A DNA stretch of 64,000 bases. It comes from a virus. The notes under the pieces were generated by a model. That model searched no databases, was not told where the DNA came from, and saw nothing but the letters and a program-made list of their open reading frames with translations. Every line of letters begins with the position of its first letter. Position 1 is the stretch's first letter. Positions 1-64,000 of the stretch are shown here, piece by piece. Position numbers and translations under genes: made by a program. The stretch covers positions 1 to 64,000 of the IMG/VR virus record IMGVR_UViG_3300017960_000018; one strand, 5' to 3'.

Positions 1-426
1 AGGCCCAAGCACGCGCAGGACAAGGACCGGGAGAAGGCCGTTGAGATCGCCCACGCCATCGTCGGCTGCAAGTACGACGCCTCCTTCAAGTTCAACATGG
101 AGGAGGAGCTGAAGCTGCTGGCCGAGCAGGAGGAGAGCCCGCTGGTCGAGAACGTGGAGGAGCTGCACCGTTCCATGCGGAACCTCCGCTCCGAGTACGA
201 TATGTCCTTCAGCTGCACGGAGGTTGTGGCGACGGCCTGGTGGCATATGCGCAAGCGGTTGGGGATCGCCCGCAAGAAGGTCAGGGGCAGGTTGTGCATC
301 ACGGCCGACCAATTTTTAAACAGGGACTTCAAGGTCGTGTGGACAAATGTTACAGTGGGGCAGGCTGAGAAGGCCGGCCTTGGTGAAGAGGGGGTTCGGG
401 AGCTGAAAGCGTACTGGAACGAATAA
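1..426 (+). CDS. Hypothetical protein, 5'-truncated by window edge
   Basis: The reading frame is open from base 1 to a TAA at 424-426, so the start lies upstream of the window. An internal ATG at 97 would give 109 residues, but the upstream codons keep the same charged, helical character. The visible part is rich in Lys and Glu and has a WWHMRKR stretch near the middle. No family is recognised. The stop overlaps the next start (TAATG), which suggests coupled translation. Confidence 0.6.
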   Translation, partial: RPKHAQDKDREKAVEIAHAIVGCKYDASFKFNMEEELKLLAEQEESPLVENVEELHRSMRNLRSEYDMSFSCTEVVATAWWHMRKRLGIARKKVRGRLCITADQFLNRDFKVVWTNVTVGQAEKAGLGEEGVRELKAYWNE

Positions 427-872
427 TGGGCTTCAGAAACATCCACCCAGTCAAGATTGAGAAGAAGTGGGGCCACGAGCTTTGCGTGGTCACCAAGCAC
501 CCCGTGGACGGACCGGCCGGCTACTCGGGTAAGATCCTCACACTCGACTACGGCTGGCAGTGCTCGATCCACTATCACGTGCACAAGACGGAGACGTTCT
601 TCGTGCTGGAGGGGAAGCTGGTCCTTGAGCTTTACGACCTGAAGGCGTCCTTCGTCAAGACGGCGCCCCCCAGGAACCCCTCCATGGACGATGTCCGGTT
701 GGCGATCTCGACGGTGCTGGAACCGGGACAAGGCATGACGCTGGACCCGCTGACGCCGCACCGCTTCTGGACCGTGACGCTGGACGGATGCAAGTTCGTG
801 GAGTTTTCCACGCCCGACGACCCGTCGGACAGTTACCGCATCACGACATCGGGACCGAAAGATGCAAAGTAA
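426..872 (+). CDS. Cupin-domain protein (sugar isomerase/epimerase-like)
   Basis: A single 148-residue cupin beta-barrel. Cupin motif 1 is visible around residues 49-63 (IHYHVHKTETFFVLEG), giving metal-ligand candidates H51, H53 and E56. Motif 2 is around PLTPHRFWTV. The closest feel is the C-terminal half of type II mannose-6-phosphate isomerases and related nucleotide-sugar cupins, which bind a divalent metal and act on sugars. Substrate is not determined by the sequence. It starts inside the stop of the previous gene and overlaps the next by 11 bases. It could belong with the sugar genes at 9712, 14242 and 20378 in glycan modification, which is inference. Confidence 0.8.
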   Translation: MGFRNIHPVKIEKKWGHELCVVTKHPVDGPAGYSGKILTLDYGWQCSIHYHVHKTETFFVLEGKLVLELYDLKASFVKTAPPRNPSMDDVRLAISTVLEPGQGMTLDPLTPHRFWTVTLDGCKFVEFSTPDDPSDSYRITTSGPKDAK

Positions 873-1083
873 GATGCCGTACATCCTGAAGTTCCACTCA
901 CCCCGCGACGGTGTGCTGTCCACCACGCACATCGACGCGGAGGACGACCCGGACGCCATGGACCAGGCGCTGGAGCGTATCAACAGACGTACCGCGGAAG
1001 GCCTGGAGGGGGATCACGTACTGATCGGACCAGGGGGCCGCAAACTCAAACTCGATCTTGTCGGCTGCGCGCCGGCGGACTGA
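862..1083 (+). CDS. Small hypothetical protein
   Basis: A 73-residue acidic protein with no recognised domain. The chosen ATG at 862 overlaps the end of the cupin gene. An ATG at 874 just after the cupin stop is a reasonable alternative. A HxDAEDDPDAMDQALERI segment looks helical. It is kept because it fills the space between two coding genes in the same direction with compatible overlaps. Confidence 0.55.
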   Translation: MQSKMPYILKFHSPRDGVLSTTHIDAEDDPDAMDQALERINRRTAEGLEGDHVLIGPGGRKLKLDLVGCAPAD

Positions 1084-1102
1084 CCACCACGGAAAATCGA
1101 AT

Positions 1103-1702
1103 ATGTCTCGCGACGAGTTTCAGATCCTGTTTAACCAGGAGCCAACCGCCCGCGATTACTTTCCAGAGGGGCTCGACGAGAACCCGCTGGACCTGTTCGT
1201 CAAGGCGTTGGCGAGCGGGAACTACGCGGAGACCGGGTTGTCGGGGCTTCGCCGCAAGGGCACGATTTCGGACCTACCGGCGCACGCCAACGCGACCCAG
1301 ATTGTAGACTACCAGGACAAGCACGGACGGCTGCCCCGCCGCATTTCCAAGACACTGCGCACGGCTGAGGGAGGAAACGTCTTTATTCATGGCTTGTGGT
1401 TCTACTCGGCGACGGGCGTGCTGTGCGACACGTTTTTCCACGCTGCAGGTGAGAAGCACTGGGACGCCAGCTGGGACGAGGAAAGCTTCTTTTGCACGCG
1501 TGCTCCAAGGGCGCCTGGCAGACACACGCCGTTCCTGCACTCGGAAGAACATAACACGGAGCGTCCTCCGTTTGCTGTCGCGTGGTGGTGGGAGCGGCTG
1601 ACGAAGCTGCCGTTGCCGCCGATGATGAATTATATGGTGAACAAGGAGCTGACCTTCTCGCAACTGGCCGACTTGCTGACGGTGGGCGCGCCATGGACAT
1701 AA
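1103..1702 (+). CDS. Tandem paralog family A, copy 1
   Basis: This is the first of seven adjacent proteins sharing one layout: an N-terminal L..W...L helix, a central (Y)SxxGVLCD motif, a Trp-rich middle, then WW..(H)..LP and a C-terminal LADLL..(A/G)PW tail. Here the core is FYSATGVLCDTFF and the end is LADLLTVGAPWT. The start at 1103 (MSRDEF) is preferred over an upstream in-frame start at 1058 that would overlap the previous gene. The function is unknown. The last codons contain the ATG of copy 2. Confidence 0.75.
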   Translation: MSRDEFQILFNQEPTARDYFPEGLDENPLDLFVKALASGNYAETGLSGLRRKGTISDLPAHANATQIVDYQDKHGRLPRRISKTLRTAEGGNVFIHGLWFYSATGVLCDTFFHAAGEKHWDASWDEESFFCTRAPRAPGRHTPFLHSEEHNTERPPFAVAWWWERLTKLPLPPMMNYMVNKELTFSQLADLLTVGAPWT

Positions 1703-2136
1703 AGAAGGACTCGCCCCTGATGGCGTGGATCAAGGCGCTGGGTGACGACAGCTACATCACGCAGTGGAAGGATTACGGCTACCACCCGCCCCAGCTGCGG
1801 ACCGTGATCTACGAGCCGTCGGGGACGGGCAAGGAGGCGACACACATCCTCTGGTCGCCGATGGGCGTCCTGGCCGACGCGTTCGTGCAGCGGCACTGCA
1901 AGGCGCCGCTGTACTCGATGTGGGTCGACCGTTGGATGCGGGTCAGCCCCGTGGGCGGCCCGCACCTGTCCTTTGACGAGGCGTGGCCGCTGCCCTGGCC
2001 CATCGAGACGTGGTGGAAGAACTGGCATGCCGACCTTCCTTTCAAGAAAGTAGGGGACTACATGTTTGAACCGCAAGCGAACTTCCGGCAGTTGGCCGAC
2101 CTGTTGGCTGTGGGGGCACCGTGGGTGAGCCACTAG
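1693..2136 (+). CDS. Tandem paralog family A, copy 2
   Basis: A 147-residue member of family A. It has the core WSPMGVLADAF, where the usual Cys of GVLCD is replaced by Ala, then IETWWKNWHADLPF and the tail LADLLAVGAPWVSH. Its ATG lies in the codons for the APW tail of copy 1 (GCGCCATGGAC), giving a 10-base overlap that recurs between family members. No enzymatic motif is visible. Confidence 0.75.
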   Translation: MDIKKDSPLMAWIKALGDDSYITQWKDYGYHPPQLRTVIYEPSGTGKEATHILWSPMGVLADAFVQRHCKAPLYSMWVDRWMRVSPVGGPHLSFDEAWPLPWPIETWWKNWHADLPFKKVGDYMFEPQANFRQLADLLAVGAPWVSH

Positions 2137-2642
2137 AGTCGTGGATACTCAGCCTGTCGACCAAGGAGTACGAGCAGGAGATGGATTCCCCCATGCTGCG
2201 GCGCATCTACAGGGAGGCTGTCGCCACGAGCGACAACGTGTGCTACCGGGGCCAGCTGCTGAAGAAGGGCGAGAAGATTGTGATCCCGGACAACATTGAT
2301 CGGGTCGGCGACTCGGCTTTCTGGGATATGCAGAGGCATCTGGTGACGCTCGGCAAGGTCATCAAGTTCACGGCTTCCGGCGTGCTGTGCCAGCAGTGCC
2401 TGAAGTACGCGCCGATGCCGACGCGCGGCGGCATGTGGGACGGGCTCGAGTTCAGCTGTAAGGGACTCTTCTGTCAGGAGTCGCCGCATCTGCATATGTG
2501 GCCGCTGCCATGTGTGGTGCGGGCCTGGTGGAGCGACTACGAGGATCTGCCGCTGGAGCCGCTGAAACCGTACCTGGAGAACATCAAGATGTCGTTTGAC
2601 GAGCTGGCTACGCTGTTAGCGGTGGGCGCGCCATGGGCATGA
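2121..2642 (+). CDS. Tandem paralog family A, copy 3
   Basis: A 173-residue member that starts with GTG at 2121, in the sequence coding the PW tail of copy 2. Core: FTASGVLCQQC. There are additional Cys residues (CQQCLKYAP, CKGLFC) that could bind metal. C-terminal part: VRAWWSDYEDLPL and LATLLAVGAPWA. The extra cysteine-rich segment is specific to this copy. Function unknown. Confidence 0.72.
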   Translation: MGEPLESWILSLSTKEYEQEMDSPMLRRIYREAVATSDNVCYRGQLLKKGEKIVIPDNIDRVGDSAFWDMQRHLVTLGKVIKFTASGVLCQQCLKYAPMPTRGGMWDGLEFSCKGLFCQESPHLHMWPLPCVVRAWWSDYEDLPLEPLKPYLENIKMSFDELATLLAVGAPWA

Positions 2643-3070
2643 CGTATTGGGACTACCAGCCGCTGGGACTCTGGATCGAAGGGCTGCGTAACGTCTACAA
2701 GGAGATCGATTACGGTGACGACGCGCCGCCCGATCGCGTGCCGTTGTACACCGGCCACCCGGCGGAGCACGCTTTGAGCTTGAGGAGGTTTTCACCTGCC
2801 GGCGTGTTGTGTGCCCTTCTAACCCTAAAGGGGCCGTCGGTGGGCGCGCATATGAGCAACGGGGAATTCAAATGGGTGGAAGGTTGCGCCGACCGGCCCG
2901 TCTACCGTACAGCGAAGTGGGCGGACGAAATGCCGGAGCCCGTCATTGCGTGGTGGCACAAGTCTCACGACGACCTGCCGTTCGAGAAGCTGATGCCGTT
3001 CCTGACCGACCCGCACTTGCGGTTCAAGCCGTTCGCTGACCTTTTGGAGATGCACGCGCCATGGGCGTGA
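2633..3070 (+). CDS. Tandem paralog family A, copy 4
   Basis: A 145-residue member. It has the N-terminal LGLWIEGLRNVYKE helix, the core FSPAGVLCALL, then VIAWWHKSHDDLPFEKL and the tail FADLLEMHAPWA. The ATG overlaps the preceding APWA codons and the stop overlaps the next start. The regular overlap argues that these genes arose by unequal duplication of a unit that includes the junction. Confidence 0.75.
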   Translation: MGMTYWDYQPLGLWIEGLRNVYKEIDYGDDAPPDRVPLYTGHPAEHALSLRRFSPAGVLCALLTLKGPSVGAHMSNGEFKWVEGCADRPVYRTAKWADEMPEPVIAWWHKSHDDLPFEKLMPFLTDPHLRFKPFADLLEMHAPWA

Positions 3071-3711
3071 GAGACGAGATCCTGGAGAAGGTGTTCAAGG
3101 GCAGCTCCGAGCAGCACGCGATGCGCTTGAAGCTGGTGACGCCCATGGAGGTGTGGGTGCAGTCGCTGCGCGGACGGCTTGATAACGAACACCGGACGGT
3201 ATACGAACAGGCCCACACCACGCAGCTGCGCACGCGTGGCAGTTTCACCAGAGGCGCGGCCAGCGCGATAGCAGACTTCACGAGGGTCAAGATGAAGGAA
3301 GAGGGTTTCTGGCGGAAGATCATGCCGCCCACGCCTATCGGCAAGTCCACAACGATGGCGCAGACTACAGTGAAGCAGGCGTACAGGAGCACGCCGAACG
3401 TGAACGGTGACGTCTTCGGTTTGGACATATGGGACTACTCGGCGCTGGGCGTGCTGTGCGACCTGTATCTGCGTTTCGAGCGCCAGCACAGGGGCGACGC
3501 CTCGTGGCGGGGTAACGAGTTCCAGTGGTTGGTCAAGGGCAAGTTGAGGAGATCGAATTCATGCAAGAAGGTTCCCACGCCGGTAAGAATGTGGTGGGAA
3601 CGGCATCACGGGGAACTTCCGTTCAGGAACCTGAAGGCCTACCTGCGCAACCCGTATCTGAAGTTCGAACAGTTCGCGGACCTGCTGGAGATGCACGGGC
3701 CATGGACCTGA
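3061..3711 (+). CDS. Tandem paralog family A, copy 5, with capsid-like segment
   Basis: A 216-residue member with the family core YSALGVLCDLYL, RMWWERHHGELPF and the tail FADLLEMHGPWT. It carries an extra N-terminal portion in which residues 69-90 match residues 36-57 of the major capsid protein at 61311 (14 of 22 identical by eye, including RV.M.E.GFWR.I.PP). Nothing similar is in copies 1-4. The segment could be a captured or decayed capsid fragment or a capsid-mimicking peptide. Function unknown. Confidence 0.78.
   Translation: MGVRDEILEKVFKGSSEQHAMRLKLVTPMEVWVQSLRGRLDNEHRTVYEQAHTTQLRTRGSFTRGAASAIADFTRVKMKEEGFWRKIMPPTPIGKSTTMAQTTVKQAYRSTPNVNGDVFGLDIWDYSALGVLCDLYLRFERQHRGDASWRGNEFQWLVKGKLRRSNSCKKVPTPVRMWWERHHGELPFRNLKAYLRNPYLKFEQFADLLEMHGPWT
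3265..3330 (+). other. Capsid-like segment 1 inside family A copy 5
   Basis: Codes for AI.DF.RVKMKEEGFWRK.MPP, aligning without gaps to major capsid residues 36-57 at 61416-61481. The DNA also retains partial similarity, for example a shared GGxTTCTGGCGG run. Confidence 0.7.
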
Positions 3712-4313
3712 AAGGTTACAAGCCGCTGCCGCCACTGACGCTGTGGGTGGATGCGCTGCGCAGCAAGGGATATAACCCTACGGACGCGAAGGCGCTCCGC
3801 AAGAAACGCAGGATTACGATCGACGGCGTCGAGCTCGTCTCGGGCGATAATGTGATGGCCCACGACTCGGGCAAGACGATGTACATACAAGACTGGGCAT
3901 ACTCGCCGATGGGGGTGCTGTGCGATCTCTACCTGAACTACGTGCCGCTTTCCTACCGGTCCAAATGGCGCTGCGCGTGGAAGGGGCAGTACTTTCGTTG
4001 GATGGTCCGTGGCAAGTGGAGCAGGCAAAAGTCCAGGCATCAGATGCCCACGCCCATCTACGAGTGGTGGAGCAAGCACCACCGCAAGCTGAAGATCGAG
4101 CCGCTGAGGCCGTTCCTGAAGGACAAGGACCTCAGGTTTGACATGTTTGCGGACCTGCTGGAATTGCACGCGCCGTGGTCGATGGACCCGGCGCTGCTGG
4201 GCTACGAAGCTGACCGGCCCAAGCCTTTGCCTTTTTCCACGTTGCCTCTTGACAGGCATATCCGCGGACCTCGCTTCCGCTGTTTAGAGAAACCCGAGGG
4301 AGTAGAGGAGTGA
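3702..4313 (+). CDS. Tandem paralog family A, copy 6, with capsid-like tail
   Basis: A 203-residue member: LTLWVDALRSKGYNPT at the N-terminus, core YSPMGVLCDLYL, then YEWWSKHHRKL and FADLLELHAPWS. Unlike the other copies it continues about 44 residues beyond the APW motif. In this tail, residues 177-194 match residues 91-108 of the major capsid protein (12 of 18 identical, including R.IRGPRFR). Together with copy 5, two separate capsid segments appear in capsid order in adjacent genes. Confidence 0.78.
   Translation: MDLKGYKPLPPLTLWVDALRSKGYNPTDAKALRKKRRITIDGVELVSGDNVMAHDSGKTMYIQDWAYSPMGVLCDLYLNYVPLSYRSKWRCAWKGQYFRWMVRGKWSRQKSRHQMPTPIYEWWSKHHRKLKIEPLRPFLKDKDLRFDMFADLLELHAPWSMDPALLGYEADRPKPLPFSTLPLDRHIRGPRFRCLEKPEGVEE
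4230..4283 (+). other. Capsid-like segment 2 in tail of family A copy 6
   Basis: Codes for PFSTLPLDRHIRGPRFRC, aligning without gaps to PFASLPMNRYIRGPRFRV of the major capsid protein at 61581-61634. Confidence 0.75.
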
Positions 4314-4774
4314 TCGGGATCGATCACCAGGGGCCGTTGCAGTGGTGGTTGAAGGAGATGAAGAAAGGGTACAAGGACCACACCCGACACGGGTACTACA
4401 GTCGCCCGCCGCTATGCCGGACTGTTGAAACCTTTCGGACGTATTCCCCCGGCGGTGTTTTGTGCCAGGCGTACAGCGGCGTTATGGGCACGCATGGGTT
4501 CAGCTACGCCTACGAGGGGCATGGTCGCCTCTACCCGGAATGTGTACCGTTCGTGTGGCGGACCCGGTGCGGCCGTACGTGTGGCAGCATCTTCAGCGTG
4601 CCCAAACCGGTGCGCGAGTGGTGGGCGAGCCACTACTACAGCGAGCTGCCGTTCAGCGCGTTGATCCCCTATCTCGAAGACAAGAACCTTACGATCGACG
4701 CCTTCTCGGTGCTCCTGATGACGGGGGCGCCGTGGCTGGGTTGTGAGGACAAACCGTTGAAAGGATCGAAATGA
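4310..4774 (+). CDS. Tandem paralog family A, copy 7
   Basis: The last and most divergent member, 154 residues, starting at GTG 4310 in the end of copy 6. Core: YSPGGVLCQAY. C-terminal part: VREWWASHYYSELPF, then FSVLLMTGAPWLG followed by a short basic tail. Additional cysteines occur in TRCGRTCGS. Function unknown. Confidence 0.72.
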   Translation: MIGIDHQGPLQWWLKEMKKGYKDHTRHGYYSRPPLCRTVETFRTYSPGGVLCQAYSGVMGTHGFSYAYEGHGRLYPECVPFVWRTRCGRTCGSIFSVPKPVREWWASHYYSELPFSALIPYLEDKNLTIDAFSVLLMTGAPWLGCEDKPLKGSK

Positions 4775-4947
4775 GCGAAGCGGCCAAACGGGCCAGAAGG
4801 TTGCGGCAGCAGGGGTTTGACAAGGCGTTCGTGGACCGGTCGACCGGCGCGGTCTGCGTGCGTTGCAGCCAGTGTGAGGCGCTGGTGATATGCGGGGTGC
4901 CCTGCCACGAGAAGGGCTGCCCGAACGAGGTGAGGGATGACGACTGA
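4771..4947 (+). CDS. Small Cys-rich (zinc-ribbon-like) protein
   Basis: A 58-residue ORF from ATG 4771 to TGA 4945. It has a basic N-terminal helix (EAAKRARRLRQQGFDKAF) and then a cysteine cluster CVRCSQCEALVICGVPCHEK with a further CP. The six or seven cysteines within 30 residues suggest zinc binding. It overlaps the gene before by 4 bases and the gene after by 11, fitting the packed operon. Function unknown. Confidence 0.65.
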   Translation: MSEAAKRARRLRQQGFDKAFVDRSTGAVCVRCSQCEALVICGVPCHEKGCPNEVRDDD

Positions 4948-5215
4948 GGAAGACCTGAAAGAGGCGCTGGCCGGCATGTGCTACCAGTTCGCCTACCGCG
5001 GCAAGACGAAAGAGGGCCGCCTGACCATCTGGACGGGCGGCCTTTCTGCACTGGAGCTGGCGTTTCAGGAGCTGGGGTGGGAGGACCCTCACCCTTACCC
5101 GGAAGGGGAATGCCAGAACGAGGGCTGCTACAACGAGGCGACCTGCGGGAAGCCTACACCCGAGGGTTACAAGTTCCTGTGTGGGAGCTGCGATGCCAAA
5201 AAACACTCTCCGTAG
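4937..5215 (+). CDS. Small hypothetical protein with C-terminal Cys cluster
   Basis: A 92-residue protein. The N-terminal half looks helical. The C-terminal half has CQNEGCYNEATCGKP and later FLCGSCDAKKH, arranged like a zinc-binding ribbon. The ATG lies in the last codons of the previous small gene. No family recognised. Confidence 0.65.
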   Translation: MTTEEDLKEALAGMCYQFAYRGKTKEGRLTIWTGGLSALELAFQELGWEDPHPYPEGECQNEGCYNEATCGKPTPEGYKFLCGSCDAKKHSP

Positions 5216-5483
5216 CGTCAAAATCACGTTCGACCGGAAGGATCGCTGCATCGACGAATACGGTGTTTGGGTGTGGTGGTACCGGACTTCTAGCCGCTTT
5301 GCTATCCAGCAGGCCGATAGTGACAACCACGTCGACCCGGACAGAATGATCGGTATCCCACGTAACCTCCGGGTCCTGAAGGCCCTGATCAAGGAGCTGC
5401 AGTGGCACGTGACGGACCTGGAGGCGGACCAGCTGACAAAGGGGACGCTCGATGGAGATACCACCGATGCCGGCGGCACGTAA
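5193..5483 (+). CDS. Tandem paralog family B, copy 1
   Basis: A 96-residue protein. The start at 5193 is preferred because GGGAG lies 5 bases upstream; a frame-compatible start at 5181 lacks one. It belongs to a second tandem family whose members have a beta-rich N-terminal half, an IP(R)(N/D)..VL(R/K) segment, and a C-terminal helix ending (L)EADQL(T)KGTLD. Here the tail is LEADQLTKGTLDG plus nine residues. Function unknown. Confidence 0.65.
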   Translation: MPKNTLRSVKITFDRKDRCIDEYGVWVWWYRTSSRFAIQQADSDNHVDPDRMIGIPRNLRVLKALIKELQWHVTDLEADQLTKGTLDGDTTDAGGT

Positions 5484-5793
5484 GCGCAAGCGCGTGAACT
5501 TCGACGTCAAGATCCCCGTAACAGACAATCATACGGAGGGGGTGATCGGGGGCTTGCGGCTCACCGACTTCCTTGCCGACGAGCACACACCCGTAGGGAA
5601 GGTGTGGTTTACGCCCATAGTCAGGTGGACGTACCCGAGAAGCGGCAAGAAGAGCGAGACGCGCGGAAACATACTGTCGATCCCGCGCGACCCGAAGGCC
5701 CTGCGCAAGATCGCGGCGTTTCTGCTGGACGTGGCCGACGACGCGGAGGCCGATCAACTGACGAAAGGAACACTCGATGCCGAACCAGATTGA
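5452..5793 (+). CDS. Tandem paralog family B, copy 2
   Basis: A 113-residue member with a basic N-terminus (PAARKRKRVNFDVKI), the conserved LSIPRDPKALRKIAAF segment and the tail AEADQLTKGTLDAEPD. Start 5452 follows AAGGGG; an internal ATG at 5467 is possible. Like all family B copies, its start lies in the codons for the LD of the previous copy. Confidence 0.65.
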   Translation: MEIPPMPAARKRKRVNFDVKIPVTDNHTEGVIGGLRLTDFLADEHTPVGKVWFTPIVRWTYPRSGKKSETRGNILSIPRDPKALRKIAAFLLDVADDAEADQLTKGTLDAEPD

Positions 5794-6052
5794 GCGGGTG
5801 ATGTTGCCGCTGACGAGGGACGGTGAGCCGTTCATGCTCGAAGTGCTGGACGACGAGGCGCGCGAACGGGTGTCTTTCCGTCCGGTCATAATGGACAAGA
5901 ACACGTACGCGAACTACGACCTCGAGCGGTACGGCGAGATGGTAACCGTACCGCGGGTTGCGCGCGTGTTGCGCGAGATCGGACAGATCCTGCTGGACAG
6001 GGCGACGGACATCGAAGCCGATCAACTGGCGAAAGGGACACTGGATGACTGA
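5777..6052 (+). CDS. Tandem paralog family B, copy 3
   Basis: A 91-residue member: VTVPRVARVLREIGQ then TDIEADQLAKGTLDD at the C-terminus. AAAGGAAC precedes the ATG by a few bases. No catalytic motif. It probably arose by duplication of its neighbours. Confidence 0.68.
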   Translation: MPNQIERVMLPLTRDGEPFMLEVLDDEARERVSFRPVIMDKNTYANYDLERYGEMVTVPRVARVLREIGQILLDRATDIEADQLAKGTLDD

Positions 6053-6398
6053 GAGCATACCGTATCCGTACGAGTACAACATAACGGTGGGTGGCATGCT
6101 GGTGGACACGTGTCACCGGATGGTTGGTCTGCCCGGACACTTCGAGGTTCGGATCACGCCGTTTTACAGGGGCGGATCGTACGTTGACCGGGGAAACAAC
6201 GCGTCGCCGATCACCATCCCTCGAAAGAAGGAGGTGCTGGAGCGGTTCATCAAGGTGTTCCAGGCGGCGATAACGGACATAGAGGCCGAGGCGCTGGCAA
6301 GGGGGTTGGAGGAGATCAGGTTCGAGCACACCGAGACGGGAATCTGCCGGAAGCGTGACCCCGAGACCGGACAGGAGCTGAGAAGGGAGAGCGGATGA
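6045..6398 (+). CDS. Tandem paralog family B, copy 4
   Basis: A 117-residue member beginning MTESIPYPYEY. The ATG at 6045 overlaps the GATG of the preceding LD codons. The family helix appears as ITIPRKKEVLERF and TDIEAEALARGLEE, so the tail motif is more divergent, followed by about 30 charged residues. Confidence 0.65.
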   Translation: MTESIPYPYEYNITVGGMLVDTCHRMVGLPGHFEVRITPFYRGGSYVDRGNNASPITIPRKKEVLERFIKVFQAAITDIEAEALARGLEEIRFEHTETGICRKRDPETGQELRRESG

Positions 6399-6703
6399 CG
6401 GATCACGAAAAGAAGGTGCAGGACCTGGTTATCGAGTTTCCGCCGAGCTTTGCCGGGTGGTTCAACGCTCGTTCGTGCGGGGTTTGCATCTCTTTCAGGC
6501 AAAGAGGCACGAGTCTTCACGACATGACGAGGGAAGACAACGCCGCACCTATGAGGTGTACGAACCCAACCATCGTGTTCCCCAATAATGTCCAGTTCCT
6601 GCGCACGCTGAGCGAGGCGCTGGGGATCGTGGCCGATGACCTGGAAGCCGACAACCTGACCCGGGGCATCGAGGAGGAGAAGGTGAGGGTTTACGCATGG
6701 TGA
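6395..6703 (+). CDS. Tandem paralog family B, copy 5
   Basis: A 102-residue divergent member: IVFPNNVQFLRTLSEAL followed by ADDLEADNLTRGIEEEK. It has an N-terminal CGVC pair absent from the others. ATGA overlap with copy 4. Function unknown. Confidence 0.65.
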   Translation: MTDHEKKVQDLVIEFPPSFAGWFNARSCGVCISFRQRGTSLHDMTREDNAAPMRCTNPTIVFPNNVQFLRTLSEALGIVADDLEADNLTRGIEEEKVRVYAW

Positions 6704-7002
6704 TCGTACCCAAGAGCTATGCCAAGCATTACTGGGGCAACCTGTGTGAGATCACGCGCTGCCCGAGGGAGGGCTGCGACGGCGACCTGCGTTTCTCCGT
6801 AGGTGGCGACGAGAACACGGACTGGAAGCAGGGGTGCGGCGGCTACGAGGACGCGCCCACGGCCAAGTTTCGGTGTCAGAAGTGCAACCTGGGTATCGTT
6901 ATCTCGAACCCCAGGTCGTTTCTGACCAAGAACTGTTTCGATAAGGACGGAAAGCTGAGGAAGCGAGATGATTCACGGACTGGAGATGATAAAGGAGCAT
7001 AA
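6697..7002 (+). CDS. Small zinc-finger-like protein
   Basis: A 101-residue protein with two cysteine pairs typical of a zinc ribbon: CPREGC near residue 22 and CQKC near residue 60, plus CGG between. The C-terminus is charged (KLRKRDDSRTGDD). It could be a nucleic-acid-binding or adaptor protein, but no specific family is recognised. Confidence 0.6.
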   Translation: MVIVPKSYAKHYWGNLCEITRCPREGCDGDLRFSVGGDENTDWKQGCGGYEDAPTAKFRCQKCNLGIVISNPRSFLTKNCFDKDGKLRKRDDSRTGDDKGA

Positions 7003-7510
7003 GTGGTTCAAGGACCACCAGGTCACGAGCCACAGCATCGACCGCATCGTCTGGCAGAAGCCAGGCTCGTCGGTCTACCGGGCGGATTACATCCTGCACG
7101 GGCCGTTCCTGGCCGTCGTGGGCGACATGGGCGAGGCCGTCTACCAGTGGTCGGAGAACCTGACGTGGGCGTTCCTGAACGGGCTGAACTTCGGCTACTT
7201 CCACAGCAAGTGCCGGGCGAGCCCCAAGGGGTTCCCCTGGTACGACTGGGACGAGCAGGTGGCCAGGAAACAGGTGGACGAGCTGTTCGACGGCAGCGAT
7301 TACCTGGACAAGAGCAATCGCGACGAGTGCCTGTCCGCCTGCAGCAGCGAGTCGGACTGGCAGATGTTCACGATGGAGAAGGGCTACGAGATGTTGGGCA
7401 GCGACTGGTGGGAGCTGAACATCGGCAAGGTGCCGGCATTGCAGTGCGTGGGGCACTGGTACGGCCTCAAGCTGGCAACAAACTTCACATTGGGGAAAAC
7501 GGATGGCTAA
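6968..7510 (+). CDS. Hypothetical protein
   Basis: A 180-residue protein beginning MIHGLEMIKEHKWFKDH. It is rich in aromatics and Asp (FPWYDWDE, SDWWELN). An H..SIDRIVWQKPGSSVYRADY segment looks beta-rich. It overlaps the zinc-finger-like gene by 35 bases. An internal ATG would reduce the overlap, so the start is uncertain. Function unknown. Confidence 0.6.
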   Translation: MIHGLEMIKEHKWFKDHQVTSHSIDRIVWQKPGSSVYRADYILHGPFLAVVGDMGEAVYQWSENLTWAFLNGLNFGYFHSKCRASPKGFPWYDWDEQVARKQVDELFDGSDYLDKSNRDECLSACSSESDWQMFTMEKGYEMLGSDWWELNIGKVPALQCVGHWYGLKLATNFTLGKTDG

Positions 7511-7838
7511 GAGAAGGAAGATCTGGGTCGTGGAGAGCTGCTGTCACGACGAGGACCAGAAGTTCGCGGATGTCATCGCGGCCGGCTCCAGCGAGGAGGC
7601 GGTGCGCGAGGCGAAGCTGTTGCGCGAGCGTTATGCGGAGGGCTTCGAGGCCTGCACGCTGGCCGAGCACATCAAGTGGCTGAAGCGCGGCCTGAAGGTC
7701 TACGAGAAATACGTCGGCAAGCCGGAGAAGGCGCAGAAGGAGTGGGACGAGTTCCTGAAGCAGGAGGACCCCGAGCTGGTCCGCGACGAGAACGGACGCC
7801 TGACACACAAGGAAGACCTGGAGGACGAGGACGAGTGA
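7503..7838 (+). CDS. Hypothetical charged helical protein
   Basis: A 111-residue highly charged protein, predicted mostly helical by eye (SSEEAVREAKLLRERYAEG, then KPEKAQKEWDEFLKQEDPE), ending in an acidic EDLEDEDE tail. No family recognised. Overlaps of 8 bases upstream and 4 downstream. Confidence 0.62.
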   Translation: MAKRRKIWVVESCCHDEDQKFADVIAAGSSEEAVREAKLLRERYAEGFEACTLAEHIKWLKRGLKVYEKYVGKPEKAQKEWDEFLKQEDPELVRDENGRLTHKEDLEDEDE

Positions 7839-8173
7839 CGTACCTCTACCACTTGACCTGGGACATCCGCGTGCCGTCGATCTTGAAGAAGGGACTTATC
7901 CCCAACTACCGCCCCAACAAATGGTCGATGCCAAGGGCGCTCAAGCGTAGCAAGGGGCGGACGTTCCTATGTAAGCACAGTCGCAGGGGGTACTGGTCGT
8001 CGGTGTTCGGGGGCGGCTGGGCGGGGCGTGTCAAGAACGCCACGCTGGTCTGGTTGAAGGTTAACGTCAAGGGCCTGAGGTTAAGGAAGGACAAGGGGAC
8101 CCTGGAAGGCGATTTCTCGATTACAAAGGTGATTCCACCAGAGAGGATCAAACTGGATGCGAGGAGGTCCTAA
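7835..8173 (+). CDS. ADP-ribosyltransferase-fold-like protein
   Basis: A 112-residue protein starting at GTG 7835 (GTGA overlap). The N-terminus TYLYHLTWDIRVPSILKKGL resembles the YH.T.......IL..GL opening of PARP/Tpt1-like ADP-ribosyltransferase-fold proteins. The end FSITKVIPPERIKL resembles their closing beta-strand and IPPE.I motif. Proteins of this fold bind NAD and modify proteins or nucleic acids, and phages use them in host takeover and anti-defence. The assignment rests on these two short motifs. A catalytic Glu is not certain. Confidence 0.45.
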   Translation: MTYLYHLTWDIRVPSILKKGLIPNYRPNKWSMPRALKRSKGRTFLCKHSRRGYWSSVFGGGWAGRVKNATLVWLKVNVKGLRLRKDKGTLEGDFSITKVIPPERIKLDARRS

Positions 8174-9407
8174 ACCACACTGGCTGTCGTTCATACAGGA
8201 CGCGCTGCCACTGCTGAAGAAGATGACGTCCCTGGACTGGCCCCAGACCTACTGGGAGTCGCTGGAGCACTACGAGGAGCTGGATTACTACTACTTCCAG
8301 CGCCTGCCGTTCGTGGGAGGCATGGACATGCTCAAGGCCCGGCTGGCCACGCTGGGCATGGCCGAGCGGGACATCGCCGCGCAGGTCCACGTGCTGCAGG
8401 AGGAGGCCTACGGGGTCATGTCCTTCCACAAGCATGAGTGCCGGGTGATCAGGCCCACCGCCGACGCGGTGAGCGCGCTGTGCCGGACCGAGGTGAACGT
8501 GCCGCTGGTGGACATCGTGGCGCCGTACCCGCACGTGTACATCGCCCTGCCCAAGGAGCAGAAGTTGAAGGTCAGGCACTTCCGCGACCCGGACAAGATG
8601 GTTGACCTGCAGGGCATGTACGTCACCTGGGCCCCCACGGGTCAGGCGACGAAGGACGCGCTCGCCGCCAGCGACGAGGTCGTCTTCAAGCGAAACAAGT
8701 GGGGCCTGATCGTGCCGGAGCACCAGGCCGCCGCCGATGATGAAGTCGTGAAGCCTTCCCCGGAGATGTTCGGGGACTGGGCGTGCCGCGTGCAGGCGGT
8801 GGCCTGGGCCGGCCCGGACCAGAAGCACAACTACACGACCACCTTCTTCAACATGCGGTGGCTGGAAGACACCAAGGAGGAAGCGGAGGGCGCCTACAAG
8901 CGCTTCACCGAGCACTGGATGCCGTCCTACGAGAAGTGTCCGGGCGGGCAGCTGGGCAGCTTCGAGCTCAACGAGCAGCTCTTCCACCTGGTCGCGAACC
9001 TGTACCTCTACATGTCGCAGAAGGGCGACGACGAGGACGTGGTCTGGATGCCGGACGAGGACCGGGAGCGGTACCGCCAGCGCAAGCAGCGCCGCATGGG
9101 GTCCAAGCAGCGCCGCAAGCTCAAGCAGCGCCTGCTCGAGGAGATGCCCACGGATGAGTGGATCGTGGGCCAGAAGTTGAAAGTTGACAAAAGTATCGAA
9201 GAGTCCGATACTGGCGAACAACTTGGGACAGGCAAGAAACACGCGTCTCCGAAGACGCACTGGCGGCGGGCGCACTGGCACGGGTACTGGACCGGACCGA
9301 GGCAGGGGCCCCGCAAGAAGGTGTACAGGCGGGTCGAGCGCGTCCTGATCGTGGGGCGCGGCAAGAAGCCCGACTACACCTTGATCTCGGTGGAGAAGAA
9401 GAAATGA
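8157..9407 (+). CDS. AcrVA2-like protein (candidate anti-CRISPR / host-control)
   Basis: A 416-residue protein. Near the C-terminus, THWRRAHWHGYWTGPRQG followed by RRVERVLIV closely resembles the end of the type V-A anti-CRISPR AcrVA2 from Moraxella and the wider plasmid and phage family sharing an RR.HWH.YW.G signature. A central VPYPHVYIALP-like segment (around residue 125) also recalls AcrVA2. AcrVA2 is known to lower Cas12a production by targeting its mRNA. Only relatives, not this protein, have been shown to do so. The lysine- and arginine-rich stretch before the motif could bind nucleic acid. It is next to an ADP-ribosyltransferase-like gene. Confidence 0.6.
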   Translation: MRGGPKPHWLSFIQDALPLLKKMTSLDWPQTYWESLEHYEELDYYYFQRLPFVGGMDMLKARLATLGMAERDIAAQVHVLQEEAYGVMSFHKHECRVIRPTADAVSALCRTEVNVPLVDIVAPYPHVYIALPKEQKLKVRHFRDPDKMVDLQGMYVTWAPTGQATKDALAASDEVVFKRNKWGLIVPEHQAAADDEVVKPSPEMFGDWACRVQAVAWAGPDQKHNYTTTFFNMRWLEDTKEEAEGAYKRFTEHWMPSYEKCPGGQLGSFELNEQLFHLVANLYLYMSQKGDDEDVVWMPDEDRERYRQRKQRRMGSKQRRKLKQRLLEEMPTDEWIVGQKLKVDKSIEESDTGEQLGTGKKHASPKTHWRRAHWHGYWTGPRQGPRKKVYRRVERVLIVGRGKKPDYTLISVEKKK

Positions 9408-9715
9408 AAATCTGTGAATTCGTCGCAGAGCTGATGAGTAACAAGGACGTCCTGCTGAACGGCCACAACGTGCTGGACGAGTCGGTTACCCATACGTGCA
9501 ACCTGGACGAGAAGGTGTTTGCCAAGCTCCACCCGGATCAGCAGTGGATGCTGCTCTGCGAGCTTCGGAAGCTCCTGTCCAAGTGCGACCATGCCTACGA
9601 CGCGGGCCGCGTGGCGCGGGGCGAGTTGACGGAAGGCGATGTCAACCGCCTCCGCAGCGGCATGGGCGGCGTTGAGGGGAGCGACTTGAGGACGCTTAGG
9701 GGACTCGGCGGATGA
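9404..9715 (+). CDS. Hypothetical protein
   Basis: A 103-residue, mostly helical protein (EKVFAKLHPDQQWMLLCELR, KLLSKCDHAYDAGRVARG). The C-terminus is Gly-rich. ATGA overlap with the AcrVA2-like gene and TGATG-type overlap with the following glycosyltransferase. No family recognised. Confidence 0.6.
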   Translation: MKICEFVAELMSNKDVLLNGHNVLDESVTHTCNLDEKVFAKLHPDQQWMLLCELRKLLSKCDHAYDAGRVARGELTEGDVNRLRSGMGGVEGSDLRTLRGLGG

Positions 9716-10458
9716 AATCCGAAGAAATCAGGATCTACGCGTTGCTGTACGGTCCCCACGAGGACCTGCACCGGCGCTTGCTGGACAGCATCGCCAGGAA
9801 TGTCCCTGAGGACGTGGGGCTCGACCTGTGGCTGAACGTCGTGGGCGACGCCACCAAGTACATGGTCAGCGAGTTGGGCGGCGGCCCGCGCAGCGTGCAC
9901 GTCAACACGAGCGATACAAACGTGCCGAAGTACGAGGCCATGCGCGAGATGTTCGGGCGGTTGAAGGCGGGCGCGCACCCGGAGGTCAAGTGGCTCGTCT
10001 GGTTCGACGACGACGCTCACATCGAGGGAGAGTACGGTCACTGGTGGATTCACACGACAGGGTGGATCAAGGAGCGCGAGCCCAAGAACGTCTGCTACAC
10101 GGGCCAGTGCTGGTTCATTGACTGGAAGGCGGGGCAGGAGCAGTTCATCCGGGAGGCACCCTGGTACAAGGGGCTGCCGGCCAAGATGGTGGGCAACAAG
10201 CGCAAGCGGCCGGGCATCGAGTTCGCGCAGGGGTCGTACTGGTGGCTGAGGCGCGACGTCATGCAGCAGTTGGATTGGCCGGACCCGCGGCTCAAGCACA
10301 ACGGCGGCGACACCATGCTCGGCGAAGCGGTTCGCCAACAGGGGTTGCCGTTCCACAAGCTGCCGTGGGACTGTTTCGGCGTGAAGACCAACGACGCACC
10401 CCGGCGCGGGCACCACGAGGCGCCGGCCGGGTGCATCGACAAGAATGCGAGGGCCTGA
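9712..10458 (+). CDS. GT-A-type (GT2-like) glycosyltransferase
   Basis: A 248-residue protein with the layout of a GT-A glycosyltransferase. The N-terminal strand-helix IYALLYGPHEDLHRRLLDSI is followed by WLVWFDDDAHIEG with the metal-binding DDD at residues 99-101. A late NGGDTMLGEAVRQQG segment fits the region that carries the catalytic base. Such enzymes transfer a sugar from a nucleotide sugar to glycan, protein or modified DNA. The acceptor cannot be inferred. Unlike many GT2 proteins there is no membrane segment. Confidence 0.72.
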   Translation: MKSEEIRIYALLYGPHEDLHRRLLDSIARNVPEDVGLDLWLNVVGDATKYMVSELGGGPRSVHVNTSDTNVPKYEAMREMFGRLKAGAHPEVKWLVWFDDDAHIEGEYGHWWIHTTGWIKEREPKNVCYTGQCWFIDWKAGQEQFIREAPWYKGLPAKMVGNKRKRPGIEFAQGSYWWLRRDVMQQLDWPDPRLKHNGGDTMLGEAVRQQGLPFHKLPWDCFGVKTNDAPRRGHHEAPAGCIDKNARA

Positions 10459-10844
10459 TGTTAGTGGAGATGAGACTGACGGTCGAAGTGGAAAGTGCCG
10501 GTAAGAAGAAGGGCGACACGGAGGATTACATACAGCTGCACAGGCAGCTGGAGATGGAGGTCATACCTTCAAGAGGTGACATCCTTTATTCGGAGCATGA
10601 TTTGGTACTCCGGGTCAAGGAGGTGCGCCACTACATAGACAGATCTCCCCCCTTGATTGAGTTGGATCTGGAGGAGGACGAAGCGCCTGTTCAACCAGAT
10701 CGTCTTGATTTGGAGGCACTTCGGCAAGGGTGGATGTCTTTCATGTGGAAGCACGGGTGGGTGGTGGACCTGGACGACTCGCTTTTACCTAGAAGAGGCG
10801 ACATGTGGTTACTGCTAGAGCCCTTTAAGAGAAAAGAGAGATAA
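10458..10844 (+). CDS. Hypothetical protein
   Basis: A 128-residue acidic, beta-rich protein beginning MLVEMRLTVEVESAGKKKG at an ATG overlapping the stop of the glycosyltransferase (TGATG). It has a RPRRGDMWLLLEPF-like ending. Its TAA lies 4 bases before the tmRNA, so the RNA may be made from the same transcript. Function unknown. Confidence 0.6.
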   Translation: MLVEMRLTVEVESAGKKKGDTEDYIQLHRQLEMEVIPSRGDILYSEHDLVLRVKEVRHYIDRSPPLIELDLEEDEAPVQPDRLDLEALRQGWMSFMWKHGWVVDLDDSLLPRRGDMWLLLEPFKRKER

Positions 10845-10848
10845 CGCT

Positions 10849-11213
10849 GGGCCCGATTTAGATTCGACGGCGGGTACGGAGGATGTGGCAGCACGCCGCG
10901 GTTGATCGGTTGGCCGCGTTATCAAGCCGATCACACAATCAAATGCCAAGACGAAAGTCGTGGCCGGCGACTTCGGCGCAAGCCGGGTCGCCCTCGCTGC
11001 TTAACCGACAGCGGGTGAAGGTGCCCGTACTCCTGGTCCCCAGGTAAGAACGGGAAGGTCCAAAGGGGGATGGCAGCGGGGAAGACTGCTGACGGCAACC
11101 AAAGGCTGCTGACGGGGCCGCCGGGTCCTGGGAAAGACCGAACCCGGATAAGCGTGTAGAGACCCCTTCCGAAGTTCCGGCGGACTTGGGTGCAAATCCC
11201 AACGGGTCCACCA
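10849..11213 (+). ncRNA. ssrA: tmRNA (transfer-messenger RNA)
   Basis: A complete tmRNA gene. The 5' GGGCCCGATTTAGATTCGAC has the conserved start of tmRNAs. It pairs over 7 bp (one G-U) with the 3' CGGGTCC, and ACCA with an encoded CCA follows at 11210-11213. A T-arm is visible (TTGGG, loop TGCAAAT, CCCAA). The internal tag frame ends at TAA 11002-11004. Read from GCC at 10945 it gives 19 residues, AKTKVVAGDFGASRVALAA, with the usual ALAA end seen by ClpXP/ClpAP. Tags are commonly near 10-15 residues, so this one is long. tmRNA rescues stalled ribosomes. Some large phages, including cluster C mycobacteriophages, carry one. Confidence 0.93.
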
Positions 11214-11232
11214 TTTATAGGAGTGGATTTTA

Positions 11233-11685
11233 ATGCATGCAGGTGAAGCGTTGTGGACGCTGTACGCTGCGCTGGCGGCCGTTGGCCAGCGCACCCTGAA
11301 GGACCCCGGGGCGAACGCCCTGTTGACGAAGGCGGAGGAGTGCTGCGCCGTACTCGGGCAGCACATCAAGGTCGAGCCGCCCCCGATCGACCAGAAGATG
11401 CTCAGGGCGGCGGACCTGGTTGAGCGGCTGGTGCAGGCGGACGAGGCCGAAAGTAAGGCCAGTACGATTACGGATGGCGCGGCCCGCGAGGCCTTCGACC
11501 TGGCGGTCGGCATCCTGGAGGACCTGGACGAGCTGCCCGACCGGGCGGAGGAGTTCACGGAGTCCGTGCGGGAGAAGGTTACCAGCATGCGCGACAGCAT
11601 TGAGAAGTACGACAACGTGACGGCGCCGATGATGAAGGCGCTGCAGAACATGCGTGGGGGCGTCGACAGGTGGCTGAAGCGATAG
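11233..11685 (+). CDS. Hypothetical helical protein
   Basis: A 150-residue, almost entirely helical protein (GEALWTLYAALAAVGQRTL, then EAFDLAVGILEDLDELPDR). It starts 20 bases after the tmRNA end, with AGGAG upstream. No signal peptide or enzymatic motif. It shares the operon with the membrane protein that follows. Confidence 0.62.
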   Translation: MHAGEALWTLYAALAAVGQRTLKDPGANALLTKAEECCAVLGQHIKVEPPPIDQKMLRAADLVERLVQADEAESKASTITDGAAREAFDLAVGILEDLDELPDRAEEFTESVREKVTSMRDSIEKYDNVTAPMMKALQNMRGGVDRWLKR

Positions 11686-11693
11686 GAGAGAAC

Positions 11694-12380
11694 ATGTCGG
11701 GTGAAGACAAGGTCCCTTCGGTCAAGGAACGCATACAGCAGAAGGCTTCGGGCGCGCACAAGACGCCCGAGGAGTTGAAGGCGGAGACGACGCAACGCAT
11801 CGCCAAGGAGGTGTTCAACGTCGAATCGCCGATTACGGAGGAACGGCGGATCGCGGCGAACCTGGAACGCGACAAGCTCAAGGCCAAGCAGGCCGGCAAG
11901 CTGCAGCTGCTCAACATGAGCGGCGGCCACCTGGCCAACCTGATCGTCGGGATCTGGACGTTGATGTCGGTCACGGCGGCGGTGGTGGCCATGGTGACGT
12001 ACTACTTCCTGTTGATTCACATCGAGGAGGCGCGCAAGGCTGCGCCTGTGCCGGCGAAGCAGGAGCCGGTCGTGGTCAATGTGCCTCCCATGCCGGAAAC
12101 CAAACCCCCACAACTGTTCGTCTTCCTGCCTGGTAAAGAGGGCACGAAGACCATCAGGGTGGAGGGCATCAACCCGGCCACCTGGCCGGACGAGGTGCGC
12201 ATCCGGCTTTCCGACATGGAGGCGCTGAAGTCGATTTTGAAGGAGCTGAAGCCCCCGGACCCTCCAAAGGCCGCCCCGCCAAAGAAGAAGGCGCGGGCGG
12301 CAAAAAGCACACAAGTCCAGAAGGGTAAGGACGGTAGCGAGTGGCTACCGCCTCCGAGGGACGTGGTTCCGCGGCAGTAG
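11694..12380 (+). CDS. Single-span membrane protein with Pro/Lys-rich C-terminus
   Basis: 228 residues from ATG 11694, chosen because AGGAGA sits directly upstream. The order is a charged helical N-terminus (to about residue 70), one strong transmembrane segment (about 78-103, LIVGIWTLMSVTAAVVAMV), then an extended Pro-rich region, a small folded-looking part (LFVFLPGKEGTKTIRVEGI) and a basic PPKKKARAAK tail. A role in lysis or membrane association is possible, but no holin or spanin family is recognised. Confidence 0.65.
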   Translation: MSGEDKVPSVKERIQQKASGAHKTPEELKAETTQRIAKEVFNVESPITEERRIAANLERDKLKAKQAGKLQLLNMSGGHLANLIVGIWTLMSVTAAVVAMVTYYFLLIHIEEARKAAPVPAKQEPVVVNVPPMPETKPPQLFVFLPGKEGTKTIRVEGINPATWPDEVRIRLSDMEALKSILKELKPPDPPKAAPPKKKARAAKSTQVQKGKDGSEWLPPPRDVVPRQ

Positions 12381-12382
12381 GC

Positions 12383-12411
12383 TTCACATAACCCACAACA
12401 TGCAGTACACT
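12383..12411 (+). promoter_or_regulatory. Candidate sigma70-type promoter for the selenoprotein gene
   Basis: TTCACA (12383-12388), 17-base spacer, TACACT (12406-12411), in one of the few gaps between genes. The expected transcription start (about 12418) falls at the ATG at 12419, so the message would be nearly leaderless. This matches the lack of a clear ribosome site there. Confidence 0.4.
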
Positions 12412-12418
12412 TCGGGAC

Positions 12419-12667
12419 ATGGACATCGAGATACAGTACTGCGAGTTGTGAGGGGGTCGAGAACACGCCGACCGTGTTGTCGGTGAGATCCGCCGGTACC
12501 TGTCGCTGCCCACGAGCATCCTTGACGTGGGCAAGGGCAAGTTCGAGGTGCTGGTCAATGGCAAGACCATCTTTTCAAAGCAGAAGGCAGGACGGTTTCC
12601 GCGTCCCGGCGAGATCGCCAAGATCTGTCGGGACACGTTCCGAAATCCGATGCAGGCATCGAAATGA
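12419..12667 (+). CDS. SelW/Rdx-family selenoprotein (in-frame TGA = Sec)
   Basis: The frame runs from ATG 12419 to TGA 12665-12667, with one internal TGA at 12449-12451. Read through, it gives 82 residues of Rdx/SelW/SelT-type thioredoxin-like fold. MDIEIQYC-E-L-U places the TGA exactly at the second position of the CxxU/CxxC redox motif, and GKFEVLVNGKTIFSK then GRFPRPGEI match the conserved C-terminal half of the family. A stem-loop starts 10 bases after the TGA. The final TGA overlaps the next ATG (ATGA), so the downstream frame is under selection. Many neighbouring genes end in TGA, so TGA is not globally reassigned. The alternative is a nonsense-mutated pseudogene. The likely role is thiol redox. 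Confidence 0.78.
12457..12483 (+). promoter_or_regulatory. Candidate bacterial-type SECIS hairpin
   Basis: Upper stem AACACG/CGTGTT (12462-12467 with 12473-12478) and loop CCGAC, extended by CGA/TCG and a T-G pair across a G-G mismatch. The upper stem begins 10 bases after the TGA, close to the 11-base spacing of E. coli fdhF. The loop differs from the E. coli GGUCU loop, so SelB recognition is unproven. Confidence 0.5.
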
Positions 12668-13005
12668 GCATGTCGAAGCCCAACTGGAGCGACCTGAAGC
12701 GCCGCCGGCGCATGGGTCGCGCGCAGCGCTGGAAGTCCGCCGTGAAGCACGTACCGCGGCTGACCGCCTTCTGCGCCGAGCACGGCGTGGAAATGAGATC
12801 CGTGGATGGGGGGTATCAGTTCCGGTTCATGGAGTACGTGATCATCTGGTTCCCGGCGACCAACAAGGTGCTGGTCCAATACCAGTTGCCGGGGCATGAG
12901 ACCGTTCGATTTGAAGAGAACGGACAACACAACAAGCCACGTGTACTAGTGGCACTGGAGGAGATGGTTGACCTCACGAGGCCTAAATGCGTATCGCACG
13001 GTTAG
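12664..13005 (+). CDS. Small basic hypothetical protein
   Basis: A 113-residue protein with a strongly basic N-terminus (DLKRRRRMGRAQRWKSAVKH) and a beta-rich middle (YQFRFMEYVIIWFPATNKV). The ATG overlaps the selenoprotein stop. It may bind nucleic acid, judged only from charge. Function unknown. Confidence 0.62.
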   Translation: MSMSKPNWSDLKRRRRMGRAQRWKSAVKHVPRLTAFCAEHGVEMRSVDGGYQFRFMEYVIIWFPATNKVLVQYQLPGHETVRFEENGQHNKPRVLVALEEMVDLTRPKCVSHG

Positions 13006-13351
13006 TCTGTGCGTGACCGACAGCGTCTCGTCAGAGTGTCGGTTGTGCCAGTGCCGATCCCGACGAGACGAGCAGCTTGTGGCCCTGGAGCTGTACCCCG
13101 GGCCGAGGCTTGAGATCTACTGCTGTGAGTGTTACGAACACCTCTGGGTGGAAGCGTCTCCACACATGCCGGAGCTGCCTCCGCTGATTCAGTTGGAGAC
13201 GGAAACTTCGCAGCTACAGGTACCGGAGTACCTGGTCAAGGACAACAGCCTGTTCCAGTTGTTCTTTCCGAGCGACCCCATCAACCTGGGCGTCCTCAGG
13301 CAGCAGCGCCGCCGCGAACGCGGCCAGCTCGAAAAGGAGGGTAAGAGGTGA
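12968..13351 (+). CDS. Hypothetical protein with Cys-pair (zinc-binding-like) N-terminus
   Basis: 127 residues from TTG 12968, which has GGAGGA 5 bases upstream. A GTG at 13013, just after the previous stop, is an alternative start. Cysteines in CRLCQC and YCCECYEHLW form a likely zinc site. The C-terminal third is charged (RQQRRRERGQLEKEGKR). No family recognised. Confidence 0.6.
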   Translation: MTSRGLNAYRTVSLCVTDSVSSECRLCQCRSRRDEQLVALELYPGPRLEIYCCECYEHLWVEASPHMPELPPLIQLETETSQLQVPEYLVKDNSLFQLFFPSDPINLGVLRQQRRRERGQLEKEGKR

Positions 13352-13839
13352 TAAGGAACCCGCAGTTTCATCTCGGGGCGTTGTTCATGGTTTTGCTGAT
13401 GGCCCCGCCCGTACTGACAGGGTGTTGGGGCAACGGCACCCCGGTCGACACGCCCCAGAAGAGGGCGGAGTTGGCGAAGGACGCCGGAGAGCTGGCGGCG
13501 CTGGGCTACCTGGCGATCGACAAGCCCTCCAACGAGGACGCCGCGAAGATCAAGGAGATCATCGACAAGGTCCGCGGCAGCCTTACGGAGTGGAAGGAGG
13601 GCGGCTTCATCACGGCGCTGCCCGAGCTGGAGGAACTGGCCGACAAGCTCTTCGAGGGGGAGGACAAGAAGGCTCTTCGCATCGGCGCCAAAAAGCTGAC
13701 GAAGATGCTGCTCGAGGAGCTGGACAACCTCTTTGAAAAGAACCCTTCGTGGAAGGACAAGGGCGACGAGGTGGCCACGCTGATCGGGAAGTTTATGGAT
13801 GGGGCCTCGGACTCGTTCAAGACGTACATTGAGTCCTAG
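13348..13839 (+). CDS. Predicted lipoprotein
   Basis: 163 residues from GTG 13348, with AAGGAGG 8 bases upstream. A hydrophobic signal segment (LGALFMVLLMAPPVLTG) ends in the lipobox LTGC at about residues 23-26, so the mature protein would be lipid-anchored at Cys26. The rest is helical and charged. Phage lipoproteins include outer spanins and superinfection-exclusion proteins, but no family signature is present. Confidence 0.72.
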   Translation: MIRNPQFHLGALFMVLLMAPPVLTGCWGNGTPVDTPQKRAELAKDAGELAALGYLAIDKPSNEDAAKIKEIIDKVRGSLTEWKEGGFITALPELEELADKLFEGEDKKALRIGAKKLTKMLLEELDNLFEKNPSWKDKGDEVATLIGKFMDGASDSFKTYIES

Positions 13840-13853
13840 GTGCACCGCGTTAT

Positions 13854-13875
13854 CGTCATCGTGATCACGGCGACG
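13854..13875. promoter_or_regulatory. Inverted repeat, possible operator
   Basis: CGTC-AT-CGTGATCACG-GC-GACG: a 10-base perfect palindrome flanked by complementary CGTC/GACG arms. It lies in the gap after the lipoprotein gene, just before a terminator-like hairpin. It could be an operator or an RNA hairpin. Confidence 0.35.
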
Positions 13876-13905
13876 CCTGTTACTTTGGAAAACCTGAGAA
13901 TAGAT

Positions 13906-13937
13906 GAGAGGGTGGTCTGGTGACCACCCTCTCTTCG
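13906..13937 (+). terminator. Terminator-like perfect hairpin
   Basis: A 12-bp stem GAGAGGGTGGTC/GACCACCCTCTC with a 4-base loop, followed by TTCGTT. The T-run is weak but the stem is perfect and lies between genes. It marks the end of the early gene block. Confidence 0.6.
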
Positions 13938-13951
13938 TTGGAGGAGACATC

Positions 13952-14182
13952 ATGAACAAATTGCCGCGAGACCGGAACAGGCCTTCCCGCAACCGCACGA
14001 AGAGGGTTCACCTGCTTCATGAGGGGCGCGGGGCGTGCGGCCTCAAACTCAAGGGTCGCCGCAAGGCCATCGCGATCGTGGAAGCGGGCGACATCGAGAA
14101 GATCACCTGCCGGAAGTGCCTCGATGCCGAGGTGCCGCCCAAGGAGCTTGTGCCCGTCGCGGAGTCACAGCCGGGTCTCTGA
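13952..14182 (+). CDS. Small basic protein with CxxC
   Basis: 76 residues from ATG 13952, chosen for the GGAGGAGA site just upstream; an upstream frame-compatible start at 13904 falls in the terminator hairpin. It has a very basic N-terminus (RDRNRPSRNRTKRVHLLHEG), a single Cys (GACGLKL) and CRKC, as in small zinc-binding phage proteins of the VHLL...C...ITC..C type. Function unknown. Confidence 0.6.
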   Translation: MNKLPRDRNRPSRNRTKRVHLLHEGRGACGLKLKGRRKAIAIVEAGDIEKITCRKCLDAEVPPKELVPVAESQPGL

Positions 14183-14241
14183 TCTTTGGGCTTGTCAATC
14201 GAAGTTCTCGATATACACTTCGGGGAACTTCGGGGGATCTC

Positions 14242-15159
14242 ATGGAACTCTGGGTGATGTACTCGCCGTCGAACCTGGGCGGCCACCAGCTGGTCGGGCA
14301 GTTGTCCTCCGCGTTCATGGAGCGGGAGGAGATCGACAACGTTCTATCCATCCCGGACAACACGCTGCATGAGCACAGGGAGTGGGAGACCCTGCCGGAC
14401 ATGCTGTTGCTGGTCGATGCCATCGAGTCCTACATGTCCTGGCGCTTCGCCGTGCCGGGGCGGCCGTGGATCTGCGCGGCCTCGTTCTCCTACGCCGACC
14501 TCTACACGCTGTACCGCGGCGGCGTGCGCCTGAACGAAACGGGCATCAATTACGTTCTGACCAACTGTGCTTCCTACGTGGAGCGCTCCACGGCGACCAT
14601 GCCGGCCAAGCTGTGCTACCGCCCCATGACGGAGAAAGGCGGACGGCACGCGGGTCTGCCGACTGTAGGGGCGGTGCTGCCGAACGTGAAGGACCGGGAC
14701 TTCAGCCTGCTGTTGTGGGTGCGCGAGAAGCTCATACAGCGAGGCATGCAGTCCCGGTTCAAGGTCTTCCTGCACGCGGATGCCGAGGGGCGGCTGCCCG
14801 GGAAGCTGCAGTTCGAGACCTACACGGACGAGCGCAGGCCTTACGGCGACATCGACGTGTATGTTCCGGTGCCGCGCATCACGGATTACCGGTCCGGCGT
14901 CATCCCGGCCGAGTTCATCCAGGCCTGGCACGCGGGCTGCCGCCCGCTCGCCGTTTTTCATCCGAACCTGGAGCCGTTGGGGATTCCGCTTTACGGCTCC
15001 CTGTTGGAGATCGAGCAGGACCTGGACAAGCTGGCGGAGGGCGAGGACCTGACGCCGTACGGCCCGCCCAGCGAGGAGTTCTGCCCGAGTATGGAAACAT
15101 TTGTCACGGAGGTCATGCAGGGACGTGAACGATGGGAACGAGACCGAGTCGCCCATTAA
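14242..15159 (+). CDS. Hypothetical protein, possibly GT-B glycosyltransferase-like
   Basis: 305 residues from ATG 14242 behind a GGGGGA site; the longer upstream frame reads through the previous gene. The N-terminus (MELWVMYSPSNLGGHQLVGQ) looks like the first strand and glycine loop of a Rossmann-type GT-B fold. A later FSLLLWVREKLIQRG...FKVFLHADAEG segment looks like the start of a second nucleotide-sugar domain. The late HAGCRPLAVFHPNLEPLGIP recalls the E/G..PLA acceptor helix. The similarity is structural in feel only. Confidence 0.45.
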   Translation: MELWVMYSPSNLGGHQLVGQLSSAFMEREEIDNVLSIPDNTLHEHREWETLPDMLLLVDAIESYMSWRFAVPGRPWICAASFSYADLYTLYRGGVRLNETGINYVLTNCASYVERSTATMPAKLCYRPMTEKGGRHAGLPTVGAVLPNVKDRDFSLLLWVREKLIQRGMQSRFKVFLHADAEGRLPGKLQFETYTDERRPYGDIDVYVPVPRITDYRSGVIPAEFIQAWHAGCRPLAVFHPNLEPLGIPLYGSLLEIEQDLDKLAEGEDLTPYGPPSEEFCPSMETFVTEVMQGRERWERDRVAH

Positions 15160-15988
15160 GGGTGCGGTATTCAGGCTGACGGATGTCGTGGCGAGGTTCG
15201 AGAGGCTGTTGACCCTCTCGGCGGGTTTCAAGGGGGAGCGGCTGCAGGGTGCCATACTGGCCGACTTCGCCAAGATCGTGTGCAGGGGACTCAGGCTGTA
15301 CGACGAGGCAAGGGAACGGGCCCACGCGGCACTGACCCTGTACAGCGGCCGGGTCCTCGATTGGGCGTTTTACATCGACTTGTGCTGGCTAATGGCGGCC
15401 GGGTACCCCCGGTTCAAGAAAGGGCTGGAGATACGCAACAAGTTTTCGGACGCCGGCAGCCGGTGGGTCGGCATCCAGGTCACGGACGTGCGGCCGGCCC
15501 CGCGCAGCAAGCACGGCACGAACAGGGCGGAGGTCCACTTCCGCATACTGACGGGAATCTTCTGCGGGCTGAAGTTCACCCAGTGGATGCCGCACGACTA
15601 CGTGACGAAGATCATGGCGAAGACGATGGGCACGCTGCGGTATGCGGGGGCGCAGCCCAAGGAAGTGGTCGGCATGCTGGGCGTGGTGCTGATCGAGCTG
15701 AACAGGCGCGGACCGCAGGTCAGGGACCTGCGCGTGCCAGGCGGCGCCCTGACCTACAACAAGAAGCTGCGCAACAAGCGGGCGGAGCCGTGCATATGGA
15801 AGTACCAGTGGCCCTGTCACCTGTGTCCCATCGGGAACAGCGCCGAAAGCCAGCGATGCAGCAGGGGGACGCACCCCTTCACGTACGAGTACCGGGAGTG
15901 CCCGAGCTGCAAGCACAGGACGTGGTTCGACACGCACAGCAAGTCGGGCGTATGCGTCTCGTGCGGTGAGAAGCGGTCCAAGCGATAG
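15125..15988 (+). CDS. Hypothetical protein with C-terminal zinc ribbons
   Basis: About 287 residues from GTG 15125; an in-frame TTG at 15101 is an alternative. The body is helical. The last 80 residues hold CHLCPIG...SQRC and then CPSC...CVSCGEKR, two probable zinc ribbons. An SKHGTNRAEVHFRILTG strand pair lies mid-protein. The C-terminal part resembles cysteine modules of phage DNA-metabolism proteins. It lies just upstream of an exonuclease and a resolvase, so a replication or repair role is plausible but unproven. Confidence 0.6.
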   Translation: MNDGNETESPIKGAVFRLTDVVARFERLLTLSAGFKGERLQGAILADFAKIVCRGLRLYDEARERAHAALTLYSGRVLDWAFYIDLCWLMAAGYPRFKKGLEIRNKFSDAGSRWVGIQVTDVRPAPRSKHGTNRAEVHFRILTGIFCGLKFTQWMPHDYVTKIMAKTMGTLRYAGAQPKEVVGMLGVVLIELNRRGPQVRDLRVPGGALTYNKKLRNKRAEPCIWKYQWPCHLCPIGNSAESQRCSRGTHPFTYEYRECPSCKHRTWFDTHSKSGVCVSCGEKRSKR

Positions 15989-15997
15989 GAGCAGGTC

Positions 15998-16543
15998 ATG
16001 CAGATGCGTCCACCAGGCGGCGGCGACCAGCGCTGGTACAGCCCCGAGAGGGACCTGGCCTACGCGCTGCCGCGTTACTTCCGGCAGGCCATCTTCGTGC
16101 GCTTCGGCGGCGAGGATGCCCGCACGAAGCGGGACTACGGTCCCTACAACTTCGACCTGGAGGGCGTGACGGAGGAGCAGTTCGGCGAGGCGTGTGTCAA
16201 GGTGAGGGAGCTGTTCCTGGCGATGCGCGACTGCCAGTTCCCGGACATGGAGGTCTTCCGGGAGCGCCTCAACGAACTGGATGAGAAGGTGCTGGGTCCG
16301 CTGTTGTGGCCCATGTTCCTGATCATGCTGACGGAGTACCGGGAGTGGTGCGCGCTGGTCTCACCGAAGGACGAGACCGACACCGCGATCGACATGAAAC
16401 GCATGGAAAGGGTTGTCAACGATTTCGTACGCACGATCACCAAGAGGAAGAACCCGCTCTACAGGTTCATCCAGGACCTTGCCTGGATGGCCAGGCGAGC
16501 CCTCTCGAGGGGAAAGAAAGACAATGAAGCAACTTTTGACTGA
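15998..16543 (+). CDS. Hypothetical helical protein
   Basis: 181 residues, ATG 15998 behind AGGAG. After an RWYSPERDLAYALPRYFRQ opening it is mostly helical, with a WPMFLIMLTEYREW stretch and a basic C-terminus (ITKRKNPLYRF, MARRALSRGKK). Its end overlaps the exonuclease start by 20 bases. No family recognised. Confidence 0.62.
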   Translation: MQMRPPGGGDQRWYSPERDLAYALPRYFRQAIFVRFGGEDARTKRDYGPYNFDLEGVTEEQFGEACVKVRELFLAMRDCQFPDMEVFRERLNELDEKVLGPLLWPMFLIMLTEYREWCALVSPKDETDTAIDMKRMERVVNDFVRTITKRKNPLYRFIQDLAWMARRALSRGKKDNEATFD

Positions 16544-17225
16544 GATCGCCTCCAGATGCCCGGGCGGGAAACTGCCCGAGTCCTACCTGGTCTTCGACAC
16601 CGAGACCAGCGGGGTGAATCCGACGAAGGACAAGATCCTTCAATACGGGTTCGGCGTCGTCAAGGAGGGCCAGCTGGTGGACCACTTCTCCATACTGGTC
16701 AACCGGCCGGGCTTGAAGATCGCGCCGGGCGCCGTGGCCGTGCACGGCATCAGCGAGGAAAAGATGGCCGCGGAGGGCATGGACGCCGAGGCGGCCTTCA
16801 ACGAGGTGCTGTCGACCTTCCAGGCCTATCGCTGCGCCGAGCAGATGTTCGTCGGGCACAACATGATCGCGTTCGACGCGGAGCTGTTCGAGAACGAGTC
16901 CCGCCATTGGGGCAAGGAGTTCCGCTTCGGGGAGAACGAGATCTTCGACACGGGCATGGTGGTGAAGGCCGCCCAGTTGGGGATGTACTTCGACCAGCGC
17001 GACTCGATCCGCTCCTGGGCCCGCAAGGTCAGCGAGGTCAGGGCGCGGGGCGTGTACTGGTCGCTGGACCGGCACTGCTTCTCGGCGTTCAAGCTGTCGA
17101 AGTTCGGGCTCGACAAGGAAGCGGCCCACGACGCCGGTGAGGACTGCCAGCTGACCCACTTCCTCGTGAAGCGCTTCAAGGAGAAGCTGGAGGAGCTCAT
17201 CCCCGAAGAGGAGATCCCGTTTTGA
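16524..17225 (+). CDS. DnaQ-like 3'-5' exonuclease (DEDDh)
   Basis: 233 residues. All three exonuclease motifs are present: ExoI FDTETSGV (D25, E27), ExoII GHNMIAFDAELF (D118) and ExoIII HDAGEDC (H202, D207), giving a complete DEDDh active site with two-metal catalysis. VHGISEEK between motifs is typical of the epsilon/RNase T-like group. It is a stand-alone enzyme, not fused to a polymerase. It could proofread, trim DNA ends or degrade host nucleic acid. It forms an operon with the RuvC-like gene, overlapping by 4 bases. Confidence 0.9.
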   Translation: MKQLLTEIASRCPGGKLPESYLVFDTETSGVNPTKDKILQYGFGVVKEGQLVDHFSILVNRPGLKIAPGAVAVHGISEEKMAAEGMDAEAAFNEVLSTFQAYRCAEQMFVGHNMIAFDAELFENESRHWGKEFRFGENEIFDTGMVVKAAQLGMYFDQRDSIRSWARKVSEVRARGVYWSLDRHCFSAFKLSKFGLDKEAAHDAGEDCQLTHFLVKRFKEKLEELIPEEEIPF

Positions 17226-17836
17226 GCAAACCGATCAGGGCCATAGGGGTCGACGCGGGTTTTCGCAAGACGGGCGTGGCCCTGTTCGACCTGCGCCCCA
17301 AGGGCGATGTGCTTGTCGCGGCGGACACGCTCGTCACCTCGAAGGAGACGGCGTCCGACCGGTTGAACGACGACGTGGATGCGTGTTGGAACCTCTACAC
17401 CAACATCGAGACGTTCATGATCAAGTACGAGCCGAGCGCCGCTTTCATTGAGATGCCTCACGGCGGCGCGCAGGGTGCGCGGGCGAACCGCTGCATGGGC
17501 ATGGCGACGGCCGTGATGGCGTCCCTGTTCAACGCGGTCGGCATGCCCTACGAGATGTTTGCGCCGACGGAGGTGGAGAAGGCGCTGGGCGTCTTCCTGA
17601 CGAACAAGCAGGCACGCGAGATGGGCATCCCCAAGGGGAAGACGGGCAAGCACAAGAAGGACCGCCTGAAGAGCATCGTGCTGGCCGAGTTCCCCGACTT
17701 CGACGGTTGGCCCAAGGCGGTCACACGGGCGGAGGACGCCTACGACGCGGCGGCCGTCTTCCACGCCGCGCGCTTCCGCGGCAGCGAACTATACCTGAAA
17801 CTAAGGAGGAAAGTCAGTGGCGGACAAGCCGGTTGA
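17222..17836 (+). CDS. RuvC-like Holliday-junction resolvase / RNase H-fold nuclease
   Basis: 204 residues from TTG 17222 (overlapping the exonuclease TGA). RNase H-fold motifs: GVDAGFRKTGVALF (D11), AAFIEMPHGGAQ (E77) and RAEDAYDAAAVFHAARF (D172, D175), matching the four acidic residues of RuvC-type resolvases. A basic loop GKTGKHKKDRLK lies before the last motif. Phage resolvases of this type process branched DNA before packaging. Length is a little greater than bacterial RuvC. Confidence 0.85.
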   Translation: MSKPIRAIGVDAGFRKTGVALFDLRPKGDVLVAADTLVTSKETASDRLNDDVDACWNLYTNIETFMIKYEPSAAFIEMPHGGAQGARANRCMGMATAVMASLFNAVGMPYEMFAPTEVEKALGVFLTNKQAREMGIPKGKTGKHKKDRLKSIVLAEFPDFDGWPKAVTRAEDAYDAAAVFHAARFRGSELYLKLRRKVSGGQAG

Positions 17837-18983
17837 TCCCAAGAAGCAGTTCCTGCAGGCCGAGCACGACGCGATGCTGGAGAAGATCCGGCAGTCGAAG
17901 GGGCAGGAGTCCTCGCCCCTGCTCGGGCCCGACGGCCAGCCCATTGTCAAGGACAAGGACGGCAAGCCCAAACCCGAAGGGATCGTGACGCCCGGTGAGA
18001 TGGGCGCGCCGGCCAGCCAGGAGGAGTTCGACGAGCTGCTCGCCAAGCAGCGCCAGCAGGAGCGTGAGAAACGCGATGCGCTGGGCAAGCAGCTGCAGAA
18101 GGCGTTCGAGGACAACAAGGAGTTCGGGCTGGTGGCCGGGCATCTCCTGACGGCGTACCGGCTGCTGTTCTGGCTGATGAGCGAGGCGATGACCCACGAG
18201 GGCGTCACCAAGGACATGATCAACCACCTCAGCGACTCCTGCCGGGCGAGCGCCATGAACCAGGGGTACAGCCTGCAGGAGCTGATCGGCACGATCCGCG
18301 GCAACCTGGTGCCCATGCTGAACGGCCGCATGCAGTACTACAGCCGCAAGCAAAAGGCCCGCCAGGCCAAGATCAAGCAGATCGAGAAGCGCATCGGCGC
18401 CAAAGGCGTGGCGCTGCCGTGCCTTTCCATGGAGCGGATGTTCAAGGACAAGGACGGCAACCTGTCCGGTTTCCGCCCCGGGAGCATCATGCTCGTTCAC
18501 GGCTCGCCCCTGGCAATCACCTACGCGTTGGCGGCGTGTGCGAAGTCGCATAAGGAGAAGAACAACGGCGAGTCGTGGTTCCTGCAGCGCGTCAACGAGA
18601 AGGACGAGCACGACTACATCACGTTCATGCCGTGCAAGTGGTGGAAGCACAAGGCTCAGAGCTACAAGGAGCTGGAGGAGACACTCGAGCCGATCCGCAA
18701 GAGCGGAGCGGTGCTGGTGTTGATCGACCAGCTTGATCTGCTGCACCCGCACGACGGGACGCTGCAGAGTCAGTCCAGGGCAGGGGCCAAGGCGCTGGGG
18801 AACCTTTACCAGTGGGCCACGGAGAATTGTGTGTGCTTCATCATCGGTGACGTGGTCGGCGACGACGTCACCGTGCCGCCCGAGGCGTACAGCCCGCTAC
18901 CGCATCTGCCGGTGGCCCTCCGTAACGTGGAGGGGGAGCAGAAGCTCGTGATCGGTAACGACGTAATGGACATCGACCTATGA
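17817..18983 (+). CDS. RecA/DnaB-fold-like protein with degenerate Walker A
   Basis: 388 residues from GTG 17817 with AGGAGG upstream. A charged N-terminal third and a helical middle precede a RecA-like core. FRPGSIMLVHGSPLAITYAL occupies the P-loop place but lacks GK(T/S). GAVLVLIDQLDLLHPH looks like Walker B, and CVCFIIGDVVGDD like the next strand. This order recalls DnaB/RadA-type ATPases. The missing Walker A lysine suggests an inactive or scaffold paralog. It is adjacent to exonuclease and resolvase genes. Confidence 0.6.
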   Translation: MADKPVDPKKQFLQAEHDAMLEKIRQSKGQESSPLLGPDGQPIVKDKDGKPKPEGIVTPGEMGAPASQEEFDELLAKQRQQEREKRDALGKQLQKAFEDNKEFGLVAGHLLTAYRLLFWLMSEAMTHEGVTKDMINHLSDSCRASAMNQGYSLQELIGTIRGNLVPMLNGRMQYYSRKQKARQAKIKQIEKRIGAKGVALPCLSMERMFKDKDGNLSGFRPGSIMLVHGSPLAITYALAACAKSHKEKNNGESWFLQRVNEKDEHDYITFMPCKWWKHKAQSYKELEETLEPIRKSGAVLVLIDQLDLLHPHDGTLQSQSRAGAKALGNLYQWATENCVCFIIGDVVGDDVTVPPEAYSPLPHLPVALRNVEGEQKLVIGNDVMDIDL

Positions 18984-19561
18984 AGATCAAGTTGGGATGT
19001 GTCGGCTACACCACCCAGATCAGGGAGGACTGGGAGCAGTTCGCTCCCGAGATCACGCCCCCGTCCAACTACAAGGACAAGGCGAAGATCGCGAAGTACG
19101 TTGAAGACGCCAGGATGAAGCAGCTGAACACGGCGGATACGACGCCGCTGTTGTGTGAGTTCCGCGAAGTCTGCGCGGTTAACGAGAAGGGGGAATGCGT
19201 GGAGCTGATGACGGGGACCCGTATGGCCTATCTGGGTCAGTTCACGCACATTGCCGTGATAGGGGCGTCGTTGATGCGGCACCTGCTCATGCGCGAGCAA
19301 ATCGAGCACGGCAGGAAATTGGACGCGGGGCAACTGTGGAACATCATGAGCCTGCGTACAGGCTATCCGTTTCTGGCGGGCGGTAGTACGGGGAAGGACA
19401 TTTTCGACCCCGTGCACGCACTCACCTGCACGAGCACGCTGGACGATCATCTGGACAGCGTGGCAAAGGCGTACGGATACAAGCACGGCACCCTTACGGC
19501 GACGGATCGGGCGGTATTCGCGTACCATCTTTGCAAGCTCATGGGGATTGCCGATGGATGA
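18980..19561 (+). CDS. Hypothetical protein
   Basis: 193 residues, ATGA overlap with the previous gene. Segments include KLGCVGYTTQIREDWEQF, FREVCAVNEKGECVELM and a helical IAVIGASLMRHLLMREQIEH. No catalytic pattern could be assigned. It sits in the same operon as the nuclease and RecA-like genes, which only weakly suggests DNA metabolism. Confidence 0.6.
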   Translation: MKIKLGCVGYTTQIREDWEQFAPEITPPSNYKDKAKIAKYVEDARMKQLNTADTTPLLCEFREVCAVNEKGECVELMTGTRMAYLGQFTHIAVIGASLMRHLLMREQIEHGRKLDAGQLWNIMSLRTGYPFLAGGSTGKDIFDPVHALTCTSTLDDHLDSVAKAYGYKHGTLTATDRAVFAYHLCKLMGIADG

Positions 19562-20189
19562 TCGACTCGTCAGGCCTGCGCCTGACTTCCAATTCGCGGA
19601 GTCGTTCAAGGACCTGGAGCGTCAGGGGTTCGTCCCCTGCGCTCTGGGTCCGGTCTACGTCTACGCGGAAGTGAAGGAGAGCATCCCGGACCGCTTTGCC
19701 ATGGAGGACATACCTGGCAAGCCGTCCGAGATGCGGGGCATGGAGCTGCGCCTGGAGCGGCCCATCCTGTCCCACTGCATGGACTGGAACTACATGCTCA
19801 ACATCATCGACGGTGACAGCTTCCCGTACTTCAAGCAGTGGCTGCTGTCGCAGCAGTTCGTCAACCGCGAGAAACGCTGCTTCTACGTGGTCCGGCACTT
19901 CAAGGTGCCGGTAAAGGACCCTATTGCTTTAGCTCTCGGCAAGTCCGTGGACACGGCGCTGGACGTCTTCACGCTGAGCGGTTTTTCGGGGTTGCTCAAG
20001 CCGGTGATCTCCACCCTGCCGGCGACCTACACGGGCACCAAGGACCCCAAGGAGCTGTCCCCGCGGGACGAGGTGGCCAAGCGGGTGGACGCGGTCGTGC
20101 CAGACTTCGTGGTGCTCAAGGTCGCCTCGCCCGAGGACGAGGTGATCGACCTGGGCAAGGCCGCGCTGGAGATCGTGGACAATGCGTAG
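19554..20189 (+). CDS. Hypothetical protein
   Basis: 211 residues from ATG 19554 (GGGGAT upstream). Beta-rich N-terminal half (FVPCALGPVYVYAEVKES, MELRLERPILSHCMDW) and a later LSGFSGLLKPVISTLPATY segment. No family recognised. It overlaps both neighbours by 8 bases. Confidence 0.6.
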   Translation: MDDRLVRPAPDFQFAESFKDLERQGFVPCALGPVYVYAEVKESIPDRFAMEDIPGKPSEMRGMELRLERPILSHCMDWNYMLNIIDGDSFPYFKQWLLSQQFVNREKRCFYVVRHFKVPVKDPIALALGKSVDTALDVFTLSGFSGLLKPVISTLPATYTGTKDPKELSPRDEVAKRVDAVVPDFVVLKVASPEDEVIDLGKAALEIVDNA

Positions 20190-20415
20190 GCTGAAGATTA
20201 TTTCGGACGGCACACCCGAAGGTACGCGCCTGGTCGACAGTGTGACGTCGGAGGATTTGAAGTTGCCCATTAAGAGCATTGTGTGGCGGTTTGACGTGGA
20301 GAGTTTCCCAACCGCGGAAGTGACGCTGTTGTGTCCTCTGGCTACGTTGGTGGCGGATACCGTCATAGGAGGCCCGGATGGACCGGTCGAAAACAAAGGT
20401 GGCAGTGATCGGTGA
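20182..20415 (+). CDS. Small hypothetical protein (Ig/beta-like)
   Basis: 77 residues, beta-rich (RLKIISDGTPEGTRLVDSV, IKSIVWRFDVESFPTAEVTL). Its pattern resembles small phage proteins in which a ligand value and DV..FP.A.V motif recur, but no function is known. It overlaps the kinase gene by 38 bases, so either its end or the kinase start may be misjudged. Confidence 0.5.
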   Translation: MRRLKIISDGTPEGTRLVDSVTSEDLKLPIKSIVWRFDVESFPTAEVTLLCPLATLVADTVIGGPDGPVENKGGSDR

Positions 20416-21361
20416 CGTGATGCTGGACGTGCACATCCACTGTGACGTGACGGGCATCTCCCCCGAAGACGACATCGCCCCCAAGCTGCGCATCCGCGAG
20501 GAGACCTTGCGGCCCGGCGGAGCCGGCAACGTGGCCCTCAACCTGAAGAGCCTGGGCCTGATCGACGAGGTCTACCTCTTCGGGTTGGTCGGTGCCGACG
20601 AGGAGGGCGACATGCTCAAGGGCGCCGTTGACGGCGCCTGCATCAATTTCATGGAGCTCGTCGACACCCGGCCCACCACCGTCAAGACCCGCTACCTGAC
20701 CCAGCGCGGGCGGCACCTGTGCCGGGTGGACCGCGAGTCCGTTTTTCCCGTGACGGGCCACGAGCGCAACGCGTTGGAGAAGGCCATCATGAGCCACGGC
20801 CCGTACGACATGTTCGTGATCTCAGACTACGGCAAGGGCGTGGTCACGGACGGACTGATGGAGGGGTTGCGGGAGCGCAGCGGGGAGTCCCTGCCCATCG
20901 TGGTCGACCCCAAGGGGGACGACTTCACCAAGTACGGCGAGGTGTACGCGGTCACCCCCAATATCAAGGAGTTCCTGGGCATCATGCGGAACCGCGCCGC
21001 GGACGTCTGGAACCTGAAGTGCGCGGCCCAGAACATCGTCATCACCCGCGGCGAGGAGGGCTGCCAGCTTCTGCGCACGGACGACAGGCAGCTCTTTCAG
21101 GGCGCATACACGGGTGACCCCGTCAAGAACACCTTCCCCTCCCGGGCCCGCGAGGTGGGTGACCCCACCGGCTGCGGGGACTCCTTCGTGGCGGGGCTGG
21201 TCAGCTCGCTGGTGGTGCATACGCAGCATCCCAAGCACGAGAGGCTGCAGCAGGCCTGCCGCTTCGCCAACGCGGTGGGGGCCTGCGCCTACGACCACCA
21301 GGGGGCCCGGTCGGTCACGCTGGATGAGGTGCAGAAAGAGTTCGAGACGTTCAACTACTAG
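20378..21361 (+). CDS. PfkB-family kinase, HldE-like heptose-7-phosphate kinase
   Basis: 327 residues, ATG 20378 with AGGAGG upstream. It follows the HldE/RfaE kinase domain through its length: GDVMLDVHIHCDVTGISPE at the N-terminus, LRPGGAGNVALNLKSLG (substrate glycines), TTVKTRYLTQRGRHLCRVD, FVISDYGKGVVT, IVVDPKGDDFTKY, and the anion hole/catalytic loop VGDPTGCGDSFVAG. HldE phosphorylates D-glycero-beta-D-manno-heptose 7-phosphate in LPS heptose synthesis. The nucleotidyltransferase half is absent. With the cupin and glycosyltransferase genes it may alter host surface glycans or make a sugar for phage modification, which is inference. Confidence 0.85.
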   Translation: MDRSKTKVAVIGDVMLDVHIHCDVTGISPEDDIAPKLRIREETLRPGGAGNVALNLKSLGLIDEVYLFGLVGADEEGDMLKGAVDGACINFMELVDTRPTTVKTRYLTQRGRHLCRVDRESVFPVTGHERNALEKAIMSHGPYDMFVISDYGKGVVTDGLMEGLRERSGESLPIVVDPKGDDFTKYGEVYAVTPNIKEFLGIMRNRAADVWNLKCAAQNIVITRGEEGCQLLRTDDRQLFQGAYTGDPVKNTFPSRAREVGDPTGCGDSFVAGLVSSLVVHTQHPKHERLQQACRFANAVGACAYDHQGARSVTLDEVQKEFETFNY

Positions 21362-21369
21362 GAGGTTCC

Positions 21370-21630
21370 ATGAAGCTCAAGATCAAGCTGCCGTCCTCGC
21401 TGGACGCCACGGACATTTCGTTCGACGACCAGTCCAACGAGATCTCGATGAACCTGGTTTTCTACGGGGACGGGAAGGAAAGCGTGGGCGGCGTGGTCCG
21501 CACCACCGATGAGGCCGACGAGACGCTCTTTCGGGGCATCGTCAAGATCAGCGGCCAAACGGCCAAAGTGTCCGTCGTGGACCGCACGAAGCAGGTGAAG
21601 CCGCTCATTGAGAGGAAAAAGAAAGGCTAA
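21370..21630 (+). CDS. Small beta-rich hypothetical protein
   Basis: 86 residues behind TAGGAGG. Beta-rich with a basic end (VDRTKQVKPLIERKKKG). No family. Followed by a 44-base gap containing a 12-base palindrome CGCCCGCGGGCG (21635-21646) and a TACAAT box without a clear -35. Confidence 0.6.
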   Translation: MKLKIKLPSSLDATDISFDDQSNEISMNLVFYGDGKESVGGVVRTTDEADETLFRGIVKISGQTAKVSVVDRTKQVKPLIERKKKG

Positions 21631-21674
21631 AATACGCCCGCGGGCGCGTTACAATACCCTGTCTGGACATTGCC

Positions 21675-22109
21675 ATGCCCTCACAGATTTTGATCAAGAC
21701 ATTCATCGACACCAAGCCGGCCGAGCTCGACCGGAAGGTGAACGCATGGGTGCTCGACGCGAGCGTACGCCTGCTCGAGGTCAAGGTCACTCCCATCTTA
21801 TGGGAGTCTCAGCATCAGTTCGCCTTCACCGCACTCTACGAGTCGCGTGATGAGCGAAAGGCGCAGCCTCCGCCCGAGGGGTCCTCCGCGCCCACCGTGC
21901 CGGCCTTCGTGAACCTAGAAGGTCAGGAGCGGTCTGCTGAATGCATGGCGGGTATCTTCGGCGTGCCCGAGGGTTGGAAGCTGTCCCCGACGGACGGGGA
22001 GGCGGCACCGGTGGTCTGTCTGAGTCCGGACTGTGACCTGGCGCCGTATAGCGAACTCTTTGGAAACGTAGAGGAGCATACCTATGAGCGAGGAGAAAGC
22101 TCCCGCTGA
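21675..22109 (+). CDS. Hypothetical protein
   Basis: 144 residues. The N-terminal part (ILIKTFIDTKPAELDRKVNAW) and the FAFTALYESRDER region look like a small alpha/beta fold. The middle is low-complexity (PPPEGSSAPTVP). The C-terminal VVCLSPDCDLAPYSELF has two cysteines. The ribosome site is weak. Function unknown. Confidence 0.55.
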   Translation: MPSQILIKTFIDTKPAELDRKVNAWVLDASVRLLEVKVTPILWESQHQFAFTALYESRDERKAQPPPEGSSAPTVPAFVNLEGQERSAECMAGIFGVPEGWKLSPTDGEAAPVVCLSPDCDLAPYSELFGNVEEHTYERGESSR

Positions 22110-22452
22110 AACCCCTCCGGCGTCGTCGGAGGACACGCCTCCGCCCCCGGCGGACGGCAAGTTCCACTTCCTGGTCGTGCCCGAGAAGGGCGAGGACCAG
22201 ACACCAAAGTGGGAAACGTCTTCCACCCTGGAGGACATGCTTTCCCGCTTGCACACCACGCTGGTGACGTGTGAAGTGGGCTGGGTCTACGTCATCATTG
22301 ATGGCAAACGGGCCCTCCTTTCAGCACCTAGGCAGGTGTTTGACCTCCAGCTGCCCGACAAAAACGTCGTGCGGGTGGAACCGAAGGATCAGGCGACATT
22401 TCTACAGGACGGCCGCTTCGTCGCTCTGGTGTCGCCTACGCAGCGTGAATAA
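22084..22452 (+). CDS. Hypothetical protein with Pro/Glu-rich N-terminus
   Basis: 122 residues, ATG 22084 behind GAGGAG. A disordered start (EKAPAETPPASSEDTPPPP) precedes a compact alpha/beta part (FHFLVVPEKGEDQTPKW, LVTCEVGWVYVIIDGKRA). No family recognised. Confidence 0.6.
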   Translation: MSEEKAPAETPPASSEDTPPPPADGKFHFLVVPEKGEDQTPKWETSSTLEDMLSRLHTTLVTCEVGWVYVIIDGKRALLSAPRQVFDLQLPDKNVVRVEPKDQATFLQDGRFVALVSPTQRE

Positions 22453-22497
22453 TGCTGCGTGCGAACGTGGAGAAGTGTGTTTGGAGGAAACAGCACC

Positions 22498-24102
22498 ATG
22501 AACAAACGTGGAAAACGAGTCGGCGGCCGACCGCGGTTCAAACGCGAGGTCAGTGAGTTGCAGGCACGCATCAGATCCCTTCCAAGTGATGAGGCCATTT
22601 TCTCTATCATCGGTCCCAAGAACGAGGACATCGTTCCTCTTTCCAGGGCGAAAGCCCTTGTCATCTCCCGCGGGGATTACCCCCGCACCTACGTGCCGCT
22701 GCAGCTGCGCGGCATGCTCCCCTGTGTTGTGTCCCTCTTGCCCGTCGTTTGGGAAGCCATCCAGCGAACGAAGGAAGACGGCAGCATCGAAACCTCCTAC
22801 AAGGCCCACATCGGCGGGCCCGGCTGGTACGAGTACCGCAAGGGCAAGCACCACAGCCTGTACGCCCGCGAGCACATTCGCGGCTATCAGCCTTGCGGCA
22901 CCGAAATCGACCTCTTCGAGACCGATCCCCGCGAGCCCCGCTGTCCGCGTTGGGGCTTGAAGGACGAGCGCATTTTCCTTCGCTCCAACAAGGTGAAGAT
23001 CGACCGTGTGGAGCAGCGCGTGCACAAGAAGATGGTGCAGCACGCCGGGAGGATGCTGGACCCTATTAAGCTGGAGGACATGCCGGGTTACGACGTGAAC
23101 GGCTTTGGCGAGCTGCGCATGCCGGACCTGCTGTTCGTGCCCAGCAAACAGCCCCTTCGCCTTAACTATGACACCATCGATGACGTCGTGCTCACGGCGG
23201 TGAACATGGGGTTGTGGGGCGTGCGCGACCACGACGTCTTCCTTAGGGGTTTGCAGGCGCCACAGCGCGGTGTGGTGACGCGCGAGCAGGGGTCCAACGA
23301 CTACACGTTCCGCCCGGACGAGGACCCCGATGACGATGAGGAAGTGATCTACTATCACCGCCACATCTGCTCGGACGTCGAGCTTCGCTGCCGACAGCTG
23401 TTCCACCTTCCGGTCCGCGCGGAGCTGCGCCCGACCCTCCCGCCTGGTGAGCATCGCGTGGCGCGCGGCCACGTGCTGTACGCGCCGCAGATGCCGGCCG
23501 ACACGTTCAAGGATGTTGACGCCCTCAAGAAGTCGGTGGGACAGGGCGTCCTGAACATGTATCGGTTCATTGCCGCACTGACCCGCGCCCGCATGGTGAA
23601 CAACCTGCCGGCGCTGGACTCGGACGTGGCGGTGGGCGGCGGCGAGCCATACCTGGACCTGGACTCCATGATCCCCCGGGTGCAGAAGTTGGTGGGTTCG
23701 CCCATCAGCCTGGTGTACCGGCAGGGCTTCTGGAATGTCAATCTTTCCGACTTCCAGGGCAGGCGCTCCAACCGCTTGCTGTCCGAGGAGCTTCGCGAGG
23801 AACGGGCCGTGCGTCGCAAGGCCCGGGAATCCAAGCTCAAGGAGAAGCCTCTTCCCGAACCGGCGAAGAAGCTCGCCGCGGCGCGTGAGGAGGTCCAGAA
23901 GGCAGCGGCCAAGGAGAAGAAGGCCAAGGAGAAGGCCTACAGTTACACGACCTTCTCGGCGGCAGGGCTGCCCATAGACCAGGGTACGGTGATGGCGTCG
24001 GACAAGAAGGAAGCCCGCAAGAAGGTGCGCGAGCTTCTGCAGGTCGACAAGTTGCCGAAAGGCACTGTCGTGGAGAAGGCCAAGGAAGCAGCGGTTTCCT
24101 GA
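22498..24102 (+). CDS. Hypothetical protein, 534 aa, with C-terminal coiled coil
   Basis: Start ATG 22498 with GGAGGAA upstream. Residues 1-420 form an unrecognised folded region with MLDPIKLEDMPGYDVNGFGE and LRLNYDTIDDVVLTAVNMG segments. Residues about 420-490 are a Lys/Glu/Ala coiled coil (LREERAVRRKARESKLKEK). A small C-terminal alpha/beta piece (AYSYTTFSAAGLP) ends it. It is followed by a strong terminator. It was considered for terminase and rejected because no Walker A/B or nuclease motif is visible. Position near the portal suggests a virion or packaging role. Confidence 0.65.
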   Translation: MNKRGKRVGGRPRFKREVSELQARIRSLPSDEAIFSIIGPKNEDIVPLSRAKALVISRGDYPRTYVPLQLRGMLPCVVSLLPVVWEAIQRTKEDGSIETSYKAHIGGPGWYEYRKGKHHSLYAREHIRGYQPCGTEIDLFETDPREPRCPRWGLKDERIFLRSNKVKIDRVEQRVHKKMVQHAGRMLDPIKLEDMPGYDVNGFGELRMPDLLFVPSKQPLRLNYDTIDDVVLTAVNMGLWGVRDHDVFLRGLQAPQRGVVTREQGSNDYTFRPDEDPDDDEEVIYYHRHICSDVELRCRQLFHLPVRAELRPTLPPGEHRVARGHVLYAPQMPADTFKDVDALKKSVGQGVLNMYRFIAALTRARMVNNLPALDSDVAVGGGEPYLDLDSMIPRVQKLVGSPISLVYRQGFWNVNLSDFQGRRSNRLLSEELREERAVRRKARESKLKEKPLPEPAKKLAAAREEVQKAAAKEKKAKEKAYSYTTFSAAGLPIDQGTVMASDKKEARKKVRELLQVDKLPKGTVVEKAKEAAVS

Positions 24103-24127
24103 CGGTGAGGTCGGGAAGCGGGGGTTG

Positions 24128-24160
24128 CGGGCGCTTCGGCGCCCGTGGCCCCTTTCTCTT
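24128..24160 (+). terminator. Rho-independent terminator
   Basis: CGGGCGC-TTCG-GCGCCCG stem-tetraloop (24128-24145) followed by a pyrimidine-rich TGGCCCCTTTCTCTT. The UUCG loop and 7-bp GC stem are typical. Confidence 0.75.
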
Positions 24161-24196
24161 TAGCTATCAGCCAGTATGATACCCACGGGAGGAACC

Positions 24197-25297
24197 ATGG
24201 CTGGCGAAGAAGAAGTGAACGACGAATACCGTGACGGCAGACAGAGTCACGGCATGAAGGGCACTGTGGTCCCCAGCGCCCGCAAGGGCGACCGCGAGGA
24301 CAGCGGCGTGCGCTTCGACCCGCACAACCCGCGCTTCGACCACAACATCGTGGTGGTGCGCGAGGACGGAGGGGAAAGCAAGGTCGGCATTTCCGCCGAG
24401 ACGCAGGAGAAGTTGAAGAATGGCCTGCGCAAAGGACAGAGGGTGGATTACGACCAGCTCATGGAGAAAGGAAACGCCCCCGTGGAACGCTCCGAGATTC
24501 CTCTTACCCGCGAAGCGCCGTCCGCCGCCATCGACGACAGCGTGCCCGACACCGAGGAGACGCTGAGCATGCCCAGCGTGATCAGGAGTCCCGCACCCGC
24601 GCCGGAGCCCGTGCGGCAGGAGGAACCGGACCCGGAACCCGTACCGGTGGCGGAGCCGGCGCCTGAACCGGAACCGGAGCCACAGAAGCCCGCCGAGCCC
24701 ATGGAGGCCAACAGGCCCGTCAGCAAGACTCCGGCGGACCTGGACCTCGAACCGGACCCGTCTCCGGGCCCCGAGCAGCTGTCCAGCTACACGGTCGAGA
24801 AGGACGAGGCGTCCGGCAAGTCCAGGCCCCTGTTGAAGCCCGCGGAGTCACCGGGCGGCGCGGAGTTCGACGACGCGTCCCTCGAGCGCGACGAGGGTTC
24901 CGACTTGGGTGAGATGCCGGACATTTCGATGCAGGCACCGGAATCCAAGGGCGTGCCGATCAAGAGCCCCAACGTGAACCTGGACAGCGCACCCATGCGG
25001 GTGCAGCGCGTCAAAGTCAGGTTCATAAGCAAGTTGGGGAAGTTGGCGATTCCATACAACCTGGTTTTCCGGTATGGTATGAACCTGGTGTTGATCCAGT
25101 ACAGCGAGGAGGGCATCTTCTACGACCCCCCGCAGGCGACGGACCTGGAGATCGAGGTGTGGTGGCACGGGAGCGTGTTCATCTGTTTCCCGGGCGTCTA
25201 CTTCGAGTTCCCGGACGGACAAACCTCGCAGACCATCTTTTTCATCGACGAGGACAAGACACGTGCCAAGCGAAAAGAGCTCCGAGAAGCCCAGTGA
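24197..25297 (+). CDS. Pro/Glu-rich protein with C-terminal beta domain
   Basis: 366 residues, start ATG 24197 behind GGGAGGAA. A charged N-terminus is followed by a long disordered region of PEP/EPEP repeats (about residues 135-190) and acidic linkers. A C-terminal beta-rich domain contains LGKLAIPYNLVFRYGMNLVL. The gene follows a terminator, and a TATGAT box lies just upstream, so it may begin a transcript. A virion or scaffolding role is plausible. No family recognised. Confidence 0.6.
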   Translation: MAGEEEVNDEYRDGRQSHGMKGTVVPSARKGDREDSGVRFDPHNPRFDHNIVVVREDGGESKVGISAETQEKLKNGLRKGQRVDYDQLMEKGNAPVERSEIPLTREAPSAAIDDSVPDTEETLSMPSVIRSPAPAPEPVRQEEPDPEPVPVAEPAPEPEPEPQKPAEPMEANRPVSKTPADLDLEPDPSPGPEQLSSYTVEKDEASGKSRPLLKPAESPGGAEFDDASLERDEGSDLGEMPDISMQAPESKGVPIKSPNVNLDSAPMRVQRVKVRFISKLGKLAIPYNLVFRYGMNLVLIQYSEEGIFYDPPQATDLEIEVWWHGSVFICFPGVYFEFPDGQTSQTIFFIDEDKTRAKRKELREAQ

Positions 25298-25487
25298 AGG
25301 CATGGTGAAGAACGGCAACCTGAAGTCGCCGACCACCCGTTGTGATTTGTGTGGCGCGCCATCTGCCGTTATTCTTCCGAGCGGTAAAGCGCGCTGCCCG
25401 GCACACGTCGTCGCGGACAAGATGGCCAGTGACGACGAGCCGTTGAAGGGTGCGGGCGAGCGCCTCTCCGGCCAACATGACGCCTGA
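25263..25487 (+). CDS. Small zinc-finger-like protein
   Basis: 74 residues from GTG 25263. CDLCG...ARCPAHV is a C..C-x14-C..H pattern typical of a small zinc finger. The flanks are disordered. It overlaps the previous gene by 35 bases and ends 11 bases before the portal. Function unknown. Confidence 0.6.
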   Translation: MPSEKSSEKPSEGMVKNGNLKSPTTRCDLCGAPSAVILPSGKARCPAHVVADKMASDDEPLKGAGERLSGQHDA

Positions 25488-25498
25488 AGGAGGTCGCC

Positions 25499-27361
25499 GT
25501 GCCGATCGACAACACAGCCGTCTTCTCGTCCTTTCCCAATGAGCCGTCCGGCTCCAACCAGGCCAACCGCTCCAACCGCTTCAGCGGGGCGTTCCCGGAC
25601 CCCTACCTGGACTATGCCTCCACGCAGATGCCGCGCAGCATGTACGACGTGCTGCGCTGGTGCGAGTACGTGTGGATCACCTACGGCACGTACCGCATGG
25701 CCTGCCAGCGCGTGGTCCGGTACTTCCTGACCCGCATCGAGCTGACCGACGCCTCGGACGACGAGAAGGAGAAGTTCGAGGACTTCCTCGGCCCCGAGCA
25801 CCTCAACCTGATGCACGAGTTGGCCAGCTCCGGCGATAACCGGATGGCTTACGGCAACGACTTCATCTCCATGCACGTGCCGTTCCGCCGGCACCTGAAG
25901 TGCCCCAACTGCAAGGCGGAGAGCCCGTTGAAGGGCATGGCCTACCGTTGGATCGGGTGGCGCTTCGAGTCCAAGTGCAAGAAGTGTAAGTACGAGGGCC
26001 GCTTCGAGCGCGTGGACCGCCGGTCCATCGAGCAGGACAAGCTCAGGATCATCCACTGGCCGGCCCACGAGATCCGCATCCTGCACCACCCCATCACCAA
26101 CGAGTCGATGTACTTCTGGGAGATCCCGCCCACGGTCAGGAGCTTGATCGAGCGGGGCAACGAGTTCTACCTGGAGAAGACGCCTTGGGAGATCATCGAG
26201 GCTTGCCGGCAGCGCAAGCTTTTCCGCTTCAACAAGGACGTGATGTTCCACTTGCGCGACGAGCCCATCTCGGGTGTGCGGGACTATGGCTGGGGCATTC
26301 CCCTCATCATGGGGAACTTCAAGCAGGCCTGGCTCATACAGGTCCTGAAGCGCTACAACGAGGCCATTGCGCTGGACTACATCATCCCGTTCCGAGCGGT
26401 GACGCCCAAGCCGGGCACCTCGCGTGAAGCCGACCCGTTGCTGCACATGAACCTGGGCAACTTCCAGAACAAGGTCCTGGGCATGTTCAGGCAGCACCGC
26501 CGCGACCCGACCATGATCCACGCGCTGCCGTTCCCGGTGGAGATGCAGATGTTGGGCGCGGAGGGCAAGCAGCTCGCGCCTTCGGAGCTGCTGGACGCGG
26601 CCACCGACGAGTTTCTCAATGCACAGGGGATACCCGCCGAGCTTTACAAGGGCACGCTGCAACTGCAGGCCATGCCCACGGCGCTGCGCTTGTTCGAGCG
26701 CACATGGGTGTCACTCATAGATGGCTTTAACGCGATGATCAATTGGATATTCAGGCGCGTATCCGATTTAATGAACTGGGAGAACTTGAAGGGAAGACTG
26801 CAACCGGTCACCATGGCCGACGATCTGGAACGGAAGGCCGTCATGCTGCAGCTGGCCGCCGGTCAACAGATCTCCCGCCAAACGGCCCTGGCGCCCTTCG
26901 GCATCGATCTGCGCGAGGAAATCAAGCGCATGTTCGAGGAAGAGGAATACACCCAGGAGCAGATGGCGCGTTTCCAGGAGGAAATGGCGCAGAAGCAGGA
27001 ACTCCAGCAGACCATGCAAATGGGTGCTGCCGGCATGCTGCCGCCAGGTGGCGCGGCCATGCCTCCAGGCGCCGCACCAATGCCAGGGGCGCCGCCTCCG
27101 GCCATGGGCGCTCCCGCCGCTCCCGCCGCCGCCGGCCAGCAGGGCGTCTCCATCGACGACCTGTCCATGCAGGCCGAGCAGGAGGCCCACCGTCTCATCT
27201 CCATGCCGTATGAGATGAGGAAGTCCGAGCTGTTGCAGATCAAGCGATCCAACGAGACGCTGCATGCCCTGATCATCTCCAAAATGGACACACTGAGGAA
27301 TCAGGCCAAGACGCAGGGGGGTCAAATGTTGCTTCAACAGTCCGCGGGTGCCGCGGCGTGA
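25499..27361 (+). CDS. Portal protein with inserted zinc ribbon
   Basis: 620 residues from GTG 25499 (GGAGG upstream). The helical N-terminal region (MYDVLRWCEYVWITYGTYR), a clip/stem-like centre (IPLIMGNFKQAWLIQVLKR) and a late helix followed by a Gln/Met/Pro-rich tail fit a portal ring subunit, the 12-mer through which DNA is packaged. A zinc ribbon (CPNC at about 140, CKKC at about 160) is inserted in the wing region. The C-terminal region holds an M/P/G/A-rich low-complexity stretch (about 505-550). No other protein here suits the role better. Confidence 0.72.
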   Translation: MPIDNTAVFSSFPNEPSGSNQANRSNRFSGAFPDPYLDYASTQMPRSMYDVLRWCEYVWITYGTYRMACQRVVRYFLTRIELTDASDDEKEKFEDFLGPEHLNLMHELASSGDNRMAYGNDFISMHVPFRRHLKCPNCKAESPLKGMAYRWIGWRFESKCKKCKYEGRFERVDRRSIEQDKLRIIHWPAHEIRILHHPITNESMYFWEIPPTVRSLIERGNEFYLEKTPWEIIEACRQRKLFRFNKDVMFHLRDEPISGVRDYGWGIPLIMGNFKQAWLIQVLKRYNEAIALDYIIPFRAVTPKPGTSREADPLLHMNLGNFQNKVLGMFRQHRRDPTMIHALPFPVEMQMLGAEGKQLAPSELLDAATDEFLNAQGIPAELYKGTLQLQAMPTALRLFERTWVSLIDGFNAMINWIFRRVSDLMNWENLKGRLQPVTMADDLERKAVMLQLAAGQQISRQTALAPFGIDLREEIKRMFEEEEYTQEQMARFQEEMAQKQELQQTMQMGAAGMLPPGGAAMPPGAAPMPGAPPPAMGAPAAPAAAGQQGVSIDDLSMQAEQEAHRLISMPYEMRKSELLQIKRSNETLHALIISKMDTLRNQAKTQGGQMLLQQSAGAAA

Positions 27362-27373
27362 GGGGAGTTGACA

Positions 27374-27733
27374 ATGGATCAGCAGGTGGACCTTTCCACG
27401 GTGCTTTGGATCATCGGTATCTTCATGACCATCGTCGTGAGCTTGACCGGGGCGGTCTGGGCGCTACTCCTGAAGAATATCGAGCGCGTACGGAATAATG
27501 TGGCCGACGCGTTCAATGGTATCAAGGAGGAGCGCAACCATTGCGACAAGAAGATTGACGAGGTGACCGCGAAGGTGGACGCCGAGCGCAAGGAGCGCAC
27601 GGACAAGCATGACGCGGCCATGGAGCGCGTTTTCGGAGAGATCGAGAAGACGAAGGACAAGACGGCGGATCTGGAGGTGACAGTGGCGGGGTTCGGTTCC
27701 GTTTACGTGACACGAGCGGAACAACAACCATAA
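27374..27733 (+). CDS. Small membrane protein with coiled coil
   Basis: 119 residues from ATG 27374 (GGGAG upstream). One transmembrane segment near the N-terminus (TVLWIIGIFMTIVVSLTGAVW, about residues 8-30), then a charged coiled coil (EERNHCDKKIDEVTAKVDA). This layout occurs in phage membrane proteins, including some holin-like and tail-tube-associated proteins, but no family can be assigned. Confidence 0.65.
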   Translation: MDQQVDLSTVLWIIGIFMTIVVSLTGAVWALLLKNIERVRNNVADAFNGIKEERNHCDKKIDEVTAKVDAERKERTDKHDAAMERVFGEIEKTKDKTADLEVTVAGFGSVYVTRAEQQP

Positions 27734-27744
27734 GGAGTGGGACC

Positions 27745-28110
27745 ATGCGCATACTGGTTGTCGACTCAAACCGGGTGTTCGCGAGGAAGGTGGGCGACTT
27801 CCTGGAACAGCACCTGAAGAAGGTCGAGGTCGACTATGCCACAAACGTGCCGATCCTGCGACGCAGGTTGAGGGTCAACGACTACGACTACATCATCGCC
27901 GACATCTTCACGGCTTTCGACGCCAAGGCCATGCAGGAGGTGCTGAGCGACGTTGACACGCCGATGCTGGTGTGGTCGATCCTCAAGTCGCCGGACCGCA
28001 TCACGAACGTCTTCAGGGATCAGCTCGCCAAACGCGTGCTGCCGAAGCCCGACGACGACGCGGGCATCGAAGCGGCCGTGACGTCTGTCATGCTTCAAAC
28101 TGTTGAATGA
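27745..28110 (+). CDS. CheY-like receiver domain protein
   Basis: 121 residues forming a single response-regulator receiver. RILVVDSN provides the acidic pocket (D7), YDYIIADIF carries the phospho-acceptor candidate D53, TPMLVWSIL supplies the Ser/Thr strand, and RVLPKPDDD the conserved Lys-Pro. There is no output domain. Normal receivers have two acidic residues at the first site; here only one, so phosphorylation is uncertain. Stand-alone receivers are unusual in phages. It lies between a membrane protein and a methyltransferase downstream of the portal. Confidence 0.72.
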   Translation: MRILVVDSNRVFARKVGDFLEQHLKKVEVDYATNVPILRRRLRVNDYDYIIADIFTAFDAKAMQEVLSDVDTPMLVWSILKSPDRITNVFRDQLAKRVLPKPDDDAGIEAAVTSVMLQTVE

Positions 28111-28721
28111 TGGAAGCGACCTACGACCACAACCTGGCCGTCTTCGGCCGCTGGATCGGATTCTGGCGCGACCGTTGGCACAGCAAGGGCGAAGCCTACA
28201 GCGGCGGCGTCGAGCAGACCCGCACCATCGAAGGCATCATCCGAGGCCTTTTCTCCCCCAAGCACTACTACCCGGACGCCATGGACTTCGGCGCTGGCCA
28301 CGGCCGCTTCTGCGAGCTGATGAGCCTGTACTGCGGCCACATCTGGGCGGCGGACATCGTGGACGACATGCTGGACTGCTACGGTTCCAAGGCGCCCACG
28401 GTCACGCCCATGAAGCTGGAGTGGCCGGTCAAGCTGCCCCTGCGGGACGACAAGCTGGACCTGCTGTGGGCCTTCTTCACCTTCCAGCACATCGTCGACC
28501 CCACCATCTTCCAGCTCACCACCCAGGAGCTGCGCCGGGTCCTCAAGTCCGGTTCTCGCATCCTGATCATTGACAACGCCGTCGATACGGCCAATCATGT
28601 ACGTTCCCGCGGCCCCGAGGCACTGGGGAAAGCACTGGGCATGAAGCCCGGCTTCACGCAAGTGCGCGTGACCATAGGGAATCCGCATGACCATTGGCTG
28701 ATCGACGGGGTCAAGGCTTAA
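28107..28721 (+). CDS. Class I SAM-dependent methyltransferase
   Basis: 204 residues. The SAM-binding motif I is MDFGAGHGRFCELM (about residue 58). Motif II acidic strand is IWAADIVDDML, motif IV LDLLWAFFTFQHI, and LKSGSRILIIDN is the post-motif strand. It resembles small-molecule or sugar methyltransferases (Methyltransf_11 type) more than DNA methyltransferases, which carry DPPY/NPPY. The ATG overlaps the receiver stop. The substrate is unknown; modification of a glycan or protein is possible. Confidence 0.82.
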   Translation: MMEATYDHNLAVFGRWIGFWRDRWHSKGEAYSGGVEQTRTIEGIIRGLFSPKHYYPDAMDFGAGHGRFCELMSLYCGHIWAADIVDDMLDCYGSKAPTVTPMKLEWPVKLPLRDDKLDLLWAFFTFQHIVDPTIFQLTTQELRRVLKSGSRILIIDNAVDTANHVRSRGPEALGKALGMKPGFTQVRVTIGNPHDHWLIDGVKA

Positions 28722-30238
28722 TGCCCAAGGAAGACTTCGCCCCAGGACTACCCGACCCCTCCCGCTTCGGTGAGATACACAAGCTCATCACGGGGAAGGA
28801 GCTCCCCTTTGTCATACAGCGGCACCTGGCAGAGCGAGCCGGCCCACACTACGACGTCCGATTCGGTACACGTCCAGACGCCCAGGCTCCGCTGGTCTCG
28901 TTCGCCACGAAGAAGGACTGGCCGGGGCCCGGCGGCAAGACGATGCTCTTCCAGCAGCCGCTCCACAGCGGACAGTACGCCGACTTCGAGGGCGAGATCA
29001 CGCACGGCTACGGCAAGGGCACGGTCAAGACCCATGAGAAGGGGAAGCTGATCGTCACTCAGGCTGACAAGGACAAGATCAAGTTCGTCCTGGCCCACAA
29101 GAAGTTCCCCGAGACCTACACCCTGATCCGCAAGAGCGGTCCTCCCAGGCCCAAGACCGAGCGCCAGCGTGCCACGCAGGGCGGCTCGTGGCTGTTGATC
29201 AACACCACGCCCATGGACGCCGCGAAGATGCTGGGCGGCGAGCCTGAAGCTGTCGGCCTCAACAAGATGCGTTACACAAAGATCCCGTCCGAGCAGGTGG
29301 ACAAGGTCTTCAGCAAGGACTACCTGGTGCAGGAGAAGGTTGACGGGGCCAGCGCTTTATATCACCTGCTGGCCGACCGGATCGAGGTGTTGTCCTACCG
29401 CACGGCCCAGGACGACCGCCCCATCATCCACACCTACAGGACCATGGGGCCGGGCGGCGAGAAGGCCGGGGTCAAACTCCCCAAGCGCCTGATCGGGACC
29501 ATCCTCCGCGGCGAGATCTACGGCGAGCGGGAGGGCCAGGCCATACCGCCGCAGGAGCTGGGCGGCATCCTCAACGCTTCGACCGTGCGGTCCCTGGAGA
29601 AGCAACGCGAGCAGAAGGTCAGGATGAAGCACATGCTGTTCGACGTGGTCCGGTTGGGCAAGGACTACGTGCCGCCCGTCTCCGTGGGCGCCGAGGACCG
29701 CATGCGGATGCTCAGCGACGTGTCCAAGTACCTGCCACCGTCTTTCAGCATGCCGGAGACGGCCACCGACCCTGCTGCACAGCGTGACTTATACAAACGT
29801 ATTACGGGCGGCGAGCACCCGCGCACGCGTGAGGGGATCATCGCCTGGCCCAAGGAGCCCGGGAAGAAGCCGATCAAGGTCAAGGCCACCCCAGAGGCCG
29901 ACGTGTGGGTGCAGAAGGTCTTCCCCGGAGAGAAGAGATTGAAGGGTGTCGGAGCCGGTGGTTTCGAGTATAGTCTGTCACCGGAAGGCCCCGTAACGGG
30001 CCGTGTCGGTACAGGGTTTACAGAAGCCACGCGCAAGGAGATGCTGGAAGATCCAGAGGGGTGGAAGGGCCGCCTGGCCCGCATTCGCTCCCAGGGCCGC
30101 TTCCCAAGCGGCGCACACCGTGCCCCGGCTTTCATTTCGCTGCACGAGGACTATCCTTTGCGCAAGGCGTCCTCGGCGGACCTGGACGCGATACAGGAAC
30201 TTCTGGACGCCGCGACACGCGCTTTCATGACGAGGTAG
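28721..30238 (+). CDS. LigD-like 3'-phosphoesterase + ATP-dependent DNA ligase fusion
   Basis: 505 residues, ATG in a TAATG junction. The N-terminal domain (about 25-150) matches the LigD phosphoesterase: FVIQRHLAERAGPHYDVRFG keeps H35, H43, D45 and R47, and YADFEGEITHGYGKGTV matches YADFEG.I...YG.GTV. Residues about 195-430 form a nucleotidyltransferase: motif I EKVDGAS with K206 as adenylation site, a GEIYGE motif, and EGIIAWP followed by K.K motifs. In bacterial LigD these domains repair ends in NHEJ, and a polymerase domain is often also present; it is absent here. Likely role: end healing and sealing of phage DNA. The last 60 residues are not recognised. Confidence 0.8.
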   Translation: MPKEDFAPGLPDPSRFGEIHKLITGKELPFVIQRHLAERAGPHYDVRFGTRPDAQAPLVSFATKKDWPGPGGKTMLFQQPLHSGQYADFEGEITHGYGKGTVKTHEKGKLIVTQADKDKIKFVLAHKKFPETYTLIRKSGPPRPKTERQRATQGGSWLLINTTPMDAAKMLGGEPEAVGLNKMRYTKIPSEQVDKVFSKDYLVQEKVDGASALYHLLADRIEVLSYRTAQDDRPIIHTYRTMGPGGEKAGVKLPKRLIGTILRGEIYGEREGQAIPPQELGGILNASTVRSLEKQREQKVRMKHMLFDVVRLGKDYVPPVSVGAEDRMRMLSDVSKYLPPSFSMPETATDPAAQRDLYKRITGGEHPRTREGIIAWPKEPGKKPIKVKATPEADVWVQKVFPGEKRLKGVGAGGFEYSLSPEGPVTGRVGTGFTEATRKEMLEDPEGWKGRLARIRSQGRFPSGAHRAPAFISLHEDYPLRKASSADLDAIQELLDAATRAFMTR

Positions 30239-30242
30239 AGCC

Positions 30243-30956
30243 ATGGCCGAAGCAGATCGCGTACGCACCCTGGTCAAGAACCTGACCGACCGCCGGCGGG
30301 TCAGCTGGATGCCGCCCAACGGCCGCGAGATGGGCGACCAGGAGCAGGTCAGTGTGGACGGCGTGCTCGAGAACATCGTCGTGATGGGCATGGACGCTGC
30401 GGTCTTCGACCAGTACGTCTACGACCTGGCCAACGACCGTGTCGAGATCACCAAGCTGGGCTACGCAGGCGGCGGCGAGGAGGAGACCGAGTCCTTCACC
30501 ACGGTGGTGGGCGACGGCTCCGAGACGGTCTTCGACATCGACGCGGGCTTCAACACGGCCAACGCCAGGGTCTTCGTTTACGACACCATCAGCGGCTCCC
30601 AGATCACGGCCTACCAGTTCCAGCTGCAGACGCCCACGACCACCAGCGTGCGGCTGACCTTCAACCCCGCGCCGGCCGCGGGGCAGATCCGGGTCTTCAT
30701 CTTCAGCCCGAGCACGGCGGAGGGCGAGACCTACGATTCCGGCGACATCGGCAACGGCGCCGACACTGAATTCGTGCTCGATTTGGGCTTCCCGGCGGCC
30801 CTGGCGGACATCTACGTTTTCGATGCGCTTGGCGGAGGACCGATCTTCGGATACTCCTTGCAGCGCGCCACGCCCACCCTGAACAGCATCACGGTGGGGT
30901 TTTCCCCTGCTCCGGCTTCGGGGCAGATTCGGCTGTTCGCGTTTGAGCGGTCTTGA
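30243..30956 (+). CDS. Virion protein with two tandem beta-sandwich repeats
   Basis: 237 residues. The N-terminal 80 residues include a SVDGVLENIVVMGMD segment. Two repeats follow (about 85-158 and 163-236), each running GDG.ET.FD.D.GF....A.V.VYD, then QL.TPT..SVRL.F.PAPA.GQIR.F.F. The same unit forms the whole next protein. Such repeats occur in phage tail or decoration proteins. Likely a virion surface protein. Confidence 0.7.
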   Translation: MAEADRVRTLVKNLTDRRRVSWMPPNGREMGDQEQVSVDGVLENIVVMGMDAAVFDQYVYDLANDRVEITKLGYAGGGEEETESFTTVVGDGSETVFDIDAGFNTANARVFVYDTISGSQITAYQFQLQTPTTTSVRLTFNPAPAAGQIRVFIFSPSTAEGETYDSGDIGNGADTEFVLDLGFPAALADIYVFDALGGGPIFGYSLQRATPTLNSITVGFSPAPASGQIRLFAFERS

Positions 30957-30981
30957 CCGTAAAGATGCGGGCGCCTATCAT
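30953..30981 (+). promoter_or_regulatory. Sigma70-type promoter
   Basis: TTGACC (30953-30958), 17-base spacer, TATCAT (30976-30981), in the gap before the gene at 31005. Both boxes differ from consensus by one base. Confidence 0.6.
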
Positions 30982-31004
30982 GAGGCCGGTACGGAGAAGG
31001 GCCC

Positions 31005-31256
31005 ATGGCAAAATCTCAAGGTACGTTTGGGAACGGCGCCGACACGCAATTCGACGTCAACGCGGGCTTCAGCACCGCCGTCGTTTGCGTGCGGCTCTTC
31101 GACCTTAACCGGGACGGACTTGAGATCCCGGCTTTCCAGCTGCAAAAGCAGACGCCCACGGCCAACAGTGTAAGGTTCATCTTGACCCCGGCACCGGCGT
31201 CAAACTCGATCCAGTACGTGATTACGGACGGTACGGAACCGCCAGATCCGGCGTGA
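31005..31256 (+). CDS. Single-repeat beta-sandwich protein, paralog of upstream gene
   Basis: 83 residues consisting of one copy of the repeat found twice in the gene before: GNGADTQFDVNAGFSTAVV, then QKQTPTANSVRF and LTPAPASNSIQYV. A stand-alone copy behind its own promoter suggests a small decoration or fibre-associated subunit. The similarity spans the whole protein. Confidence 0.7.
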   Translation: MAKSQGTFGNGADTQFDVNAGFSTAVVCVRLFDLNRDGLEIPAFQLQKQTPTANSVRFILTPAPASNSIQYVITDGTEPPDPA

Positions 31257-31267
31257 GGAGGTAGGTG

Positions 31268-32197
31268 ATGGCTGACACTCCGATGTTCAACCCGATTGAC
31301 ATGCAAAACAATCGGATCAAGAACCTGCCCGCTCCCGTCGACGATGACGATCCGTTGCGCAAGGTCGACCAGTCTTCCGGCCCAACCGGGGTTACGGGGG
31401 CCACCGGCGCCTCGGGCGCGGCCGGTACGGACGGCGTGACAGGCGTGACGGGTGCCACCGGCGCGGCCGGTGTTACGGGCGTGACCGGGGTCTCGGGCGC
31501 GGCCGGTACGGACGGTGTCACGGGTGTGACCGGAGCCACAGGCTCCGCAGGGGCTCAGGGTGTGACCGGCGTGACTGGTGCTACAGGTTCCGCCGGGTCA
31601 GCGGGAGCGCAAGGCGTGACCGGCGTGACCGGTGCCACGGGCTCGGCGGGTGCTGCCGGCGCCACGGGTGTGACCGGTGCGCAAGGCGTGACCGGCGTGA
31701 CCGGTGCGACCGGTCTTGGCGTGACCGGCGTGACCGGGGCCACGGGCTCAGCGGGTTCCGTTGGCGCGACAGGCGCCACCGGGGCCACCGGTGCCACAGG
31801 ACCGGCCATCAACGCCACGGAGTCCGCAATCGGTTCGGTTGAGCTGGCTACTGAGGCCGAAGCTAAGGCTGGTGCTACAGGCGCTGGTAGTGTGGGTCCG
31901 CTGGCCGTACGCCCCATTCATCTGATGGTATACCGCGACCCGAACTATGGTACGCTTATCGCCCGCGCAAACCTGACACCGCCGGCCTCAACTCCGTATG
32001 CCCGAGGCTCCTACGCTGTCGAACTTCAGTCTGAGATCAACGCCGACGATCAGGTGGCCTATGGGGCCTATGATGTAGTGGTTGGCAGTCGGAATAAGAG
32101 TACCCTCGGCAGTTACGCCAACGTCGTTCATGGGCGAGCCAATTCCTGCGAGGGCGGTGACAACTTCGTTTTCGGCACGTCAAACAGCATCGGCTAG
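31268..32197 (+). CDS. Collagen-like tail-fibre/adhesin protein
   Basis: 309 residues, ATG 31268 behind GAGGAGG. A short head ([21 protein letters not shown]) resembles the QN.RI.NL..P...DA attachment motif common in phage fibres. A Gly-x-Thr/Ala collagen-like region (about 38-178) follows, and a C-terminal beta region with [15 protein letters not shown]-type repeats starts a YadA-head-like roll that continues in style in the next gene. Collagen-like shafts trimerise. Likely a receptor-binding fibre. Confidence 0.82.
31379..31803 (+). repeat. Collagen-like GVTGATG coding repeats
   Basis: About 47 Gly-x-y triplets built mainly from [10 protein letters not shown] and [10 protein letters not shown] units. 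Synonymous codons vary strongly between units, so the repeat is kept at protein level rather than being a recent DNA expansion. Confidence 0.85.
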
Positions 32198-32222
32198 GTC
32201 GGGGTTCACTAGGAGATAGATC

Positions 32223-33374
32223 ATGGTCATCATTTTCGGTTCCGACATGAACACGATTACGGGACGGTCCAACCAAATCCCGGCGGCCGTGAATCGAAAC
32301 GCAATCTTGAGCTGTTACAACGTGTACGCAGCCGGCTCGTACAACTTTCTGGCCAACGTATACGGCTATGTCAAGGTCTCCGGGTCCAACAACGTCATTG
32401 CCGCGAGCTACACGTCGAACTCGCTCTACGGCAACGGCAACGTGATCCTGGGCGGACAGCAGTGCTATCAGAGCACGGGCACCTACAGCCAGTACGGCTG
32501 CGTGCTGATTGGGGGATACCAAAACCGGCTCTATGGCGCGGCAACCGGGCGCGGCTGCGTGGTCTTGGGCGGGTACAACAACAAGGTCCGCAATTACGAC
32601 AACGCGATCGTCGGCGGCACCAACGGCCTCATCAACGAGTCCGGCGCGACGGCCAACGCCGTGCTGGGCGGCGACTATGGCGAGATCAAGCAGGACGCTA
32701 CGAACAGCGTGGTGCTGGGCGGCTACAAGAACAAGATCAACGCCTCCGGCGACAACAACGGCATCCTGGCCGGCTACCAGAACCAGACCTATTCCAGTGC
32801 GACGCAGTGCGCGGTGGTCGGGGGCAGCTACAACGTCGCACGCGGTGACGGCTCCGTGGTCCTGGGCGGACAGCAGAACACCGTCGGCGCATCCGGCGAC
32901 CACTCGGCGATCATGGGTCAGTACACGCACACCACGCGTACCGGCGAGGTTGCGCACAACAGTGTCGCCTTCAACGACGCTACCGGTGCCACGGTCTCCG
33001 ACGACCGCGGCTACCACCGCATAACCGGCAACCTGAAGACGGCGGACGCTACCGTAACATCGATCATCGACTTGACCCTGTCGGAGGCTACGGCTTACGC
33101 CTTCATGATCACGATCGTGGGCGTGGAGGACGGGGGCGGCAACCGGGCTTCCTACGTGCGACGTGCCACGGCCTACCGAGACGGCAGTGGTTCAGCCGCT
33201 TTGCAAGGCTCCGTTGAGACCATCGGCACCGACGTGGAGTCCGACGCGGCCTGGGACGTGACCGTGGACGTGAATTCCAACGACCTCAGGATTCGTGCAA
33301 CAGGCAAGGCGGCCACCGACATTAACTGGGTGGCGGTCGTGGAGTGGGCGGCGATTGGCGAGGTGGTCAACTAA
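32223..33374 (+). CDS. YadA-head-like beta-roll adhesin / tail-fibre tip
   Basis: 383 residues, ATG behind AGGAGATAG. Residues about 40-245 are tandem short repeats of the GN.NVILGG....., GSVVLGGQQNTVGASGD type, as in the left-handed parallel beta-roll of trimeric autotransporter heads. The C-terminal 130 residues form a different beta domain (TSIIDLTLSEATAYAFMI). With the collagen-like protein just upstream it probably makes a two-part receptor-binding fibre. Confidence 0.75.
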   Translation: MVIIFGSDMNTITGRSNQIPAAVNRNAILSCYNVYAAGSYNFLANVYGYVKVSGSNNVIAASYTSNSLYGNGNVILGGQQCYQSTGTYSQYGCVLIGGYQNRLYGAATGRGCVVLGGYNNKVRNYDNAIVGGTNGLINESGATANAVLGGDYGEIKQDATNSVVLGGYKNKINASGDNNGILAGYQNQTYSSATQCAVVGGSYNVARGDGSVVLGGQQNTVGASGDHSAIMGQYTHTTRTGEVAHNSVAFNDATGATVSDDRGYHRITGNLKTADATVTSIIDLTLSEATAYAFMITIVGVEDGGGNRASYVRRATAYRDGSGSAALQGSVETIGTDVESDAAWDVTVDVNSNDLRIRATGKAATDINWVAVVEWAAIGEVVN

Positions 33375-33393
33375 GTCGAAAGCGAGGATTCAA

Positions 33394-33909
33394 ATGCCTA
33401 TCAGCAAGGAAGAGCGGCTGGCCAAGCGCAAAGCCAAGCGCGAGTCCCGGAAGAAGGACCGAGAGGCCAAACGCAAGGCACGCCTTGCCGCCAAGGGAGT
33501 GGCTGACACCAAGGACGACAGCCTGTGCACGCAGTGCGGCATCTGCTGCTACCTGTACCTGCCGGGTGAGAACGGGAGGCTTTTCTACACGCCTTTCCTG
33601 TGCGGCAATCTCAACCAGGTTACGAAGCTCTGCGCCGTGTTCGATCAGCGCCTGAAGGTGTTCAAACCGTGCAACACCGCGGAGAGGGGTGTACGGCGCA
33701 AGGTCATGCCCGTTGGCTGCCCGTACACCGCCGGTGTCAAGGACTACGTCGGTCCCGCCCCGGACTACAACGCTTCACCCGCGGTGAAGGCGCGGGTGGA
33801 CAAGATCCTGGCTGACGGCCCCAACGAGCACGGCCAGTACGTCATCAACGGCGACGCGTACGTGTTGGACACGAACTGGACGCCGACAACCTGCGTTTAT
33901 CCCACTTGA
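33394..33909 (+). CDS. YkgJ-like Cys-cluster (metal-chelating) protein
   Basis: 171 residues, ATG 33394. A highly basic N-terminal helix (about 1-35) is followed by LCTQCGICCYLYLP, the CxxCxxCC signature of the YkgJ/UPF0153 family that chelates Zn or Fe-S. Further cysteines follow in FLCGN, LCAVF, KPCNT, VGCPY. The biochemical role of the family is poorly defined. Its final codons contain the -35 of the next promoter. Confidence 0.75.
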   Translation: MPISKEERLAKRKAKRESRKKDREAKRKARLAAKGVADTKDDSLCTQCGICCYLYLPGENGRLFYTPFLCGNLNQVTKLCAVFDQRLKVFKPCNTAERGVRRKVMPVGCPYTAGVKDYVGPAPDYNASPAVKARVDKILADGPNEHGQYVINGDAYVLDTNWTPTTCVYPT

Positions 33910-33933
33910 GCTGTGACCAGGTCATGGTATAGT
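33906..33933 (+). promoter_or_regulatory. Sigma70-type promoter
   Basis: TTGAGC (33906-33911), 16-base spacer, TATAGT (33928-33933), 42 bases upstream of the sulfotransferase ATG. Confidence 0.5.
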
Positions 33934-33974
33934 TCTTCGCCATAATCGAAAACTTCGATGGCGGAGAACAACCC

Positions 33975-34787
33975 ATGCCCACAATCCATTTTCTTGCCGG
34001 GCTGCCCCGCAGCGGCTCCACGCTGCTGATGAACATCCTGGCCCAGAACCCGGACATCCATCCCACGACCACGTCCCCGCTTCCCGAGGCGCTGGTGCGC
34101 GCCCGGAACAGCTGGCAGGATATCGGGGCGTACAGTGCCAACCCGGACCACCGGGCACGGGACGGAGCGCTCAAGGGGTTGCTGCAGGGGTATTACGCCC
34201 ACGTCGAGGAACCCGTGGTGATCGACAAGCACCGCGGGTGGCCGTCCCACATCGAACTGCTCGAACACCTGACGCAGTGCGACGTCAAGATCATTTGCAC
34301 GGTGCGCTGCATCGTGGACATCCTTTCGTCGATGGAGAAGCTGTACCGCGCCAACAAGGCGGTGCGACGCCCCGAGGGTGAGGGCCAGGCAGCCGGGCAG
34401 TACCTGTCGGTGAAGGGGCGCGCCAACGTGTGGATGGGCGAAGTCGGGGTGATCGGCTCGGCTTACCTGAACATGCAGGACGCCTGTGCGCGCGGGTACC
34501 GGGACCGCCTCCACTTCGTGGAATACGGCAACCTGACGAAGTTCCCCGACAAAACCCTCAAGAAGGTCTACAAGTTTCTGGGGATGGAACCCTACGACAG
34601 CCATGACTTCGTGAACGTGGAGCAGACCACGCAGGAGAACGACTACTTCCACGGTTTCGAGGACCTGCACACGATCCGACCCACCGTGGCCCACCAGCAC
34701 AGCGACGCGACGGAGGTGCTGGGAGAGGAACTTGTGGCCCTGTACAGCAAGCCCGGCGCCCAGTTCTGGCGTGCTCCGGGCTTCTAA
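33975..34787 (+). CDS. Sulfotransferase-family protein
   Basis: 270 residues. The N-terminal IHFLAGLPRSGSTLLMNIL is the 5'-phosphosulfate loop that binds PAPS. DVKIICTVRCIVDILSSMEKL matches the second (3'-phosphate, R..D...S) motif, and LHFVEYGNLTKFPDKTLKKVYKFLG the later conserved helix. Sulfotransferases move sulfate from PAPS to hydroxyl or amino groups of sugars, proteins or lipids. The acceptor is not predictable. It has its own promoter and stands apart from the sugar genes. Confidence 0.85.
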   Translation: MPTIHFLAGLPRSGSTLLMNILAQNPDIHPTTTSPLPEALVRARNSWQDIGAYSANPDHRARDGALKGLLQGYYAHVEEPVVIDKHRGWPSHIELLEHLTQCDVKIICTVRCIVDILSSMEKLYRANKAVRRPEGEGQAAGQYLSVKGRANVWMGEVGVIGSAYLNMQDACARGYRDRLHFVEYGNLTKFPDKTLKKVYKFLGMEPYDSHDFVNVEQTTQENDYFHGFEDLHTIRPTVAHQHSDATEVLGEELVALYSKPGAQFWRAPGF

Positions 34788-34801
34788 CTCCAGGGACGAT
34801 G

Positions 34802-34830
34802 TTTACATGTACCGGCAGTCTCGGTAGTAT
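34802..34830 (+). promoter_or_regulatory. Sigma70-type promoter
   Basis: TTTACA (34802-34807), 17-base spacer, TAGTAT (34825-34830), in the 73-base gap before the gene at 34861. Spacing is ideal; the -10 has two mismatches. Confidence 0.45.
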
Positions 34831-34860
34831 ACGATTCGGATTCCGTGCCGAGGAACTGCC

Positions 34861-35622
34861 GTGGACGCGTTTGACGCCCGCATAAGACAACGTGCCCTTG
34901 AGAAGCGCGCAGCCATTCCCTCCAGACTGTATGAGATGGCCTCGTCCGGCGATCTGCCGAAGTCGCGTGTCGGTCTGGCGCTCGAAGAGGTGGCGTTGGA
35001 TCGTACGCAAAAGGCCGTCGACGAGGGCGTCATCTCGCCCAACCAGGCACGTTCCTTTTACCGGATGCAAATGCTTTCGCTGGGGCGCCATCAGCCCGAA
35101 CTTGAACAGGCCACCGAGGTACCCACCATGCGCCTGGGTGAGCAGGCCCCGGTGACGCCCGGTGAATTGGCATGGGCCGGCGGCATGTCCGTGGGTGTTC
35201 CCTGGCTGGGGTCTCGAATGCCCGGCGTGAGCAGCCTGTTCGGCGGCCCCATTAGCACAGGCGAAGCGGCGAAGTGGACAGTTTCTCCAAAGTTCATCGG
35301 TTTCTCGGTGCTGGGAGATGTACTAGGTTCCGGTCTGGGAGCCTTCTCACAGCCCGGTTACCAGAAAGGCGAACAGGGATACATGTCGGCGGTGGGTTCG
35401 GCATTCAAGGAGCATATGCGCGGTGTCGGCCAGGCCAGTCGCGAGGCTCGTGATCGGTACGGCTTGTTCGGTGTGCCGCTCCAGGCGCTGCACGGTATCT
35501 GGAATCCGCTCGCCAGTACGGGCTACATGCTGAAGAACGTCAAGGACACCGTCTTCGACAAGGCGGGCAGCGCGGCGCTGCGCGCGCAGCACGCCGTGGA
35601 GAAAGCACTCAAGGAGGCCTAG
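34861..35622 (+). CDS. Hypothetical virion-type protein
   Basis: 253 residues from GTG 34861 (GAGGAA upstream). A helical N-terminal half (IRQRALEKRAAIPSRLYEMA) is followed by a Gly-rich, mildly hydrophobic centre (GGMSVGVPWLGSRMPG, FIGFSVLGDVLGSGLGAF), resembling internal virion proteins of large phages. No family recognised. Confidence 0.6.
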   Translation: MDAFDARIRQRALEKRAAIPSRLYEMASSGDLPKSRVGLALEEVALDRTQKAVDEGVISPNQARSFYRMQMLSLGRHQPELEQATEVPTMRLGEQAPVTPGELAWAGGMSVGVPWLGSRMPGVSSLFGGPISTGEAAKWTVSPKFIGFSVLGDVLGSGLGAFSQPGYQKGEQGYMSAVGSAFKEHMRGVGQASREARDRYGLFGVPLQALHGIWNPLASTGYMLKNVKDTVFDKAGSAALRAQHAVEKALKEA

Positions 35623-35623
35623 G

Positions 35624-36235
35624 ATGCCGTTCAAAAGCGAGGCACAACGACGCAAGTTCTACGCCATGGCCGACCGGGGTGAGATCTCCGACGAGACCGT
35701 GGACGAATGGGAGTCGAAAACGAAGGACAAGGACCTTCCCGAACGGGTTGAAAAGAAGGACGAGAAGAAAGAGAAGAAGGCGGCCCTGGCCCGTATACTG
35801 AAGGTGGCCAACGTCATGCTCGACACCCGGCACCAGGCGCGTAAGGAGCGCCTGCTGCCCGTCCTCATGCAGAAGACGGCCATCATGCGCACCGCGCTGA
35901 AAGCAGTCGGCCGGGCGGCGGCGAAGAAGAAGCCGATGGCGTTCGGGGAGAGTGCGGAGCAGTTGGGCCTGTCCGTTGGCGACATCCTGGGTATGCGCGG
36001 CAAGGGCGGCTACCTGACGCGCCGCGGAGCCAAGGCCGGTTTGCGTGAAGCCGGCGAGAAGGCCAAGGGCAAGAAACTGAAGAAGCTGTTGATGGAGGAA
36101 CTGGCGCGACGCCGGCGCATGGTCGGCTACGGCGCGCTGGGCACCGGCGGCACGGGCGTCGGCTTGCTGGGCTACATGCTGGGCAGTTCCGGCGCGCCCT
36201 CGCAGCCTTACCCCGATTACTATCCATCTATGTGA
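35624..36235 (+). CDS. Basic virion-type protein with phage N-terminal motif
   Basis: 203 residues behind AAGGAGG. The N-terminus MPFKSEAQRRKFYAMADRG, then ISDETVDEWE and LPERV, is a short conserved module found at the start of many phage proteins. The middle is very Lys-rich, and a Gly-rich, possibly membrane-active end (GYGALGTGGTGVGLLGYMLG) follows. Function unknown. Confidence 0.65.
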   Translation: MPFKSEAQRRKFYAMADRGEISDETVDEWESKTKDKDLPERVEKKDEKKEKKAALARILKVANVMLDTRHQARKERLLPVLMQKTAIMRTALKAVGRAAAKKKPMAFGESAEQLGLSVGDILGMRGKGGYLTRRGAKAGLREAGEKAKGKKLKKLLMEELARRRRMVGYGALGTGGTGVGLLGYMLGSSGAPSQPYPDYYPSM

Positions 36236-36242
36236 GGTAATC

Positions 36243-36641
36243 ATGGGCGACGAGACCAGGGAGAGGATCAACGCCTTCAAGGTCGGCTTTCTGAGAAAGC
36301 TGGCCGAGGAGGGCATCACGCCTGACGAGTTCCACGAGCACGTCAAGCAGGCCTTCGACCCCATGGCGGCGGCGGTCGCCGGGGCCGGGGGCGCTGCGGA
36401 CGTCGGAACGAAGCTGGTGGGAGCGGGGGCCGACGTGGGCGGCGCGCTGCTGAAGAACCTGGCGTATGCCGGGGTGTTGGCGCCCATGGCGCTGGGCGGC
36501 ACGGCCGGCGCGATCGAGGCCCGCTTGACCAGCCCGTCCGTGGAGGACGTGGAGGCCATGCGCCGCGCCGAACTGGCGGCCAAGTACGAGCAGATGGCCC
36601 GCGTGATCAGGCAAAGGCTTAGAGCCAAGAGAGGCGCTTGA
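36243..36641 (+). CDS. Small virion-type protein with hydrophobic centre
   Basis: 132 residues. A helical charged start (RINAFKVGFLRKLAEEGITP) with a GITPDEF motif, a Gly/Ala-rich middle (AGAGGAADVGTKLVGAGADV) that could insert in a membrane, and a basic helical end. It belongs to a run of similar small genes between the fibres and the RNA polymerase. Confidence 0.6.
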   Translation: MGDETRERINAFKVGFLRKLAEEGITPDEFHEHVKQAFDPMAAAVAGAGGAADVGTKLVGAGADVGGALLKNLAYAGVLAPMALGGTAGAIEARLTSPSVEDVEAMRRAELAAKYEQMARVIRQRLRAKRGA

Positions 36642-36643
36642 GC

Positions 36644-37099
36644 ATGTCTGGCAACAATGGAAACGGGAGCAAGGCGCCCGAGGTCGAACCGGTAGGAGAG
36701 GTTTCGGACATCAGCGCCGAGGAGTCGCAACAGGCCGAGCGGCAAAAGCAGGAAGATCTGGACCCGCAGTTGGTGGACCCGTACGGCATGCACGGCAAGG
36801 AGTCCATCCTGCCGGGCTTCGACGGCCTGCCTTTCCGGGGCCGCGTGCCGAACCTGAAGGAGACGGACCGGGTTCAGCCACAGGTCGCAGCGCAGGTCCA
36901 CGTGCACGTGCTGGACCTGTCGAAGAGCGAGGACATGAAGCTGTACCGGAAGATCTGCCAGGTGGTCGGCAACGGTATGGGACAGATCTCCTTCGAGAAG
37001 CACGAGTACGACGAGGACATCAAGAACTGGCGCGTGTTCATCCGTTGGATGCTTAACTACGCGCACATGCCGTCCGAGTCCGGCAGCCTGTTCATGTGA
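36644..37099 (+). CDS. Hypothetical protein
   Basis: 151 residues from ATG 36644. Disordered acidic N-terminus, then a mixed fold with VAAQVHVHVLDLSKSEDMKL and FEKHEYDEDIKNWRVF. No family recognised. Four bases after the previous coding end and nine before the next start. Confidence 0.6.
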   Translation: MSGNNGNGSKAPEVEPVGEVSDISAEESQQAERQKQEDLDPQLVDPYGMHGKESILPGFDGLPFRGRVPNLKETDRVQPQVAAQVHVHVLDLSKSEDMKLYRKICQVVGNGMGQISFEKHEYDEDIKNWRVFIRWMLNYAHMPSESGSLFM

Positions 37100-37107
37100 G
37101 GTGAGCT

Positions 37108-37980
37108 ATGGGTGAATTCGCGAAACGGGCCGCCGAGGTCCTGGAGCCGTGGGAGCTGGAGCTGGAGCGCCAGCAGAAGAAGCTCTACAAGAAGATCCCG
37201 TCCTCCAAGGAAGAGGCCACCACTTCGGCGATCAACCGCATCAACGAGCTGCGCCAGAAGAGCTACATGGCCGGCTACCTGATGAGGCATCTGCGTAGCG
37301 AGGAAGAGGAAACCAAGCGCCTGCTGCCGGAGGACTCGGTGGGCGTGCCCGGCAGGGAGATCTCCCTGGCGCTCCCTGAGAAGAAGGCTGGTGCGCTGGA
37401 CGCGTTGACGCGCCCGCTGCGCGAGACGGCCGAAGACCTCAAGATGCACGCCTCCCAACGCATCGACGAGGAGAAGGAACGGCTCACACGCACCACGTCC
37501 GATCCCGGCACGCTGCCCTGGTACTACCCCATGATGGCGCTGACCGCCCCCAACGCCTTCGCCGAGGGGTTCCGCAAGGCGGAGAAGGACATCGACGCCG
37601 AGGAGCTGGCCCGCATCAACGAGCGGCTCGTCAAAGCCAAGGCCGAGTTCGAGAAGGCGCTCGAGGAGGAGTACAGCCAGTCGGGCAGCTTGAAGGTCAG
37701 CAGCGCCCGGGCTCAAAGCGCCGGCGAGATGATCGACGGGCTGGCGCAGATGCATGTCAAGTGCGCCGAGGGTGAGCTCAACCAGATCCTGGGCACCTAC
37801 CTGGCGCTGGCCGCGCTGCTGGGTCAGGGCGCGCACATGACGGCCAAGGAATGGGCCGAGAAGCGCGACCCGAAGAGACAGAAGCTGAAACTCGTGCGCG
37901 AGGCCGTGCGCCAGCGCATGCGTTCGTACATGCCACCCATCCGGGTGGAGGCCGGGGAACCTGGACTGGCCATAAGCTGA
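37108..37980 (+). CDS. Hypothetical coiled-coil protein upstream of RNA polymerase
   Basis: 290 residues, ATG 37108 behind GAGGTGAG. Mostly helical and charged (ELELERQQKKLYKKIPSSK; RINERLVKAKAEFEKALEE), with a basic end (KRDPKRQKLKLVREAVRQR). No signature of sigma, omega or alpha RNA-polymerase subunits is visible. It directly precedes the polymerase gene and may be co-transcribed with it. Confidence 0.62.
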   Translation: MGEFAKRAAEVLEPWELELERQQKKLYKKIPSSKEEATTSAINRINELRQKSYMAGYLMRHLRSEEEETKRLLPEDSVGVPGREISLALPEKKAGALDALTRPLRETAEDLKMHASQRIDEEKERLTRTTSDPGTLPWYYPMMALTAPNAFAEGFRKAEKDIDAEELARINERLVKAKAEFEKALEEEYSQSGSLKVSSARAQSAGEMIDGLAQMHVKCAEGELNQILGTYLALAALLGQGAHMTAKEWAEKRDPKRQKLKLVREAVRQRMRSYMPPIRVEAGEPGLAIS

Positions 37981-37994
37981 CACGGGGTCCTCAC

Positions 37995-40900
37995 ATGCCT
38001 GAAGCCCTTCTCAATGACACGCTGAGCGCGCCGGTCAAACCAAAACCGGCCGTCACGCATCGCACGTTCGACGACGTGGACACCATGCGCGGCTCCATCT
38101 TCGACGGGGTGCTCGACGCCGTGGCCAAGAAGTACCCGGTCGAGAACACCCGCTATCGCATGGAAGTGGCTGATCTGGGCTACGGCAAGGACAAGCCTTA
38201 CTCCCTGGAAGACCAGAAAAAAGCGATCATGACGGGCCAGACGATGACCCGTCAGCTGTCCGGCACCTGGCGCCTGGTCGATAAGGAGTCGGGCAAGGTC
38301 GTCGATTCAAAGAAGGCCGTGATCGCACACGTGCCCTATGTCACGCCTCGGGGCACCTTCATCTACCGCGGCAACGAGTACACCATCTCCAACCAGATGC
38401 GCCTCAAGCCCGGGGTCTACTCCCGCGTCAAGGACAACGGCATGATCGAGGCCCACTTCAACGTGGCGCCCGGCACCGGCCCGTCCTTCCGCATGTACAT
38501 GGAGCCGGACACCGGCATCTTCCGCCTGGCCGTGGGCCAGTCGACGCTGAAGATGTACCCGATCCTGAAGGCCATGGGCGTGCCCGACCGCGAGATCGAG
38601 CAGATCTGGGGAAAGGAGCTCCTGCAGAAGAACACCGAGGCGGCCGACCCGCGCGCCGTCTCCCGCGCCTTCGCCAAGCTGGTGGCGACCCGCGCGGACC
38701 AGCCGGGCATCGACGCCGACCGGGAAGGGCTGGCCAAAGTCGCCCAGTTCACCCAGGTGGACAACGACCTGGTCGTGGGGCCTTCGCGGGTCCACGGCAA
38801 CGGCTTGTACACGCAGCAGCCCGTCCCGGCCGGCACGCGCGTCACGCCGGCCTACATCCGCATCGGCATGACCGGCGACACCGAGGCCGACTTCGTGCGT
38901 TCCGGGCCGGCGCTGTGGGTCAATCACCAGCCCGACGACATGGCCAACACGGTCACGGCCGTAGCACCCGACGGGCGCATGGCCAACCTGATCGCCACCC
39001 GCGACATCGAGCCGTGGGAGGAGATCACCTGCGACTACGCCAAGAACCACGACACGCTGACGGACTGGGTCAAGCAGCTGTACGACATGGACGAGATGGA
39101 GGCCGAGAGGTCGATCTCCAAGATCGCCATGTCGAAGACGGCGGCCAAGATCCCGACCGTGGCCGTGGACCTGGACGGCACGCTGGCCGAGATGTACGAG
39201 TCCTTCGATCCCAAGAAGATCCCCGACCCCCGCCCCGGCGCGCGCAAGGCCATGAAGAAGTTCCAGGACAAGGGCTACCGGGTCCTGATCCACACCGTGC
39301 GGGGCGACGACCAGCTGACCAAGGACTGGTTGCACAAGCACGACATCCCCTACGACTACGTCAACGAGAACCCGGACCAGCCCGACACTGCATCCGACAA
39401 GCTGATCGCCGACGCCTACGTGGACGACCGCGGCGTGCAGGGTGCGCAGGCCTGGCACAAGATCGAGCAACAGGTCTCCGCCAAGCTGGAGAAGGAAGCC
39501 AAGATCGGTTTCAAGGACCAGGAGATGCGGTGGACGAAGTTGTGGTTCCACGGCACCGTGCGGGCCCAGCGCCAGGGCAACGACGGCAAACCGTGGGTCT
39601 ATGTCCAGGTCCACAAGGGGCTTATGGACGCTGCTCGGGACAGCCTCGCCAATGAAGGCGTGGACATCGAGAAGAACCCCAACGACCCGCACATCACGCT
39701 TCTGCGCTCCAGCGAAGCCCAGGAGCTGATCGACCGGCACGGCGAGGAGCAGTGGAAGGGCGCGGCCAAGGACGGCAAGTCCATACGCTTCGCGCTCAGG
39801 CGCATGATGTCCCTGATCCCGGACGGGTGGGACGGCGTGGACCGGGTCTGGTTCATCGAGGTGGAGAGCCCGGACTTGAAGAAGTACCGGCGCGATCTGG
39901 GTTTTCCCGAGCTGCCCATCGGCGACAACGGCAACGAGCACCGCTTCCACATCACCTTTGCCATCCACCGCTCCAAGAACGAGCCCAAGCGCGCGGCGTA
40001 CCTGCTTTCCGGTGCCGGCATCGGAATCGTGGAGCGCGCCTTTGAGAAGGCCGCCGGGGCCACCGACCAGGGCATCGAGCTCAACCAGGTCTTCGACCGC
40101 ATGGAGCTGGACCCTGACGTGACCAAGTCCACGGTCGGTGAGGGCTTCAAGAACGCCGGCATCCCGACGCTGCTCAGGGTCAGCCAGAAGCTCCTGAACA
40201 TTTCAAAGGGGATGGAGGACACCGACGACCGGGACTCGCTGGCCTACCAGAAGCTGTACGGTCCCGAGGACTTCTTCACCGAGCGCGTGAACCGCGACGC
40301 CGGCCAGACCGGCCGGAAGCTGTTGTGGCGCGCCACGCTGCGGGGCAACCTGAAACACGTGCCTACGGGGGCGCTTTCCGGGCAAATGTTCGGCGTGCTG
40401 CTGAGAAGCGGCATGGGGATGAGTCTCGAAGAGACCAACCCCATGGACATCATGGACCAGAACCTCCGCGTGATCCGCCTGGGCGAGGGCGGCATTCCGT
40501 CGCTGGACTCGGTGCCGGAGGAGAGCCGAAACGTCCAGCCCAGCCACTTCGCCTACCTGGACCCGATCAGAAGCCCGGAGAGCGAGAAGATCGGCGTGGA
40601 CTCGCGCGTGTCCCATCGCGTGATGAAGGGTTCCGACGGGCAGTTCCACGCGCCCATGTTCAACCCGAAGACAGGCAAGGAGGAGATGGTCTCCGCGGCA
40701 AAGGCGGCCGAGTCGGTGGTGGCCTTTCCGGGCGAGCTGAACAAGAAGCGCGGCAAGGTCAGGGCCATGGTCAAGTCCAGGCAGGTCCAGTACGTGGACC
40801 GCAAGGACGTGGACTACGAGGTCGAAGACCCCAACCAGATGTTCACGCTCAGCTCCAACCTGGTTCCCCTGGTGTCGGGCATCAAGGGCGGGCGCCTGCT

Positions 40901-43900
40901 GATGGGCGCCAAGTACTTCACCCAGGCGCTGCCCCTGCGCGAGCGGGAGGCCCCGCTGGTCCGCAACCTGGAGAGGAGCGGCAAGTCCTTTGACGAGCTG
41001 TACGGGGACCGGGTGGGTGCCATACGCGCGCAGGCTCCGGGTGTGGTGACCTCGATGAACAAGAACGGCATCAAGGTCAAGTACGCCGACGGGACCACCA
41101 AGGAGCATGAGCTGTATCGCAACTTCCCCTTCAACCGGAAGAGCCTGACCGGGGATTGCGAGGTGCTGATCAAGCGTAACGGCGAACTCCTTGTTACGCG
41201 ACTGGACGCCTACGAATTCGAGCAGGGGGACCTGACGCTGTCGATCGACCCTGAAACGAAGTTGTCCGCATGGATGGAGGTAACTGGCTATACGCGTCAC
41301 GAGTGTGACAAGCGCCTGTACCGGGTCAAAACGGATTCAGGCAGAGCCTTCACAATAACTGAGGATCACAGCTTGATGGTGATGGGCCCTGAAGGCGATC
41401 TCGTCCCCGCTTACCCAAGCGCTTGCGTCGTTGGGCACACGCGCATACCCGTGGCGCTGCCTCGTTTTGAAGGGTGTCGCGGATTTTTCGGCGAGGACAA
41501 GCTGGGAACGTTGACCGGCCTGTACCTGGCGGAAGGACATATTCCTCAGAACCAGCCCAATCTCATCATCATAGCGGTTGCGCCGGAAGAGCGGGCAGAC
41601 GAGGTAATGCGGCTGTTTCGCGAACTTGGCTGCAAACCTTTCAGGAACGGCGGTTCCGTGTGCGCTACCGATGCTGATTTGAGCAAGTTTCTCATAAAGA
41701 ACTGCGGACACCTTTCGCACGGCAAGTTTATCGGCCGACAGCTGATGAATGCCAACATGTCGTTCAAACAGGCTCTGTTACAAGGCTATTTGGCCGGCGA
41801 CGGCAACTTGTGGGCGGACAGAAACGGCACTGTTCAGCTCACGGCAGTGACCGTATCCAAACGTCTTCGCGACGATCTGGTCGTTCTCGCGGGCACTTTG
41901 GGAGTCTTCACGACGCTTTTCGACGTACCCCGTGACAACGAGGCATGGCGTGACGGCTACGGGCTGCGCTTCCCGAACAAGGAATTGAAGCGGACGCGGT
42001 GGATGTTCTACGAGGACCGTCAACGCCTGCTCGACGCGTTGGTTAGGGAGAACACGCGCGCGTCCAAGTTTGACGTGGTTCCGGTGCCACGGGAAGCGCG
42101 TAAAGCCTTGTATGGCGAGTTGGAAACTGTGCCGCATTTCGTCTACAAAACGGTTAACAAGGGCTACGTGGCGAAACACAGAGTGCGTACGGGGTCTGGT
42201 GTTTTTGGAAAGTGGGGCGCCTCCGACGTGTCCTGGGACCGGATCAAGTCGATTACGGAGGTGCCCAGCGAGGAATATGTTTATGACCTGTCCGTGGCGG
42301 CATCCGAGGCTTTTGCGGTAAACGGCGGCGTCGTTGTCCACAACACGTTCATCCACAACACCCCGACCGTTAAGATCGGGGACCGGGTCCGCAAGGGGCA
42401 GTTGCTGGCCACCAGCAACTACACGGACGACCAGGGCGCGCTGGCGCTGGGCACCAACCTGCGCACCGCCTACGTGCCCTACAAGGGCCTCAACTTCGAG
42501 GACGCCATTGTCATCTCCGAGTCGGCGGCCAAGCGGCTCTCCAGCGAGCACATGTACCAGCACACGCTCGACAAGGAGGACGACACGGTCACGGGGCGCA
42601 AGCAGTTCGTCTCGATCTACCCGACGACCTTCAACCGCAAGCAGCTAGGCGCGCTGGACGAGCGCGGCGTGGCCAAGGTGGGCACCACCATCAAGTACGG
42701 CGACCCCGTGGTGCTGTCCATGCGCAAGAACCAACCCTCGGCCGTGCATCGGGGCCGCAAGCCCATGTACACCGACACCTCCATCACCTGGGATCACGAG
42801 TCCCCGGGCATGGTGACCGGCGTGGACGAGACGGACGACGGCGGCTTCAACGTGACGGTGAAGGCCTACATGCCGGCACAGGAGGGGGACAAGCTGGCCG
42901 GCCGCTACGGCGACAAGGGCGTGATCTCCAAGGTCGTGCCCGACGACCAGATGATGCACGACCGGGACGGCAAGCCCTACGAGATCCTGCTCAACCCGTT
43001 GGGCATCATCACGCGCGGCAACCCCTCCCAGGTGTACGAGACGCTGCTGGGCAAGGTGGCCCGCAAGCGGGGCAAGCCCATTAGTGTGCCGGGCTTCATG
43101 GACGAGAGCATGGTGGACTACGTGCGGAAGGAGCTCAGCCGGGAGCGGATGAAGTCGCATGAGGACCTCTACGACCCGACCACCAACCGCAAGGTGCCGG
43201 ACATCCTGACCGGGGACCGCTTCATCTTCAAGCTGCACCACACCGCCGAGTCCAAGGGCAAGGGCCGCGACGTGGGCGCCTACACCTCCGAGGGCATCCC
43301 GGCCAAGGGCGGCGAGTTGGGCTCAAAGCGGGTCAGCAACATGGAGCAGAACGCCCTGCTGTCCCATGGCGCGACCGGCGTGCTGCGCGACGCCCAGGTG
43401 GTCAGGGGCCAGCGCAACGACGACTTCTGGCGGGCCTTCAGGATGGGCTACACGCCCCCCTCGCCGAGCGTGCCCATGGTCTACGACAAGTTCCTCAACC
43501 ACCTGCGCGGCGCCGGCATCAACGTCAAGAAGAACGGCGACCGGACGCAGCTGCTGGCCATGACCGACAAGGACGTGGACGAGATGACCAGCGGGGAGAT
43601 CACCGAGGCCAAGACGGTGGACTCCGACACGCTCAAGGAGATCGACGGTGGGCTGTTCGATCGCGGGCTCACCGGAGGGCACGGGGGCAGCCGCTGGAGC
43701 CATATAAAACTGGCCGAACCCATGCCCAATCCCGTGATGGAAGAGCCCATTCGTCGCATGTTGGGCCTGACCAAGGTCAAGTTCGAGGAGGTCCTGCAGG
43801 GCAAGGAGGACATCGGCGGCGAGACGGGCACCAAGGCCATCGGGGCGGCGCTGAAGCGCATCAACCTGGACGAGGCCATCGACAACGCCAAGCTGATCAT

Positions 43901-44927
43901 CAAGGACGGCGCGAAGTCCAAGCGGGACAACGCGGTCAAGACGCTGGGCTACTACGAGACGCTCAAGAAGGCCGGGATGAAGCCCAGCGACCTGATGCTC
44001 TCCAAGGTGCCGGTGCTGCCGCCGTCCATGCGCCCGATCACCCAGTACCGGTCCATGCAGCTCTCGGCCGACCCGAACTTCCTGTACCGGGACCTGATCA
44101 ACGCCAACACGGACCTCAAGGAGATCTCGTCCGAGCTGGGCCGCAGGCACGGCGGCAGGGCGCGGTTGCGCACCTACCACGCCTTCAAGGCCGTGACCGG
44201 CCTGGGCGACCCCGTGCAGGCCAAGACCCAGGAGAAGCGGGTCAAGGGTCTCCTGGCCCACGTCTTCGGCTCCAGCCCGAAGTTCGGGATGTTCCAGCGC
44301 CGGGTGCTGGGCAGCCCCGTGGACGTGGTGGGCCGGGCGGCGATCACGCCCAACCCGAGCCTGAGCATGGACCAGGTGGGCATCCCCGAGGACAAGGTCT
44401 GGACGATCTACCGGCCCTTCGTGGTCCGGCGCCTGATCCGCCGCGGCATGCCGGCGATGGACGCGGCCAAGGCTGCGGCCAACCGCACGGAGGTGGCGGC
44501 CAACGCGCTGCAGGAGGAGATTTCCACGCGGCCCGTTCTGATCAACCGCGCGCCCACGCTGCACCGCTACGGGTTCATGGCGGCCTGGCCGGTGCTGACC
44601 AAGGGCAAGACCCTGCAGGTCTCCCCGACCACGGTGGGCGGCTTCAACGCGGACTTCGACGGCGACGCGATGAACTACCACGTGCCGGTGACCGACGAGG
44701 CCGTCGCTGACGCGGTGGACAAGATGCTGCCCAGCAAGAACCTGAAGTCCGCGAGGTTCTTCAAGACCCATTACGTGCCCGTCAACGAGTTCCTGATGGG
44801 CCTGTACCTGGCCAGTACGGCCAAGAGCGACAAGCCGTTACGGGTGTTCCGGGACAAGAAGGACGTGCTGGCTGCCTACCAGCGCGGGGACATCGGCCTG
44901 GGAGACCGTGTTTCCATAAGGAGCTGA
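37995..44927 (+). CDS. RNA polymerase beta fused to N-terminal half of beta', with SET, HAD, 2H domains and intein
   Basis: 2310 residues from ATG 37995. Beta features: VDTMRG..FD N-terminus, VPYVTPRGTFIYRGNEYTIS, MDQNLRVIRLGEGGI plus SHFAYLDPIRSPESEKIG (fork/rifampicin-region equivalent), GLNFEDAIVISESAAKR, GDKLAGRYGDKGVISKV, LNPLGIITRGNPSQ and GGELGSKRVSNMEQNALLSHG. It continues without a stop into beta': RWSHIKLAEPMPNPVME, LPPSMRPITQY, RRVLGSPVDVVGRAAITPNP, RAPTLHRYGFMAAWP, and the catalytic NADFDGD (D2220, D2222, D2224), ending at GDIGLGDRVSIRS. Inserted in beta are SET (about 251-372), HAD (386-500) and 2H phosphoesterase (511-670) domains, and a 396-residue intein. It must work with the beta' C-terminal protein at 48685. 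It is probably a phage-specific RNA polymerase. Confidence 0.93.
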   Translation: MPEALLNDTLSAPVKPKPAVTHRTFDDVDTMRGSIFDGVLDAVAKKYPVENTRYRMEVADLGYGKDKPYSLEDQKKAIMTGQTMTRQLSGTWRLVDKESGKVVDSKKAVIAHVPYVTPRGTFIYRGNEYTISNQMRLKPGVYSRVKDNGMIEAHFNVAPGTGPSFRMYMEPDTGIFRLAVGQSTLKMYPILKAMGVPDREIEQIWGKELLQKNTEAADPRAVSRAFAKLVATRADQPGIDADREGLAKVAQFTQVDNDLVVGPSRVHGNGLYTQQPVPAGTRVTPAYIRIGMTGDTEADFVRSGPALWVNHQPDDMANTVTAVAPDGRMANLIATRDIEPWEEITCDYAKNHDTLTDWVKQLYDMDEMEAERSISKIAMSKTAAKIPTVAVDLDGTLAEMYESFDPKKIPDPRPGARKAMKKFQDKGYRVLIHTVRGDDQLTKDWLHKHDIPYDYVNENPDQPDTASDKLIADAYVDDRGVQGAQAWHKIEQQVSAKLEKEAKIGFKDQEMRWTKLWFHGTVRAQRQGNDGKPWVYVQVHKGLMDAARDSLANEGVDIEKNPNDPHITLLRSSEAQELIDRHGEEQWKGAAKDGKSIRFALRRMMSLIPDGWDGVDRVWFIEVESPDLKKYRRDLGFPELPIGDNGNEHRFHITFAIHRSKNEPKRAAYLLSGAGIGIVERAFEKAAGATDQGIELNQVFDRMELDPDVTKSTVGEGFKNAGIPTLLRVSQKLLNISKGMEDTDDRDSLAYQKLYGPEDFFTERVNRDAGQTGRKLLWRATLRGNLKHVPTGALSGQMFGVLLRSGMGMSLEETNPMDIMDQNLRVIRLGEGGIPSLDSVPEESRNVQPSHFAYLDPIRSPESEKIGVDSRVSHRVMKGSDGQFHAPMFNPKTGKEEMVSAAKAAESVVAFPGELNKKRGKVRAMVKSRQVQYVDRKDVDYEVEDPNQMFTLSSNLVPLVSGIKGGRLLMGAKYFTQALPLREREAPLVRNLERSGKSFDELYGDRVGAIRAQAPGVVTSMNKNGIKVKYADGTTKEHELYRNFPFNRKSLTGDCEVLIKRNGELLVTRLDAYEFEQGDLTLSIDPETKLSAWMEVTGYTRHECDKRLYRVKTDSGRAFTITEDHSLMVMGPEGDLVPAYPSACVVGHTRIPVALPRFEGCRGFFGEDKLGTLTGLYLAEGHIPQNQPNLIIIAVAPEERADEVMRLFRELGCKPFRNGGSVCATDADLSKFLIKNCGHLSHGKFIGRQLMNANMSFKQALLQGYLAGDGNLWADRNGTVQLTAVTVSKRLRDDLVVLAGTLGVFTTLFDVPRDNEAWRDGYGLRFPNKELKRTRWMFYEDRQRLLDALVRENTRASKFDVVPVPREARKALYGELETVPHFVYKTVNKGYVAKHRVRTGSGVFGKWGASDVSWDRIKSITEVPSEEYVYDLSVAASEAFAVNGGVVVHNTFIHNTPTVKIGDRVRKGQLLATSNYTDDQGALALGTNLRTAYVPYKGLNFEDAIVISESAAKRLSSEHMYQHTLDKEDDTVTGRKQFVSIYPTTFNRKQLGALDERGVAKVGTTIKYGDPVVLSMRKNQPSAVHRGRKPMYTDTSITWDHESPGMVTGVDETDDGGFNVTVKAYMPAQEGDKLAGRYGDKGVISKVVPDDQMMHDRDGKPYEILLNPLGIITRGNPSQVYETLLGKVARKRGKPISVPGFMDESMVDYVRKELSRERMKSHEDLYDPTTNRKVPDILTGDRFIFKLHHTAESKGKGRDVGAYTSEGIPAKGGELGSKRVSNMEQNALLSHGATGVLRDAQVVRGQRNDDFWRAFRMGYTPPSPSVPMVYDKFLNHLRGAGINVKKNGDRTQLLAMTDKDVDEMTSGEITEAKTVDSDTLKEIDGGLFDRGLTGGHGGSRWSHIKLAEPMPNPVMEEPIRRMLGLTKVKFEEVLQGKEDIGGETGTKAIGAALKRINLDEAIDNAKLIIKDGAKSKRDNAVKTLGYYETLKKAGMKPSDLMLSKVPVLPPSMRPITQYRSMQLSADPNFLYRDLINANTDLKEISSELGRRHGGRARLRTYHAFKAVTGLGDPVQAKTQEKRVKGLLAHVFGSSPKFGMFQRRVLGSPVDVVGRAAITPNPSLSMDQVGIPEDKVWTIYRPFVVRRLIRRGMPAMDAAKAAANRTEVAANALQEEISTRPVLINRAPTLHRYGFMAAWPVLTKGKTLQVSPTTVGGFNADFDGDAMNYHVPVTDEAVADAVDKMLPSKNLKSARFFKTHYVPVNEFLMGLYLASTAKSDKPLRVFRDKKDVLAAYQRGDIGLGDRVSIRS
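38745..40020 (+). other. Three-enzyme insertion (SET / HAD / 2H) within RNA polymerase beta
   Basis: SET: VHGNGLYT, ALWVNHQPDDMANT (NHSC-like) and DIEPWEEITCDY. HAD: VAVDLDGTLAEM, VLIHTVRGDD and YVDDRGVQ, a phage-type HAD phosphatase layout. 2H: DPHITLLR (H566) and FHITFAIHR (H652), the paired HxT motifs of 2H phosphoesterases. Beta-like sequence resumes after it with MELDPDVTKSTVGEGF. Confidence 0.85.
41157..42344 (+). other. Intein with LAGLIDADG endonuclease in RNA polymerase beta
   Basis: 396 residues from C1055 (GD|CEVLIKRNG) to the terminal HN (GGVVVHN|T). Splice block B is FTITEDHSLMV. The two dodecapeptide-type endonuclease motifs are GLYLAEGHI and LLQGYLAGDGN. The C-terminal YVYDLSV...FAVNGGVVVHN is complete. 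Removal joins NRKSLTGD to TFIHNTPTV, restoring the conserved beta motif equivalent to (S)NQ-D-T-C-x-NQ-P. The DNA looks less GC-rich than its flanks, consistent with separate origin. Confidence 0.9.
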
Positions 44928-44952
44928 CAAACAACGTATCGGACCCTATAAT
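44924..44952 (+). promoter_or_regulatory. Strong sigma70-type promoter
   Basis: CTGACA (44924-44929), exact 17-base spacer, consensus TATAAT (44947-44952), 31 bases before the ATG at 44983. It drives the block between the two polymerase genes and probably the beta' C-terminal gene. Confidence 0.72.
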
Positions 44953-44982
44953 CCGCTGCGTTGATGCACAGGGAGAACTATC

Positions 44983-45609
44983 ATGTCCGCGTCCAAAGGT
45001 GTTGCCAAGAAGGTGCTGCCCAAGCCGAAAGGCAAGGAGGGGAAGATTCTCGTGACCACGCCCAAGCCCGACAAGGTTTCCGTACAGGCGGTCAAGACGT
45101 CCGCGCTGCGCCGAGCAGAGATCCTCAGCCTGATCACCAAGGAAGGTTTCGGCTTTGCCACGAAGGAGGGTAGCGCTGCCAAGGGGCTCGTGAACGCTGC
45201 CGGCAAGCTGCGCTCCGGGGCTCGAAAGGGCCTCAAGTCTTACGGCAAACTGGTCGGTAGCAAGACGAAGCCCGGAATTGCTACAGACAAGGAACGGAAG
45301 TTGTTCAACAAGGCCAAGAAGAAGGGCGTCAAGAGCAAGAAAGGCGCCAAGGCTCTCGATAAGTTCAAGCGCGAGGCTTCCAAGAAGACCGTGAAGCACT
45401 TGAACCGTTCGCAGAAATTCTTCGGAAAGCTGAAGGACGACAAAGGCAATCGCATTAAACTCAGCTCCGCTCAGCTGTTGGGCCACTTCCTGAAAAGGGC
45501 GCTGACCAAGCAGGGTTCGGAGCAGATCATCAAGCAGGCTTCGGACCGCGAACGGGCGGCCCGTGTGCTTTCAGCCGTCCACAAGGCGGCACGCAGCTAT
45601 GGACGCTAA
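44983..45609 (+). CDS. Lysine-rich basic protein (histone-like composition)
   Basis: 208 residues, extremely Lys-rich through its length (KKVLPKPKGKEGKILVTTPK; LFNKAKKKGVKSKKGAKALD), with few acidic residues and no recognised fold. The composition resembles H1-like or other DNA-condensing proteins, so DNA binding is likely. It directly follows the SET-containing polymerase and has its own promoter. Whether it is a methylation substrate is speculation. Confidence 0.65.
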   Translation: MSASKGVAKKVLPKPKGKEGKILVTTPKPDKVSVQAVKTSALRRAEILSLITKEGFGFATKEGSAAKGLVNAAGKLRSGARKGLKSYGKLVGSKTKPGIATDKERKLFNKAKKKGVKSKKGAKALDKFKREASKKTVKHLNRSQKFFGKLKDDKGNRIKLSSAQLLGHFLKRALTKQGSEQIIKQASDRERAARVLSAVHKAARSYGR

Positions 45610-45811
45610 GGCGTACCTCATCAAGCAGGCGCTGGGGATGAGTGGCCTCCAGATGCAGATGGAGATGCCCTTTTCACCACCCCGGCCCGTGGCGCACATG
45701 GACACGCTGGAGGACCGCCGTACCCGGGAAAAGATGCTGGCGGACCTGCCGCCATCCAGACGTGAGGGGATCTTAAGGGCCATACAGGCCAGAATGAGGG
45801 CCAGACGATGA
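45599..45811 (+). CDS. Small basic hypothetical protein
   Basis: 70 residues from ATG 45599, overlapping the previous gene. It begins MDAKAYLIKQALGMSG, resembling MDKKCAAYLIKEA of the protein at 60864, then Met/Pro-rich sequence and a basic end (RRTREKMLADLPPSRREG). Function unknown. Confidence 0.58.
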   Translation: MDAKAYLIKQALGMSGLQMQMEMPFSPPRPVAHMDTLEDRRTREKMLADLPPSRREGILRAIQARMRARR

Positions 45812-46590
45812 ACAGACTCAACCCGCAACTGATCAAGCTGGCACGCGGCGCGATCCGCAAGGCGGAGAAGACGGCTGCCAAGAAGGAAGCCTTCGTGCCC
45901 ATGTCACCCGCCGGTGCGGCTCCCGCACCTCCGGGTGCGCCCATGCCGCCTCCACCGGCAGGCGCGCCAGCGGCCCCCATGCCGCCCGATCCCATGATGG
46001 CCGGCGCCATGCCGGCTGACCCCATGGCTGCAGGTGGGGCACCGCCGGCTGAAGGCGCGCCCATGGACCCGGCGGCTGCCGGTGCCGGCGGCGAGACCAT
46101 GACGGTTGCGCTGCCCGACCTGATCCAACTCTTCACCATGATCGCCCAGCAGGGCGGCGCAGGCGGAGCGCCCGCTCCCGCGCCCGCCGAAGGCGGCGGT
46201 GGCGAAGGCGGCGCCGAGCCCGAGAAGAAGCCCAGCGCGGCGGCGGGCAAGGACGCCAAGATCGACATGATCCTGTCCAAGCTGGACCAGCTGATCGGGG
46301 CGCTGGGCATGGCCGACATGATGGCGCCCGCCGAGGGCGGGGCAGCCATGCCTCCCGCAGAGACGGGGATGGAAGGCGAAAACGCCCTGGCTCCCGCCGA
46401 AGGCGGCATGGCTCCCGAAGCACCCATCCCGGCGATCGATGCCGGCGGCGCGGCACCGCCCCCGCCCACGGGTGGCATGATGGTGGCTGCCGCGGAGGGC
46501 GAGAAGAAGGCATCCGGCAACGGCAACGTATCCAGGGCGAAGATGCTCAGCCGCATTTGCAGCAACCTGAGGAGTGGCCAGCGACGCTGA
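45808..46590 (+). CDS. Ala/Pro/Met-rich low-complexity protein
   Basis: 260 residues. Short basic N-terminal helix (INPQLIKLARGAIRKAEKT-like), then long A/P/G/M-rich disordered stretches around a conserved-looking helical island (MTVALPDLIQLFTMIAQQGG) and another (KIDMILSKLDQLIGALGMAD). Similar composition occurs in the portal tail and in the scaffold-like protein at 58546. Probably a virion or scaffold-associated protein. Confidence 0.6.
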   Translation: MNRLNPQLIKLARGAIRKAEKTAAKKEAFVPMSPAGAAPAPPGAPMPPPPAGAPAAPMPPDPMMAGAMPADPMAAGGAPPAEGAPMDPAAAGAGGETMTVALPDLIQLFTMIAQQGGAGGAPAPAPAEGGGGEGGAEPEKKPSAAAGKDAKIDMILSKLDQLIGALGMADMMAPAEGGAAMPPAETGMEGENALAPAEGGMAPEAPIPAIDAGGAAPPPPTGGMMVAAAEGEKKASGNGNVSRAKMLSRICSNLRSGQRR

Positions 46591-46838
46591 TGAACGTGCG
46601 TGTGCAGGGCGAGGGCTTCGAGCCCGTGCAGGTTTTGGACAATGTCCAGTCCGTGGTCATTCTGGACGACCACGGGCAGCCGGTCATCGCCGTGCAGCGC
46701 ACGAAGGAGAATCAGATCCTTTCCATCAAAGCCGGGGACCCCCATTTCGACAAGACCTTGGAGGCGATGGGCATCGGGCTGAACGCCCGGGTGGTCAGTG
46801 GGCATTTTCCGAAAGGGGTACCAAGTGATCCGTCCTGA
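46590..46838 (+). CDS. Small beta-rich hypothetical protein
   Basis: 82 residues from ATG 46590 in a TGATG junction. Beta-rich: VRVQGEGFEPVQVLDNVQS, VVILDDHGQPVIAVQ. No family recognised. It overlaps the next gene by 14 bases. Confidence 0.58.
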   Translation: MNVRVQGEGFEPVQVLDNVQSVVILDDHGQPVIAVQRTKENQILSIKAGDPHFDKTLEAMGIGLNARVVSGHFPKGVPSDPS

Positions 46839-48675
46839 TTATGTCCCTCCCCTCCTGCCCGGCGTGGGGCCCCTGTCTTTTGAGAAGGCGGCGGTTGCCC
46901 CCTTGGTGGCGGCTGCCCTGCCCACGGTCGGTAGAGTGGCGGGAGGGTGGCTTTTGCGGCGAGGGGGAGCAGCACTGCTTCGGCGGTTGGGGCAGCGAGT
47001 TATCCCTGCGCTGCGCAGGTTTTTTGGAAGAGGTACTTCAGCGGCACGTTCCGCTCTGCGTGCTGACATTACCCCCAGGAAAGCTTTTGAACGCATACCA
47101 GCACAAGTAAAGTTGCCGAAGCGTGATCCCATCACAGGCAAGAAAGCACCTCGTCACATGCGTGGTTGGCAGGATCGCTCCATGATTACAGAAGGTGTGG
47201 CACCTGGAACGCGTCCGCCTGCGGCGCCTGCCGCAGCGTCAGGGAAGCCGGGATTGGCTACACGTTTCGTTGACTGGGCCACGGGCCGCAAAAATGTGGA
47301 CCCTTCCACGGGCAAAACACCTGGCGTGATGGGTCAGGCCATGAACGTGGGGGGCAAGGTATTGAACACCGCGCTCTACGGGAGCATAGGGGCTGACCTT
47401 TTGGGTTCACTGGGTTCGTTGTGGAAAGGCGGTTCGCCACCTGTAGCGTCCGGGTCTGCGGGACATCAAATGTGGAACTATCCCAAGACGGCCGAGCGTA
47501 GAGCTGCCTTCGAGGAGGGTGTGGACCGGTTTTGCAAGGAAGCCGACTTCGACGACGAGGACAAGCAAGCATTATACACGTTGATCGAAACAGCCGCTGA
47601 GTTGGAAAAGCGGGGCGTGGACACTTGGGAGCTCCTTAAAAAGCCGGTTGTGGACCCTTTGGGCACGTGGATAGGCGTGGGGCATACTCTGCTGTCCGGG
47701 CTGGGAGGAATAGGTTCGGATAAGGGTATCTTAGGAGCAATGGAACACACGGGCAAGAAGTATATGAGAAGTGGACCAAATCCGTTCGAGAAAGGAATTT
47801 CAAGTATCTTTTGGGGCGACCCTGGCGCACGTGCTGAAAGTGCTGCCAAGAAAAATCAAACCCCCGAGCAGCGGGAACAGGCTTCTCGCAGGGATCAGGT
47901 TCGCGGCTTGAGCGAAGAGATCATGAAGGACGAGGGGCTACGCGAAGACATTGAGAGGCGAGGGTTCAGGGAACTAAGGCGCTGGGCCAAATCCAGGAAC
48001 GTGCCGTTGGGCGTGGCACGCGACGCGCTGAAGGGTACGACTTCGGTGCATCCTCAACTCGCTGGTGCGCTAAAACAACCTACGAAGCCCGGTGTTACGC
48101 CCGGTTCACGGCTCATTGGTGTACGAAGCGGAGCTAGGCAAACACAAGGTGGCTCCGTCCCACTCAGGCTGGGTCCAATGCCTGCGGCGAGGCCTCCGGC
48201 TTCAAATACACCTGGAGCGGCGCCCGCACCAACCGAACCCGCCACGGCGCCGGCGGCAAGTACATCCCCTTCTGCCGCCGAGGCGGCTTCATCGTTCAAG
48301 AACCAGGTGAACGCCCGGAACCCCGGCGCGAAGTGGCTCAACCTGAGCAAGGGCGAAGGTGCGATCCTGCCCGTGGATCAGTCGGCCGGCCCGAACCTGC
48401 AGCGCAGGGCCCAGACAAACGCCTTCTTCAACATGCAGCCGCAGCAGGGCAACGTGACCATGGCCCAGCGTGGCGGCACGGGCGTGGAGACGCTCACCCC
48501 GCGTACGCAGTCAAGCAACATGCCCTTCGCGGAGGGTACGGGTTCGCCGTCCACGGGCATGACCGACTTCAGCGACTGGATGAAGACCACCTACGGCGAC
48601 ACCAGTAAGATGACCGACCCCAGCAACATGATCTCTACGGGTGTGGACATGAAGACGCCCAAGCCGAACGTTTAG
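46825..48675 (+). CDS. Large virion-type protein, unrecognised
   Basis: 616 residues from GTG 46825 behind AAAGGGG. The N-terminal 70 residues are Ala/Leu/Arg-rich with a hydrophobic start (AVAPLVAAALPTVGRVAGGW). Several Gly-rich, weakly hydrophobic segments recur (LYGSIGADLLGSLGSLWKGG). A folded-looking part spans about 220-300. The last 200 residues are A/P/T/Q-rich. The DNA of the first two thirds looks less GC-rich than its neighbours. Possibly an internal virion protein. Confidence 0.6.
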   Translation: MIRPDYVPPLLPGVGPLSFEKAAVAPLVAAALPTVGRVAGGWLLRRGGAALLRRLGQRVIPALRRFFGRGTSAARSALRADITPRKAFERIPAQVKLPKRDPITGKKAPRHMRGWQDRSMITEGVAPGTRPPAAPAAASGKPGLATRFVDWATGRKNVDPSTGKTPGVMGQAMNVGGKVLNTALYGSIGADLLGSLGSLWKGGSPPVASGSAGHQMWNYPKTAERRAAFEEGVDRFCKEADFDDEDKQALYTLIETAAELEKRGVDTWELLKKPVVDPLGTWIGVGHTLLSGLGGIGSDKGILGAMEHTGKKYMRSGPNPFEKGISSIFWGDPGARAESAAKKNQTPEQREQASRRDQVRGLSEEIMKDEGLREDIERRGFRELRRWAKSRNVPLGVARDALKGTTSVHPQLAGALKQPTKPGVTPGSRLIGVRSGARQTQGGSVPLRLGPMPAARPPASNTPGAAPAPTEPATAPAASTSPSAAEAASSFKNQVNARNPGAKWLNLSKGEGAILPVDQSAGPNLQRRAQTNAFFNMQPQQGNVTMAQRGGTGVETLTPRTQSSNMPFAEGTGSPSTGMTDFSDWMKTTYGDTSKMTDPSNMISTGVDMKTPKPNV

Positions 48676-48684
48676 GGGTTGTGA

Positions 48685-50523
48685 ATGGAAACGACGGTTG
48701 GACAGCTCCTGCTGAACGAGGCCTTGCCCGAGGACATGCGCGACTACCGCCGTGTCATCGACAAGAAGTCCCTCGCGCCGCTGTTCACCGAACTGGCCGA
48801 GAAGCACCCCGACCACTACGCCGAGATCAACCAGCGCCTCCACACCCTGGCCGCCGACGCGGTGACGGGGCACGGCGGCGTGACCAGCCTCACGCTCGAC
48901 TCGCTGCGCACGCCGCTGGGCATCGAGCGCGCCCGCAAGGAACTGCAAAAGAAGATCGACAAGGTGCTGGACGGACCCGGCACCCAGGAACAGAAGAATG
49001 AAAGAATCGTGGGACTGATCTCCGACGCGCTGGAGCCCGTCACGCAGGAGAATTACAAAGAGAACCTGGCGGCCGACAACCCGCTGGCCGTGCAGGTTTC
49101 CTCCGGCAGCCGGGGCAACCCCGCCGGCCTGCGCTCCCTGACAGCAGGGGATCTGCTTTTCACGGACCACAAGGACCGCCCGATCCCGGTGCCGGTCCTT
49201 ACGTCTTTCTCGGAAGGGTTGGACCCCGTGCAGTACTGGGCCGGCGCGTACACGGCCCGCAAGGGCACCATCGCCACCAAGTTTGCCACCCCCAAGTCGG
49301 GGTTCCTGGGCAAGCAGCTCGCGGCGGCCTCCCACCGCCTGGTGGTCACCGAAAAGGATTGCGGCACGCCCAACGGCCTCGTGGTGGACGCTCACGACCC
49401 GGACAACGAGGGGGCCGTGCTGGCTTCGGACGCTGGCGCGTTCAAACGCGGCGAGGTGCTGGACCCCAATAACATGCGCAAGCTGAAGGACCAGATCGTG
49501 GTGCGTTCGCCCATGACCTGCCAGGCGGAGAACGGCATCTGCCAGCAGTGCGCCGGGGTGCGCGAGCGAGGCGGCTTCCCGCCTATCGGCGACAACGTCG
49601 GGATGGCCGCCGCACACGCCATCTCCGAACCCATCGGGCAGGGTCAGCTGAACGTCAAACACGGCGGCGGGAAGCTGAAAAAGCGCGACGAGGCCAAGAC
49701 GGGCATCGACCTGATCAACCAACTCGTGCAGGTTCCCAAGACTTTTGCCGGGGCTGCTGCGATATCAACCGTTGACGGTCGAGTCGAGCGGGTGGAGAAT
49801 GCTCCACAAGGCGGCCAGTACATTCGGATTGCGGGTACCGAACATTGGGTGCCGGCAGGCGAGGACCTGGTTGTCAAGCGTGGGGACAAGGTGGAGGCCG
49901 GGGACGTCCTTTCCAGCGGCATCCCGAACCCGGCCGAGATCACGCGCTTCAAGGGGATCGGGGAGGGCCGGCGGTACTTCATGGAGATGTTCCGCAAGAC
50001 GCTGGAGGAGAACCGCTTCAAGGCGCACCGGCGCAACGTGGAACTGCTCTCCAGGGGCCTGATCAACCACGTCAGGGTGACGGATCTGGACGGACCGGCG
50101 GACACCCTGCCCGACGACGTGGCCGAGTACGACGACATCGTGCGCGGATATCAGGCCCGTTATGGCTCCAAAACGGTTGCCCCGAAGCGTGCCCTTGGGT
50201 TATACCTGGAACGTCCCGCACTGCACTATTCGATCGGGACGCGCGTCACGCCCCGCGTGGCCAAGAGTTTGCAGGACCACGGCGTAGAAAATGTGCTGGC
50301 CCATGCCGACGAACCAAGCTTCGTACCGGAGATGACACGGGCGATGGAAACCCTCTCACACTCCAGCGACTGGATGGTGCGATTGGGCGGTTTCCATTTG
50401 AAAAAGTCCTTAATGGGGGCGTTGCACCGTGGACGAGAGTCCAAGGAGCACGGCACCTCATTCATCCCTCCACTCGCGAAGGGCGTCGAGTTCGGCAAGC
50501 CAAAAGGCGACGTCGGATACTGA
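48685..50523 (+). CDS. RNA polymerase beta' C-terminal half
   Basis: 612 residues. It picks up exactly where the fused protein stops: METTVGQLLLNEALP equals the beta' TTVGR.L...LP segment. The bridge helix (NPLAVQVSSGSRGN, about 132-155), trigger loop (EGLDPVQYWAGAYTARKG, about 178-212), the Zn2 site (C226, C279, C286, C289) and IGDNVGMAAAHAISEPIGQG are all present. It therefore completes the active centre formed with NADFDGD of the protein at 37995. Split beta' genes are known in phiKZ-like phages, but there beta is not fused to the N-terminal half. Confidence 0.92.
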   Translation: METTVGQLLLNEALPEDMRDYRRVIDKKSLAPLFTELAEKHPDHYAEINQRLHTLAADAVTGHGGVTSLTLDSLRTPLGIERARKELQKKIDKVLDGPGTQEQKNERIVGLISDALEPVTQENYKENLAADNPLAVQVSSGSRGNPAGLRSLTAGDLLFTDHKDRPIPVPVLTSFSEGLDPVQYWAGAYTARKGTIATKFATPKSGFLGKQLAAASHRLVVTEKDCGTPNGLVVDAHDPDNEGAVLASDAGAFKRGEVLDPNNMRKLKDQIVVRSPMTCQAENGICQQCAGVRERGGFPPIGDNVGMAAAHAISEPIGQGQLNVKHGGGKLKKRDEAKTGIDLINQLVQVPKTFAGAAAISTVDGRVERVENAPQGGQYIRIAGTEHWVPAGEDLVVKRGDKVEAGDVLSSGIPNPAEITRFKGIGEGRRYFMEMFRKTLEENRFKAHRRNVELLSRGLINHVRVTDLDGPADTLPDDVAEYDDIVRGYQARYGSKTVAPKRALGLYLERPALHYSIGTRVTPRVAKSLQDHGVENVLAHADEPSFVPEMTRAMETLSHSSDWMVRLGGFHLKKSLMGALHRGRESKEHGTSFIPPLAKGVEFGKPKGDVGY

Positions 50524-50533
50524 GGAGCAAGCG

Positions 50534-51025
50534 ATGTCGAGTGTCGAAGAGTTGACGAAGGAAGCCTCCGAGATGGGGCGCGCGAGCGCTGTGTCCCGTC
50601 TGGGTTACGCCGTGGGGTGCATCGAGGCGGCGATGCCCGATGACGCCTGCGTCGAGAAGGTGGCCCAGGTGATACGCGTGCCCAAGACCATGATCAAGGT
50701 GGCGATCGTGCTGAAGCGTGCCAGCCCGCTGCTCAAGGCATTGGGCGTCGGGGCCGCGCTGGCCGGCGGTTTGCCCATCCTGACGGGTCTGGGTCGCGGA
50801 GCGTCGCGTGGGCTGGAAAAGGCCGTCAGCCGCATTGGCGGGCCGTACTCCGACCTCCTGGGCGGCTCGTCCATGGGTGAGATCGGGGGCATGGCGCCCG
50901 ACGAGATGAAGCGCGTCAACAAGCTCATCATGCGACAGGCCCTGCGGAACTACCAGATGCAGGGCATGCTGGAAAACCTGAGGTTCGCGAACACCCGTCC
51001 CCGAGGCGGCCTCTTCGGAGCGTAA
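50534..51025 (+). CDS. Hypothetical protein with hydrophobic segment
   Basis: 163 residues, ATG 50534 behind GAGGAG. Helical start (SSVEELTKEASEMGRAS). A hydrophobic stretch (LLKALGVGAALAGGLPIL) around residues 65-83 could cross or line a membrane. The C-terminus is helical and basic. It resembles other small virion-type genes in this window. Confidence 0.58.
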   Translation: MSSVEELTKEASEMGRASAVSRLGYAVGCIEAAMPDDACVEKVAQVIRVPKTMIKVAIVLKRASPLLKALGVGAALAGGLPILTGLGRGASRGLEKAVSRIGGPYSDLLGGSSMGEIGGMAPDEMKRVNKLIMRQALRNYQMQGMLENLRFANTRPRGGLFGA

Positions 51026-51055
51026 CAACCCGCATAGATCAAGGAGCGCAGACGG

Positions 51056-53647
51056 ATGCCGGCGCCAAACGCATCAGAAAGCAACTTGGAGCGCACCTTT
51101 GCGGACGTGGCGTACGCCCGACTGCGCGACAAGGCTCCCTCCATGCTGGACTACCTGATCGGGTTCCAGCTCGTCGACAAGAACGAAGAGGAGACCCACG
51201 CGGTGGGGATCTTCGGGTTCAAGGTGGGATCAGAGTGGGTCTATGCCCCCGTGTTCTTCATCAACGGGGAGCTGAAGGGCCACGAGCTGATGTACATCAA
51301 GAGCCAGGACGCGTTCGTGCCGATGACCGAGGAGTGGGTCAACTACATCCTCAACCGCAGGCCGTCCGTGCTGGGCGAGCCGGAGGAGCGGGAGCGCAAC
51401 GAAATACCGCTGCGCCAGCCCGACTTCGACGTGTTCGCCCGGAGTCCGTACATCGGCTCCAAGTTCGCGGCGCACACCCGGCCCAGCTTCAATCAGATCG
51501 TGGAGCGGATGGACCCGAACCTGCACGGGTTCATGCCCGTCTTCCACCCCGAGAACTGGCCCAACGGGAAGAAGTACGCGTCGCTGGGCACGCGCTTCAC
51601 CGTGCCCGGAGCGCTCAAGGCGCTGGGCAAGCGGGCGATGCTCAACCTCGTGGCCTCTATGAAGGAGGACGAGAAGTTCGCCAACGCCGTATTGGGGTTC
51701 TACGACCTGAAGAATGACATCGCCGGCTTTGAGAAAGCGGCCAAGGCGGACAAGGACTCCGTCAACTACCAGGAGGACGCGGCCTTCTCGAAGTGTAGCG
51801 CCTGCAACAACTACACGGAGGGCGGCGGCTGCACCCAGGTCTCCGGTGACATCTCACCCAACGCGACCTGTTCCCTGTGGTCCGCCGCGACAGCCAAGCC
51901 GGTGGAACCCATCGAGCCGATCAAGGCCGGCTCCACCGACGCGGACAAAGGCCCGCATACGGAATCGACCGGCAAGGGCAAGAAGCCCAAGAACACCATC
52001 CCCGTGGACAAGCCCGTCACGCAGGAGGAGCAGGACGAGCACGGCCGCGAGGAGGACCTCCTCAACGACCTGCAGCCCGCCATGCCCCTCAAGGGCGCGG
52101 CCCTGGTGATCACGCAGGAGGAGGCCACGCAGTACGACCCCTACCTGACCGACACCGACCGCGAGGCGCTGATGCGGGAACGCTATCTGATCAAGGACGC
52201 CCGGCACGACGACGCGACCTCGCAGGTCTACTCTACCCAGGTCAACACGTCCGTGCAGGGACCGCGCGATCCGGGCCTGTACGACGTCTACAACCGCGAC
52301 GGCGGCACGCGGAAGATGCTGATCATCACCGCGCCGAAGCTCTTCTCGGCGTACGGTCGCCGGGACAAGAACGGCATGTGCGTGGTCGTGGACCTGGACC
52401 AGAAGGCCTACGGCAACTATTTCCCCGTCGACATCCTGACCCGCCAGCAGTATGGCTCCAGCGCCATGAAGAACCTGCTCAACAGTGGCACCGACCCGAA
52501 GAACATGAAGCCCGGGCAGACCGCCGTGCTTGTGGGCCCGGGGTGCAAAGGCACGTGCGTTTTCCAGGTGGACAACAAGCGCACCAACGGCGACGGGCAG
52601 GTGGAGTTCGACGTGTGGGGGCGGGACCACGACATGTCCTCCAACTCGCTGGTCAAGCGGCGCGACACCAACATCTCGGACGACGATTTCTCCGATTCGG
52701 TGCGCAGTCTGGTGATCACGGACAAGGACGTGCCGGACATGCAGCAGGTCGGCGAGGCCCTGTACGTGCCGAAGGGGTTCAAGGCCATCGTGATCCGGGA
52801 GTCGGACAAGCTCAGGGACACCGTCTGTTGCCCCCCGCCGAAGTCCGCGCCGAAGTCCACGCTGGACCTGGGCAACATCAACGACTTCTGGCAGCAGCTG
52901 TGGAAGGCCGCCGGCGAGAAGAAGGGCCGGTACCGCCGCATGCGCATCCTGACCGACGGCATCACCTTCAAGACCGATCTCAACGGGACGCAGGGTCCGC
53001 CCCTGTCCAAGGTGGCCACCCTGAAGACCCTGGTCATGACCTACGGCCTGAACCAGAAGGATGCGGAACTGCTGGTCAAGCAGGCGCAGCCGCGCAAGGC
53101 TTGCAACTACATCGTAAAGCTGGCGCAAGGATACGGTGACGCGCCCGCGCCCGCCTACTTCCCGGAACCGGCTATGGGCAACGAAGGCGGCATCCCGGCC
53201 CCGATCCAGTACCCCCAGCACAACCTGGAGAACCTGGGCCAGATCGATCCGTTCAACCGGGAGATGTACCGCGAGCACAACTACATCGACGAGGGCGCCA
53301 AGCGCTTCGCGGAGAACGCCTCCCAGCAGGGCCAGAAGGAGGTGCTCGACACCGCGGTGATCTCGGGCCTGGTGAAGACCATGGACTCGGACGCCGTCGT
53401 GGACAGCTACATCGGCGACCTGCTGTTGGGGCTGGACCGTATCGGGCGCATCCTGTTCATGTTCTACTGGCACAACGAGGCCTTCAAGGAGCGCTACGGC
53501 CAGCAGGACATGCCGGAGATGGAAGACAACCTTCGCAACGTCTTCAAGAACCTGGGCGAGCTGGCCCTGTTCCTGAAGCAGAAGACGATCGAGCCGGACG
53601 AAGCCGACAGTGGGGAGGCGGAACTGACAAACGTCCTGGCATCATGA
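51056..53647 (+). CDS. Large virion protein with HiPIP-like Cys cluster
   Basis: 863 residues, ATG behind AAGGAG. An N-terminal folded domain (1-230) precedes a Cys cluster CSACNNYTEGGGC...ISPNATCSLW (about 242-270), close to the four-cysteine pattern of high-potential iron-sulfur proteins and of short cluster-bearing phage modules. An acidic linker follows, then a large region with AVLVGPGCKGTCVFQVD and a C-terminal helical domain. Probably a structural protein. An Fe-S cluster is possible but not proved. Confidence 0.65.
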   Translation: MPAPNASESNLERTFADVAYARLRDKAPSMLDYLIGFQLVDKNEEETHAVGIFGFKVGSEWVYAPVFFINGELKGHELMYIKSQDAFVPMTEEWVNYILNRRPSVLGEPEERERNEIPLRQPDFDVFARSPYIGSKFAAHTRPSFNQIVERMDPNLHGFMPVFHPENWPNGKKYASLGTRFTVPGALKALGKRAMLNLVASMKEDEKFANAVLGFYDLKNDIAGFEKAAKADKDSVNYQEDAAFSKCSACNNYTEGGGCTQVSGDISPNATCSLWSAATAKPVEPIEPIKAGSTDADKGPHTESTGKGKKPKNTIPVDKPVTQEEQDEHGREEDLLNDLQPAMPLKGAALVITQEEATQYDPYLTDTDREALMRERYLIKDARHDDATSQVYSTQVNTSVQGPRDPGLYDVYNRDGGTRKMLIITAPKLFSAYGRRDKNGMCVVVDLDQKAYGNYFPVDILTRQQYGSSAMKNLLNSGTDPKNMKPGQTAVLVGPGCKGTCVFQVDNKRTNGDGQVEFDVWGRDHDMSSNSLVKRRDTNISDDDFSDSVRSLVITDKDVPDMQQVGEALYVPKGFKAIVIRESDKLRDTVCCPPPKSAPKSTLDLGNINDFWQQLWKAAGEKKGRYRRMRILTDGITFKTDLNGTQGPPLSKVATLKTLVMTYGLNQKDAELLVKQAQPRKACNYIVKLAQGYGDAPAPAYFPEPAMGNEGGIPAPIQYPQHNLENLGQIDPFNREMYREHNYIDEGAKRFAENASQQGQKEVLDTAVISGLVKTMDSDAVVDSYIGDLLLGLDRIGRILFMFYWHNEAFKERYGQQDMPEMEDNLRNVFKNLGELALFLKQKTIEPDEADSGEAELTNVLAS

Positions 53648-53648
53648 T

Positions 53649-54485
53649 ATGCAAAAAGCAGACCTTCAACTCCTCGAAGCCGCTCCTGACAAGGAGTGGC
53701 AGATGGTACAGGACGCGGTTACGAAGCGCCTCGAGCCGGGTCGCAGCCCCGAGCTGTCCCTGCGCCGGCGCTCCTACCGTTTCCTGCGCCGTTGGGTGAA
53801 GGCCTCCATCTGCGAAGCCGACAAGCTCAAGCGCGAATACCCCGACATCTACGTGGCCTACTGCCTGTACCTGAACCCGGCCAGCGTGCGCTGGATCATC
53901 GAGGCGGGGCTGCTGACCGACGTGTCGTACGAGGACATGGCCGAGTACGTGGGCAAGTCGGTCGACGTGCTCAAGACCTACGAGAAGCTCTTCTTCAACG
54001 TGCGCCACCGGCTGGACTCCAAGGGCGAGATCATGAACATGGTTCTGCTCCCCACGGTGGCCTCCGGCCTGGACGGCCGCGACTTCGACTTCCTCTACAA
54101 GACGCTGGCCTACTGCGCCGGCTGGAAGGCCCTGCAGGCGTTCATCGAGGTGGGCGAGATGGACGCCAACACCGAGGACTGGCTGCAGTCCTCGTTCCGT
54201 TCGCGCCTGAAGAAGCTGGGCTGGATTGCCGTGCACCGCGTCGAGGTCAACCAGTTCACGGCCATCGAGATCATCGACCGGTGCCTGGAACTGGTGCGTT
54301 TGGAGAAGGAGCACGGCACCGGAGCCGCCCAGGATCAGGCCTCCCAGCTGATGAAAGACTTGCTGGAGGGATCTTCGCTGACTATCATCTCTTCCAAGGC
54401 GAAGTTGTCGGCGAATGAACCGCGTGCACTGTTTGCCAAGGCCGGAACGTACGAGGGGCCTTTCGCGCTCCCACAGGAGACCTGA
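53649..54485 (+). CDS. Hypothetical helical protein with HTH-like segment
   Basis: 278 residues. The segment YEDMAEYVGKSVDVLKTYEK then LFFNVRHRLDSKGE resembles a sequence of the type IA.YLG.....V..YE..FF.VR.RL found in helix-turn-helix proteins of packaging or regulatory type. A small terminase-like or regulatory role is possible, but the match is short. The C-terminus is helical. Confidence 0.55.
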   Translation: MQKADLQLLEAAPDKEWQMVQDAVTKRLEPGRSPELSLRRRSYRFLRRWVKASICEADKLKREYPDIYVAYCLYLNPASVRWIIEAGLLTDVSYEDMAEYVGKSVDVLKTYEKLFFNVRHRLDSKGEIMNMVLLPTVASGLDGRDFDFLYKTLAYCAGWKALQAFIEVGEMDANTEDWLQSSFRSRLKKLGWIAVHRVEVNQFTAIEIIDRCLELVRLEKEHGTGAAQDQASQLMKDLLEGSSLTIISSKAKLSANEPRALFAKAGTYEGPFALPQET

Positions 54486-54486
54486 G

Positions 54487-55875
54487 ATGGAAAAGCTCAG
54501 CAAGGAAAATGAACAGAAGGTCATCGCCGCCATCGAGAGCGCGATCAAGCTGGCCAACGCCGGCTCCACGCCCAACGAGGCGCTGCGCAAGGTGGCCGAG
54601 GACAACAGCTTCACGCCGCCGCTGGTGCGCCGCATGGTCGAGGCCTTCAACGTTTCCAAGACGCTGGCGCACATGAAGCACGCTTCCGGCGAGGACCGCG
54701 TGAACTCCTTCCCGCTGGCCGACGCCGGCGAGATCCTCAAGGAGATGTACCCGGAGAACCCGGTCGCGCCCGCCGACGAGAAGGCTGCCGAGTTCGAGCC
54801 GTCCTTCTACCGGTACCCCGAGCGTCACAACTACATGAAAGAGGCGGCCACGGAAGTCACGCTGCCGCCCCTGGTCGACAAGAAGGCCGAGGCGTACGGG
54901 CCCGACCCGGTCGTGGTGGCGCGCACGCGTGCGGACAGGTTGCAGGGGCTGAGCAAAAGGGCCGACAACAGGCGCTCGGTGTACCGCCAGAAGATCTGGG
55001 AGCTGAACAGTCTGGTGAAGGAGGGGGGCGCCTATTTCAGGCAGCTCTACCACACCCCGTTTGCCGAGGTCGAACGCAACATGGTCGGCGAGTACGGGGC
55101 CATGGGCAAGACGCTCATGGACATGATCTACAAGGAGGGCCGGCTCAAGGAATCGCGCTACGCCGAGGACGCGCCCGTGCGGCAGTGGCTGTTCGACTCC
55201 AAGGCCGAACCTTACACCCACCTGACCATGGCGCTGAAGGTCGCGTCCGACTCCGTGAAGCTGGTGAAGGAGGCAGCACGGGCCCAGCTCGAGCACGAGA
55301 AGTTCGCACGGGAGTGCGGCTATCCGCTGCCCGTCGACGACGAGGAGGAGGGTGAGGTCAAGGAGGCGCTTCTTGATGAAGTGCTGCACGAGCACCACAC
55401 CCCCTTCGAGGAGAACGCGCTCGCGCCGGCCTCGGAGGTGGCCGAGGACCCTTTTGAGAAAGACGCCGTCCTTCCGGGTCTGCCGGAGACGGCTTTGGCT
55501 TCCGGCGCCATGAGCATCCTGGGCCTGAAGGAGACGGACGAGAAGGACAGGCAGCAGGCGCTCAGCGAGGCGCTGGACCCCGTGCATGAGTCGAAGCTCA
55601 GGTCCATCTCCACGCAGGCCATGCTGTCCGACTTCATGTCCAACGACCCGATCATCAGCTCCTACTCGCAGGACGACGTCGTGAACGCCTACAACCAGCT
55701 GGCGCAGCTGGCACCGTCCGTGTCGCAGCAGCCCGCGGTGGCGCGCGGCATGCTACGGCGGCTGCTGCAGTCCGAGAGCATCGTGGAACCGCACGAGGCC
55801 GGACAGCTGACGGACGTGGAGACGAAGCTGAGGAAGGGCACACCGGGTATCGCGGAAGTCCCTCCACGCGTTTGA
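54487..55875 (+). CDS. Hypothetical virion-type protein
   Basis: 462 residues from ATG 54487 with GGAGA upstream. Largely helical: N-terminal EKLSKENEQKVIAAIESAIK, a central WELNSLVKEGGAYFRQLYH and FDSKAEPYTHLTMALKVASD, an acidic hinge (PVDDEEEGEVKEALLDE), and a helical C-terminus. No family recognised. Located just upstream of the protease-scaffold-capsid set. Confidence 0.62.
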   Translation: MEKLSKENEQKVIAAIESAIKLANAGSTPNEALRKVAEDNSFTPPLVRRMVEAFNVSKTLAHMKHASGEDRVNSFPLADAGEILKEMYPENPVAPADEKAAEFEPSFYRYPERHNYMKEAATEVTLPPLVDKKAEAYGPDPVVVARTRADRLQGLSKRADNRRSVYRQKIWELNSLVKEGGAYFRQLYHTPFAEVERNMVGEYGAMGKTLMDMIYKEGRLKESRYAEDAPVRQWLFDSKAEPYTHLTMALKVASDSVKLVKEAARAQLEHEKFARECGYPLPVDDEEEGEVKEALLDEVLHEHHTPFEENALAPASEVAEDPFEKDAVLPGLPETALASGAMSILGLKETDEKDRQQALSEALDPVHESKLRSISTQAMLSDFMSNDPIISSYSQDDVVNAYNQLAQLAPSVSQQPAVARGMLRRLLQSESIVEPHEAGQLTDVETKLRKGTPGIAEVPPRV

Positions 55876-55887
55876 TCGGAGCCTGAC

Positions 55888-57039
55888 ATGGAGCTGTCCC
55901 AAGAACTCGCCGTGACCTGTGTGGCCGTCAAGGAGGCTTCCGAGAAGGAGGCCATGCCTGGCGTGCCCGCCGCGCTGCCCATGAGCAATGCCCTGGCAGC
56001 CCCCGCCAAGAGCATGGCCGGCCAGGCAACGCAGATGGCCAACCAGCGCGTGGCGCAGGGGCAGGCCACCGAGCGTCAGCAGATCAACGATAAGGAACAA
56101 CAGGGGCAAGTCCAGACGGCCAGCCCCATGACCAAGAACATTGCCCCCATCCGTCCCGCGAACATCGGCCAGCCCCTCATACGGCAGGGGTATCAGCCAC
56201 CCGTGGTGCGCAATACCTGGTCACCGCCGGTGCCCGTCAAGGCGGCAGCCGACCCCGACCTGACCCAGCTGCGCGCGAAGTTCGAGTCCATGGAAGCCAG
56301 GGAACGCCTGCTGCGTCGGCACGCGCAGAAGTGGGAGGAGTTGTCGGCTGCACGCGCGGCGCGCGAGGAGCCCAGCGCCGTGTCCACGGCGTTACAGCGC
56401 ATGGCTCCGGTACCGCACACGATGGGCGAGGCGGCCGTGCGTGCTCCGCTGGCGGCCCTTTCCGGGTACGGCGGATATAGAATGGGCGCCAAGTTGGAGC
56501 CGGCCGACGTGGAGGAACTGCAGCGCGTGCTGGGCGCTTCCCGCGCCAAGGGCGAGGGGCTGCGCCCGATCGAGCGCAACCTGTCCGACCTGGTCGGTGA
56601 GCAACGGGCAAAGAGACTGGCCAAGGCGTTGCGCCAGGCGGACCCGACCGTGACCGCGCAAGCGCTCAGGGAGGCGGACATCACCGCGCCTGGTGAAGAC
56701 GTCGCCAAGCTGCGTAAGCGTATGGGGAAGGCGGTGAAAGGTTCCAAGGGCAAGGCGTTGCGCGGCCTAGCCGGGCGCGCCCGCATCAAGTCCGAGATTT
56801 CCAACTTGTTTCGCCAGGGGCAGAGCCAGCCGCTTGTACCCAAGATGAGACCCTGGCGCATCGGCGGGGCGCTGGGCGGCCTGGCGCTGGGCGGACTGCT
56901 GTCCGGCATCCCGTACGCGGCACACGCTCTGTACCGCAAGGGCGAGGGCGGCGAGGCGGCCTACCGCGCCGCGCAGCGGGCGAAGGAACTTACCGAGGAG
57001 GCTGAGCGCGTCTCCGCTGAAAGGGAGGCGCTGCTGTGA
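55888..57039 (+). CDS. Hypothetical virion-type protein
   Basis: 383 residues. Ala/Gln-rich N-terminal region, basic helical middle (RERLLRRHAQKWEELSAAR), and a Gly/Leu-rich hydrophobic segment near the C-terminus (IGGALGGLALGGLLSGIPYA, about residues 329-350). The final helix is charged. It overlaps the protease-like gene by 4 bases. Similar Gly-rich hydrophobic segments occur in several neighbours. Confidence 0.6.
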   Translation: MELSQELAVTCVAVKEASEKEAMPGVPAALPMSNALAAPAKSMAGQATQMANQRVAQGQATERQQINDKEQQGQVQTASPMTKNIAPIRPANIGQPLIRQGYQPPVVRNTWSPPVPVKAAADPDLTQLRAKFESMEARERLLRRHAQKWEELSAARAAREEPSAVSTALQRMAPVPHTMGEAAVRAPLAALSGYGGYRMGAKLEPADVEELQRVLGASRAKGEGLRPIERNLSDLVGEQRAKRLAKALRQADPTVTAQALREADITAPGEDVAKLRKRMGKAVKGSKGKALRGLAGRARIKSEISNLFRQGQSQPLVPKMRPWRIGGALGGLALGGLLSGIPYAAHALYRKGEGGEAAYRAAQRAKELTEEAERVSAEREALL

Positions 57040-58496
57040 TCAAGGTTATCCGTTCCGACAGCTACGACTTCGACATGCCCGCCGCGTCGCTGGTGCAGGT
57101 GTGGTCGCGCGGCATTGACCGCCACTGGATCACCAAGCGCGCGGCGGTGCTCAACGACGTCGTGCGGGGCATTCAGCCCGAGAAGGGCTTCCAGTACATC
57201 CACCTGATCACCATGGGGGCGCAGGAGGCATACGGCCCCAACCGCAACGGGGACGGCTTCAACGAGAAGCGGGGCACCTTCGAGCTCCCGTACCCCAAGG
57301 ACGGCGTGCCCGTCTACCACATGAGCGGTGGCCTGACCGAGCGGCACAACACCTTCACCAAGAACGCCCACGTCTTCGAGCACCACAAGAACAAGGACCC
57401 CAAGAAGGCCATCGGTTCGGTTCACGCGGACGCCTACAACCCCGAGATGAAGCGGGGCGAGCTGATCGCGAAGGTGCCCGAGAACGACAACTGGCTGCCC
57501 CATCTGGAGAAGCTGGCCAACGGGGAAGATATTCCCTTCAGCATGGCGTGCAAAGTCCCCTATGACGTGTGCACGATCTGCGGGAACAAGGCCAAGTCCC
57601 GGGCGGAATACTGCAAGCACGCCTCCGACCACCTGACCGAGATCCTGAAGGAAGGCCACCAGTCCTTCGTGATCAACGACCAACCCAACTTCTTCGACAT
57701 CTCGCGCGTCTTCCGGCCGGCCGACCGCATCGCCTGGTCGCTCAGGAAAGTGGCCTCGGCGGGGGTCGTTTCGATCAAGTCGGGAGCCCAGTTGGCCGAG
57801 GAAGAGGGGCTGATGTTACCGGAGCGCTTCTGGGACGCGGACAGCCCCGATGCCTCGGCCAAGATCGCCGCCGCGAAGAAGCTGGCCGAGATTGAGAAAC
57901 TAGTTGACGGATCGGCAAGGTCTGTGGACAATGCCGCCCGTTTGAAGGGGTTGGCTTGCGGGTGTCCATCCGAAAACCTTCCCCATGAAGCCATGGAGAT
58001 CCTTCAGAAAGCGCAGCTCGGACAGGCGCTACACGGACTGGCGGACGCCAAGATTTGCCTTTCCCTGGAGGACTTCATCAAGCTGGTATCGGGGTCAGAA
58101 GCGTGCGACTCCGCAGCCGGCGACATCCCTGCCGCAATGGGGGTGCTGCCTGGTGTGTTCAGCCGACTCCTCCGTAATGGGGGAATTGAGGACTGCGCGA
58201 CGGACTCGGCGTACGACCCGTCCCGCTCGGCGATACCCAGGTGCATCCGGGAGGCTTTAGCTCCACTGGCAGACGGACACTCGATGTCGGCCGGTCCAGC
58301 TACGCGGCGCATGCAAATCACCATCATTCGCGCGACGCCCAAACCTTCCAAAGCACCCGTGAAACTCGCTTCCACCTCAAAGTCTGCTGAGCGCTTGGCC
58401 AGGGAGTACGCCAAGTACCAGCTTTCGTTCGTTGCAGCAGCGGGAAGGGACGACGAACTGGTTCACGGGCTGACGGTCCTGCGCAACCACACTTGA
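57036..58496 (+). CDS. Probable prohead (capsid maturation) protease
   Basis: 486 residues from GTG 57036. AYGPNRNGDGFNEKRGTFEL and the HVFEHHKNKDPKKAIGSV segment resemble huge-phage capsid maturation proteases, where the His serves in catalysis. IPFSMACKVPYDVC carries the candidate nucleophile Ser. A zinc-finger-like insert follows (CTICGNKAKSRAEYCKH), then FFDISRVFRPADRIAW. The C-terminal 200 residues are unrelated and may be a scaffold fusion. Position just before an acidic scaffold-like protein and the capsid gene supports the call. Confidence 0.6.
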   Translation: MIKVIRSDSYDFDMPAASLVQVWSRGIDRHWITKRAAVLNDVVRGIQPEKGFQYIHLITMGAQEAYGPNRNGDGFNEKRGTFELPYPKDGVPVYHMSGGLTERHNTFTKNAHVFEHHKNKDPKKAIGSVHADAYNPEMKRGELIAKVPENDNWLPHLEKLANGEDIPFSMACKVPYDVCTICGNKAKSRAEYCKHASDHLTEILKEGHQSFVINDQPNFFDISRVFRPADRIAWSLRKVASAGVVSIKSGAQLAEEEGLMLPERFWDADSPDASAKIAAAKKLAEIEKLVDGSARSVDNAARLKGLACGCPSENLPHEAMEILQKAQLGQALHGLADAKICLSLEDFIKLVSGSEACDSAAGDIPAAMGVLPGVFSRLLRNGGIEDCATDSAYDPSRSAIPRCIREALAPLADGHSMSAGPATRRMQITIIRATPKPSKAPVKLASTSKSAERLAREYAKYQLSFVAAAGRDDELVHGLTVLRNHT

Positions 58497-58545
58497 AGAC
58501 GCGGGACGTTTTTACAGTCATCACAGTCCTCTAGGAGGCAGACGG

Positions 58546-59817
58546 ATGAGCAATCAGAGTCTCATGGCCATGATGGACACGCTCCTCAAGCAGGCCAATG
58601 ACGTGGAAAAGGAAGCGCTTTCCGACGTCTCGGGCCCCGAACCGACGACCCATCCGGTCATGTCGGCCGACGATGGCACGCAGGCTGCCACCGAGGGGGC
58701 GAGAAGTTCCGAGAACGAAAGCGACGCTCGCGAGGAACACGGCGACCTGGCCGTCACCGGACAGGAGGACGCCGAGAGTGCCGAGGCCGGTGAGAAGGAC
58801 GAAGCCGACAGTATCGGCACCGAGACATCAGATTCGGACGAGATGCGAGGGAACGTGGAGCAGCCCAAGGCCACGAAGGACGCCCCGCCGGACAGCGGCC
58901 CGGGCGACCACACCTTCTCCGAGAAGTACTCCGCCGCGGCCATCGTGGATTCGGGCAACAAGCTGCTCGCCGCGCTGGGCAACCTCACCGGACAGCACAA
59001 GCAGGCCGATGAGAAGAAGGAAGGCGAGGAGAAGAAGGACAAGAAGAAGGATGAGAAGGGCGAAGCGTGTGACGACGGAGAGAACTGCGACAAGAGCGCT
59101 TCCGAACAGGAAAAGCGCGCCGCGGCCGAGAAGTATCAGGAGGACGCGGAAGCAGGGTACGTCGCCGCCCAAATGATCGCCGAGCAGCTGATGAGCAAGC
59201 AGGCTGAGGAGGAAGAGCTCGTCAAGCTGGCGGAGAACATCATCAAGACCGCGCACGCTGACGCGGATCTCCTCTGCGAATTCCTGGACAGCCACGAGAA
59301 GGGTGTCAAGGGCCTGGAGGCCGTCAAGAAGGCGTCTCTCAAGAAGAAGGCGCAGCCTCCCATGGGCGCGCTGCCTGCCATGGGTGGCGGCGGTGAGCTT
59401 GGCCCCGAAGCCGGCGGCATGATCCCCCCGGAAGCACTGGCGGCGGGCGCTCCCCCCGAGGAGCTTCCTCCCGAAGCGGGCATGGAAGGCGCGCCCGGTG
59501 ACGAAGAGGCGGCGATCGACGCCCTGGCCGATGCACTGGCCGAAGCGGGCGTGACCCCGGAAGAGCTGGCTGAAACCATCGCCGAGGCGGGTGGTGAAGG
59601 CGAAGTCGCACCCGAAGGCCTCGAAGAGGGCATGGAGGAAGAGGCCCCCGCAGAGGTGCCCGGAGAGGTCGTTGAAGACGCAGCCGAAGGGGCTGCCGAG
59701 GGTGCTGCTGAAGGCGCCACCGAGGGAACCGAAGAGGCGGAGGAGGAGGCGCCCAAGGCTGCCTCTATGAGCAAGCAGAGCATCAAGGAGGCTTTGCTGA
59801 ACATCGCACGGGGCTAA
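58546..59817 (+). CDS. Acidic scaffold-like protein
   Basis: 423 residues, ATG behind TAGGAGG. Extremely Glu/Ala-rich. An N-terminal disordered acidic region is followed by a Lys/Glu block (KKEGEEKKDKKKDEKGE), a helical part, and a C-terminal G/A/E/P-rich region (EGAAEGAAEGATEGTEEAEE). Highly charged low-complexity proteins between protease and capsid genes are commonly scaffolds. No specific family match. Confidence 0.6.
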   Translation: MSNQSLMAMMDTLLKQANDVEKEALSDVSGPEPTTHPVMSADDGTQAATEGARSSENESDAREEHGDLAVTGQEDAESAEAGEKDEADSIGTETSDSDEMRGNVEQPKATKDAPPDSGPGDHTFSEKYSAAAIVDSGNKLLAALGNLTGQHKQADEKKEGEEKKDKKKDEKGEACDDGENCDKSASEQEKRAAAEKYQEDAEAGYVAAQMIAEQLMSKQAEEEELVKLAENIIKTAHADADLLCEFLDSHEKGVKGLEAVKKASLKKKAQPPMGALPAMGGGGELGPEAGGMIPPEALAAGAPPEELPPEAGMEGAPGDEEAAIDALADALAEAGVTPEELAETIAEAGGEGEVAPEGLEEGMEEEAPAEVPGEVVEDAAEGAAEGAAEGATEGTEEAEEEAPKAASMSKQSIKEALLNIARG

Positions 59818-59866
59818 ACAAGCCGATTGTCGTTCGCGAGTCTGCAAGGATCAAGGAGATAGGACA

Positions 59867-60250
59867 ATGGCGAAGGTCGAAGTCGATACCAAGGTCCTCG
59901 AAGCTGTGGTGGACTATGTCGAGCAGGCGACCGGCTACGCTCAGAAGCAGGCGGAGATTGAAAAAGCCGTCGCGGAGCGGGGCCCCGAGGTTGTCGATGC
60001 GCTCATCAAGGCAGGGTTCGTCACCGAGGACAAACGCGAGTCGGCCATCCGAGCAACCAGTGACCCGAGGAAGGTGCTCGAGTCGCTGGAGAAGACGGCG
60101 AAGCTCAAGGCCGGACGCAAGAGCGCGTCAGCGCCGGAACCGTTGGGTACCGGTGAAGACGTCAAGGAAGCTGGCGTGCAAAGGCCGGGGGACACGTCTC
60201 CCGCGATGGCCGCCGCCAACGACAGGTTCATGCGCGCAATAGGCTTCTGA
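59867..60250 (+). CDS. Hypothetical virion-type protein
   Basis: 127 residues, ATG behind AAGGAGAT. The helical N-terminal two thirds (VLEAVVDYVEQATGYAQKQ; GPEVVDALIKAGFVTEDKR) look like a small compact domain. The last part is flexible and ends FMRAIGF. It lies in the capsid gene set; function unknown. Confidence 0.6.
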   Translation: MAKVEVDTKVLEAVVDYVEQATGYAQKQAEIEKAVAERGPEVVDALIKAGFVTEDKRESAIRATSDPRKVLESLEKTAKLKAGRKSASAPEPLGTGEDVKEAGVQRPGDTSPAMAAANDRFMRAIGF

Positions 60251-60318
60251 GAGAGGTCCGCGCTCAAACGGCGTTAGAGACAGTGACAGGAAACCTCAGG
60301 ATTTAGGAGGAGACCAAG

Positions 60319-60825
60319 ATGCCGGGCACCAACGTTCCTGGACAGATGTACGACCACGAGCTCAATCCCGTAAAAGGGTGGCCGAGCCCGTACGCGGTCG
60401 ACAAGATCGCCGAGATCGCTTCAGGCGTCGAGGGTATCCTCGGCGGCATGGTGATCTCACTGGATGCCAACGGAAAGTTCATTCGGGGCGCCGACGGCTC
60501 GGCCATGCCGTGCTTCGCGTTTCCGAACGCGTCGGACTTCGATGTGCTGTCCGATCGCGGGAACATTTCCGGCGGAAACATGATGGGCCTCGTGGCCGTT
60601 GGCGCCTACGAACTCGAGAGTACCGAGTACATGGGCTCCGGCTTCGCGGTCAACACGCCGCTGACCGCGCACAACGTTGCCGGTGACGATCAGGGCAAAC
60701 TCAAGGTTACGACCTTGGGCAGCTCCGACCTCATCGTTGGCGTCTGCAACCGCGGCCCGACGGCGAACGAGTACAACAAGGAGATGGTCCGCTTCTGGCC
60801 TGTCTATCTGCCCAAGCGTGCGTAA
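60319..60825 (+). CDS. Head decoration-like protein
   Basis: 168 residues, ATG behind AGGAGGAG. Beta-rich with Gly/Asp turns: GGMVISLDANGKFIRGADG, AVGAYELESTEYMG, DQGKLKVTTLGSSDLIVGVC. This pattern resembles capsid-decoration or capsid-stabilising proteins encoded next to major capsid genes. No exact family. Likely abundant in the virion, given the strong ribosome site. Confidence 0.6.
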   Translation: MPGTNVPGQMYDHELNPVKGWPSPYAVDKIAEIASGVEGILGGMVISLDANGKFIRGADGSAMPCFAFPNASDFDVLSDRGNISGGNMMGLVAVGAYELESTEYMGSGFAVNTPLTAHNVAGDDQGKLKVTTLGSSDLIVGVCNRGPTANEYNKEMVRFWPVYLPKRA

Positions 60826-60863
60826 GCGCTTCACCCTGAACATCCGTTTGGAGGTGAGGGCTG

Positions 60864-61244
60864 ATGGACAAAAAGTGTGCAGCGTACCTGATCAAGGAGG
60901 CGACCCGGCCATACGCCCGGGGTAGCTCCGGGGGTCGAGTCATCCCCGTGCCAGGTATGCAGGAGGCCGTCGCTGCAGCCACCCGGCAGGGTATCGGCAG
61001 GAAGACGCCCCCTGCGGGCGGCGGAGGAGGAGGTGGCGGCTTTCTGGCCCCCTTCCGCCGGATGGGTTGGCGGCGGGGCTTGCGAGCGGCCGGCATCGGA
61101 GGCGGTATCGGTGCCCTCCTTTGGGGCTTGGGCCATCTGTGGGCGAACAAGAATCGCCCCAGCGTGTCCGAGAACGTCACGCAAAACCTCAACGCGAGGA
61201 TGCGTGGAGCTGGAGAAGAAGGCATTTACATGAAACCTCAGTAA
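60864..61244 (+). CDS. Small protein with hydrophobic Gly-rich segment
   Basis: 126 residues. Starts MDKKCAAYLIKEATRP, similar to the start of the 45599 protein. A polyglycine run (GGGGGGGG, about residue 52-59) and a possible membrane segment (AAGIGGGIGALLWGLGHLW, about 75-93) follow. ATG behind GGAGGTGAGG. Function unknown. Confidence 0.55.
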   Translation: MDKKCAAYLIKEATRPYARGSSGGRVIPVPGMQEAVAAATRQGIGRKTPPAGGGGGGGGFLAPFRRMGWRRGLRAAGIGGGIGALLWGLGHLWANKNRPSVSENVTQNLNARMRGAGEEGIYMKPQ

Positions 61245-61310
61245 TTGGTGCGGGCAGCTGCCAAGAGCGCATCCCGCGAGACGTAAGGCCAATTGATAAG
61301 GAGACAGGCC

Positions 61311-62258
61311 GTGGCTAACCCAACTGCGAGCGAGCCGACCTCTCGGATGGTCAACGATGCATTCATCGATCAGTTGGCCAGCGGGAACGACCGGATCGTG
61401 AAGGAAGCCCAGGACGCGATCAACGATTACGTCCGGGTAAGGATGCGTGAAGATGGCTTCTGGCGGAGAATCCTCCCGCCGGTGACCATCACCAACGACG
61501 AGCTGGATCGGCAGGTGGACACCGACAAGCCCGTCAAGGTGGTCGACAAGGAACCTGAGAGCCCTGCGGCGATCAGCGTGCCTTTTGCCTCGCTGCCCAT
61601 GAACCGGTACATCCGCGGGCCCCGGTTCCGCGTGATGTTCGACCGCATCCTGACGCCCAAGTTCACGAAGGACGTGGACGAGCTCAGGACCTACGACATG
61701 GACATCCGGCAGATCCTGTCGGACAACTCCATCAAGGACATGCTGGCCGAAGAAGACGGCAAGGCGATTGCCACCGTCAACTTCCTGCTCCTCGGCGTCA
61801 ACACGCCCCTGGCCGAGACGGGCGTCGCGCAGTGGGTTGCCATCTCCGGTGGCGTCACCCGCGACAACCTGGCTGAAGCCATGAAGGTGCTCCCCCGCAC
61901 CCCGAACCACCTGAACGTGGCCACGGTGTTGGTCAACAACGTCACCATCTGGGACGTTGTCAAGTTCGGGCGCGACGAGGTCGGTGGTGACCTGTCCCAG
62001 GACCTGTTCGAGAACGGGTTCGCGGAGCGGGAGCTGCTCGGCCGGCGCTGGATCGTCACGATCAAGCGGGACCTGGTGCCTGACAGCACCATCTTCCTGT
62101 TTGCCGCGCCGAAGTTCCTCGGCAAGTTCTTCGTGCTCGAGGACACGACGATGTACATTGATCGCCGTGCCTTCATGCTCGAGTTCTTCGCGTACGAGAG
62201 CATTGGCTCCTCGATCGCGAACGTGGCCGGCATCGGGCGTGTCGACTTCGAGCCCTAA
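61311..62258 (+). CDS. Major capsid protein (HK97-fold-like)
   Basis: 315 residues from GTG 61311, chosen for AAGGAGA 6 bases upstream. The N-terminal arm region (to about residue 110) contains YVRVRMREDGFWRRILPP and PFASLPMNRYIRGPRFRV. The rest has the beta-rich and helical spread of an HK97-like subunit, with a spine-helix candidate (DLSQDLFENGF) and a late P-domain-like FVLEDTTMYIDRRAFMLEF. Position after protease, scaffold and decoration-like genes and before a terminator fits the most abundant virion protein. Two of its N-terminal segments recur in the early genes at 3061 and 3702. Confidence 0.78.
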   Translation: MANPTASEPTSRMVNDAFIDQLASGNDRIVKEAQDAINDYVRVRMREDGFWRRILPPVTITNDELDRQVDTDKPVKVVDKEPESPAAISVPFASLPMNRYIRGPRFRVMFDRILTPKFTKDVDELRTYDMDIRQILSDNSIKDMLAEEDGKAIATVNFLLLGVNTPLAETGVAQWVAISGGVTRDNLAEAMKVLPRTPNHLNVATVLVNNVTIWDVVKFGRDEVGGDLSQDLFENGFAERELLGRRWIVTIKRDLVPDSTIFLFAAPKFLGKFFVLEDTTMYIDRRAFMLEFFAYESIGSSIANVAGIGRVDFEP

Positions 62259-62302
62259 GCTCGCGCCGTAGGTCTGTGTGTAGCAGGCTTGCACCCTAAC
62301 CC

Positions 62303-62326
62303 GGGCGGTCGGTGATCCGGCCGCCC
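62303..62326 (+). terminator. Terminator-like hairpin after capsid gene
   Basis: GGGCGGTCGG/CCGGCCGCCC, a 10-bp stem with one G-T pair and loop TGAT. No T-run follows, so it may be a weak terminator or a processing/stability hairpin. Confidence 0.5.
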
Positions 62327-62357
62327 CTATGCAAAACGAGCACTCGAGGAGAGTCCG

Positions 62358-62690
62358 ATGAGTCAGGAAATGACCCAGGAGGACGCGGCGCTGTTCGAGA
62401 ACGTGTACGCGCCCGCCTTCGCCCAGAAGATGGCCTCCAACGGCCGCCCGCTCCACGACGACGAGTCGATGGAGCACGCGCTGGAGCTGACGGCGCGGGT
62501 GAAGCAGGAGGTGCAGTCTTCCGACGCCAACTCGATCAAGGAAGCCAACCTGGCTTTCCGCAAGGCGACCGGCGCGGACGAGCGCGATGCCGAAGAGGCT
62601 CGCGAGACCAGCACCAAGGAGGCTGCCCGCAAGCTGGCGGCCGACCCCGGCTTCAGGCAGATGCTGGAAGCGGCGCGCAGCGCCCAGTAG
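62358..62690 (+). CDS. Hypothetical helical virion-type protein
   Basis: 110 residues, ATG behind GAGGAGAG. All-helical and charged (DESMEHALELTARVKQEVQS; ETSTKEAARKLAADPGFRQ). No family recognised. Could be a head-completion or adaptor protein from its position after the capsid gene. Confidence 0.58.
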   Translation: MSQEMTQEDAALFENVYAPAFAQKMASNGRPLHDDESMEHALELTARVKQEVQSSDANSIKEANLAFRKATGADERDAEEARETSTKEAARKLAADPGFRQMLEAARSAQ

Positions 62691-62725
62691 GGATCGTTAT
62701 CCTTCACACGCGGTGAGGTAATCCC

Positions 62726-63190
62726 ATGCCGGGTAAGCGTGGAATCGGTGAGGCGGACTTCGTAACGCCCCGCCAGGTATACCGGGAGGATGTCGATGCC
62801 GTCGACAGTGGCGGCGTCACGGACACGGACATCCCCATCCTGGACAGCCGCGAGCTGGCGACTCAGCGACAGGGGTTGGGTCAGGGCGACGTGGCGCAGT
62901 ACGGGCGCAACGCGCAGTTGAACCTGGCTTGCATCCCTGAAGGTTTTTCCAGCGTCACGATGCAGTTGTGGCTCTGGGCCGACGTGGAGGAGCCGCTCGA
63001 ACCGGGTACCTCTTCCTCTTCGTACGGCGTGCTGCCGACCACGGAGGAGTGGGTACAGGTCGAGGAAAAGACGATCACGGGACCGGAGTTGTGGGTTGTC
63101 AAAGACGTTCCTCCGGGGCAATATAAGGTTATCGTCACGGCCAAGACAGGCAGTGGCCATCTTCAGATCCGCGAGCAACACGCAGCGTAA
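62726..63190 (+). CDS. Virion-type beta protein with polyserine loop
   Basis: 154 residues. Beta-rich (FSSVTMQLWLWADVEEP; VVKDVPPGQYKVIVTAKTG). A TSSSSYGV stretch interrupts it near residue 97. It is one of three nearby proteins with serine runs. Probably a head or neck surface protein. Confidence 0.58.
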   Translation: MPGKRGIGEADFVTPRQVYREDVDAVDSGGVTDTDIPILDSRELATQRQGLGQGDVAQYGRNAQLNLACIPEGFSSVTMQLWLWADVEEPLEPGTSSSSYGVLPTTEEWVQVEEKTITGPELWVVKDVPPGQYKVIVTAKTGSGHLQIREQHAA

Positions 63191-63204
63191 GGAGTGAGGA
63201 GAAC

Positions 63205-63450
63205 ATGAGAACGACCATCACTAACACTTCGGGCGCGGAAAAGACCTTCGGGTGGATTCCTCCGCACGGGCACACCTTGGCGAACGGAGCATCCGTCGTC
63301 ATTGAGGGCGACCTGCGCACGATCCTGGGAGGCGGCCGTGGTCGATACTCCAGGGGTCAGGAGCTTGCGGGCCTCAACGACGCGGTCACCCGCGGCCAAG
63401 TGACGGAAGAGGAGACCGTCGGTCCGTCCAGCTCTTCGAGCAGCGCCTAA
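63205..63450 (+). CDS. Small virion-type protein with C-terminal polyserine
   Basis: 81 residues, ATG behind GGAGTGAGGAG. A beta-rich N-terminus (TTITNTSGAEKTFGWIPPHG) is followed by a helix and the end GPSSSSSSA. The pattern TFGWIPPHG(H)TLA resembles small phage head proteins that begin with a beta-strand pair. Function unknown. Confidence 0.58.
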   Translation: MRTTITNTSGAEKTFGWIPPHGHTLANGASVVIEGDLRTILGGGRGRYSRGQELAGLNDAVTRGQVTEEETVGPSSSSSSA

Positions 63451-63470
63451 CCGCCGCCCGGCGGCGGTTT
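63451..63470 (+). terminator. Hairpin directly after stop codon
   Basis: CCGCCG/CGGCGG, 6-bp stem with a 5-base loop, followed by TTT. Confidence 0.5.
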
Positions 63471-63492
63471 GCCGCGATACGGCGAATGAACC

Positions 63493-63530
63493 GCCGCCCG
63501 GCTATGTGTACATGGCCGGGCGGCTTTTTC
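63493..63530 (+). terminator. Rho-independent terminator
   Basis: GCCGCCCGGC/GCCGGGCGGC, perfect 10-bp stem with a 12-base loop, followed directly by TTTTTC. The clearest intrinsic terminator in the window, ending the capsid transcript. Confidence 0.85.
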
Positions 63531-63550
63531 ATTAGGAGAGGGACGCACAG

Positions 63551-64000
63551 ATGGCATTCGCGAACGAATGCATTGACGCTCAGGGGGTCTGCCCCAACCG
63601 CATCCCGTTCCTGGTGACCGGGCAGTGCGCCGTGGAGTCGCTGTACATCACCATCAAGGACATCAACAGCGGCGAGCCCATCGACCTGACTCAGTACGGG
63701 ATCTTCTCCTCGTCGGACCCGAGCAGCTCATCGTCCTCGTCTTCCTCCAGCTTCTTCAGCAGCAGCTCCTCCTCGGGGGGCGACGACCCGGAGGACGGAG
63801 TCGAGTTCGTGGCCAAGGAGCTGCCTAAAACGCCCACGTACCTCTTCAAGAAGTACGGCGTCGTGGAGAGCGAGGAGGACGCGCGGAACGGTCGGGTGCG
63901 CCTGGACGTGACGGCCGAGGACACGGCCCGCGCGGGGATCTGGTCCGCGATGGCCGGCGTCTGGTACAACGGCTACATACGCAAGCTGATGCCGTTCTAC
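63551..64000 (+). CDS. Virion-type protein with long polyserine insertion, 3'-truncated by window edge
   Basis: The ATG at 63551 follows AGGAGAGGGA. The frame stays open for 150 codons to the window end. The N-terminal segment FLVTGQCAVESLYITIKDIN looks beta-rich. A serine-rich insertion follows (SSSDPSSSSSSSSSSFF then SSSSSSGG). It continues with FVAKELPKTPTYLFKKYGV and LDVTAEDTARAGIWSAM, typical of small Ig-like or neck proteins. The insertion uses varied Ser codons. It begins a new transcript after the tandem terminators. Confidence 0.6.
   Translation, partial: MAFANECIDAQGVCPNRIPFLVTGQCAVESLYITIKDINSGEPIDLTQYGIFSSSDPSSSSSSSSSSFFSSSSSSGGDDPEDGVEFVAKELPKTPTYLFKKYGVVESEEDARNGRVRLDVTAEDTARAGIWSAMAGVWYNGYIRKLMPFY

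Follow-up and report, generated by a model that had tools for sequence, protein, structure and literature searches.

Phage virion RNA polymerases that carry other enzyme domains have been described in several forms, which we summarize here from the available portions of the sources. N4-type polymerases are packaged and fused to metallopeptidase, ADP-ribosyltransferase, lysozyme or RNase domains, but they contain a T7-type polymerase module, and SET, HAD and 2H domains are not named with it in the portion of the survey available (PMC5512222). Phages AR9 and PBS1 carry an enzyme domain (HD) on a subunit of a multisubunit virion polymerase (PMC7598289), as a single N-terminal domain on a β C-terminal fragment, whereas the protein described below has an internal three-domain insert. 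P23-45 gp96 is a virion polymerase within a larger virion protein, but is clamp-less and fused to the tape measure protein (PMC10770324). Head proteins also receive enzymes where the carrier is not a polymerase, with 2H on MuF or portal proteins and InPase on portal proteins (PMC5512222).

Gp206/Gp216 of Salmonella phage Arash and the polymerase of Vibrio phage D69 have the same fusion of β to the N-terminal part of β′ as the locus studied here. Arash also shares a separate gene for the β′ C-terminal part and the gene order, and Gp206 tops its virion proteome in the portion of the report available. Both differ, however, in having neither insert nor intein, and in reaching only 31–32% identity over 57–66% of the query. 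The mReC phages are metagenomic tailed phages with bacterial-like β and β′, of which three contigs exceed 200 kb according to the available data (Weinheimer and Aylward 2020, PMC7481178). The main text of that report does not mention an intein, an insert or the virion, and uses ‘fused’ or ‘fusion’ for crAssphage only; the phage studied here and its relatives may belong to this group.

In the accessible parts of the open-access literature, we found no multisubunit polymerase with SET, HAD or 2H inserts, no multisubunit phage polymerase holding an exchangeable enzyme insert within its chain, and no polymerase of any type with a SET domain. Polymerase–effector fusions are already known (N4-like, AR9-type). 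If its SET domain acts as predicted, the polymerase described below would be, to our knowledge, the first RNA polymerase with a lysine methyltransferase in its catalytic chain.

We analysed a window of 64,000 nucleotides, positions 1 to 64,000 of IMG/VR virus record IMGVR_UViG_3300017960_000018. Its fusion frame is uninterrupted (37995–44924, 2310 codons; Table 1), and the same protein, 100% identical, is encoded in a 211-kb contig (IMGVR_UViG_3300017991_000001, 211,084 b) that differs from the window by a single base across 26,930 compared positions; the two records may share source reads. A sequence-only reading of this DNA had placed the β motifs and the β′ N-terminal motifs up to NADFDGD in one frame, and the open frame and Pfam both agree. 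Rpb2_6 (4e-48) and Rpb1_2 (6e-24) matched above cut-off, and Rpb2_3, Rpb1_1 and a weak Rpb2_2 (residues 726–754) below it. A PDB profile search with 14 insert-less relatives matched β′ chains (4.3e-89) and bacterial β (3.5e-138). The protein thus has the β and β′ catalytic domains, with the DxDxD motif present as NADFDGD at residue 2218, of a multisubunit (two-barrel) RNA polymerase. The separate β′ C-terminal gene and the intein had been overlooked in that reading.

Table 1. Annotated features of the window discussed in the text (residues refer to the fusion protein).
Feature	Position	Strand	Remarks
Portal protein homologue (Arash gp204)	25499..27361	+	
LigD-type 3′-phosphoesterase + ATP-dependent ligase, 514 aa	28694..30238	+	Candidate partner of 2H/HAD pair
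RNA polymerase β + N-terminal β′ fusion gene	37995..44927	+	2310 aa before intein removal
β N-terminal part preceding insert, residues 22–232	38058..38690	+	pLDDT mostly 79–94
SET domain, residues ~256–365	38760..39089	+	GxG, NH, EEIxxDY motifs
HAD-like phosphatase domain, residues 376–503	39120..39503	+	DLDGT, HT, VDDRG
2H phosphoesterase domain, residues ~504–672	39504..40010	+	HIT at 566 and 652
β resumes, residues 690–1049: Rpb2_2 end (weak match), Rpb2_3	40062..41141	+	
Intein, 401 aa, residues 1050–1450	41142..42344	+	Ser1 ... His-Asn / Thr+1, LAGLIDADG-type domain
β C-terminal part (Rpb2_6) fused to β′ N-terminal part	42345..44924	+	NADFDGD 44646–44666
Second polymerase gene, β′ C-terminal part, 612 aa	48685..50523	+	
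Major capsid protein homologue (Arash gp226)	61293..62258	+	

AlphaFold2 modelling of residues 1–1076 gave confident polymerase parts on either side of an insert whose borders are linkers of low confidence, and structure alignment of this model matched bacterial β with Z 27.8 over 534 residues (E. coli, 27.6). The insert lies within Pfam Rpb2_2, which we take to be the β lobe, and aligns to around residues 228–240 of Thermus β.

The insert spans residues ~233–690, between the β parts, and contains SET-like, HAD-like and 2H domains with all catalytic motifs kept; every motif that had been named from sequence for three enzyme-like domains within β is present. The SET motifs are HGNGLYT (267), NHQPDDMANT (310) and EEITCDY (342), corresponding to the residues of GxG, NHxxxxN and ExxxxDY that we take to define SET. 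The Pfam score was 22.0 bits against a cut-off of 22.4 when the fusion protein was searched, and 24.4 bits, above cut-off, in a genome search of the 211-kb contig. These motifs align with five free-standing SET proteins of ~150 aa and one SET-like segment from related phages, and a seven-row profile (window plus these 6 phage rows) matched KMT2D at 1.2e-8 and chlorovirus vSET at 0.0066.

The HAD motifs (DLDGT at 392, HTVRG and VDDRG) are accompanied by profile matches to phrog_1238 (8.4e-24), a polynucleotide kinase family (1.4e-9) and, in the PDB, 2obb (8.1e-9), and by a structural match of the model to 1xpj (Z 5.7, 72 aligned). The Pfam match of the segment was LNS2, below cut-off. It matched the BT0820 family at 1.9e-13, with 50.9 bits that miss the curated NCBIfam cut-off of 165. 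The domain is closest to BT0820 rather than to polynucleotide phosphatases, and is not clearly of polynucleotide type.

For 2H, the 2H-SAK Pfam score was 26.9 bits against a cut-off of 27, and relatives scored above cut-off. The 2H model resembled Acb1, pox, coronavirus, CPDase, Usb1 and LigT enzymes to similar degrees (Z 5.0–6.3), the best match being middling (Z 6.3, rmsd 3.6, 116 aligned). Among the 16 structural matches listed with Z of at least 5, 15 were of 2H type, some of them presumably so, and one was the HAD 1xpj; Z below 8 can reflect a common arrangement, and the assignment is carried by the HIT motifs and 2H-SAK. Foldseek against the PDB gave nothing under E 0.001, the top match being a cyclic phosphodiesterase at 0.028, and against a viral library gave 3 matches below 0.001, all uncharacterised. 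A 2H sequence profile run against the PDB found no 2H chain, only two Rab chains as chance matches, and PADLOC, whose library covers defence and not counter-defence, returned nothing on 5 proteins.

The earlier view of three complete domains fared unevenly in structure prediction. In the AlphaFold2 insert model the 2H fold was good (ten-residue pLDDT means mostly 74–97), the HAD was low to middling (ten-residue means 36–71) and the SET segment was poor (mostly below 55). HAD was also poor in the 1–1076 model, whose alignment has few insert rows, and the insert alignment was made without the free-standing SET rows, which had aligned to the wrong part. As AlphaFold2 gave no confident SET fold, the SET assignment rests on sequence profiles. 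Chance motif matches were ruled out by conservation in loci L004–L006 and in free-standing relatives.

The intein matched Intein_splicing (8.7e-15), with TIGR01445 and TIGR01443 also above cut-off, and its predicted excision would restore FPFNRK-TFIHNTP where intein-less relatives show FPFNRK-TFLHNTP and similar. Its GC3 (0.69) is unlike that of the polymerase core (0.90–0.96), while the insert domains (0.91–0.95) equal the core; from base composition, the intein therefore looks recently acquired, and SET, HAD and 2H look like old residents.

Relatives of the polymerase were collected by three scans, of which the first gave 27 loci, the second 80 (the best 80 of at least 477 confirmed) and the third, started from another branch, 79 (from the best 80 of 297); the query alignment of the third scan has site III inserts in 5 of its 11 rows. 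An insert was called as at least 50 residues against a core model in 178 loci, which came down to 133 after removal of rows more than 97% identical to another or covering fewer than 900 of 1453 positions. Off-target, duplicate, domain-only and search-piece loci (L001, L025–L029, L032–L036 and L115–L143) were excluded beforehand. A domain insert was present in 25 of the 133 non-redundant polymerases, a fraction that is biased because loci were chosen by likeness to the window or to a site-III-rich alignment. Five inserts are at site I (core-model positions 226–247, the site used in the window), 3 at site II (253–258) and 17 at site III (570–588).

The cargo differs between and within sites. Site I holds SET, HAD and 2H in the window virus and HAD and 2H in L004. 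L005 combines 2H there with a Cys-rich segment and a helical-looking stretch, L006 combines it with an uncharacterised segment, and L003 has a short Cys/His segment. Two of the three site II inserts were measured (L039 and L061), and each is a 2H relative without HxT motifs. At site III, 13 of the 17 inserts are InPase above the Pfam cut-off; L097 has InPase below cut-off, L077 has GNAT (1.6e-8), and Pfam searches assigned no domain to the inserts of L078 and L194. The initial impression that the arrangement stands alone gives way to these subsets of the domain set at the matching site in relatives, and also to the published enzyme fusions of N4-like (PMC5512222) and AR9-type (PMC7598289) virion polymerases, as described in the portions available.

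In a FastTree tree of the 133 rows, which contains long branches that we flagged, the site I rows and the insert-less L018 formed one clade (support 99) with two changes at site I; there was one change at site II, 7 at site III and 21 for inteins of all positions together. The simplest story for site I is a gain of 2H, then HAD, then SET, with 2H lost in L003. The insert-less L018 would imply either a loss in L018 or a second gain at site I. Peptide-pattern scans for SET, HAD and 2H separately, which detect close relatives only, found just the 211-kb twin and, for 2H, the L004 contig. A 2H pattern scan of cellular genomes (84,980 species) returned 11 pattern hits, none of them a relative; as one narrow pattern was used, this is weak evidence that the 2H subfamily may be phage-only.

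We then compared the three domains across 32 hand-picked records including the window virus (G001), in which counts represent few independent events as the phages are related. Five of these (G026–G030) were chosen via a 2H scan; four of them contain a relative of the polymerase, and in G026 the 2H alone was detected. The 2H domain is single-copy in 25 of the 32 records, absent in 7 and never present twice, and is found in 20 of 27 once the 2H-scan picks are dropped. Its location among the 25 is polymerase site I in 4, site II in 2 and elsewhere in 19. SET occurs in 8 of 32 (the G016 match being below cut-off), and only in the window virus is it inside the polymerase; in the other seven it lies 475–1315 bp downstream of the 2H match (7/7), the pair being ~6–12 kb upstream of the polymerase (7/7). 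HAD occurs in 6 of 32, two within polymerases beside 2H (one being the window virus), two at most 2 kb downstream of 2H, and two as weak matches in records without 2H. A protein neighbouring L024 combines InPase, HAD and a SET-like part in one chain, the SET match being weak (0.017).

Both HxT motifs are intact in 13 of the 25 2H domains, including all 4 at site I. The pair is lost in the other 12: both site II inserts that were tested, and 10 domains that stand free or are fused in another way; in G022 (L061) the second motif was unaligned and scored as lost, and reads FRLAV by eye. In the six SET records besides L024 and the window virus, the paired 2H lacks both HxT motifs. Catalysis is thus not the sole use of the fold.

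The polymerase gene is located within the head gene block, and its surroundings (portal, polymerase, β′ C-terminal gene, gp218 and gp222 homologues, capsid protein) follow one another in the window as they do in Arash. Of the marks of a polyvalent protein, several unrelated domains in one chain and a head-gene context are both present, and delivery with the DNA is predicted. Virion proteomics of Arash, in the portion of the report available, detected Gp206 as the top protein with 3516 spectra, against 1333 for the capsid protein, together with the β′ C-terminal Gp216 (1210 spectra) and two RNA ligases; the authors caution that proteins of high abundance could represent carry-over (PMC10585845). 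Because its Arash homologue leads the virion proteins detected in these data, the window polymerase is likely, by analogy, to be packaged.

We propose that the packaged polymerase is a delivery vehicle for the 2H–HAD–SET module, with end healing as our guess at the chemistry; we regard this as evenly balanced between right and wrong. The β lobe would have served as a cargo site that gained 2H first, HAD second and SET third, each related to genes that adjoin one another upstream of the polymerase in related phages. The intein would excise itself to leave a chain of ~1909 aa, which would pair with the separate β′ C-terminal protein, and the complex would be packed in the head and enter the cell with the DNA. 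Since it would enter with the DNA, first transcription and the three enzymes would reach the cell together, preceding any phage gene expression. There, 2H would open 2′,3′-cyclic phosphate ends or related nucleotides, HAD would then strip the phosphate and the LigD-type phosphoesterase–ligase encoded upstream would seal, amounting to early healing of nucleic-acid ends, and SET would methylate lysine on a protein of the host or of the phage itself. We infer splicing, injection, the order of gain, the substrates and the benefit. Arash, the source for packaging, is ~31% identical and without insert.

For end healing by 2H and HAD, the most concrete hint comes from a relative's 934-aa protein (L118), which combines 2H, a P-loop, a LigD 3′-phosphoesterase and a weak ligase match, together with the upstream phosphoesterase–ligase. 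In the window, that gene lies 8 kb upstream of the polymerase. LigD_N was found in 3 of 4 records with a site I 2H (one being the window virus) versus 2 of 28 others, uncorrected for kinship. The LigD link is drawn from related genomes and few events. Polyvalent-type 2H domains are described as never seen with RNA ligases, RNase or signal-nucleotide roles being preferred, in the part of the survey available (PMC5512222).

If the delivery reading holds, a phage would load first-strike enzymes into the RNA polymerase it injects, and the 2H, HAD, SET succession would be a natural engineering series testable stepwise. The role of the widespread 2H gene in these phages, the cargo tolerance of the polymerase lobe, and the possible methylation of host proteins by phage SET domains during infection would all become testable. 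A wider generalization, which we hold tentatively and with some doubt, is that the packaged polymerases of this family are a delivery chassis whose β loops take exchangeable enzyme domains. These would be 2H, HAD, SET, pyrophosphatase, acetyltransferase and Zn-type segments, and methylating, RNA-repairing or signal-destroying activities would then work immediately, beside nascent phage RNA.

Injected counter-defence, in which 2H would cleave cyclic or 2′-5′ signal nucleotides of host defence (CBASS-like), as Acb1 does, and HAD and SET would act on further components of that defence, is an unlikely reading, if a serious one; an anti-defence role had been raised as conceivable in the sequence-only reading. 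The top structural matches of 2H include Acb1 (Z 6.2), penguinpox cGAMP PDE (6.3) and MHV ns2 (5.7), but all 2H matches with Z of at least 5 fall within 1.3 Z units and Acb1 is not ahead. For 2H domains fused to MuF or portal proteins, degradation of such nucleotides or RNase activity has been proposed, in the portion of the survey available (PMC5512222), and the exchange of cargo at the insertion site is compatible with an arms race. However, the presence of 2H in 20 of the 27 polymerase-picked records is more core-like than expected of an optional anti-defence gene, and 12 of the 25 2H domains do not keep both catalytic motifs.

These degenerate domains, two at site II and 10 free or otherwise fused, still belong to a recognisable sequence family, and the occurrence of one 2H per record in a large part of the family points to a partner role that has been conserved. 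Both observations suit inserts that are lobe appendages without chemistry, binding nucleic acid, virion proteins or host proteins, which we think rather unlikely. Such appendages would aid packaging, ejection or promoter use, comparable to the lineage-specific inserts of bacterial β. The 2H, HAD and SET domains of the window nevertheless keep their catalytic motifs, the HxT pair is intact in each of the 4 2H domains at site I, and enzymes of other folds (InPase and GNAT) occupy site III.

The low-confidence linkers that border the insert in the predicted structure, and the acceptance of inteins by polymerases of this family (23 of the 133), would also fit a neutral fusion of genes into a tolerant loop, with the domains as passengers or cleaved off after translation to act alone. 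We consider this improbable: three sites have received enzyme domains, site III accounting for 7 changes by itself, and HAD and 2H are constrained to a degree close to that of the core. Against L004, pN/pS was 0.61 for HAD and 2H and 0.47–0.49 for the core, and for 2H it was 0.70–0.73 against L006 and L005, values that are compressed by GC3 near 0.95 and indicate rough parity only.

An assembly artefact or a pseudogene merging unrelated genes, misassembly having been one of the cautions attached to the sequence-only reading, is scarcely credible, as the identical protein occurs in the separate 211-kb contig, related architecture occurs in L004–L006 (HAD and 2H at the matching site in L004 with 56–60% identity), GC3 of the insert domains equals that of the core, and nothing favouring it was found in the contig, relative and GC3 comparisons.

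Two further features of the gene concern its start and its intein: an alternative in-frame ATG at 37851 would give a product 48 aa longer, and site III directly precedes the position at which the window polymerase carries its intein.

The beta part of the window polymerase, a fusion of beta with the N-terminal part of beta-prime, holds an intein with a LAGLIDADG-type domain, and inserts of similar length were found at the same position of the core polymerase model in related loci of other viral records (L003, L022, L024, L037 and L039). The L024 polymerase gene was called with five intein-like inserts, at model positions 401, 512, 595, 815 and 893, and has one shift of frame near model position 795. 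In L019, whose open frame runs to 2052 codons (2127 in L020), a single chain appears, when read by eye, to join beta with the remaining beta-prime.

Coordinates of features in the window and in related loci (each locus in its own numbering)
Record	Coordinates	Feature
Window	28694-30238	LigD 3'-phosphoesterase and ligase
Window	31265-32197	Collagen-like or tail fibre protein (PHROGs label)
Window	41142-42344	Intein, 401 aa
Window	46798-48675	Large protein
Window	48685-50523	beta-prime C (second polymerase gene)
Window	51056-53647	Large protein
L024	6783-17860	Polymerase gene
L077	9600-10172	GNAT acetyltransferase domain
L118	5854-8658	934-aa protein
L154	4711-5541	Site III insert

Site III of beta (model positions 570-588) carries a pyrophosphatase-like (InPase) domain, shortly upstream of Rpb2_6, in L113, L103, L108, L110, L112, L144, L145, L151, L152, L154, L156, L158 and L204. 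Such a domain could remove the PPi made by transcription. The L154 insert reads by eye as a ParB-like segment followed by the InPase domain, and the GNAT domain of L077 is inserted at this same site.

The LigD 3'-phosphoesterase and ligase of the window lie between its portal and polymerase genes. The L118 protein combines a 2H phosphoesterase domain, a P-loop, a LigD 3'-phosphoesterase and a weak ligase match. In L219 and L220 an apparent NUDIX domain, recognized by eye, is fused to 2H relatives that have no HxT motifs.

Neither of the large proteins flanking beta-prime C was matched in Pfam and PHROGs searches; the downstream one matches structural protein gp218 of Salmonella phage Arash.

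Three phage-collection records with annotated rpoB and rpoC (AFYI01000006, AGRM01000005 and CAKLQH020000005), two of them bearing Salmonella strain names, look like bacterial DNA.
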